Assembly: GCF_041260155.1 (NCBI RefSeq)
Contig: NC_091932.1
Location: 5,231,501 to 5,295,500, forward strand
From: Ptychodera flava
Taxonomy: Eukaryota; Hemichordata; Enteropneusta; Ptychoderidae
DNA: 64,000 bases
Direction: 5' to 3'
The position numbers were made by a program, and so were the translations under genes. Of the stretch, positions 1-64,000 are shown piece after piece. The notes below the pieces were generated by a model that saw only the letters and a list, made by a program, of their open reading frames with translations, was not told where the DNA came from and did no database searches. The number at the start of each line of letters is the position of its first letter. The first letter of the stretch is position 1.

Positions 1-995
1 CTATCACATCTGGAATTTGAAATTCTTCGTAATGTTTTCTGGACCGTATTATACATCCAGCAAAATATATAAATCTTCAAAGTCGAAATCTTTCAGATCT
101 TTTAGTGTAATTCATTTATACTAGGGTTCGTGCGATTCACTAGCTACATGGCTACGCGTTGGTGAAGGAAGCATGTACAAGAACAGCTACGTGACTTTCT
201 GCGCGATCTCATCAGCTTTGAGCTTTTGAATATGTGACGCATTCTCTTGCTGAAATGGAACTTTCAATCCAATATGAAACGAACGAATTTCTTTTTGTAT
301 GTTTTCCAAAAGAAAATTTCCGCTCGTGATATTAATTGATATTAACCATTTTCAAAACTGAAATTTCTGCCTGTGATTTACATGGATTTTATTAATTTTA
401 CAACAAATTTTGAGTCACTTAAGTTGACAGAAAGAGAATCGACGTTTTATTAAACAAAGTCGATGACAGTCCTACCGTAGATGTTGACATTAAATTGCAT
501 GCAGGCATATTCCGATGTCAGTCTACATCAAACTTATTTTTTCGACTTCGTCTTGGCTCCCTTTGCAACAGGAATCAATACTTTCATCCCCATGATTTAT
601 ATGAACCTTCCCTACAAATAAAAGCAAACTTAGTGTTTGTAACTGTTAAGGAATGTAGGGCTGTGTATTTCGGTTAATTGAGACTGAAAGATCTTATGAT
701 TAAATATATCAAGGATATTATAGAAAAACATCAATAATAGGGTAAAATTAAACCCAAGCCTAACTGTGTAGCGTTGCATGTCACAAACACAAATTTTTGT
801 CAAAGCAATATTTCTTATCACGGATACCATGAATACCTCCTAATGCTATATCTTTTCAGAAAACAGAGAATCTCTCCAACTCATACATGTATTAAAGTAG
901 GAAACGATAATTTTCAAGCCGATATGTGAGACAATACTGACATAACTTCGCTTTTCCTTGTAATTAATTGGAGCTTGTTATAATTCACTCACATA

Positions 996-1094
<99 letters not shown>

Positions 1095-1111
1095 CAATTT
1101 TTTTCCACAAG
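1..1111. other. Upstream/intron sequence before the first visible DBH/MOXD1-like exon
   Basis: No exon for the missing N-terminal half of DOMON or for a signal peptide could be found here. A long (AT)n run at about 1000-1090 ends roughly 20 bases before the acceptor of the 1112 exon. The rest is unremarkable AT-rich sequence. Confidence 0.6.
1000..1091. repeat. (AT)n microsatellite
   Basis: Uninterrupted AT dinucleotide run directly upstream of the polypyrimidine tract and acceptor of the 1112-1258 exon. Confidence 0.97.
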
Positions 1112-1658
1112 GATCGTTTTGCAACTTCTCACGGCGAGCCAAGCATTGACGAAAGCCAAGACTACACGCTACTTGCGGCCAAGGAAACTCAGTCACAAAC
1201 AATACTGACATTTTCAAGGAATTTTCGAACTTGCGATCATAGAGACCTGGATATCCAAGTAAGCGTTATCCCTCCATGTAGATTGCATGACCTATCCGTC
1301 CACTTTATTTGTAACAGGAATGCATTCTAAATCCTCTTTCATCACGTAAACCAGAATGATGGTCTTTCTTGCACACTGATATTTCCCAGTTTGAATTGGT
1401 TTCTCTAGCGTCTCTTCAATTTTTTTTGGCATCAAACCTTCGTGAGTGTTTCATTTTACGCGTATCGAAATGGTGTATATCACATAAATTCGGGTCAATC
1501 AATATTCGATATCTTATTTCATTTGTTACATAGATTTCATAGCGTACATGTACGGTGCAGAATTAAGCTCTAACATGGCAGAATGTTAGCTTTGAAAATA
1601 TGTCAAGAATAATTAATTTATAACATCACATGACGATGATCATCATAATGTAATAAAG

Positions 1659-1704
<46 letters not shown>

Positions 1705-2385
1705 TGTCATGAAATAATAACGATGATAATGGTGATAGAGATGAATGTTACCAAAGTTTTATTAATAAAATATACCTTACTGTACTCACGTAGTCTGATA
1801 TCAGCGGCAACCGCGGATTGTCAAACGTTGACCTCTTTTGATTAATTCATGTTGAGTTTCTTTCAGGAAAGTGTCATGTCCATTATCTGGGCATATCATC
1901 CCGATGACCCTGATGACCCTGACAATCTAGTTACAATGACAGGGTTAGCATATCATGGCACAGAACGGCGAGGAAAGCGAAATATTTACTTGTTGGATTA
2001 CGCCAGCTTGATTCCTGACGTGTCTATCGACGACCCTGGCATAAAGATTATGGAGCTTCGAAATCCAAATGTATGTATACCTTGCCTTGAAATACTAACA
2101 GTTTTTAATTCTGTCTCACCTTGACATGAAGGACTGTGCAGGCTATCCCTCTCAAGTAACGTCATTATCAAGAACTCATGGTAAGGTAACAACTGCTTCT
2201 CCATTTTGTTGCAGATAAGCATGCACTGGCATGCAGAAGATACATATAGGTGCGAAGTAATCAAACTGCCATCACTCGGTGGAAAACATCACATGGTGAA
2301 GGTAAGGAAAAATATACAGACTCACGTTTTCATTTTTCGATTATAACACTGGTACACGTACATAAGTAGGACATACAAAGGCTTA

Positions 2386-2460
<75 letters not shown>

Positions 2461-4895
2461 TGAATAAATTTGCACACGTCTACTGACCTAGTATATTTTC
2501 TGTTTATTCTGTTGGTAATTTTGACACAACGTTTCGTTCTAAACGTAGGATTTAAACAGTGCAGGAAATGGCAACTCAGTAAACAATCATCCCAACTGCC
2601 GTGCACTGTACTGAATGGCACTCTACGCTACCTTTCTCCTGACCTTCTGCCTTGCTACCTTGAAACTTTGATGAAGACGACATTGTTTTCAACGATGCAA
2701 CACCTGTTTTACTATATTTCCCCTTTAAATGTTGAAACTGGTGAATATATCTCTTGACCGTTGTAGTATGAGCCGATCATTGGAGCCGAAAGCGAATCAG
2801 AACTTACGTACATCAAAGTGAAGCAATGCCTCTCCTATGATATCGATGATGCCTGGAATGGCTATGGTTACGACTGCTATGGTGATGTTCCGGCTAATCT
2901 GTCGTCATGCTACTCAGTGTTCATATCATGGACCCGAGGAGGAAGTGTAGGTTATAAAAAGAGCTATTCACATTCCCAAAGAAGGGATTCTAAGAAATGT
3001 TACCGGCTTTATCCGTTTTTTACACTATTCTTTGTTTATTCACTTGGTTTCAATCTCTGTTAAACCAAGCCGTCTGCTGAAAGAATATTGTATTTTGCGT
3101 GAAGGTTTCATTGCATAATTCTGAACGTTCGAGGCAGGACGCGTTATTTCCCCGTACTGAATAGCAATATCAATATCCTCTGAAGAATTATTCATCAAAC
3201 CCTTTTATCTTCTTTTAACAGACCTTGAGAACTTTCCAGTTAATAAAAAACAAAGTATTTTTAAAGGTATACAGTCACTTGTAATCTAAATATGTCCATA
3301 GATGGTCAAAGGGGCGGGGCGTTCCTTGGTATTCAAAATGCCCATGTGAGGGCGCTGTTTTTAAAAAGCGGCCAACCGCTTAAAATCTCTCATTGGTTAG
3401 ATTTTCTCTTTCCATGGCAACTGTGGCAAAATTGGAACAGTGGACAGTATACCTTCAAGAAGAGAATGTTAAGAGTACGTGTTGCTTTCACAACCTCTTT
3501 CTGACAGGCATTCCGTTTTCCAGTTGAAGTAGGGTTTTCTTTGGATGACATCGTAAGTGGAGACCCAAAGTTTGTTGTCATGGAGACGGCCTTCCATCAT
3601 GGCTTAAATTCATGTAAGTATCGTACTTGGGCTTCCAATACGCGTTGAGCGAATGAATGATAACCATGCTGTGTATGACGTAAAGGTAACGTTTGATAAT
3701 ATTTAGCTATATTTGTTTCAGAGAAAAAGTCATCATTTTCGTCTATTCTTAAAAGAAATGCAAAGTATTGACTTTTGTAAATATGTTCTTGTCACGATTA
3801 AACTAAGTTAAATAAAATTTAAATCAAATCATTTTAAAATGGAATTCCTCTTTCAAATGCATAAAATCGACGGTTTTAGCTGTTGTGTGTAAACACGGGA
3901 GCTCATGTCGAACTATTGTGTATTTATCCAACAGAGGGTCCGTCGTGTGTTTCCCTTTCTTGGTATCTACAATGTATGTATGTGAATAAAACACATCTCA
4001 AATATCTGTGACAAGTACTCTTTGTAAAATAGAATTTGGTCAATGCGGATGATGAAACTTGCCCAACTACCGCTGATTTGAACATATTTACATAATTTGT
4101 ATAGTTGTTGAAATCTTGAAAATGGCAATCCTGGATTTTAGGGAAATTCGCGAAAATATTGTAACAATACCAAATAGCGCGATTTGCATAATTTACTAAC
4201 TATGACATTGCACTTTGTATTCTTGTCTTCAATGATTAAAACTGATAACTTAGCGATCTGAATGTTGAATCCTATTTGAATAATTTGCTTTGGTTTTGCA
4301 GCATACTGTTCCATCGGTTAATGTCTGCTGTACGTATGACAGCCCATTCGATTTTATTTGTTTGTTCTTTCATGCCAGCATTGATTGATTCATCTGGCAT
4401 ACGAATCTACTACACGTCAAATTTACGGCAGTACGACGCGGGCATTATGAGTATTGGGGCAGGAACTGACCAGTCACTGGTGATACCACCCCGCGCAAAC
4501 CAATTCGTCATTAAAGGTTACTGCTCAAAAGAATGCACTAATTACGTGAGTATTTCTTCAGACATGCACTTAACTAGGATATATCGTCTACGTTATTTCG
4601 TTTCTCAGTTTTCCGATAGCAAATGAACATATACTAATTGCACGAGTGTCATGGTGTCTGCCAGAATTGACATGGCCAAATGTTCCACACCAGTCCTACT
4701 CTGCTTAAATACGCTCATCAGAGCAGCATGCAGTATGTATGATTGTATGTATGATTGTATGTATGTATGTATGTATGTATGTATGTATGTATGTATGTAT
4801 GTATGTATGTATGTATGTATGTATGTATGTATGTATGTATGTATGTATGTATGTATGTATGTATGTATGTATGTATGTATGTATGTATGTATGTA

Positions 4896-4985
<90 letters not shown>

Positions 4986-7900
4986 GGGAGGGAGGGAGGG
5001 GACTGGCCAGATCGATACATCCTATACATTTTATTTTTGTCTTGTCTCAAACCTATCACGGAAATGTTTTGCAGGGTCTCTACAACCAGAGCATTGGAAT
5101 CTTTGCATCATTACTCGATGGTCAGTCACTTACAACAGCTATACGCACTCGTCACCTGCGAAATGGGAGAGAGCTTAAAATAATCTCTCAAAACGTGGAT
5201 TATAACATTTATTTGAAGGATATCAAACACCTGAAGTCAACTATTTGGGTTGAGCCGGTAAGTAAGTGATTGGATCGCCTTAGAAACATTAAAACACACA
5301 AAGTTATCGTCAAATTGGACAGAGTTTGATGTGAAGACTTTCTGAGTTGAGAGATGAATGGCAGATATAAAGTATGTATACCAAGTTCTAGAGTGAGAGC
5401 TTTGCCAGGAAGACGGTAGATCCAAATCTAGATGCCATACAATGCTACTGAGGTCGTGATGAACGGATCGGTGTACAGCCAATCATATCCTCCCATTGCT
5501 TACCTCAGACATCTTTGCAATTTATCTATAATCTGAGCACAAATGACAATTCACCAATGGAGAGAATGCGCCTTGATAACAGATACCTCTAATGTCTGAA
5601 TCCCGATTTTGTTTTCTGGTCTCCAACTTGCACGTACTAAATTTTAGATTTACTGAGAAAACAAAGTTTTTTTGTCGATTTTGTTTTCATTTATTTTAGG
5701 TTTTCTAGCTTTGTTTTGGTTGTTGTTAAACCCAGAAATTCATTTTTGTCGCAATTAAAATCAATTAGGGAATGACTATTACATTGGATTTTAATTATCT
5801 TCAAGGTATTTTCCTCTAACATTTTTTGTTATATTTTATGTGATGAAATAGTTTAATTTCAAGGTTTCCTGAGCCTCGGAGACATGTCAGTAAAAGTTTG
5901 TGATTTGATTTCTTCGGTATTTTACTTGACACTTTGAGTTCTGTATTTTTCCCCACCAAAATTTTAGTGCAACATTTTACCAATTTTTATGAGTTTTTCT
6001 GTAATTTATCTGATAATTTTGGACCAAATGAACACAATATTTCATAAGCCACAGTTTTTTATCAAAATTTTGGCAAAAATCTGAAAAAATTGACTGGGGT
6101 TTAATTTTATAAGGGCAACAAAAATGACTTTGGCGCTAAAAGGGTTAAACTATGTGAAACCAAATGCCATTGAATCACAAACAAATCCTTTAATCCTGCT
6201 GACCCTGTAAAACCACTGTGCTTTTTTACGAGACGAAACTTCTGTCTACAATTCCTCGATAAAGTTTAGATCAAGTTACATCTAGATAGTTTGACAATAT
6301 GGACAACTTGCATCGATTTCACATTTGTTTAACGTTGTCAAAGGAGCTGATGTATACATACTGGACCCGTCAATGTGAAAAGAATTATGAAATTCTTCTG
6401 AAATTGTTAATAGGTTCTGCTTTCTTTTACCGTATGAACGTACGTATGTCATTCCGCTGGAATATTTTGAAAACTAAGGCACGCCAACATTTGAGTTAGC
6501 GGACGGAAATATAAGTTGTTTCCGCGCTAGTGCCAAAAATATGCAAATGATATTTACAATATGTAAATTGGAAAATATCGGTATAGATGTATCATACATA
6601 GGTCTCTTTTTAGGGTCTAATTCAGGCTTATAGAAATCGTGTAAAATGTTGATGTGTATTTGTTTAAATTTCAGTATCCTCATTTTCTCTGGAATAATTA
6701 ATTCTTTACTCTGAAGTCGCAGACTGACGGCTTAGAAATTCTCTAGTTAGACCCATAAAGATGATTTAATATTAGTTTGTTCAAATGGTTTAGTAATTAT
6801 TATTCCCTCATTATGTAAAAATCAAATATTTGTTACGTAACTCTCTTCTTTGTAAATTCCTGCTGATAACCTTCTGTTATCATTCTTCAAAGGACAAAGT
6901 CGCTCTAAGTTTTTTTAGTTTTTTTTCATGATTTTTGTTTGCTATGAAAAGAAGTTTGTGTTATTTGACTACGTAAATATACTGAAATGCTGTTCAGCTG
7001 TTCGCGACCTCAACTCTGCTTGCAGCCAGACAAGATTAGACATTCAAAACATGTTACGGTCGATATCATAACAACAAGTTTCGCGCACAACTTTCACGAT
7101 GCATGGCTAGACATATTCGGTCATATAAAGTTTGGATCTCATGCAGGCTATTTCAATGAAATCTTGGTTGGCGGTAGATATAGATGAATTGATAAGGGTA
7201 ATGCAGTATAATAATAGTAGCTAATAATAAATATAACTATATATAGGTATTTATTTGTTTCTATAAAGTAAAAATATAATCTGCAAGTTGCTCATTTAAA
7301 GATAACTCTTGTTTGGTCAGTAGATAAATAAGCGGATTTTCAGTTGTATGGTTTGGGAAATTGATTTTACTGAAAAAAAAAGTTATTTCTTTGGACTTTG
7401 TATTTCTGACAGACTAACAAAAAGTGTGTTTCATCTTCAATACTGTTGGTGTTACACTTGTGTACATGATCGTTGTACATGATTGTACAGTCGTATGTAA
7501 CCCAACGCCTTAATTCGGTACAGTCTGAATCTTAACCCGATACCACTCAATCAAATTGTGAAGTTTGAAATTTACAATGTCCGCATAATATTTACCAAAC
7601 TTTAATCAAAACAGTTACAATTGTTGTCAAAATTAACAAACCATATTGACAATAGTAATCATTCAATGACTGCAACTCAGTGCACAAAGAAATATTGTCA
7701 ATACAATGAAACAATACGTTATCAAACAGTAACCGTGTATCACGTGATTCAGAATGGAATCAACAACTGTGGTTTACCTATGTTCAATTACAATAACTGC
7801 AGTAATTGTCCTGAAAAATCCAGTATCTTGCAGTACAACAATTTAATACTGTTGATGCCGATCACATACAGTATGCGATTGACACACATTACTATCGAAC

Positions 7901-10900
7901 GATCAAACAGCTCGAATCATACTTGAGGTTTCAAGTATCATTCCAGCATTAGCGCTTCATTTGTTATCAATTCAGTAGACATACCAAATGACGTAGCTTC
8001 GCCTGCAAATGTTACCTTTCAATGCATTCTGGGTCACTGTTTACATCCAACGTCCAACAGCTAAATTCCTCATAATTCAATGAGACTAGTTCGTGTATTA
8101 AGAAAGTGAAGGGTTATTAATCGTTTGTATCCAGATGTTTCGTGTCTTATTTCCCTGCGAACTTTAAGTCAGGCGGCCATATTAATCACTTACATCACTT
8201 GTATGCGATGCCATAGTGATAGGGATGCTCGCACAGGTTCCGATGTTTCACATATTGAAAGCTGGTGTAAGTACGATTTGATCGATGCAAGTCGCATGAA
8301 AAGCGGACTCAATTTGATAAAGTTACGGCCATTTGAAGTTCTCCGAATTGAGTGTGTCAGTATATCCCTGCGTACGATGCTGTGTGTTCTTGGCGTTATA
8401 TGGCCTCCCACCACAGTATTTTTGAATCACAATGTTCTGGCTGTTACCCCCACTCCCCCATCCTTCCTTTTTTTCAATACCCCATATTTTTTCTGGATGT
8501 AACCCTCCTTTTTATCAACCCCGGCGATTTTTTTCTCTATCTACCACAGTACGCTCTCCGTTTTTATTTACCCATAGCGATTTTTTTTACCTTTGATGCC
8601 CCCCCCCCCTCGTTTTTTTTAACCCCAACGATTTTTTTCTTGATCCTTACTTTGAAACAATTAGCGCGCCGTACATCTCTCTCAGAGTTTTTTCAACATG
8701 TCAACAGAGCTCAACAACAGTCTGTCCTTTGGTTCTGTATATCCATAATCACTTAAGTTACTTGGCGAGTTACCGTGCTTGCAAAATGGTGTGTCCACAG
8801 CGGTCATCAGCACTCAGCGTTGTCTGATGTTAACGTCACTCATGCTCTCGGCAGCTTGAGGTCCAATAGCTGACACACCTTCGAGCACGCCGAATCCTCA
8901 TATCTCGCTTTCAGACTTGATCACTCATGTCAACTTTGGACGTGACATCTCTGCGATCGCATCGAAACAAGTCACATTATTGACAGTTTGAATAAGATAA
9001 TAAATATTTTTTTAATAAAACAGATGAACTACATATGGATTATTGAGGGATGGCGGCTATTTTGAATTTTAGGTATCAGTATTTTTGAGTACACAAGCAA
9101 AAATAAGAACGCAGCTATAACAGTGGCTAGGTCGTTTGTTTATGGTTGTGTCTTCGATTTTTTTGCATCTCCAATATTTTGTCGTCCACATTTGAGCCAC
9201 ATTTTAAACTTATAACGCAGATACAAAAGGCGTCAGTGACACTTGCTGTATACAAATGCCAGGTATAGTCAATCATTGTGTTACCATAGTCGTCGGAAAT
9301 TTCGATAACCGTAACTTTGCGCTCACCGCAATCAGGTATTATCGTTCATATATAGAAGCACATTTTGTGTACCCTACTTCAAGTCAATCAAATTAGCAGA
9401 TGAAGGGAACCGTCGACAGAGATAGAGAGAAACAGACAGTCACTGCCATAAACACCACCTACCTGACCTTTATAGAAAGATTGGTTCCCATAATCAATCT
9501 ATAATCAATACCCTCGACCATATGCAAACAGTGTCTTCTCGTTTCCTATTGTATTCCCTGCTCTTTGTGATAGAACTGTTATCCTACCAAAAAAAAATGT
9601 TCGCATAAAAAGGTTGACAAAGGAAACCTACGAGATGTTTGTTCGTGGTTTTCTCATAAATGATCATGAAAATTATATTAAAAAATAAGTTGAAATTGAA
9701 GTCCAACTATGTTATGTCCAGCGGCATTGTGATGGATGATTTACATTGATAATTCATTACACTAGATGTAATTCATGCTAATTTAAGGATGTACGAGCGG
9801 TACGCGCGCGTGAATTTGTCACTTCCCATAGGATTACATTGAAATTTGCTGGAAAATCAATTTCTACTATTGTCATTTTCATGAAAATTTGCACAAAGCT
9901 CAGTCTAGAGATATAAATAATAGTGATTTAATAACATGATATGGTCACCGCGCTAACTTTTAAGATAAACAGCATTGAATTATTTCGTCCATAGGAAATG
10001 CATTGGTGAAAAAATGCTGACTCGGCATTTTCTCTCATAAATGGCAGAATTCATGGTCATGTATCTCAAAAACGAGCACGGTGACCCCTATATTTTATCA
10101 CACATTTTGATAATACTTACAAAGGAGAATCCAAAAATCGACAATTTAGAGAAATGACATTACTTATAATTTTACCGATCGTACATGCTAATTTAAGGAG
10201 AAGGAACAGCATTATAACGAGATGGCTGTATCGCGATATACGGAAATAAAGATTTTACTAATAAATTATTAAGGGCACAATGAATTCATAGCTTTTGTTG
10301 ATAACCTCGCCTCATCTCCGTGAAAGCTTGGACTAGACTCTCTCACAGCCCCTTCGTTCGCTACGCCGTTATGCGCCCTCAACGGTCTTTCTAACAAGCG
10401 ACGCTCACTGAGCTAGCCGTGCTGTAGCGTAGCCTCGCCGGCTTCGCCGGCTCGCTGAACTGAGCTTTGCTCAGCTCAACTTCTGAGGGCGGTATTATGG
10501 TCTGAGGTGAAGCAAGCTGTGAGAGAGTCTAGTATTGGACGGGCCTTGATGTCGAACCCTGATATGATATGAATTACGCAAGATATTATTTTCTTGTATG
10601 TCTACAGGGTGATGACTTGGTAACAGAGTGCACATACAATACTGCCAAGAAGTCAAGAATTACATACGTAAGTAAGGGGTCTTAAGGATGATGGCATCAT
10701 AAGAATTATGCCTGTAAGTTTTTTCGTATGTGTGCATGTGTACGTCTTTGCGTACATATATGTCGGTCCAATCAGTGTAATTGCTACTCAGAATTGCAGC
10801 AAATTATTTTACGTGTATGTATCACGAATCTAAGATGTGAATCGATCTTAAAGGGATACAGTCGTATGGGCCCCATACGACCAATGTAAACACTGTATCC

Positions 10901-13900
10901 AAGGTACGATAGTGACTGATCAAAGTTAAAACATAAACTTAAGTCTGTCATAATCTACATAGTATAATGTAAAAGTTGCAGCTATGATGATGAGGTCCAT
11001 CTAAGTATCGTGCACAAAATACATCGTTTGTAAACGAGAAACTCGCACAGGTGCAGTTCCGATGACTGAGGAGAAACTCAGGAAAATAAGCAAACAAACC
11101 ATAAAATATCAAGATATAAGATATTGTACATTTTCACACTTGATTGTGTATAGGAGTGTATGTAACAAGTAACTTACTTTTATAATATTATATAGGGCTC
11201 AGCCCTTGGTGTCGCGCCAGGGGTTAAGATTGGCAATGTTATTTGTATTGATTCATGATAAACTGTAATTGTTACTTCATAAACGTTTATATGACAACTA
11301 TGCCCAGTTTCCCTCTGATGAAAGCAGTTCACGTACTTACACGACGTCAAACCCTGCAGCAGGGCAGGTATAGATTTTCTGTAGCGTGTAAAAATTTTGG
11401 ACAAAAATTGGCAATTTTTACAATGATAACAGCCTATTGCGTTAAACAAGGGACGTATTATGCAATAATTATCATTGCAATGGTAACCGCACTACCCACC
11501 TTCCACTTGCAAGCTGAAAACTATACCTAAAAACTTGCAATTTTTGAATCTAATTATTGACACAGGGGGCGCTCTTCTATAATTCAATCCCAGCATTCTT
11601 TGCGTATGCCCCCGTTCATATGCACGACAGTTTTCTCCGTTTATCTATATCAACGATACTTTGTATCAGCGACAAGGTGTATAATAACATTTACTGGCTA
11701 ATAAAAGAGGTATATTTTATAAAAGGCATGTTATATCATGGTAATTTGTTTCGTATTTGTTTATTTACGAGTACTCAAAAAAAAAACATGGCGGCGCCCA
11801 TCATGAGAAAGAAGGGTACACTTCCGGTTACTCGCATAGTATATTATGAATAAGCGCATGCGTAGTCAGTAAGCCGCTGGCGCGACTATTAAAGATACAG
11901 TAAAGTGAGGTACTGTATTAAGAAATTCTGTAAAGGCAATATGAGGAATTTAGGACTGCAATCAAAGCAACTTTCGATGTTATTTGGGTAAATTGATATT
12001 TTGAATCCCGAAATGGTTACCATGAAAACGTGACCTCAATGTCGTACTTTTATCAACAACCACTCCTTTTTACGAACTTTCAAAAGCAATCCTAGCTAGT
12101 TTGAATAGCTTTGGAGAAAAACTGATACTTTTAGCTCTCAAATTAACATTGTTGCCGTTTGAATTGATACTTTAAACCGAAAACTGTAGTCATGGAAACA
12201 TGGACCATCAATTTGACATATCATTTCTGATCCAAACTGTACTGACATTTTCGTGAAAGTCGAATCTATATTTTATTCAGATTAGATATATTATATAATG
12301 CTTAATTTAATTATAATTATTATTCTTATAACTACTACTACTACTACTTTTTCAGGGCGGATATGACTCACACTCCGAGAAATGCACAAACTATTTATTT
12401 TACTATCCTCGGACGCCTCTTATGACCTGTAAAAGTGTACCAGAGTGGCGTTTTGCTATCTATGCTCTTGCCAAGGTCACCAAAGTTGATAGCTCGTAAG
12501 TATGGTATATTTCGCCTAACGAAAACATCGTATATGGATATATTTGGTTAGTATAATAGTGATAATTGTATCTTGAGCGAAGATATATAAAGAACGGGTT
12601 GGGATGTTTTCCGGATATTTTTGAGAGGTACAACCTCTTTCTCTTCAGTATATACCCTTACTGCGATGAGAAAATTCATAGGCATATAATATACAGCCCA
12701 AACAAGGGACTATGTGCCAGACGGAAGGTGCATGACCATTTGACCGACGTAAGGAGCTGAGGGCAAATGGTCTCCTGCCACAGTCCCTTATTAGGGCTTT
12801 GTTTTTATTTCATGCCTCTTTTACATTGTTTTCATTCCAAATGTTGGGTTTATTTGTAAATTACAGTCTTTATTTCAATAATAGACGAAAATCTATAGAA
12901 ACGTTGGAAACGTGTTCGAACGGTGCATAACAATCAATCAATGGTATTCATAATTTTGTAAAACTTGTATTTCGAATTTAAAACATGTAATTTGAAAATT
13001 TTTAAATCGTGGAAGTTGTCAAGTTGAAAAGAGTTCTCGGTTGCTTTCAGTCAAATTATTATCATGAGGACGGCTACGTCATCAAGAAGCTACCAATGCT
13101 ATTTGGCGCGCGTCGTTGATATATGAGGCATGTATTAAAGGTATACTGTCACCTGTTCCAATTTTGCCACAGTTACCATGGAAAGAGAAAATCTAACCGA
13201 TGACAGATTTTAAGCGGGCGGCCGCTTTTAAAAATCAGCGCCCTCACATTGGTATTTGCATACCAAGGAACACCCCTTTGACCATATATGGGCATATTTA
13301 GATTACAGGTGACTGTATAGCTTAAACGACACCAATGTTTAGACAATTTGCAAATTTTTTACAGCGCGCGTGACAGTGTGTCGCGTATTGCTCAGTTTCT
13401 GGGGCCAAGTACAACGTAAACAGAAGTTGAGGCCTGTTTTGAAGTAGTGTGACTTCCAAATTTATTGACTAATACTTTCAAATTGATAGCTTTGACAGCA
13501 TTCATTCGTCTGTCATGATTCTTGCCATTTCTAACAATGCAAGAGCGCTCAAATACTATTCTTCGGACAGGCAATGTGGAAAGAAATAGTTTCCAGAATT
13601 GGCGAAGATTAAAAAAGTTATCCATAGAGAGAAACAAATTTACTCAGTTAATCTTCCAATTTTCCGATCTTACCCAAATGTCGAATGGTTCGCCTCTACA
13701 CAGTTATAGCATATAGCAATAAGAAACGACCCGACGTAGTAAGCTTTGTGTGTGAGTAAACATAGTGATAACAAGCACTGACATTATTCAACTCAATGTT
13801 GACACAAAGCAGTAATAGCATTTTCGTTTTGTCCGAGCAGTGAATGGCCGTATATTGTGCTCCTGCCCGAGTACTACGCTGGGAAAACACACTTGCAAAT

Positions 13901-15684
13901 ACTTAATGGATTGAGATGGACTCAAGAACTGCGTGACGAGCTAGAAGCGACCTACAACACGGCATACACAAATGTCTGCGTTCGATATGGAGGGCCTCCT
14001 GCAGTAAGTTATAAATACTGCCTTGAAGAAATGATTTAATCATACTAATCATACTGCACACTTTTGCAGACGTATGGAGAATCAAAGTGAAAGACTCAAA
14101 CTTTTGCTTAAACCTTCCTCAAGGAATATTTCAAACATTCTCTTTCAAAATCAAGAATGAAAATCGGGGGTCACCGTGCAAATTTTTATACTAGAGAAAC
14201 AAAGTATCAAATTGTCACCGACATTTGAAATTCAAAATGGCCGCCATCCCTGTGTTAATTTATGGGGGAAAATCGAATTTTCAATTTTCGAAAAACTAAG
14301 ACTGTGAAAAGTTTTCTTACATCAAGAGTTTCAAAATGAACCCCCACAATTGTTAGATCACAAAGAATTGTAAAAGTTTGAGAGTCCGAATATCTGTCCC
14401 CGATGCGCATTGTGTGTAACCATCTTAGATGAAGCACAGACAAATAGAAACACAGACTTGCAATGGGTATTGTTCAAGGCGTCAAGCGGTTACGTAAGTC
14501 TTCCGTGTTCGCCTCGCCTCAGCACAGTCCCTCAGGCAGCTCTCGCCTCGCTTTTCGGAAGAGTACCGACCATGCAGTCTTCGGTGGTCTCCGGATTTTC
14601 GCCAGTTTTTAAGCGAAAGTATGTTTGGCAAAGTTTGTGTTGTTGTTGTCGTGTGTTGCTGAGCGGAATCGGCCTGCTAGCGAAAACGGGAACGTTTTGA
14701 GCTTCGGGAAAGTGAGTCTTACCATTTTAAAAATTCCTCTAAAATTTTTATGAATATATAATGAGTGTGTTTCAACCAAATTTGAAAGTCTGTTATCGAT
14801 ACTGCCTGATTTTACTCAATGGTTTACGGTCAGTCATATCGTTTATAAAAAGTTTGTCATTGAAGGATGTGTTTGTGAAACTGCGGGCGTGTTATGTTTT
14901 GATTGGCGTGAAGCAGTGTTTCTACCCTGAAAGCTCAAAAAGGAAGTATGGTTGCTACGCAACTGGCAGCACGATGCCATCTCTTCGTACTTTTTGCATA
15001 ATCTCGTGCAATTATCAACCACGAACAAAGGTCTCCAAAACAATCTAACCCCTGTGAAGCTCATTTTAATTATGAAAAGGCCATAGTCTTCCGAGACGAC
15101 CATGGAACAAAAGCCATGCCGCGTTGCTAGTCTGTGTTTTCTGTTTGTCTGTGGATGAAGCAGACACAGCCTATGGCAGACTGTAATTCTTTGTCTATAT
15201 TGTAAAGGAAAGGCATAGATGGATAAAGGGGTCACGAGGGATATTTACTGTACAGTATGTGCAAATACGTGCCGCCAAATTTCAGTTTTACTGAGATATA
15301 CACTCCTCCGTCTAAGTTCTAGACTATATACATGTACAGTGTTTGATACCCGTTATGTGTTTCTATTTATAGCTTACTGTACTCTCCGAGTTGTGGTTAT
15401 GCTACATTTGAAAATACATTGAAATTCATGTGCTTTTTCTAAAAACGATGATATTATCTCATCAAATTCATTACGAAGATGAAATAAATATGCCGTTTAA
15501 TATTTTGTTTGTCACTTCCTGCATACTTTTGCAGACGTATGGAGACTTTTCATTCGTACCGGAAGTCAGGTATCCTTTGGAAAATGTTGACGTCTGTGGA
15601 TCAGGAGCAATCTTCGCCGCAAGTCTCTGGAAAATATTAACAATGACAACGTTCACACTGCACGTGATCAAACAATGGTTATGA
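1112..15684 (+). CDS. DBH/MOXD1-family monooxygenase homologue, 5'-partial, predicted catalytically inactive
   Basis: Eleven exons with GT/AG borders and consistent phase: 1112-1258, 1867-2070, 2215-2301, 2767-2946, 3508-3613, 4379-4545, 5075-5257, 10608-10667, 12356-12495, 13841-14003, 15535-15684 (stop). They give 528 residues against about 610 in MOXD1, so the signal peptide and first part of DOMON lie upstream of the window. Exons 1-2 form the end of DOMON (SQDYTLL, FRTCD, IIWAYHPDD). Exons 3-7 and 8-11 match the two copper type II monooxygenase domains (KHHMVKYEPI, DSSGIRIYYT, IPPR, GDDLVTECTYNT, YYPR). Cysteines of the fold are kept. Aligned from memory with human DBH and MOXD1, all six copper ligands are changed: the HH pair is T160-Y161, the third His is A234, HxH is D312-G-Q314, and Met is K387. 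The KHH motif is conserved in the family but is not a ligand. The last exon ends in a fairly hydrophobic tail, as in MOXD1. Family membership is secure; loss of activity is inference. Confidence 0.92.
1659..1704. repeat. (ATC)n microsatellite
   Basis: About fifteen uninterrupted ATC/TCA units inside the intron before exon 2 of the DBH/MOXD1-like gene. Confidence 0.95.
2390..2457. repeat. (AT)n microsatellite
   Basis: Pure AT run in the intron between exons 3 and 4 of the DBH/MOXD1-like gene. Confidence 0.97.
3265..3454. mobile_element. TTAA-target MITE, family 1, copy A
   Basis: 190-bp element with terminal inverted repeats (AGGTATACAGTCAC at the left, its near complement at the right). It is flanked by TTAA at 3261-3264 and a one-base variant, TCAA, at 3455-3458. 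Its interior matches the element at 13139-13321 in opposite orientation. No coding capacity. A TTAA target is typical of piggyBac-like transposition, but no transposase is seen. Confidence 0.8.
4734..4981. repeat. Compound (GTAT)n-(GA)n microsatellite
   Basis: About 165 bases of GTAT units run directly into about 80 bases of GA, between exons 6 and 7 of the DBH/MOXD1-like gene. The long frames reading Cys-Met-Tyr-Val or Arg-Glu here are artefacts. Confidence 0.97.
5930..6144. mobile_element. TTAA-target MITE, family 2, copy A
   Basis: About 215 bp with inverted ends (CACTTTGAG at the left, CGCTAAAAGGG at the right). TTAA follows the right end at 6145-6148, and a degenerate TTGA precedes the left. 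The interior matches 18983-19165 in the same orientation (shared segments such as TTTTAGTGCAACATTTTACC). Confidence 0.7.
8440..8650. repeat. C/T-rich imperfect minisatellite
   Basis: Alternating C and T homopolymer blocks with a recurring AACCCC-GCGATTTTTTT type motif. It is low-complexity polypyrimidine on the + strand. Confidence 0.6.
9790..10185. mobile_element. Non-autonomous inverted-repeat element with 14-bp target duplication
   Basis: A 396-bp non-coding element. Terminal inverted repeats TGTACGAGCGGTA and TACCGATCGTACA differ at one position. It is bounded by a perfect 14-base direct repeat TGCTAATTTAAGGA at 9776-9789 and 10186-10199. The usual cut-and-paste superfamilies give 2-10 bp duplications, so the length is unusual. 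No superfamily is assigned. Confidence 0.72.
10332..10533. mobile_element. Snap-back inverted-repeat element
   Basis: 202 bp with perfect 17-base terminal inverted repeats (ACTAGACTCTCTCACAG and its complement). The interior is GC-rich and contains smaller palindromes around 10438-10480. It lies just 5' of exon 8 of the DBH/MOXD1-like gene, and TTGG occurs on both flanks. Non-coding. Confidence 0.75.
10854..10900. repeat. Nested palindrome related to TTAA MITE ends
   Basis: Outer arms GGATACAGT and ACTGTATCC enclose an inner 10-bp-arm palindrome at 10861-10881 (GTCGTATGGG, one base, CCCATACGAC). TTAA precedes it at 10848-10851. The outer arm resembles the family 1 MITE terminus, so it is probably a solo or deleted end. 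Confidence 0.5.
13139..13321. mobile_element. TTAA-target MITE, family 1, copy B (inverted relative to copy A)
   Basis: 183-bp non-coding element with inverted ends (AGGTATACTGTCACCTGT at the left, ACAGGTGACTGTATAGC at the right). It is flanked by perfect TTAA at 13135-13138 and 13322-13325, and lies in the intron before exon 10 of the DBH/MOXD1-like gene. It shares an interior with 3265-3454 on the other strand. Confidence 0.85.
14070..14090 (+). other. Possible alternative terminal mini-exon / duplicated acceptor of the DBH/MOXD1-like gene
   Basis: The acceptor and first bases of the last exon (around 15520-15545) recur almost exactly 66 bases after exon 10. Both read cttttgcag followed by ACGTATGGAGA. 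Splicing exon 10 (ends 14003) to 14070 would add only TYGESK and then a stop, removing the terminal cysteine and the hydrophobic tail. The 66-base intron would be very short. Use of this site is inference. Confidence 0.35.
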
Positions 15685-16268
15685 ACTGTTAACGCACTGA
15701 TCACGAAAACCCCATTCAAGACGTCAAAATATTTTGATGTTATTGAGAGTAAAAATGCTTCAGTTTAACGTATAAGATAATCTCTGATAGTTTAAGGCTA
15801 GTTTTTTACCAGCTTTATCTCGGGAAAAATTGATTAAAATGACACGATTTTTTTTCAAATGAGTGCAACGGACTAAGATCATGTAAAAGTCAATGTCAAG
15901 AAGCTCTAGGACGAGAACAAGCGATTAAGGATTGCCAATTTCAAAAAACGTATCACTTCATATCTTACCCGCATTTACGCTCATTTTCCAAACACGAAAT
16001 GCATTTCTATTAATTACAAACACTCGACATTTGATGCCAGAAGATGAAGCCTCGAAAGTTTAGGCGCAACTATAGGTTTAAAGGGTGAGCTGTTAGATGT
16101 TTGACTGGAAGGCTAGGACGCCAAGACGCAATTTCTTTTCTTCAGAAAATTGACATTGAAAGTTTTTGTAGGTATTCATTCTTTTTTTAAACGTTTTTAT
16201 TTCGGGTAACAATAATATTCATACAGTTTTAGCAAAAAAAACTTTTATCTGCAACTTTTTTCACTATT

Positions 16269-16422
16269 AACACGATTGGAACTAATTTGGAATAATTGGA
16301 TTTTCATATTTTGCATTTTTTTCAAAAGTGTTAGGTGCCGTATAGCTGAATGTTGCAATTCGCAATTACTAATAAAAACAAGTTAGTAATGTAATTATTC
16401 CAAATTAGTTCAAATCGTGTTT
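16269..16422. repeat. Inverted repeat, probable MITE
   Basis: About 29-base arms (AACACGATTGGAACTAATTT at the left and its complement at the right, one mismatch) enclose roughly 95 bases of AT-rich non-coding DNA. Confidence 0.65.
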
Positions 16423-18045
16423 ATTTCTCTCAAGATCTATTGATCACCCCTAAATATTTCTGTAGATGGTAAATGAAACCTAGAATGTCGGAATACGGAC
16501 AAATTCAACGAATCAAACAAGATGAATTGACAACGCAACCATCTTTTACATGAGAAGATAGTGCATTTATATCTACATTGTTTCGTTTCAAACTTAACTT
16601 TACGATGACATGGTAAGTTGCTGATTGATGTTTGTCTCTTCAAAGATTCTGAATATGTCAAATGGCATTCCTTTATGCAATCATTTGGTGTTTAACGAAA
16701 CTATTTATTCCGACAAATCGTTTTGTTGAACATTATTAAAATATGCAGCTGCCTTGAAAATGGAATCCGAAGAAACAAGCAAAAGTAATTCACGATATTA
16801 TAAATCAAACGTCTGCGTCGATTTAACATCCTTTTTCATGTTGTGTTGCTGTAGGATTGTCCAGAAAAATGAAACCGATAACTATGCAAAGGTACGCACT
16901 GCATGCAGTGAACCGTAGTAATTTACACTCTTGGGTGAAAGAATTGTACAAACTTTAAGAAAAGAAAAGGATCGAGATTGAACGATAGCAGAAATTTTGT
17001 TTTTACAAGAGTGTTCTGTTGTATAACTGTTTTCTCCGTTGTTTTATACCGAAAACATTTTCATAATGAATAGCGCATTTTAATAAAGAATATTTCATAC
17101 AGAACGTTTTTTGTTTCTGTAAATGATGATGAGATATCGTTTTGTCAGTATTTGTAAGGTGGTGCTGCACTTACATAGCGTACTTTTCTCAAAATTACTT
17201 TTCTGCAAAGATCCTTTCAATTTTAAGTAATTTGTAAACCTATGATTAAAATATTGGTCAGGTTCATCTTTTAGCTTGTCAAGCAGTCGTAAGTTTGGTT
17301 AGAATGAAGTGGAAAGTTATGCTAATCACCCGATTTCCTGGCTTCTCTTATTCAAGATTTCAAAACAATTTGCCTATGAGATTTCACATTGTGTTCTTTA
17401 AATGTAATATAACAAAACTGCTCTTTTGTTTGGCAATAAATTTTTACATTTTGAATAAGAGGCATCTTAATCTTGCATATCATGATTTTATCACTTTTTG
17501 AGTGTCAGTCTTTCAACCCCTGCAATTTTAAGATAATGCAAAATAAAAAAGTCGGTTTTTTTCTACATATACTTCAGTTTCGAGTGAAATATTAGATTTC
17601 GGAAAATGATATCAATTTTTTTACTTAAATTAATTTTTATCATTAATACCAAAATTGAGGTTTTCCACCCCGAGCATATACCTCTCTTCTTCCATCAAGT
17701 TAACTACTGCTATACCATACTAAACTTCAGACTCTGCTTTTTGAAAATGTGTAGTATGAGGGCGTTCCTTGTCATCGTTGATGAGAAATGTTTCTTTTAA
17801 TTTGAAAAAAAAAACTCTGGTTAAGTGCAACGACACCTTAATCCCTTGGTATCCGTTGAATTACGCCCATTTAATACTTTCCTGATAAAAATTATTAGGA
17901 ATTTTCTGAGACGATAAGAATCGAAATGTGTGTAATATTTCACTTTCGTTACTTCAATTTTTCTCACGACATTCATGCTCGTGAAGCTGATAATATAGGG
18001 TTTTTTACGACAGACCAGTCAGCGTGAGGTTAAGAATACTATACT

Positions 18046-18106
18046 CGGACATTGGCGCCGCGCATCGTCCTCCGCTTCGCGTCGGGATACGCTGCGCCAA
18101 TGTCCT
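18046..18106. repeat. GC-rich hairpin
   Basis: Arms CGGACATTGGCGC and GCGCCAATGTCC flank a short GC-rich loop. It stands out from the AT-rich surroundings and is probably the core of a small fold-back element. Confidence 0.55.
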
Positions 18107-18137
18107 CGTGCATCCTTTGCGGTATTTTCGTAATAAC

Positions 18138-18515
18138 CTTATTATTATACATCTTACATTCCTGATCGGGGCATCAAAATGTCGGAGTAGTGACCGTTTT
18201 CGTGCAATGTCAACAATATTTCTTCCGATTTTATCGCGCCAGTGTGGAACGCTACCTCGGACGCGCTTCTGCAAGTTTTGGAGTGTGTGCACTACACACA
18301 TACACACACATACGTACGTACAGAGCGCGCGAGACTTGTTCTGGCACTCGTCCAAGGGGTCCCTTGAAACCGTTCTACAGTGAACGCGCAGATACAGCCG
18401 CAGGGAATGGGGCGCCTTGAAACCGTACCTGTTACGGAACGGGCGCGAGTTCCGTACGGCTTTTTTAGCGCACGCTAAATTCTATTGTTCTCGATGGTAG
18501 ATGTATAATAATACG
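18138..18515. mobile_element. Inverted-repeat element sharing sequence with 50809-50920
   Basis: Ends TTATTATTATACATCT and AGATGTATAATAATA are inverted relative to each other. The right 100 bases (GTACGG...CCGTAAC...GTACGG motifs and the stretch next to the terminus) match 50809-50920 in opposite orientation. Non-coding. A short ACAC microsatellite lies inside. Confidence 0.65.
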
Positions 18516-18982
18516 CAATAGTATGCCGACGCTGAGCTTATCTTGTTATTAGCACAACAAAGATATGAAATACATTAAACTATCAAATGATGAAGTCATA
18601 CGATGCTCTTTTGTCTCAAGAAAATTCAATACACAAGTTCATAAATGACACATGATATTTATCAAGTTCCCCTGCAGTCACAACATAGTTGATACTGACA
18701 TAGTGTCAGCTCTTAAGTAATTATTTCCTGTCGTCCCTCAAGAGGGAGAAAACTCTTATGATCATTCTTATGCAAACTCTGACCGTCGACCATGAAGAAA
18801 AACCGCCGCTAGGTTTATAGCCTTTGGAGAGGTAGTTTCATTAGTAAAACCGGAGACTGGTCAGTCAGGTCAAAATCTTATCAAAAGAGAAAAAATTACG
18901 TACAACAAACAACAAAAGTTGAAAGAGGAGTTACACTTACTGGAGATCAAAAGAATGTAGGAGATCAAAAGAATGTACTTAA

Positions 18983-19165
18983 CCCTTTGAGTACTGCAAT
19001 TTTTCAACGCCAAAATTTTAGTGCAACATTTTACCAATTTTTGTTAATCTTTCTGTATTTTTTTGATAATCTTGGACCAAATGGACATCACATTTCATTG
19101 TCTACAGTTTTTTTCTTAAAATTTGGGCAACGGTCTGAAACGGTCTGACTTTGACGCTCAAAGGG
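18983..19165. mobile_element. TTAA-target MITE, family 2, copy B
   Basis: 183-bp non-coding element with inverted ends CCCTTTGAG and CTCAAAGGG. TTAA lies to the left (18979-18982) and a CTAA variant to the right. Same family as 5930-6144. Confidence 0.78.
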
Positions 19166-20218
19166 CTAAGTTGAAAGGTCAGTGTGAATGAAGGTACAGT
19201 AATCTGCAATGCCTGCACCCACTGCAATCTATCTTCGTGCAATATGTATCAAATGTCCGAAACTTTAAGAAAAATATAATCAAGGAAGATCTGCCAAACT
19301 GCATCAGCAGAGCTGTTGAAAAGTGACTAGCCGAAAACGTGCCGGATTCAATGCAGTCTGCATGGTTTTATTCATTCTCCTTAAAGCGACTATTGAGTCT
19401 ACGATTACGAGCAATGTGAATCACAATTCGTCCTTATGTGGATATATTGCACTTGTTCGCCTTTGTAAGTAGTCTGGAATGCTTCTTTAACCATGGACGC
19501 ATAAAATTAAAGTGACAAATGCCAGTGATTTGAAATTAAGCATGTTTTATAACTTGTCTGGCTTGCGATTTCGTTGTCATAACAGTAATGTCGCATACCA
19601 TCAGAAAATTAACCTCTGCAAGTTAGATTTCGATCACTATCTCGGTTAGATCACGGTAACCTGACAAAATCGTCACACAACTGTTCACTGCGGGGCCTTG
19701 ATAAAACAACTGGCAATGTTTATTACATGAACACAAATAATGTGCTTGCCAAGGTCAATCACCCTCTTGCTGAAGTCGAATTCTTAAACATTCTACTTTT
19801 ATCTTGATTATAAAAAGTACGCAGCAAAATTATTCCCGTCACTTCAAATTAAAATAGTAATTTATGGTCGATAATCTTGCCAACGATTACTCCATGGTTG
19901 TCAGGAACGAAAATGAACCTTGCATTCGCCTTGGCTTCTGAATCACCGCATCGCTTCGAATACTAATGTGCTATAACGGACGGTGTAAATTTGGAGATAG
20001 GTTCCACTTGAGAGCAAATTGCCCTTTTGGCCGCGTCAGTGCGTAACAATAAAACAGCAATGTTGCTAGTTGCAATACGTTGGCGTGAACTGCATTGTAA
20101 TCTGTCTGCAATGTCACCAATATGTTCTTAAGGTTTTCTTAGTGATTTTTGGACGGAAAAACACAAAATATTGCGTCAATTTTGAAAACAAAACAAACGT
20201 GTGAGTTTCAAAAATGCA

Positions 20219-20836
20219 TCATCGATTCTGACCCCCTTCGTTGTTAAACTTAAAAGAACTGTCAGCTCCTTTGTGAACCCACAGTTTAGTGTAATGTTTC
20301 TTCCACCGTTTAAAATTTGCCGGTACTTGATCCAAAGCGGTGTTCAAACTGTTTGCTGTCTTTGGTGACGACGGTTTTTCGCTCAGCTTGTTGTCGTCAT
20401 CGTGGACAGGTATTGCAGCTAGCTTGGCCGTCTGCTCCCAAGTTTTCATGATATCTCGGGCGGAGGCAACAGACTCCCTGTTAGACTTATCGTGGAAGGT
20501 GCATTGCTGTATATTCATCGCATAGCTCTCGGCGTTCGGTTTTCGTCGTTTCGTCTTCGTCATTTTGGTTGGTGATGTCAATGGCGGGAGAGTGGGTCTT
20601 GATCTGTATCTAGAACTATCCAGCTGATCATCATCAAAGCTGAAAGTAACTTTGCTGTTGATCGCGGGCAACTTTCGACTTGGCTGCCTCGGTCCTGTCG
20701 ACAGGATTGGTTTGTATCGCCTGGGCCCCGTAGCAAGGTCACCCGCTTCAACGTCTGCACCATCTTCATTTCCGCTAAGCTGTTTTACCTTTTCCAACTG
20801 CAAAGTGTGATCTCGTTGAAGTGACTCAAACATCAT
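20219..20836 (-). CDS. Uncharacterised single-exon protein, 205 residues
   Basis: One uninterrupted frame beginning MMFESLQRD and ending NNEGGQNR. I do not recognise the family. The protein is hydrophilic and charged, with no signal peptide or membrane segment. The N-terminal part could be a short helix. Residues about 40-100 are rich in Pro, Ser, Arg and Lys and look disordered (LPPLTSPTKMTKTKRRKP). A central segment (MNIQQCTFHDKSNRES) and the Trp-rich KRWKKHYTKLWVHKG near the C-terminus look like conserved short motifs. Length and composition in a region where random frames are mostly under 80 codons support coding. A GCATGCGC-containing site lies about 60 bases upstream of the ATG. The second codon is also ATG, so the start is uncertain by one residue. 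A retrocopy or a further spliced exon cannot be excluded. Confidence 0.6.
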   Translation of the reverse strand: MMFESLQRDHTLQLEKVKQLSGNEDGADVEAGDLATGPRRYKPILSTGPRQPSRKLPAINSKVTFSFDDDQLDSSRYRSRPTLPPLTSPTKMTKTKRRKPNAESYAMNIQQCTFHDKSNRESVASARDIMKTWEQTAKLAAIPVHDDDNKLSEKPSSPKTANSLNTALDQVPANFKRWKKHYTKLWVHKGADSSFKFNNEGGQNR

Positions 20837-20892
20837 GCATCAGGTGAAACAAATATCTGTCCCACACAATGTGTCAGTCTTGGCAATTTACT

Positions 20893-20906
20893 ACGCATGC
20901 GCTGCG
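20893..20906 (-). promoter_or_regulatory. NRF1-like palindromic site upstream of the 20.2-kb gene
   Basis: ACGCATGCGCTGCG is close to the NRF1 consensus (YGCGCAYGCGCR) and lies 57-70 bases 5' of the ATG at 20836. Such sites are common in broadly expressed and ciliary-gene promoters. Function is inference. Confidence 0.4.
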
Positions 20907-22590
20907 ACGCACAGCTACAGGTGTGCAGTAAGGTTTGGTCTATTTCCAGGTGTAAATAACGTTGTCTACTAGCGCTGGAGACAATGTGCAGAACATGAAT
21001 ATCCTATTGACCATATCCTGTTGACAACGTTTTTCATCTTTGCTCGTCTTCCAGAGAATTAGCTCGACTGAATTGCATATTCTCAGCGATGCTCGTAGTC
21101 ATAAATTAATGTTCATTCGACTGCGCAAACTGGTCAATCCACCGTTCCGATGTACACATCACTTCAGCGGATCAAAAGTCGACTGCATATCGATAAGAAT
21201 GCTACACTGCGTGTCCGTGTCTTCTTAGGTACGTGCTGCTGACGTATGTAGGCTCAAACCATATCAACTGATGTAAGAACCGCTAGCGAACGAACTAAAC
21301 ATTACAATAAAAAGGGTCACGATTTGGTACAGGGTTCGTGTTAGAGCAAATCAGTATCACTCACCAACGAATGACTTGTCCGGTGAGATATTTGTCTATC
21401 ACTGAAGTTTTCTGCTGTCTTTCTGCCCCAAATGTCACACACAATGTATGTTAGCCAACAATGCCTTCAGGGCTGAAGTCTTGAGTTATGTAGTTGCTGC
21501 ACCATAGACACTACGGGTAAACAGTCCGGGGCTACCGGCATTTCAATTGAAGAGACCGCTCCTTGTGTTTTGTTCCCAGGCTTATCTCAAGTAGGGGTTA
21601 TGGCTGCCCTCTGCGTTCCAGCGCCGAGGACCTGCAGTCAATGGCTTTGTCCAAGTCTCTATGTACACTGTCCAAAATCAACGTCGCTTGACAAAAACAT
21701 GGAGAAATTCAGTCACCATGCACGTCGTTGTGGTACGCTTATCCTGTTGCTATTATCTGGACCTTGTCCGATGCGTGATAATGTATGTATTTAACACAAT
21801 TGCTCCGAATTAACATCAGTCCAGCAACCTTCTAAAGCATGTTTACCAGACGACAGTGTAGCAGGTCTCCGTGGATACCTTGTTGCTCTGCGGTTCGTAA
21901 GTTCAGAGTCTCCAAAATGCCTCACAATAGCAACAGCGGCTTGAAATTGTCACCCCTTCTACTAGGCGTAGTCAAAATAACAATCACAGCATCGAGATAG
22001 GCCGATACGCTTTATCTCTCTGAACAGAACAAGGTTTCCGTTCAGGACTGCACTGTCATAACGGCCCACCGTTCTACTCGGCAGCCAGCACCCACAGTCA
22101 GCCACTCACATTGAATAAAACAGGCACTTTAAACGACTTGTTTTCAGAAAGGCATTCAATAGGGTTGTTATAATAGACTGTAGACATTGGAAGGCGACGA
22201 AGACTGACGAGGACAATAGCTGTTCAGTCACTACGTGATGAAGGGTACTTAATTTTTATGACACTGTTGACAATGCCTAGCAGAGGGCATTCCCCGACTA
22301 ATGATTGTCACTGGACTTTGTTGTGTTGCTTAATTTCTCGCCATGGCAACGACAACACAATCTGTATAGGTCTCAGATGGACGATCTCACTATTGAGTGA
22401 ACCTATCTACATGTATCTAGCTATCTATTCACCCTAAACATTACCGTCAAACCCTGCCCCCCGTAATAGTATGTTCTTGTGTTACTCTGCTGTAGTATCG
22501 AGGTCAGGACTCGTAGATCTTTCTCAAATCACTTTAATGACATCACCTAAACTCACTATTGCTCTGTCTCTTTAATTTTTCTGCAGCTAC
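20907..22590. other. Intergenic, no gene seen
   Basis: Mixed-composition sequence. The short frames at 21040-21228 and 21570-21794 have no similarity I can name and no splice or repeat support. Confidence 0.55.
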
Positions 22591-23640
22591 ACAAATTTGT
22601 TCTGATCTGTTCAAACTTTTCTAATTATGAAGGCCAGTGTATATTTATGCATGGAACTATAACTTTTATGTCGTGAGCGCAAGGCCATTTTTGTGCGCAC
22701 GAGTCAGTAATATAAATGTTATCGGCTTGTCTGCTTTTTTCCTTTTCCTTCTTTCTTTATTTAAAATGTGCCTCTCTGGCTTTTATATAAGAACCATATG
22801 AAATCAAGAAATAATAAAATAATATTAAATCGCAAGACATTTATTGAAAACTCATTGACAACGCCTAAAAAAATCTTTCTAAACGACAATGCACTTTGAT
22901 CAACGCCAAGGGATCGTCGGTGAAACAAAGAAGTACGCACAACTTGCCTTCCTACGATGATAGGGTGTGGTGGCTTGATCGGCAATCCATTAAGTTTTCT
23001 GTGCCAAGTAGTCACATTTTAGACAGAATATTGTGAATTTCTCGAAGAAAGAGGTTTGTTTTGCGAGAAGGGAAACTTCATGACCGCTTTCCCTCTCTCA
23101 AAAGCCTGGCCGCTGCCTTCTCCCCTAAAAAGCAGCCTGTCACAGTTCAAAAACTTGTCAACGCCAACTGAAGTCCAGCAAGAGAATAAAATTCGCTATG
23201 ACAAAAGGTATGTCCGCCCACCTGTTGACTGCCCTCAGGCCTACTCACTCTCACTAGACGAGTAAATATTCCTTACAAATCCCTATCTATGTGTGTCAGA
23301 CAAAGTGTACACACGGAAGATATAACTTTTAACCTGTCCGTCTGATTTCATACACGGACTCGAAGAAAATATACGCGTGTCCACTATACTGTTGATGTAC
23401 AAACAACGGCCAATAACGACCTCTCGTTTACGAGGCTCCTTTAAATATATTACCTGTTTTTGAGCAGTGGTATTGTTCAACGATGCCATATGACGACTTA
23501 AAGGTTGAAGAAGTACACAATTACTGACTAACAAATGATGATCCTGTTTTTTAAGAACTGAACCTGACCACAATCAGAAGTTCATGCTCCAGCACTACGA
23601 GACGGAAATGTGAGGTATGAATTCCGATCTCATTTTCTTT
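22591..23640. repeat. 1-kb direct repeat, copy 1
   Basis: Near-identical, same orientation, to 62947-64000. Shared landmarks include GAAGGCCAGTGTAT, CTTCCTACGATGATAGGGTG and CGGCAATCCATTAAGTTTTC. Differences are scattered substitutions and small indels. It carries the same - strand frame (23283-23573) as the other copy (63633-63920, motif HMASLNNTTAQKQVIYL), but that frame has no known family. Either a dispersed repeat or a segmental duplication. Confidence 0.85.
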
Positions 23641-24396
23641 ACATATACAATACGGATAAAAGCGCGCCCTCAAGAGTTTAATTCATTCAAGAATATGAAG
23701 TTTGTTCACTCAGTTTACTGGTCACGTGATAATGAACTGGTCAAATCACACTTTTAATGTTTGATGCGATTGATTACTTTTTATCTTGGTTTTCCCATCG
23801 TCTCCGATACAGCGGTACTTGCACTACAAATAACTTGGCGACCACTTTACTGATTCAAAGAAGACATTTCTGAAAATTATTATTTCATTTATTATAGATA
23901 GATAAACAACTTCTGATAAAAAGCTTTCATGATCATTTAAATTAAATTATGAATCTATTACCAGAAGTAGATATGATAAAAATTCCTACGCCCAAGAAAT
24001 AATACAAATAAGACGACACTTCTAAATTAAGGTGGCGCTCAGTGCATGTTACCAACAGTTTTTTTTTCAAAGGAATATTTCTCATCAAAGATGGCAAAGA
24101 AACCCCTTAATATTATATATTTTCAAAAAGCAGAGAATCTAAAGCTTAGTATGGCAGCAGTAGTTTACTAAAAGGATGAAGTGGGTGTATATTTCGGGTA
24201 AAAAACCTCAATTTTGGTATTTATGATAAAAATTATCAGTCAAAAACTTGATACTATTTTCTACTTATATGTTCTGCATTTCTATTGAGTGATTGCTTTT
24301 GAGCTGTTCTGGCACTGGACTGGATAATTTCATTGATTTCACCCCGCACTAAAATTCATTTCCACGATCTCCGACAATTTCTCGACATAACAGTCA

Positions 24397-24850
24397 ATGT
24401 CCTCTCTCTGTCCATTTCCATGTAATGAAAAAACTGTACATTCTCATTCGTATACGTTTTATTCACTTCATCTCATCCTGACACTGCAAATAATCTATTC
24501 CGTTTTCACAGTTTCTGAGCGCTCGTCACATTTATTAGATTCAATATTTTCAGTGTGTTATTTTAAATGCGGCAATATACTCTATGTCGGTGAAACAAAA
24601 CGTCATCTAAGTGACAGATTTGTAGAATATCTCTGCAACGTAGCGTCAATGACAAAAAATAGCATACGTGTGTGGCGGCATTGCTGCTACAGCCATATAT
24701 CTACACGTAATTTCATTGTAACAGATTTTAACAATTCACAACTTTATTTTGGGTATTCTTGCACCAACTGGCATATATATTTATTGTAATTGGTTTTTTT
24801 TTCTTGTTTTTTGGTCCTGTTGCATTTTCAAGTGTTCGTGCAGTGTCCCT
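24397..24850 (+). mobile_element. Penelope-like retroelement remnant (GIY-YIG endonuclease)
   Basis: A frame at 24397-24789 contains CYFKCGNILYVGETKRHLSDRF followed by a His/Asn-containing tail. This is the form of the GIY-YIG nuclease found at the C-terminus of Penelope-like elements (Y-x-C-xx-C, then YVGETKR, L-xx-RF-xE). The domain is short and diverged. No reverse-transcriptase catalytic region is readable beside it, so this is a dead fragment. Confidence 0.65.
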
Positions 24851-25655
24851 TTCTGTCTCAGTACTGACAAAGGGTTTAAACCGAAGCGTTTGTTTTTTAT
24901 TTCTCCTCGTGGCAAGTGCTTTTATTCCCCTTGGGATTGGTTTGTAATCATTTCTATTCGTCTTTCTATGTTTTTCACTGTATCAAAATATCTAAAATCA
25001 CATCAATTTTCGTTTGATCTATTATCTCTAGACCAACTCGTGACAAAACATGCTGTATCAAAACCTGTACAACTGACGAGACAGTCGAATACTTCACTCC
25101 CTAGATGAAAAGGTTTTCAGAGAGATTCATTCACGCATGGTTACAACTCTTTTAATCATTACCAACATTACAGTTGTTTCAATTCCAATACCTATCGTAA
25201 CTGAATTTCCACTTTGTTCGACTTCACCATGCATCTCCCTGGTGAAGATATGGAGTCAGTTTACACAATACGCAGCCCGCAATAAAGAATCTATAAAGGT
25301 GAGGCAAGTCCATGACAAACACACAATCCCTTTCGATGATTTGCTCGAAAACATCATGGATTTGCTTTCGTTTTAGAGGGAAATTGCCAGGCTACTTGCA
25401 TGGTAACCATGGGAATTATGGATGTTTATCTTGTTTTTCTGACCTGACCGAGTAAACTGAATTTATGACATTTGCACAGTGCGTGGGTGAATATGATTCA
25501 TTGCAAACGAGTTTACTTTGGCGTTTAGCTACGCGTCTACGGTTCATTGCATCGGAGGCAGCTTTGAACTGCCATGGCAACAAGCATGGCGATTGATAGA
25601 TTGGTGAAAGAAACAACATGCAGTATTTTCCTGTTATAACATTTCGGGATGATGA

Positions 25656-25756
25656 CTATGATATGATATGATATGATATGATATGATATGATATGATATG
25701 ATATGATATGATATGATATGATATGATATGATATGATATGATATGATATGATATGA
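25656..25756. repeat. (ATATG)n microsatellite
   Basis: About twenty perfect five-base units in tandem. Confidence 0.97.
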
Positions 25757-26157
25757 CTTCGGCATACTCACGTGTGAGCTGGGTACTAAAAACTGGAATT
25801 TAGGATCTTATGTTACCAGTGTCAGTGACACAAGTTGAAACAAGCACAGAAAAAGACCAGATATTATTCTGATTATCGAATTTCAAAATGTCGTTAATTA
25901 CTGTATTGTAATAAGTTTGTTTATCGGAACAATGTGTTGCACATACGGGAAGACATCTTCCGCATGAGTTTACTTTTCCATTTTTAAATCCGACTTTGTA
26001 ATATAAAACGCTATTTTTCATTATTCATAATTAAAATCTATTCGCCAAGAAATGACTTAGTTACGCTGTGATGTAATTAATCCGTCAAATCATTTCGTCA
26101 CTTCATTGATGATTGATGTTGAACACTAAGTCAATGTGACACATCAACATTCATTCA

Positions 26158-26690
26158 TTGTTTGAAATTAGACATAATACACTATATACTAAGCTGTATG
26201 ACAAAAGAGACGATTTCAATTTTGAAATCATAAACTTTCCCTTTTTGTCGAGCAATATACCATCATCTCCAGCTTATGGTGTGTATATTTCACAACTCCT
26301 CAGATACAGTAGAGCATGCCATTCATATGAAGACTTTCGAGTTAGACACAGCTTATTAGCTCAAAAGTTAGTGAGGCAAGGATTCTCAGAAAGTAGATTA
26401 GTGAAATCATTTAAGAAGTTCTAGATACGGAGATGTTGTATCAAAATATGACCTGTCTGTTTCTCAAATGATGAGTGACAGCATACCAAATTTGACTCAC
26501 AAAAGTAATTTGGTGAATTCACCAAATAACAATGAATTTGTCGCTTAGGTCAATCTTCACGGGTGCGGCTAGCTGGCAGGGTACGCTTACTCATTCCGGA
26601 CACCTGGTACCACCACTATTTCGTGGTTCAAGATGGCCCCATTGCCTTTGTCATCATCTATATGTTCCTTGGACCTGGTAAATTTCATAG
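26158..26690 (+). mobile_element. 3' fossil of a reverse-transcriptase-bearing element
   Basis: A frame begins with NTLYTKLYDKRDDFNFEI, then YGVYISQLLRY. This is the C-terminal region of a reverse-transcriptase protein family seen in many marine invertebrate genomes. The following non-coding sequence (about 26560-26690) resembles the characteristic tail of the same family. Only the end survives and it is broken. The element's class is not settled from this fragment. Confidence 0.6.
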
Positions 26691-26699
26691 TTTACCTTG

Positions 26700-28800
26700 A
26701 ATGATAACGATTATTGGACCTGATTTGATATCTCAACATTCAGACAAGTGGTACATTTTCAAAACTTGTGTATGACCATAGACAGTATAGTAGAGACGTC
26801 TTTGGTATAGCCTGTTTCAACGATCAATCGTCATGTTGGCACACACTACGTTTAAGTGATCAAACCATTTATGATATTCAACCAAAGTTTCATTTAATGC
26901 TTTGTCCATAGCATGCACGTCAGTTAGCACACATGATGCGGGACACACATGTTCCATGAATGTAAACTTGGTCGTTTATAGAGTTACAATGCAGAATTCA
27001 ATGCTACTTTCGACCACAATTTTCAAATCAGCAGCATATCAATAGCTGTATGATTAAAGGATGCTTTTTGAATTATACCTGTATGACAAACCATTAAAAT
27101 TAATTGCTGCTCAAGGACATATTATGTATTTGTATTTTCTCAAATTATAAATGCAGTCGTTCATCTAGAGAGAAGAAATTCATTCAATTTAGAAAACATG
27201 AAGTCACTTTTCAGACGGAATAAAGTTATAAATTATGGCCATTAAATGAAAACTTTAGTAATTGAGCAAACAATTAACTTCAAACCGCTATTCCTGACTC
27301 AGTCCCCTTGAACGTTTCAAATGGTGTCTGTTTGTATCGAAAAGCTAAGTTTAAATTTGCAAGTGTCACTATCACTTCTAGTGGATGAAGCGAATGCAAG
27401 TCTGTTTTATTGTACTTGGGCCTCAGCCAAGTACATTTGTTTTCATTCCGTGGGAAAAAACTCTGTAAGGTATAACCATTTCTGGCTGAGACCAGGGAGG
27501 GCAAAATGTCTTGGCTTCATCTTTCTGGCATAATAAATGGCGTAATGATGTTAACTGAATGGAAGTGCTGCTCTCGGCCAGTCTTGAATAATTGAGATGT
27601 GAATATTAATGCTTCTCTATCTGAGTTTTTGCCACAAAATCTTCTGAATATAATCAAAATGTGCATCGAAATGCAACAATTAATGCACCCTCCGTTTCCT
27701 AGGCGATGGCACGACCCTTGCTACACCCACTGGACCAGCCAAAGTGGGAGGGGTAATTTCAGTTTGGTCGAACAAGAGGGCTCGAGACCAGAATTTAACA
27801 TTTAAACTTGAAACATGTTTAATCGCTGACAAGATGTGGACTAGTGTTAATCCAAGTAAAAGTGTGAAAAGGAAATGTTTTATATCCCGGACACAATGAA
27901 AAACATTACGACTGGAAACTGTACCCCCAGCTGAGAATAGTAATGCCCACAGCGATGGAGAACACTTATCCTTGAGCTGAGAGAAAACCAGACCATCATT
28001 TCGAAATAGAGCTGCAGATTCGAGAAGCTCGTTCAAAATAGCTAGGTACACCCCATAAAGGGGTGGTTTCGAGTTTTGAGGGCAAATTTCGCCTCCTTCA
28101 TATAGAAATCGTACGTTTTTTTTCCAGGAGAACACACCATTTGACACAAAATTGCAGGTAAAGGGGTCGCCAGTAAGCACGTGGTCAAATCTGGCATAAG
28201 AAACAATATGAAATATTGGGTATAGCCAGTCCAAAATAAACTGATTTGAACTTTTGTGTTTTGTAATTTATACCACTGCAGTAACATTACCTTTTTTTGA
28301 CAACATCACACAATGTAATACGTTTTGAAACTGAATACTCCGACGTATTCTGTGTCTCCTTTGCTAAAAAATACGGTATGCCGATTACCATGTAAGGAGA
28401 TGATGACGTCAAGACAGATTTGTAGTGTGTTTGGTCCTGGTCGATGGTGCACGAAGTTTTGTCAAGGTAGCTTGTGTATTTATTTCCTAAATGGGAGAGA
28501 TTAGGGTCGATCTAAACGAAGGCCGAAGAATGTTATGATACTCTAAGCGAGCTGAACTCTAACGCGAATGGAGGATGTCTAGAATGATCTCGTCGGTCAG
28601 TATTGAATTTCAACTGCGTCACAAGTTTGCGAAATGAGTATTCCGTCGAACGGTCAACGAACGATATTTTAGAAATCTGGAGACATGGCACATCGCATTT
28701 TTATTTTAGTATTTTATATTTTACAAAAGATTTAAGAAGCAATGATTTTGTCGAAAATTCTGAAAAAAATATAGGAAGATTTGATCGCGAACACATTTTC
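26700..28800. other. Intergenic, no supportable gene
   Basis: AT-rich. A 184-codon - strand frame (27680-28234) is open, but its product shows no domain, has an implausible composition and no splice context. I leave it as a low-probability candidate. Confidence 0.5.
27680..28234 (-). CDS. Open frame of 184 codons, doubtful
   Basis: Starts MDWLYPIFHIVSY and ends SPRKRRVH. A hydrophobic stretch near residues 115-130 (HFLFTLLLGLTLVHIL) could be a membrane segment. There is no recognisable family, no neighbouring exon and no promoter signal. It may be a chance frame or part of an unrecognised repeat. Confidence 0.2.
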   Translation of the reverse strand: MDWLYPIFHIVSYARFDHVLTGDPFTCNFVSNGVFSWKKNVRFLYEGGEICPQNSKPPLYGVYLAILNELLESAALFRNDGLVFSQLKDKCSPSLWALLFSAGGTVSSRNVFHCVRDIKHFLFTLLLGLTLVHILSAIKHVSSLNVKFWSRALLFDQTEITPPTLAGPVGVARVVPSPRKRRVH

Positions 28801-29016
28801 ACTTGGGGTCAACTAGCCCTGCGTACGATGCTGTGTGTTCCGCTACAGCTAATCGCCCCGCTCACCACAGCCCTGAAAAGACCCGTACGTAGGGTCGGTG
28901 ACTTCAAATCCATTTTGGGACTTGACGTAAAAAGCCAAATTACTGCCGAAATTCAGCGTTCTTGGGCCCAAGTCGATCCCAGCCTACCTCAGCTACTCGA
29001 TCGCTTCCAAAAATGA
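28603..29016 (+). CDS. Open frame of 137 codons overlapping a repeat motif, doubtful
   Basis: The C-terminal half (VRRVGDFKSILGLDVKSQ...) has protein-like composition. However, the middle of the frame (LRTMLCV) lies on a repeat motif also present at 8366-8388 and 29069-29128. This suggests it belongs to a transposable element. No family recognised. Confidence 0.22.
   Translation: MNFNCVTSLRNEYSVERSTNDILEIWRHGTSHFYFSILYFTKDLRSNDFVENSEKNIGRFDREHIFTWGQLALRTMLCVPLQLIAPLTTALKRPVRRVGDFKSILGLDVKSQITAEIQRSWAQVDPSLPQLLDRFQK
28813..28840 (+). repeat. Copy of the CCCTGCGTACGATGCTGTG motif
   Basis: The same motif occurs at 8366-8388 and in both arms of the hairpin at 29069-29128. It is probably the terminal repeat of a small DNA element. 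Confidence 0.55.
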
Positions 29017-29068
29017 CAGTCCTTTATTCACTTCTCGTAAATAACCGTCGATGTCGGCAACTCTCTCG

Positions 29069-29128
29069 CTAGCCCTGCATACGATGCTGTGTGTTAGCTG
29101 TAGCACATAGCATCGTACGCAGGGCTAG
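29069..29128. repeat. 25-bp-arm hairpin built from the GTACGATGCT motif
   Basis: Arms of 25 bases with two mismatches (left begins CTAGCCCTGC, right ends GCAGGGCTAG) and a 10-base loop. Together with 28813 it may mark the two ends of an element of about 315 bp. Confidence 0.65.
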
Positions 29129-29482
29129 GGGTCAACATGGGGTCGCAGCCATGTTGCCTCAAATCTTATTTCTGTCTGCACTCAAAACTCAAAAATGTCG
29201 GATATGAACCTGAAAAATCGATGTAATTTTGTCAAACTTCGGCGAAATTTCAGCCTATAGACAAAATTTCATCTGGTAAGGTAAATTTACTGAAATTTGA
29301 TCGTGAAATAATCCTGAGCTTGAACATGACAGCTCGCCTTCTCCGGGAAGTCAAGTATCCAGCTGCCCATACACAGTTGATTTGGCCAGGTTTATGAGAT
29401 TGTTTTCAAGCGACGGCGGCAGACCGTACGGGGCTCTGGATATGAACCTACCGCCGGTGTAGCTGTAATAACTGTTGCGTTG

Positions 29483-30570
29483 TTTTTAGTGCCCACGGAC
29501 GAAGTCCTGGGGGTGTTATACTTATAGGTTGGTCATGTCAGTCCGTCCGTTCACGCAGATAAGCTTATCTCAGACATGCCCCTGTCAATTTCTTTCAAAC
29601 TTCGCACAAGAATGGTACCCAACCCCATACAGATGCACGTCGATTTGTTTCACAATGCGATCGAATTTGGCCGTGTTAGAGGACTTTTTAGTTTACACCT
29701 CCATAGACTCCCATGTATAGGGCCAAGAAAAATAAAATTTAGTTTCTCATCGTATTCATATTGCCTAAAGGATGCAGTGACACAGTTTTTTGTCCCCACG
29801 GATAAAGTCCAGGGGGCTTACATATTGGGTCATATCCGTCCGTGAGTCCATCAGTGAGTCCATCCGTTCACGCAGATATCTCAGACATTTTGACAAAATA
29901 TCATGTGACCTTGGTGACCTTTGACCTCAAATATACATTATTGTCCATAACTCAGTAACCACAAGTGCTAAACCTTTCATATTTGGTATGATGGGACACC
30001 TTATGACGCCACATATTGTACTCCATTAATTATACACATATCTAATTTTGAGCGAGCCAATAGAGCTAGAGGTCTGATTTTTGGTATATAGGAATAACTT
30101 AGCAATACAATTATTATGACAAAATGTGACGTGACCTCAATGACCTTTGACCTCAAATATACATATTTGTCCACAACTCAGTAACCACAAGTGCTACACC
30201 CTTCATATTTGGTATGATAGGACACCTTATGACACCACATATTGTACCTCATTAATTATGCGCATATCTAATTTTGAGCGAGCCAATAGAGCTAGAGGTC
30301 TGATTTTGGTATACAGGAATAACTTAGCAATACAATTATTTTGACAAAAATGTCACATGACCTCAATGACCTTTGACCTCAAATATATATATTTGTCCAC
30401 AACTCAGTAACCACAACTGCTACACCCTTCATATTTGGTATGATGGGACACCTTATGACACCACATATTGTACCTCATTAATTATGCGCATATCAATTCT
30501 GAGCAAGCCAATAGAGCTGGATGTCCGATTTTCGGTATATAGGGATAACTATAGGGTAGAAATCTAAATA
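29483..30570. mobile_element. Repeat-rich non-autonomous element with about 226-bp tandem units
   Basis: Two head modules (CACGGACGAAGTCC near 29492 and CACGGATAAAGTCC near 29799), each followed by a CCGTCCGT tract and TTCACGCAGAT. Three tandem units then start near 29891, 30117 and 30342, each opening with TGACAAAA, then GTGACC-rich sequence and CATATTTGGTATGAT. Non-coding: the parallel frames at 30147 and 30373 are copies of the same unit. Confidence 0.75.
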
Positions 30571-32570
30571 CGCCCATCTAAATATTAGACATCTACTATC
30601 GAGAACAAAAGAAATTTGCTGTAATTTGAATATTTAAGGAGTTTAAGCAATTTCCACTATAAATAAAGAACCCCTGCCTCAAACTCCACAAAAGTGCTAG
30701 ACATATTTTGCCGTTGTCATGCCATTGCTTCGTTTATAACCAGTTAATCAATGCCTAATTGACAGGAGGAAATTCAAGACCATATTTGAATAGTAGTATA
30801 TATTGTCCTCAAAATTACTCTATCACGGCCCAAGTACTCATTGCCTTCAGCAATTCTGTTTTATTTTAATTTTATTTAATACACAGATCAACGGCAAACC
30901 CACTAACAGATCTGACAAACAAAAAATGAAAATCACAAGACGAATATACAAGACAACCACATAAATAATACGTCACGTGAAAAAAAACCACACAAAGCAA
31001 GAAGCAGTACTATCAGTACTATTAAAATGACTGGATAAAATGGTTCTAAAGTCCCTTGATGATGTGCGTTTATCAGTGTTGGCGGAATATCCAAGCCAAA
31101 AGCCGGACGTGGCTACGTGCAGTTTCATTGCAAGTATCAAGTATGGACATTTCATAGGGATTTCTCCCATTGCTTTTAGATGTCTGTCGACTATTGCAAG
31201 GATCGTTGCAAACTTTACTGTATAGTTAGCCTAACCGCTAAGCTTTATTTGCATTAATTTCTGACAATGCCAGTAATCAAACAACGACAGAGTAATTACC
31301 CGAGTTCATTACTCCATTAAAGGCTGATGGATGATCCAGTATAGGTCCTCAGCCTACTAACAAATCAATACCAAAATGACCATTGTTAAACCTGTAAACG
31401 AAACACAGCATATGGCTATAAGTGTCTTTGGAGAATGCAAACGGGTGCATAGAACACGAAAGTCGCTGCGTTCATCTGGCGGGCGTGCTAAGCGCTATTT
31501 GAGGTTAAACAATTGACATTCTCACACTCATTCGGCATCGTAATTATGTTAGCAGCACAACTTTCTATCCAAACTAGACTTCATAAATTCTCTTTCTTTC
31601 TCGTTCGATAATTTTTAAGTCTGCAGCTACTCATAATAAACCTTTTGAACTGGATGATTTATAAAACACAAACTTTGGAAAAACATGAGTATATCTTCGT
31701 GATTTATGAGACTGTTGCAATGATCAGTACAATTTTACAACGATTAAAATTTATGGAATTGCATGCGATTATTCGCTTGATCAGATTTTTATTTCCGTGT
31801 TCTTCTATCGCTTGTAGTTTTACGTGTGTCCAGAATGAAATATTTGTGACTGGACAAACAGTGAGCTTAGCACAACTAAATTAAGGCAAAAGTTGAGAGA
31901 GAAAACCTGAAAGTGCCCAGGATGATGTTGTGCGTAATTCAGGTATCCTTTAAGACACGAAATACTATCTTGTATCATCTAACAGATGCTGACACTGGTT
32001 CTAATCACAAACTCATTAACAGATGTTATTGTACAGATGTCCGAATGTCCTTACGGTTCAGAAAAATCGATGCCTTCAAGTTGATGCATGTACGTCAGTC
32101 AAGGTCAAAGCGGCAGTCCTCAATCCCTTGTTCACACATTCGTGATTGTTGACATTAACTGTCCTTGAAGCTTGTTGAAATTCATGTCCAGTGAATCAGC
32201 TTGTTCATAGATAAAGCTGATAAACAAACCAGCCCGTTTAAAGACAAAAGGAAAGAGAGGACAACAGAGCTATGAACAGTGATTTTAAATATTTAGTTAG
32301 TCTTTACCTGAAGTCTTAATGGTCATTGTAATGTGCTGAAGCGTATTTTTTACATTTAAAGCACGATAATGTTTTGCTCGGTAAACCTTTCGAAAAAGTC
32401 TGCTGTGCCTCCATGATACTCGGCGAAAACAGCTGCCTCTAAATCGATTGACAATTCTATGCCAATGGTACAAACTCTCCCAAGTGCTGTAATTCCTACT
32501 GTGCGATATACTGTTTTATGCTGTTTGAAATAACACAAGAATAGTGTTTAGTTTCTTGTCGCTGTGGTCA
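30571..32570. other. Intergenic, no gene seen
   Basis: AT-rich. Short frames at 31040, 31645 and 31913 lack similarity or splice support. Confidence 0.5.
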
Positions 32571-32577
32571 GTAAGTT

Positions 32578-32690
32578 AACAGAAACAACACAACACAACA
32601 AACACAACACAACACAACACAACACAACACAACACAACACAACACAACACAACACAACACAACACAACACAACACAACACAACACAACAC
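32578..32690. repeat. (ACAAC)n microsatellite
   Basis: About twenty ACAAC units. The frames reading Thr-Gln-His-Asn and Cys-Cys-Val-Val-Leu here are artefacts. Confidence 0.97.
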
Positions 32691-32931
32691 GACCAAAATC
32701 TAAAAGAAACTTTCTGACTTGCTGCCATTTCGAATTTGAACCAAGCAGTCGATCAGTATCGTTATAGAACACAACTGTGCATACCCAATGAAGGGTTTAG
32801 TGACGTCATAACGTATTATGACACACCGATAGGTAAGAGTATCGTAACTATTTTTTATCTTATCTCGAAACATGAACTTTTTGTATATAGCTTTATTTTT
32901 AAGATCGTTTGTAGGCACTGAATTGATTTGA

Positions 32932-33177
32932 ACAGCTCGGGTATACCTCTTTTTAAGCGTACAAAATGATAATTATTTGCTTGCGAATTAAGGCCATTCT
33001 TTTGGAAGAACAGTGTAGTGTGAACGGTAGAATGGCATTTATTCGCAAGGAAATGATTATCATTTTGTACACTTTAAAATGAGTATACTCGAGCTGTTCT
33101 TCCGAAAGAATGACTTTTATTGGCAAGGAAATAGTTATCATTTTGTGCACTTCAAAAGAAGTGTACTCGAACTGAAC
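32932..33177. repeat. Inverted-repeat element with one inverted and two direct copies of an approximately 75-bp unit
   Basis: The unit (GTAC-ACTTT...ACAAAATGATAA...GAATGGC) appears inverted at about 32932-33012, then twice in tandem from about 33030 to 33177. Ends GAACAGCTCGG and CGAACTGAAC are related. Non-coding. Confidence 0.65.
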
Positions 33178-33615
33178 AAATTTAATTTGGTGTTCATGGA
33201 AGTTGATTCAGCGATGGATTGTCGGAATCCTGAGTGATATTATCTACAAGCATAGCATCATGAGCCCGACACCATGGCTGGTAGTGGTCTGAAGTTAATT
33301 CTTGGTGCACAACATGTCCATACTATATATTGAGTAGCTGCAAATTTGACCCATTTTTTCGAAACAATTAACTGTACAGTGCCTTCCAAATACACCATTT
33401 ATTATTTAAATCTATCCATAAAAGTGACATTTTTATTCCTTTACAGTCTACTTAATTGAATATTGTTTAAATTTCAATAAGGAACCCTAGCGGCCTGCCA
33501 TGTTGTACCCAGCATTTATTCCCAATTTGGGTTGGCGCTTATACTTTGCTTCTCTCGAAGAATAAAATAACTTAGTGTTGTAAATTAATTACATCGTAAA
33601 AAGGGTTTTCTACAG

Positions 33616-33757
33616 CACTGCATGGGGCTGCCATGGATATCAGCAAGAGCAAAGGTATATATGTCTGGATGGCTTCGACAAACTCGTACACTCTAGGCAT
33701 CGTATTGCTAGCAACTTTGGCACTGAGCTAAACAAATCAACGGAATATTATCAGCAG
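33616..33757 (+). other. Possible exon upstream of the V-domain gene
   Basis: Bounded by a good acceptor (tttctacag) and donor (cag/gtaaac). One frame reads MDISKSKGIYVWMASTNS followed by a hydrophobic run and a stop. It could be a 5' untranslated exon of the 34189 gene or the last exon of an unseen upstream gene. Weak support. Confidence 0.22.
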
Positions 33758-34008
33758 GTAAACTGCTTTTTTTTCAATCACAAATTTGCCACACAACTGA
33801 CATTGAACATGAAGAATGTTGTTTTTTCATCTGTTTCATGTCTTCATATGCAGCCAAACATTACAGCATTGTTCCTTTGTAATCGCAAAACCGGTAGACG
33901 TCACTTTTCTTTGGGCTATCATAAATATGACGTTGGTATTCTAAAGCCTGTTATTTCAATAACATTGACATGTTTATTCCAACGTCTCGTGCTACATTGG
34001 TCATGTAT

Positions 34009-34013
<5 letters not shown>

Positions 34014-34090
<77 letters not shown>
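34014..34090. repeat. (GA)n microsatellite
   Basis: Pure GA run 100 bases before the first coding exon of the V-domain gene. Confidence 0.97.
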
Positions 34091-34096
<6 letters not shown>

Positions 34097-34188
34097 TCTG
34101 TAAACAATAGATTGTCAACATGCACGTATGAATCACACTCATGTTTATGTTATTGACTTAAGTTTTGCTATATTTTCCACCTAGACAA

Positions 34189-37100
34189 ATGGTCGCAATG
34201 GTAAAAATCGTAGCTTTGGCAGTCTCTTTACTTTTGGTATCGTTAGGCCACGAAACAAGTGAGTATAACAAAAATAATTTATTTGGAGGATAAATTGATT
34301 AACAACCGTTAAATACTATTGAAACAGTCATGTCTGCTCTTCACTACTTCTAATAACAGTTTCCATTCGAATTGCAGGACATAAATTTAATGTGATCAAT
34401 TTTTAGAAACATAATCGCTGAAGTGTTCAAACAACTTCATGTTAGCTTCGATCATGATATCACATGTTCTATTATAGGTGCTGGTTTAAACTGTGTCACT
34501 CGATGGTCTAAGTTGTCTCATACCAGGGACGATGCACAGGCCCGGGTAACTTGCCAAGGCAATGAAAAGATGACAGGTTGTAGTAGCTATCAACCCGGAC
34601 CAGGGGGGCATGGAACTCGTGATGGGGAATTTATCCACGTGTCGAGTACTGGGAGAGTATCCTGCGCTGCGCGGAATGGCAAAGAAGGGACAGGTATATA
34701 TTGTCACAACAACTAATAAGTATTCTGAAACAGTCACTCAAAGTGTGGCACATCTTCAGTGACGTGATATTTTCCCAATCGGCCAGTTCTTTCTGTTGCG
34801 AGCGTTTGTATCACACAAAAGCAGTTATCTACATAATAGATGACGGGCAGTCTAAAATGGAACAGTTCATACGCAATTTTAATCCACATTCGCATTGTTT
34901 ACTTATAGTACAATATGTTTAACTCTCACTACATGCCCTGGCGCAGGCTTGCAGACCTAGTGCTATTTATTCTCGAAGCAACGACACGGTTTTGTCATAT
35001 TCGTAGCAAAGTGTTTCAAATAAAATTTAACTAAACACTATTGTTTTGGAACTGAGAGCAAAGCATCATTCATACGTACGCCCATCTGATAGAAATCTGA
35101 CAGGAACATCTGGATACTTATTCTTTTCCCGCCAATTTTACAGGCGTTCGAGCATACGCAAGGTGTTGTACGGCAGATGGATTGACGTGTGGTTATGCTG
35201 ACGGTGCGAGATCTGGAAGACAATACAATGATTCAAGTACAGTTTCGTTTTCCACGTCAGACGATTCAACTTTTATGACAGGTGTGTGGGGTTCACTTAA
35301 TGTAATTTGTGTTGGTTTTCAGATGCGATGTCTATCACAATACGTCTTGTTAAGCTTACAGAAGGAATGCTGAAAACAATCATGAGATTAATTAATCGGT
35401 TTGCCTGCAGGTTGTTCCGCCTCTACTTTCTGGAGAAATTTAAACGGAGCCTCGCCTAACCCAATCAATGCATCGATTGAAGTAGACACAAGGAACGGCC
35501 AATGCGTAGCTCTGAACGGCCGGGGTGGACTTGGTAAGTGCCTTTGTTAATATGTTTGAGATCTCCCCGTCCACTAATTCCCCAAATCATTTGAGTAGAC
35601 TACAGTTGGTTTATCAATCGATTCCACCCTTCTGTACTTGTATTCCTTGCAATGCCAGTCAGGAATCCTAACATATATTGGCATGCCTCCATAGTCTTTA
35701 CTACTTACGCCCGTTTCAGTCTTGTTGTCGGTACTTTAGGATTCATTGATCGTGAATATTACTTAATTTCATCCATTTCATGACGTAGAACACAGCATAC
35801 TAAAAATTGCTCCACATCGGTTCCTTTAGATGAATGACGTATGTGGTAATTATTTAAAATGTTTTGGGTTCTAGCAATCGATGTTCTTTAGCTGATTGTA
35901 CTGTTTGCTCCTTTGACATAGGAGTGTACGCTCATGGCGTGTACTGTTCTGCTCCCAATCTTACTTGTAAGACAAAGTGGAGTGAAAAAAGTCAAGGCGG
36001 AGTGGGTGCTGTTGCTACGGTTACCTGTGAGGAAGAATGGACTCTCACTGGCTGTAATGCATACACTCCCTATAAAGAAAACGACGGTTCCTACGTTCTG
36101 AGTAAGTTTAGTATGTCTACCAACGTGTAACCCCTTCTGTCTGTCTGTCTGTCTGTCTGTCTGCATGTATGTGTGTATGTATGTATGTATGTATGTATGT
36201 ATGTATGTATGTATGTATGTATGTATGTATGTATGTATGTATGTATGTATGTATGAATGCATGCATGCATGCATGTATGTATATATTATGTCTCTACGTA
36301 TGTCTTTATATATGTGTCATATTTCTATAATTTTCTCATTTGCTGCAATTTTACCTTCTTAAAAATCGCACGGGCGTGAGATTATGTCCCACATATCTTT
36401 CAAAAATTGGCGCGAAGATGCATTTTCACAATTCTTTGTTCTGATTAAATGGCGCCGCCGTTCAGGAACCCGTATATATGAATTAATTTCTTATGATTAT
36501 TCATAGATTCCCTTGTGTACAAAGTTGGACAAAAGAAAGACGCTGGTAGGGTGCTTTTCATACTTTCACGGCTTGGATCTTAAACAATATTGTTATGTGG
36601 GCAAACTGATAACTTGTACATTGTTTCTTTTCAAAAGTCGGTAGAACTCAAAGTTATATTTATTGTACTTTCTAAGACGATTGAGCCGACAAAGAACTGT
36701 AAATGTATAAATTGAGGTTGCTTTCGTGATTAAGGGGTATTCACTGGAGATTCTGTTTTACACAGAGCCCCATCTCTCACGGAGGCCTAGGGTCGGCCGA
36801 GATAGGCCGTTCCCGCAGGGCACCACACGAAAAGAACAGTGAGTTGACTGTACGAATTAATTCGCCACAAGTCGCTGTCAAATCCTAGAAATCAGAGGAT
36901 TCAACGGGACGGCTGCAGCGATACAGACGAATTGAAGAAGATGCCTTACCAAGCGCACTTCGACGCTCAAAGCAGGACCAAGTCCACTCCAGTCAGCTGT
37001 ACCAAACCCAGAACGGAATCCGTAGCAAGAACTTTCCATAGACCAACGTCTCCAGAGATGCCGTACATCTAGCGCCCCGACAACAAGGTAATATTCTAGT

Positions 37101-40100
37101 TCCACTGCGAAACCAACTTTAACCATGAGATGAAATATTCAACTAAAGAAGCAAACACGAACATTGAACTGTCGGACAATAGTCTGTATTGAACTTGTTT
37201 GAATTTAGTTTGGATAAGCTGATAAAGCTGATAGAGTACTTTTAAAGTGATACTTTGATTTTTTTCGTCCTTGCCAAAACGCTATATGATGTCATCAACG
37301 TATCTCCATTTTTGAAAATTCTGTTATTTTCTTCTTTTAAAAAAAACTGTTTAATTTGTGCCTTTTCGTTGGATTTCATCGCAAATTCTTCACACTCCCG
37401 ACAGCATTTTTTTTTGTTTTGATGAAATGCTCCAGTCATCAACTTTTTAAGCGCGGGGTTTATGTCTGTTAGAGCACCTAAACAAGGTTTTCTGTTGGTT
37501 GCCTATTAAGCATTTACATTTTGCGTCTTAGAATGACGATGCCGGTCTTTAGTCGCTGCTCCGATAGGGTTGGTATTGCGCGGGCCAGTCTTTGTCGTTT
37601 GAGCACCTTTAAACTGTTGTCATGTCCTTGACTGCAATTGTTTTTGTTCAATGCGCGAGTGTCTATGAATTTGTTCTGTCTCCGATGAATATGACACGAG
37701 CTACTTTCAAGCCATTCGTTTCGCGATTCTTTTTTTTTACTTAGAAACATTCTACCTGAATCTATGTGGCGATATTTTTGGTAGACATCGTTTTTTTTTC
37801 TTCCGTGGCTTTTTTGTTATTTTAAAATGTATACCGAGTAAGTTATGCGTAATTTATAGAGACAGCATTCGATTCATCCAGCGAGATTTCCGATGGCAGA
37901 GCGACCAGTCCGGACTCTGGGGGATAAATGAAGAAAGCGGCCTTGAGTAGCGAAAAACGCTAGTAATTTATCTTTTCTTTGAATCTGAAGAATGCGTAAG
38001 AGTAAAAGAAGTAATAAGTTAGAAATATTATATATGTTGCGAAATATTAGACATATTGCCATATTGCGAAATTTGAGGGTTTTTTTCTTTTGAAGCGTTC
38101 AACATGCAGTGTTCGTCAGCGATGATAAATGAATAGGCGTCCAAAAAATGGATAAACGCAAGTAGTTTGTCTAACATACACTGAGAACATGCCGTGTTTT
38201 TTTTTAATCTCTAGTCGCCGACACAATATCACATATAGATTCCCTTTTTTCTTATTTCCTTTTTGGCTATATGAAACATTTCACCAATGAGAGAGCGTTC
38301 TTGTATATTTTCAATCTAGCGTTTTGTATGCAAAGATATATTGTTCTGTTTTCGTTTCAATTACAAAGTTTGTCTTTACTTTTCACTGACTATTTTACGA
38401 TTGTTGGAAGTTTTACATGCTATTTTCTGTGTATTTTGATATTTGCCATATTTCTATAATTTTCTCAGTTACCGAAAATTCAATTTCTAGAAAGTCGCTT
38501 AATTAAGGAATATTTGAGACACTTTTTAAGGCTTGAGGGCAAGCCTTTGTGGAAGAATGAACGATGTCATATTTCTATAATTTTCTCATTTGCTGCAATT
38601 TTACCTTCTTAAAAATCGCACGGGCGTGAGATTATGTCCCACATATCTTTCAAAAATTGGCGCGAAGATGCATTTTCACAATTCTTTGTTCTAATTAAAT
38701 GGCGCCGCCGTTCAGGAACCCGTATAGTATGAATTAATTTCTTATGATTATTCATAGATTCCCTTGTGTACAAAGTTGGACAAAAGAAAGACGCTGGTAG
38801 GGTGCTTTTCATACTTTCACGGCTTGGATCTTAAACAATATTGTTATGTGGGCAAACTGATAACTTGTACATTGTTTCTTTTCAAAAGTCGGTAGAACTC
38901 AAAGTTATATTTATTGTACTTTCTAAGACGATTGAGCCGACAAAGAACTGTAAATGTATAAATTGAGGTTGCTTTCGTGATTAAGGGGTATTCACTGGAG
39001 ATTCTGTTTTACACAGAGCCCCATCTCTCACGGAGGCCTAGGGTCGGCCGAGATAGGCCGTTCCCGCAGGGCACCACAGTCAATAAACCTGGTCAAGTTC
39101 CACACCGTACACCTGTTGTCGCCGTATTACTACGTAGCTGCACCCATGCCCTTATTTTGATATTATGACATATGTATGTCTCTATGTATGTATGTATGTA
39201 TGTATGTATGTCTCTATGTATCTAGGTATGTATCTAGATATGTATTTGCAGGAAAGTTTTGACCTTTAATTAGTCAAACAGACTATGCATAAAAGATTCT
39301 TTTTCCGTTAGTGGTTAAACGGACAAAGTATATACATAGCTGTCTTTGAGTAGCAGTGTTGTCATATATTGTTTCAGAATGGAAATTTATTACTCAGCAT
39401 CTGCAAACATGCCGAAAAACGTGTCCGCGCAATGCCTCAAGCTGCATTAACAGGCAGGACAGATTAAATTATACCAAAAGTATCTTGCCGTGTTACATTA
39501 TGACACACGACCGCTTGAATATATCACAGCCTGGTATACTGACAAACTATATCGGGACTGGAGTTGATATTATCAAATTGTAAAGAAAATGTTCTTGCTG
39601 TTCTGGAATCACGATTAAGGGGAACTTCAGACCACAGTACGCGTAGATGGAGTAAATATATAGATCAGGCGACACAGGAATTAACGTTGTGCTCGAAACT
39701 TTATTTGCCCAGGTCAGCCTGATGGCTGCCTTGGGCAACTCTTAGCTCTGAGAGCCTGGAGATATGCTCACTCCAAGGCCCCCAAAGTCTGACTCTCAAT
39801 TTTACAAAACTTTGTCGACAAGAAAACTTGCCAACGCTTGTTTCACAATGATTAATACATAGTATGCATGAGACATGTCACAACACCATTGTTTTAAATC
39901 CAAGCTGTGAAAATATGAAAAGCGATACTTAACAGCTACAGTTCTGATAAAAGTTCGACTATATTGTCTTTCTATTGTCCAACCTTGCGTGAGACATTCC
40001 CTGCATAATCATAGGAATTCACGAGACATGCGGGTGCCTGGAATGGCGTTGCCATTGAATTTAAACAAAAGAGACTTGAAAATGTAAATTTGCCGCCAAT

Positions 40101-40432
40101 TTTGAAGAATTACCCCTCCGGTAAATCGTGGGAATTCAAGCCCAAGTGGCGAAATGTTGAAATTTGGCGAATTACTAGAATGAAGATTTACAGTAACCGG
40201 TGCAAATTATAGAAACATGACAATATCATGCCTTTTATCTGTCAACATCATTTCACTTCATTACTTATTTGCAGAATGTTGTTCATTTTGCCATGACATG
40301 TTAACGTCCAAAGGTCACCTTCCCCTGACACAATTTATTTTTTATTTATTCATAGGTTGTGGTGATTGTGTTGCAGTCAACGGAGGCAATGAACAGTACG
40401 TCTATGCCATAGCAATCTGTTGCAGAACATGA
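34189..40432 (+). CDS. Secreted stand-alone PCSK9-type C-terminal (V) domain protein, 267 residues
   Basis: Six exons: 34189-34258, 34478-34693, 35144-35281, 35411-35533, 35922-36101, 40356-40432 (stop). Every intron is phase 1. Exon 1 encodes a signal peptide (MVAMVKIVALAVSLLLVSLG). The rest is the three-module Cys/His-rich domain that follows the protease in PCSK9. Module 1 has GVRAYARCC against PCSK9 GVYAIARCC. Module 2 has FMTGCSAS. Module 3 has CEEEWTLTGC against CEEGWTLTGC, ending YAIAICCRT against AVAICCRS. No subtilisin domain is encoded, and the signal peptide joins the domain directly. Module 1 keeps all six cysteines. Module 2 lacks the second and one of the final pair. Module 3 has one extra (CGDC), so the total of 17 leaves one unpaired. 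In PCSK9 this domain mediates protein contacts; the partner here is unknown. A young LTR element sits in the last intron. Domain identity is firm; function is not known. Confidence 0.92.
36174..36257. repeat. (GTAT)n microsatellite
   Basis: GTAT units preceded by a short TCTG run (36135-36162), in the last intron of the V-domain gene. Similar GTAT sequence resumes at 39171, beyond the LTR element, so the element appears to have landed in or beside this microsatellite. Confidence 0.95.
36315..39170 (+). mobile_element. Young non-autonomous LTR retrotransposon (fossil)
   Basis: Direct terminal repeats at 36315-36827 and 38565-39170 start TGTCATATTTC. The element ends TATTATGACA and is flanked by a 4-base duplication TATG (36311-36314, 39171-39174). 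The right repeat carries AATAAA near 39083, giving + orientation. The repeats differ at only about two positions over roughly 510 bases by eye, so the insertion is recent. The 1.7-kb interior shows no gag or pol similarity, so the copy is non-autonomous or broken. Superfamily not assignable; a 4-base duplication would fit BEL/Pao or some Ty3-like elements. It lies in the last intron of the V-domain gene, on its strand. Confidence 0.82.
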
Positions 40433-40518
40433 AAATTCAATACAGAATCTTCAGAGTCTTCGTCCTATTATGCCATTTATTTCGACTGGCTTTCAAGATG
40501 ACCTTTCATCAAATAATG

Positions 40519-40524
40519 AATAAA
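40519..40524 (+). terminator. Candidate polyadenylation signal AATAAA of the V-domain gene
   Basis: Canonical hexamer 87 bases after the stop codon at 40430-40432. A second AATAAA lies near 40643. Confidence 0.55.
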
Positions 40525-42061
40525 TTAAGATATGTGGTAACGGTTGTGTTGATGAAGTCTTTAAAGATATTTAAATAACATATGAGACATAGACTAAAAT
40601 GTTAAGTTTTTACTAACAAACATTCCCTGTGAATCAAGGAAATAAATGTGAGAGCTGGAGTATATTTCCTGTTGCAAATTTTAATGCAGTGTCTGTCTCC
40701 TCAGGATTTTATTTGAGGTGATATTGGTCATGACTTTGAAATGCGATATTGGCATCTAAGTCACTAGCACTTAAATTGATGCAAATAGCCAAAGATTAAT
40801 ATTTACAATCATAAACTTCATGGAGGAGACGAGGTAATATTTTGTTCTGCATGACACTTTATCGATCGACATAACATATATACTTTGCTGCCTTGCCCAG
40901 GCTGCCTTGGTCTCACAGGAGGAACTCTTTAAATCTAGAATTTCACATACGACTTAGTCTAAATCATGCTTCTAAGACAAAACATAATTGGACTAAATTT
41001 ATAGTCTGTGATAGTAGCATTAAAGATTTTATTTCTTGATAGATTTCCAATACATAAACATTATGCTGTTTCAACTTCCGGAAATTGCAATGACATTGTA
41101 AAGACAAAACAGCACCAAATGTTACTTCGTTCATGGTTTAATTCTTATCATATTTAAACTGGAAAGTGAACGCCCTAAAAAAAACCCGATATGTTTATCT
41201 GCGTAATGTTAGTCAAACCTTGGCCACTTCTAAGTTTGCCTTTGATTCTCTAGAGCTACCTAAGTCTCCTTATCCGGCACTACGGCACTAGGTTTTCTAG
41301 TTTGTCCAAGTTTCAAAGCTGCAGCCTCTAATAAGTACATTTGGTCCTATAGCTTGGATACGTCGAGGCAGAAGCGAGATCCCATCTGTATTTCTGACTC
41401 AGCAAGTCAGGTTGTTTGTATTTGACAAGGCCTCTAACAGGTATATGTATATTGAATGGATTATGAAGCTGGTAACCATATGAACAGCGAACGCCTATCA
41501 TCAATTCTTCGCGGATTTCAGTTTTACCTGTGTTTTTAGCAGGCAGACCTTTACTAACAAATCATTTTAGTAAGTTGCGCCGAAGGAATGACTACTCGTT
41601 TGCTTACATGAGACGAAGGACGTAAAATCAATAAACCGTTCTGTCCAAAATCATGATTTCCTCGGCTTGAGATGAAGAAAACTGAGAATCGTTCTACCTC
41701 GTATTTTTGGCTTTTAAAGTCGCCTCTATTTCAGTGACAATGTTACTAGATATTTTTATTCGTCTGGTGTGTAATCAAACTTCGTCGTATGGTACTCCAA
41801 ACATATCAATCCTACAATCACATATTCAGGCTTTAAGGTATCATTACACTTTATCTCTGAATCATTCCTATCTTGCATGGTAAAACTGACCATTTTGATA
41901 TGCATTGGTCGATCTACTGACCAGAGATGATACGGACCACAAGAATGAGTTCTCACCTAGATCCTGAAAACGGGGCAAGAAGTTTACATTCCTAAAGATA
42001 AAATCGGATGATGTGAAAATTTGTGCAAAAATGGAACAGAGAATAACCACAGGAGGCATCA
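40525..42061. other. Intergenic, no gene seen
   Basis: Downstream of the V-domain gene. AT-rich, with only short frames and no recognisable repeat by eye. Confidence 0.55.
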
Positions 42062-42396
42062 TGGGCCAGTGGCTAGAGCAGTGGACTCACGATCACAGGA
42101 TGGTGAGTTCGAGCCCCGGCATGGCCATGGTGTTGTGTCCTTGAGCAAGGCACTTTATTCCTCATTGCTTCTCCCCACCCAGGAGTGATGGGTACCTGGT
42201 AGGACAGTGGTTGTAATGTGTGTGTTTAGCTCTGCTGCGCTTATTGGCTGCACATGTGAGCTGTAGTTTGCTCCCCAGGGAGTTGAGTGGTATCATATTA
42301 GGTCCAGTGACCAGGGGTAATAATAATTGTAAAGCGCCTTGAGCACATGTACTTGTGGATATGTGCGCTATATAAGAACCCAATATTATTATTATA
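42062..42396 (+). mobile_element. tRNA-derived SINE
   Basis: The head contains RNA polymerase III boxes (A-like TGGCTAGAGCAGTGG, B-like GAGTTCGAGCC). The central part CCTTGAGCAAGGCACTTTAT resembles a domain shared by many metazoan SINEs (Nin-type, from memory). The tail GCGCTATATAAGAA is followed by a short ATT repeat. The tail resembles the 3' end of the CR1-like LINE at 44230-45675 (GCGCTATATAAATT), which suggests that LINE family supplies the machinery. Confidence 0.85.
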
Positions 42397-42399
42397 CGA

Positions 42400-44210
42400 C
42401 ATAAACAATGAATGTTGATACTGGTTGATATGGTCGGCTGATGTACGTGATTGCCAAAGAAAGCGAAAACAACTGAATGGTATAGAGGTTGATACGTGTT
42501 ATTTAAACGATAAGAATGACTTCAATTTGTTCTAATCTTTTTGACAAGCATCGTCCCACGATGTAAGACCAAGAAGGGTGTTATGTAAAAAAAACCCAAA
42601 ATTTACTTTCCATGAGATATCAATTTATAATAAAAATATTTCCTCATCGTGTATGCCACTATAAAAAGCATGTATCCTCTCATCCCGCAGCAGTTTTATG
42701 GTATGAGCATTTGTTTAATTACGATAATTACGATGCATTCGTATTTTTTTCAGAATGGAAGTGGTTCGGTCGACCTCCATACAGGAGGACAATGCATTTT
42801 GTGAAAATGTGACCCTAAAATAAGTCTGTTGCCATGGCAATACTACTACACGGCAACTATAGTCGTAAATTTCCATCATACGGAGAACTCTCGCGACTTG
42901 TGAATTGTAATTTGTGTGAAACTTTTTGTTTCATAAAGTTTCCCAACAGCATCACACAGCATGAATTTTTTTAACTCAAATTAGACCTCGATGTGATGTA
43001 AACCTTGGAACGCAAAAGTCGGCTCTTGAAATACGACAATTCAAATCGTTCAGCAAAGCCGTAACACCGAAGTCTGGAATTCACCTTGAACAAGCGTCAC
43101 ACGTGTCACAATATCCTGTCACAGTGCTTCCTTAAACTTTTGCCAAAACGTTCCCCGGGAAACTTTCAACCACTTAGAAATCAAGAATAAAATAATGTGT
43201 CACCGTGCACTTTTACATGTTCAGAATGATCTCGTTCCTAAAGTCAGTGTACCGCACGTCAGACTTTTGAGACTTACAGTACATTTGTCACGTGACAGAA
43301 GTGTAAGCTGAGGACGCTCGAATTTTGCTGACGAACTTCAAACTATATCGACCGTGGACACAATTGCAAATTTAATTTTGAAGTAGATTTAAACGTAAAC
43401 ACCGTCGGACAAATTGATTTAGCATTCGATTCATGCTTAGAAACATTAAAACTGCTAATTCAGCAATTCTAGTTATCAAGTTAAGGGTCTTTTGTTTATT
43501 GGATCAACACAGTTACTACCGCGAGATTGGTTGAGATTCTGCCACAAGTTTGAAATAGTGCGCTGGGCAACGATGATTACAACAGCTTACTACATGTCAT
43601 CGTATTTTGCAAAAAAAATGAATTTTTATGACATTATACCCATTTTTAATATGACACTTGTGTCAATTCCACCGTGTTCACCCTAGCTATTGAATATTGG
43701 GCTTCCCTATAGCGTTATATACTGTGTTTGTCGATAGATTTGTGGCAACTGATGCGAACATAACCATCGGATAAAATAAGCTTGACAGATATTATACCAG
43801 CCAAAGAACATTTGCGATGTAAATGTCATACATTTACATTCAGTGATCTGGAACTTTATTAACCATGGAGGATGTAGTGCGCTTACTTTAGGACAAGTAA
43901 TAAACATATGCCTCGTCATATCATCATCCGCATTGCTGAAAGAAACGACGCCCTCACGCGAGATGAAAAGAGTTTTCAGGGGAACATCTCTGTGACAACC
44001 TAGTACTTTACTGTGCCATTAAACCAACCGATGTAGACATAAAACAGTCGAAAGATGGAAGTAAAGATGCGTTGATTTGAAAATACAAGTCTCACAACAT
44101 TTTGCCACTTATTGCTACATTCCAGTTTTAATCTCGATGAAGTGGGATTACACCCTCGAAACCTTAAAAAAAAATTTTTGTTTGATGTAAAGAATAGAGT
44201 GTCATGAAGA
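42400..44210. other. Intergenic, no gene seen
   Basis: AT-rich sequence between the SINE and LINE copies. Small frames at 42612 and 43492 have no similarity. Confidence 0.5.
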
Positions 44211-44229
44211 TGTTATATATATATATATA

Positions 44230-45675
44230 TACACTGGGATTGTTCCGAGCTCATTTAAATCGGCAGTTGTTACTCCATTACTGAAAAAACCTTCACTTGA
44301 TCCAGACATCCTGAAAATTACAGACCCATCTCTAACCTTCCATTCATCTCAAAAGTTACAGAAAAAGTAGTTGCCAAGAGACTCAATGCCTATCTCAACA
44401 GTAATTCACTTCTTGAACCGCTCCAATCTGCCTACAGAAAATTCCACAGTACTGAAACTGCACTTCTAAAGATCCACAATGACATTACTCTCTCCCTCGA
44501 TGCTGGGCAATATGTTATCCTTGTAATGCTTGATTTATCTGCAGCGTTTGACACCATCGACCACAACGTTCTGCTTTTACGCCTCGCTCATCTGGGTATT
44601 CAAGGTACTGCCCTCAAGTGGCTTTCATCATATCTCACCAATCGATACCAGTCCGTCATAATTCAATGGTCATTCGTCACAATCAACTCCACTTCAATTC
44701 GTTGTTCCACTGGGATCAATTCTAGGACCGCTTTTATTCACTCTCTTTACTATGCCCCTTGGACAGATAATCCGAAATCACAATCTTAAATTTCACCAAT
44801 ATGAAGATCATAACCAACTTTATATGGCCGTCACAAAAATCAATGGGCCGACAGCAATTCTCAGATTGAAGACTGGATGATATCAAACAAATTACAACTA
44901 AATGTTGGCAAAAAAGAAATCCTCCTTATTCGTTCACGATATGATCACTCACCAACCACCAGTGACAGCATTCAAGTTGGATCAAGCTCCATTCAACAAG
45001 CAGACACAGCACGCAATATTGGATTCCTGTTTGACAGTAGCCGCGATTTCAAGAAACACATAATTCAGACCTGTCAGAGTATCTATCTGCTTATCCGCCG
45101 TATTGGATTCATCAGGAAATATCTCTCTCAAAAGACCTGTCTGACTCTCATGTATTCAACTCTTTCTGCCAAGCTAGACTACAGCTCACTACTCTACGGT
45201 TTACCGGACTCATACATCAGATTACTACAAAGAGCACAAAACTCGGCTGCCCGTTCTCATCACAAAAACAAGCAAAAGGGATCACATTACACCAATCCTG
45301 AAGGAACTTCACTGGCTCCCCGTGTCTTACAGAATTCAGTTCAAAATCCTACTTCTCACATATAAATCAATACATGGACTCGCTCCTTCATACCTGGCTG
45401 AACTCATTGAAGTCAACACCCCTAGCAGATCTCTCCGATCAAGTTTACAAACCACACTTAAAGTTCCACGAACTCGGTTAAAATCATACGGTGACAGATC
45501 CTTCTCCTATTCCTCATCAATTCTATGGAACAAACTGCCAGCTCCTATTCGACATTCGCACCTTCAGATCTCTGCTTAAGACTCATTTCTTCAAGAGAGC
45601 TTACCTGTGACCTAGTGTAAAGCGCCAGTGAACATTGCTGATGGATACTAGGCGCTATATAAATTATTTATCCTA
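44230..45675 (+). mobile_element. 5'-truncated CR1/L2-like LINE
   Basis: Reverse-transcriptase motifs in order: NYRPISNLPFISKVTEKV (one frame break just before it), STETALLKIHNDI, MLDLSAAFDTIDHN, then the catalytic box reads QYEDHNQLY where QYADDTQLY is expected. Further on: LDYSSLLYGLP, LHWLPVSYRIQFKILLLTYKSIHG and WNKLPAPIR, typical of the C-terminus of CR1/L2-type LINEs. The frame is broken several times (around 44300, 44740-44800, 45270-45320, 45560). The endonuclease and ORF1 are absent. The 3' end is GGCGCTATATAAATT with a TATCC-like tail running into (AT)n. Confidence 0.88.
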
Positions 45676-45676
45676 T

Positions 45677-45680
<4 letters not shown>

Positions 45681-45758
<78 letters not shown>

Positions 45759-45795
45759 GTGTGTGTGTGTGCGTCTGTGTGTGTATGTGTGTCAA
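45681..45795. repeat. Compound (AT)n-(GT)n microsatellite
   Basis: AT run following the LINE tail, then about 35 bases of GT. Confidence 0.95.
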
Positions 45796-45918
45796 ACTTG
45801 ATAGATACACACTGCCACACCCAGTTGTTTGATGGTAGTGGTAGTCTGTATCAATCAAGTTTTCTTTATCATCCCACTCTACTCTCCACTGGGGATCAAC
45901 TGCTAACGTCCTATTGAT

Positions 45919-45920
<2 letters not shown>

Positions 45921-46012
<92 letters not shown>

Positions 46013-46020
46013 ATGTGAGC

Positions 46021-46107
<87 letters not shown>

Positions 46108-46160
46108 CGAGCGGGAGAGAGAGACAGAGAGACAGAGAGACAGAGAGACAAAGAGAGACA
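45921..46160. repeat. Compound (AT)n-(GA)n microsatellite
   Basis: About 85 bases of AT, a short linker, then about 135 bases of GA with GACA variants. Confidence 0.95.
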
Positions 46161-47384
46161 GAGACCGACCCGTAGATAGATACTAGATGTACTAGATGTT
46201 GGATAGTAGGACAGATGGATGGACGAGAAACCTAGTTTTACCACTCAGATTGTATGGTGCTGGATACAGGATAGAATAAACCACTAATAAACTTATTCCG
46301 TGAGTGAATATTGCAATTCATTTCTATTTGAGGGTATTGATTTCAAGTGTGATGTACGGGCAAGACATGATCGTGAAATATTGTTTACATCATTTGCAAA
46401 CTGATCATGTCTTGTTCCAATGGTGGTTGCAGTTTAGTGTCGAGTGAATGAGTTCTAACACGAATGCAATAAAAGTAGCACCACCTGTTTGTCAGCATGG
46501 GCGCACCAACCATCATCAGATAAAAACGTATCAGGCATGAAAACATTAGAGCAAGGCAGTGGCAAAAAAGGCGAATACTATGGAACGCCATGACTGGTCT
46601 AATATCATGTTGTCCTGGGCATTCAATATATGGCTTTCCATAGTATACCGACATGTACATTCCGCTTCGGTTGTACTGCAGTAAATGTTGTAACTGTATT
46701 TGTATTTACTTTGTCTAAGCTGTTGCACCCATGCATTGCTTTACGAAAGTCTCCCCGTCTTATAGAAATCAGTATGAGTAACCCTTAATCACCGAGTTTC
46801 TCATACAAATTTGTGTTGTTTACAATATGGATTTTACTCATAGTTTTATAGCGTTATTCAGGTATGCAGCTTGTCTCTGTGTGTTTATTACTGATGTTTC
46901 CACTACAAAACAGTAATCCAGCTTTTCTAATCTTTCTTTGACTTGAAAAGTTTTTCAATATTATTGCTGGTCATAACATCCCATTTGGCTACTTATTTTA
47001 AATCTGTCGCTGTCAATTGCTTCCTGATTAAATGGATACAAATACACAAACATAAGTTCATTTTTACTTCAGCAATTTATCATTCGAACTGATAAAGAAC
47101 TCTTCCTATAATCGTTCAAGTTGTTAGGCTGAAACTAATGCAAATTGAAGATTGTATACGTTTGGAACTGTTCGGTCTATGGGTTTCTGCAGCAGATAGC
47201 AATGGCGTAGATGTATTGGCCGTTTCCTCCGTTGACAGCAAAGCATTTTTCATCTGAAAAAGCAAAACATTCTTTCTTTTACGTTTATCATACGACAAAG
47301 AAAGGGTGTCATATACGCAAACACACATATACACAGTCATGCGCACGACTAGACTAAAAGATCCATCGCTCTTTACGCTCTTTA

Positions 47385-47873
47385 CCCGGGGGGGGGTAAC
47401 TCCCATAGATGGCTATACGGGGAGGGTCGCGCGAAAGGGGTCGTTTTTTGCACTGTTTGGTATCAGAAAGGGTGTACTTTTCACGAGGTGTTGTTATGAG
47501 AAAGGGTCCGGTTTTAAACACAAACTGACATTTGTTAAAAATCATGCTGTCAACACTGGAAACCCATGTATCTACATCCCAGATTTACCATCAATATTTC
47601 CGATCTGTCGGTTTGACTGTTGGTACCCCTGGTACGCAAGGCGAGTGAGTAGTATCTGTATACGTATGGTATTGTATGTTGGCGGGGTAGCGTGAGTTGC
47701 TATGCGGGTCAAAGGTCAACCCCACGCTACCCCGCCAAGAGATAGCTGCGTTTCGACAACTAGGTATCAGAAAGGGTAGGTTTTTTTGCTCAAAACTGGT
47801 ATCACAACAGTTTGGGTTTCCATGTTCGTGCGGAGCCCCCCCGTACTATTAGCCATGGAGTTACCCCCCCGGG
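47385..47873. mobile_element. G/C-tract inverted-repeat element with internal hairpin
   Basis: Inverted ends GGGGGGGGTAACTCCCATAG and CATGGAGTTACCCCCCCGG. Direct repeats of GGTATCAGAAAGGGT at 47459 and 47764. A perfect 16-base-arm hairpin lies at 47679-47738 (TTGGCGGGGTAGCGTG). It sits in the last intron of the - strand V-domain pseudogene. Non-coding, family unknown. Confidence 0.65.
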
Positions 47874-48309
47874 GCTCTTTCGCTCCCCTCCTCTTACGAC
47901 TGAACGTGGTCTGTCACATGGGGCGGCGAGATGAAAGAAATTTAGTCACGCCTACAGCTGTTTCTGATATCGCTAAAATATGTGAAGTTTATGTAGAGTG
48001 CTGTTGAATATTTATTGAACCAAGTCCCCTCTCTGCATAATAAATGTGGTGGTCATGGCAACGCTGTCAATCAATTACGATTGTGCTCCCCAGTCTGTCA
48101 ACACAATATTGTATATATTCACACGTGGTAGGAATTAGTCAACAGGCGAGTAGTTCTGCTCTCAATTGGTTAATTTTCAAATCACAAGGGCTGCTTCCTT
48201 AAAATGATCATTGAAAATCTAGTAAAACCATCTTAAATCAGGTTGTGAGTGATGAGGGACATAGTTGGCCGGGGGAGCGTAGAGGGCGCCTTCGAGTGAC
48301 GGATCTTCC

Positions 48310-48402
48310 AGTGTGTGTGTGTGTGTGTATGTGTGTGTTGGTGGTGGTGGTGGTGGTGGTGGTTGTGTGTGTGTGTGTGTGTGTATGTGTGTGTGTATGT
48401 TT
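48310..48402. repeat. (GT)n/(GGT)n microsatellite
   Basis: GT run interrupted by GGT units, in an intron of the - strand pseudogene. Confidence 0.95.
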
Positions 48403-50164
48403 GTACAAAAAAAAAACCGCGAAAATAACAACTTATTCTTGACATTGCTTGTAAGCATTTGAGTGTATGAAAATACTTTTTCTGGTTTACATTTTGAACT
48501 CTTCAGAGGAACAACACAGTGTATCTTTAGCTTTATGTGTAATATAAAGCTCGCTATCTTCTGCGTGTACACACTTGTTGATCACATGTGAAGAATATGG
48601 TACGCACATGTGGACATATACAGCTGTGAAAAACCTACTTTCGATATAAGTGCCGTCATTCATCAAGTGATAGGTCAAAGAACTGCATCCTGTGAGGGTC
48701 CAGCCTCTATTACACGATACCAATGCCTTGCTACCACGACCACCGTGACCTTTGACACTCCATTTCGCTCGGCATTCAAGGTTAGGGGCGAGAACAGTAG
48801 GCTGCATTTGCAGTTACCCCTGTATATGAAGAAAAAAAGGGATATCGTTCTCTGAGAATTGATTACGGAAGTAAACTCAACCTGTCCTGTACATATTTTC
48901 TCTTAATGTTGATGATAATACATAATACTAGATAAATGTAGCACATGAATAGTTTCTTCCCTTGTGATATGTGATATTATTTTGATTGCCGATATTACTT
49001 TGAGGAAAAGTATTGTCAGGAGCTTCAGAGATTCCCAATAGATAAATTGTTAATGCGCAAGACTGTTTGAGGTAAACCTTTAGCCTATTTGCCAAATGAA
49101 TAACTTTGTTTAAACAAAATGAAATGTTTGATAACTCACCTTTACCACGTAACCGTTTTGAGCGAAGCATTGTCCATTTCGTATAGATGTCAACCGTTGG
49201 GTGATAAGTGAATTTGGCGCGGCTCCATCGATGTATTGCCAGCGAGTGCTTGCAGAGCATCCTGGAAAGTCAATGACAAACTGGATATTGTGCAAGACAT
49301 AACACGACTATATTCTGATTAACATGAGGACTCGAGGGCCGATATCAGAATACCCTCGTGATAAGAGGCTCTATCTAAAGAATTGACTGAGCATTTATTA
49401 TGTTCCCAAGATATTGAGGGAGCATTAACACAGCACTTTATTAGTTCGAGGAAGCCACATAAAAACTGTAGCCAGATCAGATCGTAGTCGATGGATTAGA
49501 AAAGTTACAGTAATAGCATGCATTTGGCGGTATAAGGTTTAAACCCCACAGGGTGAGAGTGGCAACTGCATCAACGGTTAAACAGAGCTCGAGTTTTGTG
49601 TAAATTGAAAACATGACTACAGCAGGGTGGCGATCGTCCTGTTTATTTCAAACTTTATTTGTAACTTGGTTGTTTGTTTCAAAGTGCAGTGCCGAATTAC
49701 TGAACATTTTCAAAAGACTTGATATTAGAACGCTGTTAGTCAGAATGTGGAAGATGAAGAATATTTCCATCACATTCAAGAATATTGGGCTCTCCCATTA
49801 ATCCATAACACAGGAACTCATTATCTCTACTTCTATCTGTTTTTTTATCATTTCAGTGTGACTTTCCTTTTGTTTGTGTAATGCTGCTATGGACACATTG
49901 TCAGAAATAAACTTCAATAATAGGCTTATCCTCCAAGCTGATGGTAATATTTACGTCAAACTTTGGCCTGCTAGAACGTTATCTCAAAGAATAAATGCTA
50001 TTTTCAGCCCATCTCAGAGCTTTCCGAGCCCTGAGAAAAGGATGCACACTCTATAAAAACAAACTTACTTCAGCCAATAGGTGTTCCAGACAGGTGTAGC
50101 ACAGCGATTCAGTAAATATTCCCTATTCTAAGAAATAACAGTGACGCGACCGTCAATTCGTAAC

Positions 50165-50266
50165 TCAACACAGACACAGACACAGATACAGACACACACA
50201 GACACACACAGACACACACACACACACACAGACACAGCACACACAGCACCACACACACACACCACA

Positions 50267-50311
<45 letters not shown>

Positions 50312-50317
50312 TAGTCA

Positions 50318-50381
<64 letters not shown>
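50165..50381. repeat. Compound (CA)n-(AT)n-(CT)n microsatellite
   Basis: CA-rich block to about 50268, AT to 50307, then CT from about 50318 to 50380. Confidence 0.95.
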
Positions 50382-50382
<1 letters not shown>

Positions 50383-50486
50383 GCGCACCACAATATATGT
50401 AATATTGTAACAGACGATAACATAGTCTCTTACTACTGTTTTTTACGCAGAAGGTACAAGCCACACTTTGAAGACATGTGTAAAAC

Positions 50487-50539
50487 CATAGACAGTAGAA
50501 AAACATACCATAGACAGTTGAGTTTTTCTACTGTCTATG
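50487..50539. repeat. Perfect 18-bp-arm hairpin with further partial copies
   Basis: Left arm CATAGACAGTAGAAAAAC and its exact complement at 50522-50539. A third copy of ACTGTCTAYG type sequence follows at about 50544-50558 and another lies in the loop. It sits 35 bases 3' of an exon edge of the - strand pseudogene. Confidence 0.7.
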
Positions 50540-50808
50540 TTTATCTACTGTCTACGGTAAAACACGCACTTCTTACCTGTAAGATGGACTGCCTTTCCCG
50601 GCACACGTAATGACACAGTACTTCTAGCATCGTCTCCCCTACCGGAAAGTGAAGCCCGCGTATAGAAGCACTCAAGTCCCCTGCTTACACAACACCTAGC
50701 ATATGCTCTAACTCCTGCCGAATAAAGAAGTTGACGAACATTTTATATATATTCTAGTAACCATGGAAAAGCTCCAATAATCTTCTTGATATCGCAAGTA
50801 CTCAAGTT

Positions 50809-50920
50809 TATTATACATCTACCATCGACAACAATAGAATTTTGCATGCATTAAAAGATGTACGGAACGCCCGTGCCGTAACACGTACGGTTTCAAGCAC
50901 GGGCGTCCTGTAACAATAAA
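50809..50920. mobile_element. Second copy (one end) of the 18138-18515 element
   Basis: Starts TTATTATACATCTACCATCG and continues with the same spaced ACGGAAC and GTACGGTTTCAAG motifs as the complement of 18413-18513. Its other terminus was not found, so this copy is partial. It lies in the intron between exons 2 and 3 of the - strand V-domain pseudogene. Confidence 0.6.
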
Positions 50921-53368
50921 AAGTAAGAGATTGCATATGCGACGCCCTCAACGACGATCTGAAGTGTACGTTTCGTCTTTAGGTGTAACCGTGGACGCGC
51001 GCGCGTTCGTTCGACTTGTCTCACGTAAGCGAGAAAAACTGTCGGTATGTACATGTAGAGGCTAATACGTATTTAATTATGTTTTTATGCATGTCGTTAA
51101 GTCTCTGGTGCATGAAACTTGGATCGGCGATTGAGTTGTAATTCCCAAACAATGAGCCTCATTGTTCATCAGCTATGACGTTGAACGAGTTACATTTTAC
51201 CAAAAATTTGAATAGTGTTTGAAAGAAGCTTTTATCATTCTGCGTATCAAACTACGCATAAGTGACATGGCACCAAACTTTAAATATTAAAACATACGTT
51301 TACGGCGAGACGAGTATCGGCTTTCAGCTTGGAAATTAATGTACGTCGTCCTCCTGTCTTTGGAGGCAAATTGAAAACAGAACAGGCAAGTCACTCACAT
51401 TTTGCAGGCATATTACAATGGCATGTTATACCGAAATCTATATTGCGGAGCACACTCCGTAGATAACACTTGAAACACTATTAATCGCCCATGAATATTC
51501 ACTATAGATAGATTTACCTTTCCCTTTGTAACCGTTTCGTGCAACACAAGTTGGCTTCCCTCTGTTCGATACTTCAAAGAATTCTCCGTCACGAGTTCCA
51601 TGTCCCCTGGTCCGGGTACATAGCTGCTACAGCCTGTCATTTCTTCAGATCCCTGGCAGGACACCCTGTGGTGGCGTCGTCCCCGGAGCCAGAAAGAGAC
51701 GACATTCTAGTTGTGCACCTCAAACCAGAGCCTACAGTGAGCAAACAAAAACCTGGTTCCGCGACATGTATATTGGGCCTTTCAAACTATGAATTCTCTA
51801 CGGAAAACTGAGCCAAACGTATATTGACTGATGCTACGTCTTGGGATATGACGTGGTTGTTCAAGTATTTCAAGATTTATTTGAAAATTCCTTAAATATG
51901 CAAATTACCAGCTAAGTCAGCTGACGTGAAATGCGAATATGTCTTTCACTACTGATAACTACTGATCAACATAACGCAATATTTTATTTTTTTTCAACTT
52001 TTCAACTTCTAAATCATCCTTCTTTTGTTTATAAATTTCCTTGAACACTTTAAATTCAAATAGTCACAACTGTGTTCTTTTTTTCAAAAACAACACACCA
52101 CTATTTTATGGGTATATTGTTTTTAATGGGAAAATATGCTTTTATAATTATACAGTATTTTACGATCACATCTTCCCTTATTTAACCCTCATTGTGTAAT
52201 ATTTTCATAGGATTAGTACCCCACTTTTCCTCCATGCTTCGTTATCCACCTGATGTTTGTTTTTTTTCTAACGCTCACTTTTGTATAAACATTTCGAGCA
52301 ATATTTTTTATTGACTCCCTGAATATCATTCTGAAAATCTGCTTTTTAGAGATTATTCAAATTTGCTGTCACATTATTCTTATGTTAACCATGTTTAAAA
52401 AATACAAAACAAAGCAATTGGCGATATCTAGGCTTTCAGAGCATATACATTCTGGGCACGTTACGAGCTCAATTGTTTGAGGGAAATTTATTGTTTGTAA
52501 AGGCCAAATAGACAAACCTGAAACATAAGGGACTGCTATTACACTGTTACTACTCTATATTCCATGAAATACCAATCTCCATACAGAGATTGTAGTGCGG
52601 TGTGTGCAGCAGTGCGGTTAGTACTGACCAGTATTTTCGTTGGTTTGATCGTTGAACATCTTGTGGAATACTGCGTTTTCGTTCCATTGCCCAGTATGGG
52701 TGAATTTAGAAAAAAATACTCAGAAAGCTGCAGGAGAACATATGTTTCACTACATGCGTAAATACATTTGATCAATGTCCGTACAGAGATTGTAGCGCGG
52801 CATGGATAATTATAACCTAGCTAGATAGTCTCAGCATTAGCGGGTACAACGCGGAGACCCTCTAGCTTGATTAGAATTATCAAGAATAATATTGCCACTT
52901 TGCAACGTCTGGATACGTCAATGTCTTTGTTTCGATGAAGGGATACTTAAGAAAGCAAATTAACTTTCCGTTTACATTTTATACTTTTAGGATCGCTGAC
53001 TACAATGATTAGAATGATCAAGACTATGTTTACGTTTAATCATTGAAACTCTATGCTGTTTTGTAAACATTTTGTAGGGATAAATGTAGCGATAACCTTG
53101 AAGTTGTTTATAAAAGTAAAAGGTTTATTAGTGACAGATTTCCATGAATTCGACAAATCACTGCGTTTTTCGTCGTTTTCCTTTATCTGAAGTAAATTAG
53201 ATATAATTTCAATGACTGTTGTCTCACATATCACAGTTTGCAAACTACACCGTATTAATTTTAAAAGTGTCTTCTGTATTTTGATGAAACTTCCGATTTT
53301 TACTTACTGGTGTCATGAGTAAGAGTTGGTAAAACCAGACTCAAGATAATCACAGCAGAAAAGACCAT

Positions 53369-55780
53369 TTTACTCGTCTGTCAATCTGGATGTGTATACT
53401 TGAAATACTGAAACGAATGATATTTCAATCGTGGGAATGTCTGCTTTTCGAGTCGAAATCAATAGTAATTCTGCTCGACAAAATATCACCAAGCATGAAT
53501 CGTAGTCAATAAAAACAAGACTGAAAGGTGTTTGAGTGCGAACACTTCTCCAAGTTTGCGATACCACTCGTATAATATCTAAAACTTGAACTGATATTCA
53601 TTGTCGATTGTTTATATCGTAATAAGGTATTACATTCAGTAATGAAAGTTTCGTTTCTTGACTGTTTACCAAGCCGAATATAAAGGGGGAAGTAATCAAC
53701 GTTTACTGCGAAATAAGCTTTCGCTGTGCCGCAATGATGCTAACTACAGCCCGCCGTTTGTTTCAAATTATTATTACTGTAAAGAAGAAAAAATAATACA
53801 CACGCGATCTACCGCAAAAAAATTCCTAAAAACACAGAGGCCGGGTGCCGGAAAGTTGTTGCGCTAAAAATACAACAAGGCAACTGAAAAAAATCAGAAG
53901 CTCTAAAACGAAAGGACGAAACCAGCAAATTTTAATGCAAATAGAGTAAATAAAAACAGAGGACAGTTCGAAATAAGATAGCACCTCTTTAAATAAATTT
54001 TAAAAACATTTAGGGAATCGACAAGTAAGTAGCAGCCGGAAAGAGAAAAGAGTGTTTTGTCAGCATTGATGGAACCTAAATGAAAAAATGGATATGCCCT
54101 TTTAAGGAAAAGAACAACCTGAAAAATGTCTTTCAACCAACTAAAACGGACGACAAGTCTTTGAGAACTAGAAATGTGCAAAATTTGACTGATAAAAATG
54201 ATGAGCCAACCAGAAAAATGTGATACGACTATCTATATTAGAAACAATACGCCATATGTTACATATGTTACGTTGCGCACCACTCTACGATCAGTTTGGT
54301 GACGGAAAGTGCTCTGATGGTAACAAAAAAGAGCTGGTGACATCATCGTTTACGACAAACTGCAAAGTGACGATATCAAGTCAATAAGGAATTTGTGTAA
54401 TGTAACTCAAATATGCGGATGGCACTGACACCTACAAACTATAAACCATGGAAAATTAAGAATCTTTTCCAACTAGAGTATCTGCTCTATTACGATATCC
54501 CCTCAACTTGGCATTACCTTTTAAAAGCACAAATTCGTCATTTTTTGGCGACAGTTATTGATATTTCCCTTCCTCTCACACTTTAAAAATCTGAAATCAT
54601 CCTGTCTTGTGTTTTCCTTTCTTTTCTCTTTCTTCTTTCTCTCTCAGATAATACTTCATTTTTTGAGACTGCATATATTATTTTCTTGAGCACTGTAAAT
54701 TTTAAGAGTCGCAAGCCACGTACTCACATGCCTCGTTAAATTGTGACTATCCTCCTACCCTCCATGTTAGCTTTTTTCTTACGTTCACTGCGATGATTGG
54801 AATTTTCGATACAGCTTCGATACTCTGGGCTCCTTCTTCAATGGTGATGTTAAGCTTAACATCTCCGTTGTTTTTCGTGTAGTTGGGTGACATTGTAATC
54901 GAATCGCACAAGTGGTATAATTATGTGGTACTAGTGACTTATCAGATCTTCGTTGTTTTCCATGCAATAACTTCTATATAAAAGATTTTGTGCAATATTC
55001 AGGCACCGGTATGTTACATTTTATTTGTTCATGGAAGCCTAGGATATGTTTGACTTTTCTTCACCACGAAGTCTATATAAAAAGGACTGCCTTATCACTG
55101 TCTCGGTAGGACGTTTGCATCCAAGTTTACCCATGGTTACAGTCTTTGCACTGTTTGAAGAAGTTTGTTTACGCAGTTATCAGTTCAAAGTTTAGATGCT
55201 ACATCGTTTAAGCAAAATCGATTATATTTTAATCAAGTGGCCGATATATTCTACATGGAGCGATATAAGAATGTTTGACGAAAAAAGAAATGTTAACCAT
55301 CTAGCGTATTAATTCTCCTATGTCATCAAATTACACTTATGTAATTTCAGGAAACAAGTGCGAACATGGTGTTCCGAAAAAATTACAACAACTTACCTGT
55401 CATACAATCGTTCACGTAGAACTGCCGACTGCACTGAAAGATATGGTCGTATGATTCCCTTAAGTACAATCGGTTTGAAATTGGTGATAAATTTTGCAAA
55501 CATAATGAAATTATGACCAAAGTTTTATCAAATGTTATAGGGTCAGTACATTACAATTGACATTTTATACTAACGCCAGGGGAATTAACAGCGGTCTGCA
55601 TAAAATGAATGATAGATTTGATAGATGCATGAAAGTTGCGGGACAGATATAGTTAAATACTACTATTGATATAACTTAAATATACCTTTAATGTCATTAT
55701 AGTCTATTATGGCGTGAATGATATCCGTGATTCATGTAAAATGATACACCTCCCGTGTTAAAATTTCAAATTTCAAATAT
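53369..55780. other. Intergenic, no gene seen
   Basis: Sequence 5' of the - strand pseudogene. No upstream exon, TATA box or other gene could be supported. Confidence 0.55.
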
Positions 55781-55789
55781 AGAAACCGT

Positions 55790-56940
55790 TATTAGTCCCA
55801 ACGGAGAGCATCCCGTGGGACTTACAGGTTTCGTCATGCGTGCGTGCATGCGTGTGTGTTCGTCCGTCCGTCGGTACGCCCGTTCCCGCAAATTTTTCAG
55901 AGATGCCGGAGCGATTTCATTCAAATTTGGTACAAGCATTACTACCTATGTCATATTCACGTCGATTTGTTTTGTGATATGATCCAATATGACTGCATGA
56001 CGGCCATTTTATTTCCAAATCCATTGACCAAGTAGGACTATGCCATTGACAATGACAGTTTAAAAATTAGCTCTGTTTCTGGAGAGACTGCACTGTTGAT
56101 GAAACTTTGTATAGATGTTGGTCACACAGAGCTCTAATATAACACAAAGATACATGCCAGTATTGTGTCAATTAATTTCTAAATTCCATGCATATTTGAT
56201 TGGGATAATATGTCTAGAAATACTGCAGCAAATTTGATGAAATTTGGTACAGATCTTAAGCGCAGAGTTCTATAATAGTGTACAAAGACACTTGTCAGTA
56301 CCAAGTAAATTAATCGCTAATTTGCATGCTTGATAAACTTTCGTAATTGGTGTCCTATGTCTAGAAATTCTGCATCAAATGTGATAAAACGTTACACTGA
56401 CGTCGATCTTTCCGTAATGTGATGGCGTGCAAAGATACGTAGAAGTATCATGTCAATAAACTGCTGATTTGCATACTTAATAAATTTTCGTAATTAGGCT
56501 GATATGTCAACAAATATATCATTTAATTTCATCGAACTTGGTACAGATGTTGAGCTCACATTGCTTTAACAGTGAATTAAGACGTTCATCAGTGTCATCT
56601 TTATTAATTTTCAATTTGCATATTAAATGAACTTTCCTAATTAGAGTGATATGTTCAGAAATACTGCATTAAATTTTTATGAATTTTGGTACAGATGTTG
56701 ATCTCACAGTGCTGTAATACAATACAATGACACTTAGCGGTGTCGTTTTAATTAATCACTAATTTGCACTTATAATGAATTTTTGTTTTTAAGATGAATG
56801 TCAAGAAGCACTGCATCAAATTGTATGAAATGTTCTACAGGTGATAATCTGTCAGTGTTATAATAAGATGCAAAAATGTTTGGCAACATCTTGTTGATTA
56901 ATTATTAATTGACTTATTTAATGACCTTTTGTAATAAGAG
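55790..56940. mobile_element. Repeat-rich non-autonomous element, about 145-bp units
   Basis: The head has a GTCCC...GGGAC hairpin (about 55796-55822) and a CGTCCGTCCGTCGG tract near 55861. It is followed by about six diverged units of roughly 140-150 bases. Each unit carries GAAATTTGGTACAGATGTTG or a variant, near 56098, 56238, 56380, 56528, 56680 and 56828. Non-coding. Confidence 0.6.
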
Positions 56941-57719
56941 TGGCAGCCCAGATTAATTTTACGTTTTCACCACCGTGGAACTCATCTCGGCCATAAGCCT
57001 CATCTCAGTATATTGCAGTATTTGTAATCGCAGGCCCAATTAAATAATGAACAGCATTCTATCCTTGCTATCCCAGGACTTGCAATCAATGTACCCATTA
57101 ACAAGCGGGGACTGTGTCATTAACGATTATTCATACTACATTAGAAAGACCAAAAAATGTCAGTCGTGTAAAATGTACACCCCGAGAAAATATCAACTTT
57201 GCGGAAGTTGCTACCCTAATCCAGCTTAAAACACTGATGCCATGCAAATATGAATCAACTGTGAGCATTCAGTCTTGTTAATTCGGGTAAAAGTAAATCA
57301 GGCTTAGTGCGTAGCATCAGAAAGTGCAAAAATTCATGTAATTAATTTCGGAATATAACTGAAGTTCTTCATTTCATAGCCGTAAGAAAGATTGTGTGAC
57401 ATCAAACAAAGTTGCTGTGAATCATATCAAGGAAAATACTTAGTCGATCTGTGGTAACAATGTTTAGTTTGGTGTAAGTGCATGCTAAAAGTGACGGGTT
57501 TTACAAAATTAACTTGAACTGCTATTCACCAAAAGAAAATTAATTATGCATATAAAGCTTACTTAAATTCATTTTTTGTTTCTTTTTTTGTTTTGTATTT
57601 GAATGTTATTCCTGTTTATCTTGTACTGACTCACTTTATGTATTGTTGTTGTCTACGCATGTACTTTTTTCGAGTTCTTAGAGGACTCTCAATGGAAATT
57701 ACAATTCAAGTTTAATTGA

Positions 57720-57720
57720 G

Positions 57721-57787
<67 letters not shown>

Positions 57788-57828
57788 ATAATAATAATAA
57801 TAATAATAATGATAATAATAATAACTGT
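57720..57828. repeat. (CTA)n then (ATA)n microsatellites
   Basis: About 66 bases of CTA units followed by about 40 bases of ATA. Confidence 0.96.
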
Positions 57829-57964
57829 TTTTAAAATTAAAAATCTCTCAGCCATCATTTTTATTATCTATATATTATGACACTAATGAAATTAACAAAG
57901 GTTGTTTCACTAAAATGACACTGTTGCGATTTGTTTTATAGAATATGGACTGTAAATATTGTAA

Positions 57965-58255
57965 CCTCTGGTCAAACGTCATACACGAGCATACGTAAGT
58001 TTTGGGGTTTTTTTTGTCATACGTTCATTCGCCAACCTACTGGTAATTATCTGTACCATGTATCAAAAACAAACTAGACCGATGATAAATTTCAGTATTT
58101 TCTATCGCATTATAGCAGGGGTCTCATTTGAAGAATTGACGATGAAAGAATTTTCATATGAAAAGGAAAACGGTAAACACACTATGTAAATTTCGAAAAT
58201 TTAATTTTTCAACCATGAATAAAACTATTCATTATATATGGGATTGGTCATTTTT
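57965..58255. repeat. 300-bp direct repeat, copy 1
   Basis: Matches 60003-60294 in the same orientation with scattered differences (shared: CGTTCATTCGCC, GATGATAAATTTCAGTATTT, CAACCATGAATAAAACT). The pair flanks about 1.75 kb that includes the 58485-59719 element. Confidence 0.75.
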
Positions 58256-58484
58256 GCGCAACAACACCGAAAAATGCATCAAAGCTGTAAAAGATGATAA
58301 TTATGTGTGAGAAGCTTTCAACATGAGTCAATTCTTTACGACAAAAAACGGTAAGCCATAAAATATTATGCACGAAGGGAATCGACGAATACAATTGTCT
58401 TAAATTATTTTATTCGATTTCATTGATTGTTTGTTTGTTTGTTCTCAAGATTTCAATAATATTTACAAGCGACCTAACGGCCTA

Positions 58485-59719
58485 TATAGCTCCGCTGTGT
58501 TTATGTAGCGAATAACTATTTTTGACACATGTGTTCATGAAGAAGGTGGAAATCTTTGACAGCTCATTTCAGTGGCAAGAAAAAAGTGGCAAAAATAGCT
58601 GCAAAAATACACAATTGAAGATTTCATCATAATTTCAAAAATATATCACATTAGATATCCCTAAGAACATATCAACGAAAGCTATCTGACGAGTAGTATT
58701 TTGAGAATCAAATTTTCTGACCAAAAATGGCAAAAAATTGACAAAAAAATAAAAATTACAGATTTCATCATAATTTCAATATACCGGTATCATATTAAAA
58801 TAATCCCTTGAATATGCATACCACATATCAAAGCTATCAGACATGCAATTTTTGAGAAACACATTTTGTGACCAAAATTGGCAAAAATTGTCCCCAAAAT
58901 TGGCAAAAATTGTCCCCAAAATACAAAATTGCAAATTTCATACTAATTTCAATATATATAATTTGGTTCATCTGTAGGAACCTCCATACCAAATTTCAAA
59001 GCTATAGGACCAGTATTTTTGGAAACACATTTTTTGACCAAAAATGGCAAAAATTGCCCAAAAATACAAAATGGTAGATTTCATCATACTTTGAATACAT
59101 CACATTTTGCTCGTCCCTATAAACCTGTATACCAAATATCAAGGCTGTCAGACAAGCGGTTTTGATGAAACAAATTTTTTGACCAAAAATGACAAAAATT
59201 GCCCTAAAAATACAAATTTGCATATTTCTGCACAATTTGAACAAATCTGATATAGATCATCTCTAGGAACCTATGTACCAAATATCAAAGCTATCTGACC
59301 TGTAGTTTTGAAGAGGAAGATTTTTAAAGATTTTTTTGAACAAAAACGACAAAATTGCCTTTAAATACAAATATGCAAATTTCAGCATGATTTGAACAAA
59401 TCTAACTGAAGTCACCAAAAGTAATCTGCATGTTAAAGTTCGAAGCAATCGGACGTGCGGTTTCAGAAGAGATTTTTTTTTACCCAAAACAGCAAAAAAT
59501 GCCCCAAAATACAAATATGCAAATTTCACCACGATTTGAACAAATTTAAGTGAGGTCACCCACATATATCAAATTTCAAAGCAATCGGACTTGCGGTTTC
59601 AGAGGAGAAGGCAATTGTTGACGGACGACGGACGAAGGATGGACGACGACGACGACGACGGACGACGACGGAAAATCAGCCTATTTGATAAGCTCCGCGT
59701 CGCTGACAGCGGAGCTATA
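58485..59719. mobile_element. Non-autonomous element with TAGCTCCGCTGT inverted ends and about 145-bp internal units
   Basis: Inverted ends TATAGCTCCGCTGT and ACAGCGGAGCTATA, with TA on both flanks. The interior has about seven diverged units carrying TATCAAAGCTATCAGAC and GGCAAAAATTGCCC motifs. A GGACGACGACG tract at about 59618-59670 sits next to the right end. Non-coding. Confidence 0.72.
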
Positions 59720-60002
59720 CAGGTGAAGTCTCCACCAATAACGGGATGATAACTCCATAGCCTTTCAAATGACATTTTCTTTGCCGTATGATGTGGCAGA
59801 GGGATTTGTTCTCATTAATATCAGACATTATTCTATTGTCGAGTCAACTTAAATTTCCATAGAATACAAATTTAAATCACAATGACTAATGTGGCTCTGG
59901 CTTTAAAAAAGCAGTTCTTGTAAGTTGTATTATTCTATTCATCCGAAAAAGTTATATTCATACCTTAAAATGTTCACTACATATGAACTACCTCTTTGTT
60001 TG

Positions 60003-60294
60003 CTCTGGTAAAACTTCATACACGGGCATACTAAAGTTTCGTTTGTGTCATACGTCATACGTTCATTCGCCCACCTAGTAGTAGTCATCCATACAGTGTA
60101 TCAAAAACAAACTAAGCTGATGATAAATTTCAGTATTTTATCGCATTATAGCGGGGGTCTCCTTTGAGGGATTGACGATAAAAGAATTTTCATATGGAAA
60201 AGGAAAATTTTTAAACACACTGTGTCAGTTTGATAAGTTTAATTTTTCAACCATGAATAAAACTGTTTATCTATATACGTTGGGTTGGTCATTT
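60003..60294. repeat. 300-bp direct repeat, copy 2
   Basis: Second copy of 57965-58255. Roughly 85 percent alike by eye. Confidence 0.75.
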
Positions 60295-60299
60295 AACAA

Positions 60300-61870
60300 C
60301 GAAGCATATCACATGTGTCATTGTATACGAGATAATAATTAATATCACACTAGGGCTGACCTTTTAAGCTCGATCAGCTACATAATTTCGATGCTTTTTC
60401 ATCTGTTTTAAATGTTTTCACTGGATTTAGGACTTTTATATTTTTATTGCTTGCAACACTAACTTAAGGGGAAAAACTATTGAAGCTAGGCCTTGACGTA
60501 CGATGACGCAATCAATCACAGGAATCATTAGCTTATCGTACGCGTGACGCATGCGTATCAGTGGGCCGCTAGCGCCGAGCGTGCTAATTTATGTGATGTT
60601 ATCACTCTGAAGGTTTCGAGGCTTAGAACGCATCACATGCGTTCAGTTTGATCACGTGGGACATGTAATGTTTGTTCACAATTTGAACTCACGTATTCAG
60701 AAATAGAATGGATGTGGTCAACTATTGGCCGCTACCTTCAAGTTTCTAACATCAATTTACAACATCTTTTAGACGTGTTTTAAGCCGGACATCATTTTCG
60801 GAAAAGACTTCGACAAGTCTTTTTGTTTGCTTTCTGCTCCAGTAGGCCGATGCTCTTCTGAAACAAAACAAACAAATATTTTGTTCGACTCGTACGCCTT
60901 ACGTGTGTGTAAGGGAACTCTTACTGCAATCAAATTCACATGTTGGTCTTTCTGAAAAGTTCTCGTGTTTATTAATAGCTTATAATAAACTGACATATCT
61001 CACTGAACACTTTAACTACATTCAAAATATGTAAAAATTAAGTGTTTTAAACAAATTCTTATTTTACTACGTGTGACTTAATATGCTGACATTAATATGC
61101 TGACACCGGCAGCCGATTAGCCGGTTGGCAATGTATGTACACAGGTTGGAGAGGAGATAAGGACTTGTAGGTAATAAAGAAAGCAGTCAGACGGTTTGAA
61201 GTCGAAATCTTTATTTGAAATATCACAGTCAAATTAATAAAATAAAATAAAATATACCGTTGCACAAAGAACTCCGACCTTCCCCACCCCAGGGGACTGA
61301 CATCTTTCTCCTATGATGTGAACTTCTTTGACGAACAATTTATCATCAGCATATGCATAGCGCAGGCTTATTTCCAGTAACATAAACGTTCGGATAATCT
61401 ACCGAAACCAAAGTGAAAGCCAGAAGTTTTTGGGAAGCGATCTCTGTTTAATAAAGGTTTAAGAGGCTATTTCCTATCAGGTATGACGTAAAGCTATGTT
61501 TATGATGTTGTGTGAAATAAAACAAGAAAAGAAGATAGGCGTTCAAGAGATGTAATATCTTGTAAAACATGGGTTGAAAATCCACTCTTACAGAACACAT
61601 ACGAATGAAATATTAAGCGTGCATCGCGATCACGTGTTCTCCTACATTTGAATTTTAGCAAGAATTTCAGAGTGTCCGCATCGGTTTTCTGTAATAAGCT
61701 TACTGGCAGAGAAGTTGCACAGCACTGAGCTAAATGGTGAACGACACTTATAAGTGGTTCTGAAGAAAGAACGTTGAACTTGCTAAACTCGTCCACGTCG
61801 CACAGCCAAAGGTTCATTATAGAGGCAGAACAGCCTTCTCCTGCCCTGGTCTTAATCAGGACATTTTCTC
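60300..61870. other. Intergenic, no supportable gene
   Basis: Frames on the - strand at 60769-60996 (preceded by a fair acceptor, ttgtttcag) and 61500-61817 (105 codons, MNLWLCDVDEFSKF) look mildly protein-like. They lack a family, partner exons or a clear start. Confidence 0.4.
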
Positions 61871-61875
61871 TTGCA

Positions 61876-61997
61876 TTGGTTCCGGGGCTGTCTTAGCTAG
61901 AGCGTTGAGGGCATTTTACGCCAGATATGATAATGGTGGTGCCGGGGCTGTCTTAGCCAGAGCGTTAGGGCATTGTACACCAGAGATGATAATGCTG
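61876..61997. repeat. 60-bp tandem duplication
   Basis: Two units opening CCGGGGCTGTCTTAGC (61882 and 61942) with the same following sequence (AGAGCGTT, GGGCATT, CCAGA-ATGATAATG). Confidence 0.8.
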
Positions 61998-62368
61998 CGA
62001 AGCAGACCAAAGCCTGTAAGTGTTAAAGAGTCTGGTATACTGCAGATCATGGTCATGGTCACTTCCTGCAGTCTATCTGTATCATATGGGCTGCACAAAA
62101 TGTCCGTCCCCAGGGGCAGGGGCGGGGGTAGGGGTGTCTTGGGCTCAGCAGAGGATTCTTCTTGCTATGATCTATTTTATTTTAATACATTTGACTATGA
62201 TATATATATTGCCGATAAACAATACTGCCAACCTTTGATGTCTTGGTCTTATGTTAGCACTGGCTTTGTAACAATTTCTTTTTCTCCTTCGCCGTGTTAC
62301 GTATTTGCCCTCTGTCAATCTTATGCGAAGTTTTGTCACGATGTTGCGCGTATTATCTCATGCGTTTG

Positions 62369-62600
62369 ATTGCCTTATGCGCCAAAGCAAGCAAGGGTAA
62401 ATTACTAATCTGTGGACGCTGTCTCCAGATTATCACCGGTTAACTTTGACAAAGTCAACAACGAACATACCAGCAAGGTATTCTGTTACACCTTGCTGGT
62501 ACGTTCGTTGTTGACTTTGTCAAAGTTAATCGGTGATAATCTGGTGACAGCGTCTACAGATTAGTAATTTACCCTTGCTTACTTTGGCGCATCAGGCGAT
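62369..62600. repeat. 232-bp near-perfect palindrome
   Basis: Two arms of about 111 bases (62369-62479 and 62490-62600) are reverse complements with only a handful of mismatches, around a loop of about 10 bases. Motifs such as CCAGCAAGGT / ACCTTGCTGG mark the centre. Non-coding. It is either a fold-back transposon or an inverted duplication. Confidence 0.9.
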
Positions 62601-62946
62601 ACTCTTCAGATCATAGATGCGGCATGGTGACAAAACATTTATGGAAAACACCAAAGGTTGGTAGAATAAACCTTTATTAGCAATACAACACCAGATGTGA
62701 GCAGGTTTTATCAATTTCGTACAGTACTCTCAGAGTTTAATCACTAATTATAAAACATTATTTAATATGAAAATGAGCTGTTAACTTGACACTGTTCAAT
62801 GCTTCATAGGACAATTAGATATCCATCAGATCAACATTTGTAGCATGTTTCATTAAATTTAATGCTGTAATTGTAGAGTAATATCACTAATTACAAAAGT
62901 ATTATTATAAAGATATATTTCAGATTTTTAGATATTTTTTTCTACC
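62601..62946. other. AT-rich spacer, nothing seen
   Basis: Between the palindrome and the second copy of the 1-kb repeat. No frame, repeat or RNA signature noticed. Confidence 0.6.
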
Positions 62947-64000
62947 ACAAATTTGTTCTGATCTGTTCAAACTTTTGTAATGTGAAGGCCAGTGTATGAT
63001 ATTTATGCATGGAACTATAACTTTTATGTCGTGAGAACAATGCCATTTTTGTGTGCACGAGTCAATAATATAATGTTATCGGCTTGTCTGCTTTTTTCCT
63101 TTTCCTTCTTTCTTTCCCCTTTTCCTTCATTATTTATTTAAAATGTGCCTCTCTGGCTTATATATAAGAACCATATGAAATCAAGAAATAATAAAATAAT
63201 ATTAAATCGCAAGACATTTATTGAAAACTCATTGACAACGCCTAAAAAATCTTTCTAAACGACAATGCACTTTGATCAACGCCAGGGGACCGTCGGTCAA
63301 ACAAAGAAGTACGCACAACTTGCCTTCCTACGATGATAGGGTGTGGTGGCTTGATCGGCAATCCATTAAGTTTTCTGTGCCAAGTAGTCACATTTTAGAC
63401 AGAATATTGTGAATTTGTTGAAGAAAGAGGTTTGTTTTGCGAGAAGGGAAACTTCATGACCGCTTTCCCTCTCTCAAAAGCCTGGTCGCTGCCTTCTCCC
63501 CTATATACTAACAAGCAGCCTGTCACAGTTCAAAAATTTGTCAACGTCAACTGAAGTCCAGCAAGAGAATAAAATTCGCTATGACAAAAGGTACGCTCTC
63601 CTGTTGACTGCCCTCAGGCCAACTCACTCTCACTAGACGATATATTCCTTACAAATCCTATCTATATGTGTCAGACAAAGTGTACACACGGAAGCGATCA
63701 TTGAACTTCTAACCTGTCCGTCTGATTTCATACACTGACTCGAAGACAATCTACGCGTGTCCGAGTCCACTATACTGTTGATGTACAAACAACGCCCAAT
63801 AACGACCTCTCGTTTACGAGGCTCCTTTAAATATATTACCTGTTTTTGAGCAGTGGTATTGTTCAACGATGCCATATGACGACTTAAAGGTTGCAGAAGT
63901 ACACAATTACTGACTGACAAATGATGATCCCGTTTTTAAGAACATGCTCCAGCGCTACGCGACGGAAATGCGAGGTATGAATTCCGATCTCATTTTATTT
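62947..64000. repeat. 1-kb direct repeat, copy 2, runs off the window
   Basis: Second copy of 22591-23640. Similarity begins at ACAAATTTGTTCTGATCTG in both and continues to the last base of the window, so the true right end is not visible. Confidence 0.85.

Follow-up and report, generated by a model that had tools for sequence, protein, structure and literature searches.

A probable stand-alone PCSK9 V-domain homologue and a second, frame-broken copy in the hemichordate Ptychodera flava

The human PCSK9 tail, known as the V or Cys-rich domain (CRD or CHRD), is built of three modules (M1 to M3) with six cysteines each, paired 1-6, 2-5 and 3-4; the resistin family is likewise made of small secreted Cys-rich modules. 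The tail is required for extracellular PCSK9 to route the LDL receptor into degradation; which sorting partner ('protein X') it uses is a matter of continuing debate (excerpts of PMC9816786 and PMC11119474). The isolated human CRD (residues 449-693), made alone, binds CAP1 with a KD of 1.26 uM, compared with 1.36 uM for full PCSK9 (excerpt of PMC9816786). Residues R549 and E567 of human M2 are reported to contact MHC-I proteins (HLA-C), and the basic residues R476, R491, R510, R657 and R659 of M1 and M3 are proposed CAP1 contacts (both in excerpts of PMC9816786 and PMC11119474). Among the openly licensed papers listed, none describes a protease-free V-domain gene, and such a gene may already be catalogued; the available part of PMC2034530, on primate PCSK9, holds nothing on invertebrates and uses the word 'invertebrate' 0 times.

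Here we describe a locus in Ptychodera flava, within a stretch of 64,000 nucleotides (NC_091932.1, positions 5,231,501 to 5,295,500; the window, to which all coordinates refer). A sequence-only reading of the window had proposed a gene for a secreted PCSK9 V domain consisting of a signal peptide and three Cys-rich modules, divided by phase-1 introns throughout. The gene, here gene A, has this layout: six plus-strand exons (34189-40432), with splicing assigned from splice sites and homology, form an unbroken frame of 267 codons plus stop.

34189..34258, plus strand: gene A exon 1, leader resembling a signal peptide (residues 1-23 plus the first base of codon 24); GT donor, phase 1, open frame, hydrophobic core, counterpart in copy B
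34478..34693, plus strand: gene A exon 2, bulk of module M1 (C1-C4); whole M1 matches Pfam PCSK9_C1 at 5.2e-14
35144..35281, plus strand: gene A exon 3, which closes M1 (GVRAYARCC) and opens M2; aligned to PDB sequences
35411..35533, plus strand: gene A exon 4, core of M2 (GCSAS...NGQC); aligned to PDB sequences
35922..36101, plus strand: gene A exon 5, last part of M2 with the bulk of M3 (CEEEWTLTGC); whole M3 matches Pfam PCSK9_C3 at 4.7e-14
40356..40432, plus strand: gene A exon 6, last part of M3 (YAIAICCRT) with the stop codon; aligned to PDB sequences

All five introns are GT..AG and all five are phase 1, and the three motifs quoted in the sequence-only reading (GVRAYARCC, CEEEWTLTGC and YAIAICCRT) lie inside the frame. 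The 267-residue product carries 17 cysteines, an odd number, in a leader followed by M1 to M3. The leader is hydrophobic in the manner of a signal peptide, its best 15-residue hydropathy mean being 2.61 compared with at most 0.81 past residue 30. From residue 21, a cleavage point that is our own judgement, the chain would be 247 residues long, or ~26 kDa; three N-glycosylation sequons (at 124, 161 and 195) are compatible with a secreted protein. AATAAA occurs 3' of the stop at 40519 and 40641.

Intron 5 is 4254 bp long and harbours an LTR-like insertion:

36315..39078, no strand assigned: LTR-like insertion in gene A intron 5, repeat copies at 36315-36827 and 38565-39078

The direct repeats, ~1.7 kb apart and with TG...CA ends, are identical at 512 of 513 aligned bases with one gap base, and no clear target-site duplication was seen in the flanks inspected. 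Subtracting the insertion leaves 1490 bp, close to the 1385 bp of the corresponding intron in copy B, the second copy described below. Elsewhere in the window, an RVT_1 fragment (9.6e-15; ~44310-44826, plus strand, in two frames) sits between gene A and copy B. An exon-like Cu2_monoox_C match at ~12353-12439 on the plus strand (E 9.9e-5; 22.3 bits, just under the Pfam cut-off of 23) is perhaps part of a PHM/DBH-type gene, and a minus-strand reading frame at 20222-20839 (206 codons stop-to-stop, the longest among those listed) matches nothing in the PDB up to E 1.

The gene A product is almost certainly a homologue of the PCSK9 V domain. In a Pfam search the whole protein matches PCSK9_C1 at 3.1e-23 (three stretches) and PCSK9_C3 at 4.9e-14 (two stretches), both above the curated cut-offs. 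No other Pfam family matches up to E 10; this includes PCSK9_C2, which we take to be the Pfam name for module M2. A phmmer search of the PDB returned 20 distinct matched sequences, of which 17 are PCSK9 (E 7.7e-15 to 2.1e-13), with matches that span gene A residues 21-267 (27-267 in one) and run colinear with PCSK9 449-681; the other three, interleukin-12 receptor beta-1 chains (E 0.0081 to 0.057), were taken as background. Gene A and the human V domain align with a local score of 220, while the maximum over 2000 shuffles each was 69 for full shuffling and 81 with cysteines held fixed. The two-sequence alignment holds 75 identities in 227 aligned residues and places a gene A cysteine opposite 15 of the 18 human ones. 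No relatives were found in viral contigs, prokaryote genomes or phages, collections that are non-animal and hence uninformative about animals. A structure model of the exon-2 fragment, made from a three-row alignment, reached a pLDDT of 48, too poor for comparison.

The three modules are not equally close to their human counterparts. M1 alone matches PCSK9_C1 at 5.2e-14 (52.6 bits, cut-off 31.3) and C3 at 0.0049; M3 alone matches PCSK9_C3 at 4.7e-14 (52.8 bits, cut-off 26.7) and also C1 at 4.5e-9; M2 alone matches only C1, at 0.027. Human M1 is best matched by gene A M1 (score 105, z 10.3), with gene A M3 also high (80, z 9.7), and human M3 by gene A M3 (119, z 14.7; gene A M1 scores 47, z 3.9). 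Because M1 and M3 find M1 and M3, the order of the modules probably predates the divergence from PCSK9, without this giving the direction. Gene A M2 scores 27 (z 1.1) against human M2 and has human M1 as its top match (41, z 3.9); it is placed as M2 only by order, four cysteine columns and one intron. Within gene A the modules resemble one another (M1-M3 109, z 13.6; M2-M3 63, z 6.3; M1-M2 51, z 4.4) more than those of the human V domain do (z -0.3, 1.6 and 2.7), which is compatible with gene A having kept an older form, the direction being unproven.

All six cysteine columns are matched in M1 and four of six in M2, where both partners of the 2-5 pair are absent; M3 has seven cysteines, five of them in aligned columns, the fourth being C244 or C247 where the alignment is uncertain. 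In gene A, T133 and Y190 stand opposite human C552 and C600, which we take to be a disulphide pair in PCSK9, and with both equivalents absent one whole M2 disulphide has apparently been lost. Neither equivalent is present in copy B (VSLRV and AAYC stand at those places), so that the loss predates the split between the two copies. One M3 cysteine of gene A is absent from copy B.

Intron positions also bear comparison with human PCSK9. We take human introns 8 and 10 (c.1354 and c.1681) to be phase-1 splits of the G452 and G561 codons. In the alignment the G452 codon meets gene A intron 1 (codon 24, phase 1) and the G561 codon meets intron 3 (codon 142, phase 1); if these human positions are right, two of the four human V-domain introns thus coincide exactly with two of the five in gene A. 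The probability of this by chance is 0.00022 under uniform placement and 0.000315 with phase fixed, values that are post hoc and hold only if the human boundaries lie as given here. Human intron 9, presumably at c.1503, coincides with no gene A intron. The same is true of intron 11, the exon end at c.1863 being given by the intronic variant c.1863+20 in the available part of PMC7959244. Gene A introns 2, 4 and 5 have no human counterpart. Introns 2 and 4 occupy equivalent places in M1 and M2, each lying seven residues ahead of the fifth cysteine position, as expected if the modules were duplicated together with their introns.

The window holds a second copy that had escaped the sequence-only reading and is new here. 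A tblastn search with gene A returned five exon-sized minus-strand regions, from 51729 to 47180, and reading upstream of these revealed a sixth, leader exon at 53368-53308. Copy B (53368-47177, minus strand) therefore has six exons in the order of gene A, with five GT..AG introns and only a leader upstream, and the two copies are convergent, pointing at each other.

53308..53368, minus strand: copy B exon 1, leader MVFSAVIILSLVLPTLTHDT; 8/20 aligned residues identical to gene A exon 1
51518..51731, minus strand: copy B exon 2, M1; homology spread over three frames, reading frame broken; 214 bases vs 216 in gene A
50577..50714, minus strand: copy B exon 3, which closes M1 and opens M2; frame intact
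49140..49261, minus strand: copy B exon 4, core of M2; 122 bases vs 123 in gene A, end phase off
48639..48819, minus strand: copy B exon 5, last part of M2 with the bulk of M3; frame broken, 181 bases vs 180; PCSK9_C3 3.5e-9 on the in-frame part
47177..47253, minus strand: copy B exon 6, last part of M3 (YAIAICCRNP) with the stop codon

The length changes in exons 2, 4 and 5 break frame or phase, which makes copy B a pseudogene or the product of an error-laden assembly. Identity between the copies is 44-81% by piece in exons 2-6, besides the 8 of 20 residues in exon 1. Searching with the human V domain and the copy B pieces (tblastn) gave no convincing third copy in the window; weak tblastn matches of gene A elsewhere in the window (E 1.2 and worse) were taken as chance. 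Over 249 codon pairs the copies differ at codon positions 1, 2 and 3 in 97, 69 and 150 cases, a count that takes in 13 pairs, at the beginning of an exon-2 stretch, whose register looks wrong where the frame changes. With pN at 0.32 far below pS at 0.76 (dS is saturated), protein-level selection has been long, and both copies spent much of their history as constrained coding genes. The six-exon layout was in place before the duplication, and copy B would have lost its frame afterwards; as copy B is broken, the family may be decaying here.

A protease was sought by three-frame Pfam scans covering positions 5120-63263 of the plus strand and 14810-34191 and 43610-62991 of the minus strand; positions 1-5119 and 63264-64000 (plus) and 1-14809, 34192-43609 and 62992-64000 (minus) lie outside them. 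No match to an S8 subtilisin or its prodomain was found to E 0.1 in the scanned parts, though small exons can elude such a scan: run as a positive control, it recovered two of six gene A exons and one of six in copy B. In the covered parts of both strands the V domain has no protease match beside it, in line with what had been proposed.

On top of the observed layout, homology, duplication, coding constraint and common cysteines, our main reading, to which we give a probability of roughly 0.75, is that gene A encodes a secreted, non-enzymatic V-domain homologue that binds via its module surfaces, probably to a partner other than that of human PCSK9, and that the layout of the pair predates the duplication. 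The chain would enter the secretory pathway via the exon-1 leader, would fold, judging from cysteine conservation, as three disulphide-held modules, and, by analogy with the isolated human CRD, may bind an extracellular or cell-surface protein through the surfaces of these modules. Since the scans turned up no enzyme part, binding is the role that suggests itself, and a somewhat favoured one; that the partner would be a protein is an analogy drawn from human PCSK9. A protease-independent role, suggested in the sequence-only reading, is a fair proposal for gene A only if the gene is expressed. The positions of R549 and E567 hold S and F in gene A, and those of R476, R491, R510, R657 and R659 hold T, P, A, S and G, the alignment of M3 being gapped and less sure. 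None of the seven contact residues is kept, and the partner is therefore probably other than that of human PCSK9. Gene A M2 has one histidine, against eight in human residues 528-601 (nine by a review's own limits; excerpt of PMC10772138), and a pH switch through M2 histidines would not be expected.

Several other explanations deserve weighing. Cys-rich sequences are prone to spurious matches and the PCSK9 modules are reported to be resistin-like in structure (excerpt of PMC10772138), yet that gene A owes its likeness to chance or to a convergent Cys-rich fold, resistin-like for example, is barely conceivable in view of a score of 220 against at most 81 in the Cys-fixed shuffles and of a Pfam search in which no resistin family appears up to E 10. 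A gene model truncated at the 5' end, with protease exons further upstream and a spurious exon 1, is suggested by PCSK9 itself, where the V domain lies behind a subtilisin, and by a scan that is weak for short exons (controls 2/6 for gene A and 1/6 for copy B). We regard it as very improbable: there is no S8 match on the plus strand from 5120 to gene A, nor in the 9.7 kb upstream of copy B on its own strand, and a leader exon with a phase-1 end five residues ahead of the first cysteine of M1 is present in both copies; the repetition of the protease-less layout in copy B makes a spurious exon 1 unlikely. We think it quite improbable that gene A is a dying gene whose product is of no use. The broken copy B, the young-looking insertion in intron 5 and the odd cysteine count would suit such a gene, against which stand the unbroken frame, the five GT..AG introns and the polyA signals.

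Two further proposals concern what a secreted V domain would do. One is that the protein is a natural antagonist that would vie with a putative full-length PCSK9 of the animal itself for the partners of the V domain. In human the isolated CRD and full PCSK9 bind CAP1 about equally well (excerpt of PMC9816786), and a free V domain could therefore compete, but gene A has not kept the residues that contact the known human partners, and we hold this role to be distinctly unlikely. The other, also unlikely, is a host-defence or mucosal binding protein whose secreted modules recognise foreign or surface ligands. A local pair with one broken copy and a wide spread of identity between the copies (44-81% in exons 2-6, 8/20 in exon 1) would suit it; no lectin or immune family is found among the Pfam matches of gene A, however, and silent changes exceed protein changes (pS 0.76, pN 0.32), although with dS saturated single fast sites would be hidden. 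A secreted, non-enzymatic binding protein stays our preferred account of gene A.

Where the V domain came from is a more tentative matter, gene A having been named in the sequence-only reading as a candidate for either the ancestor or a spin-off of the PCSK9 tail. It is possible, if doubtful, that the V domain was first an independent secreted protein and that PCSK9 arose by phase-1 exon shuffling behind a subtilisin. Were this true, the lineage of gene A would keep the donor type, and the likeness of modules within gene A together with the matching introns of M1 and M2 would be relics of module duplication. The PCSK9 tail is able to exist as its own gene; a V domain that naturally lacks a protease would allow a test of what the tail does by itself, and the exon structure of gene A makes the origin of PCSK9 testable across genomes.

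Set beside known systems, gene A shares with the resistin family its make-up of small secreted Cys-rich modules; unlike it, it has three of them fused, and no resistin model matches up to E 10. It differs from PCSK9 in having its own leader exon, with neither prodomain nor protease found in the scanned parts, in an M2 without equivalents of C552 and C600, without a C2 match and with few histidines, and in changed residues at the reported HLA-C and proposed CAP1 contacts. With the PCSK9 V domain (CRD/CHRD) it has in common three modules, their order kept, and 15 of 18 cysteine columns.
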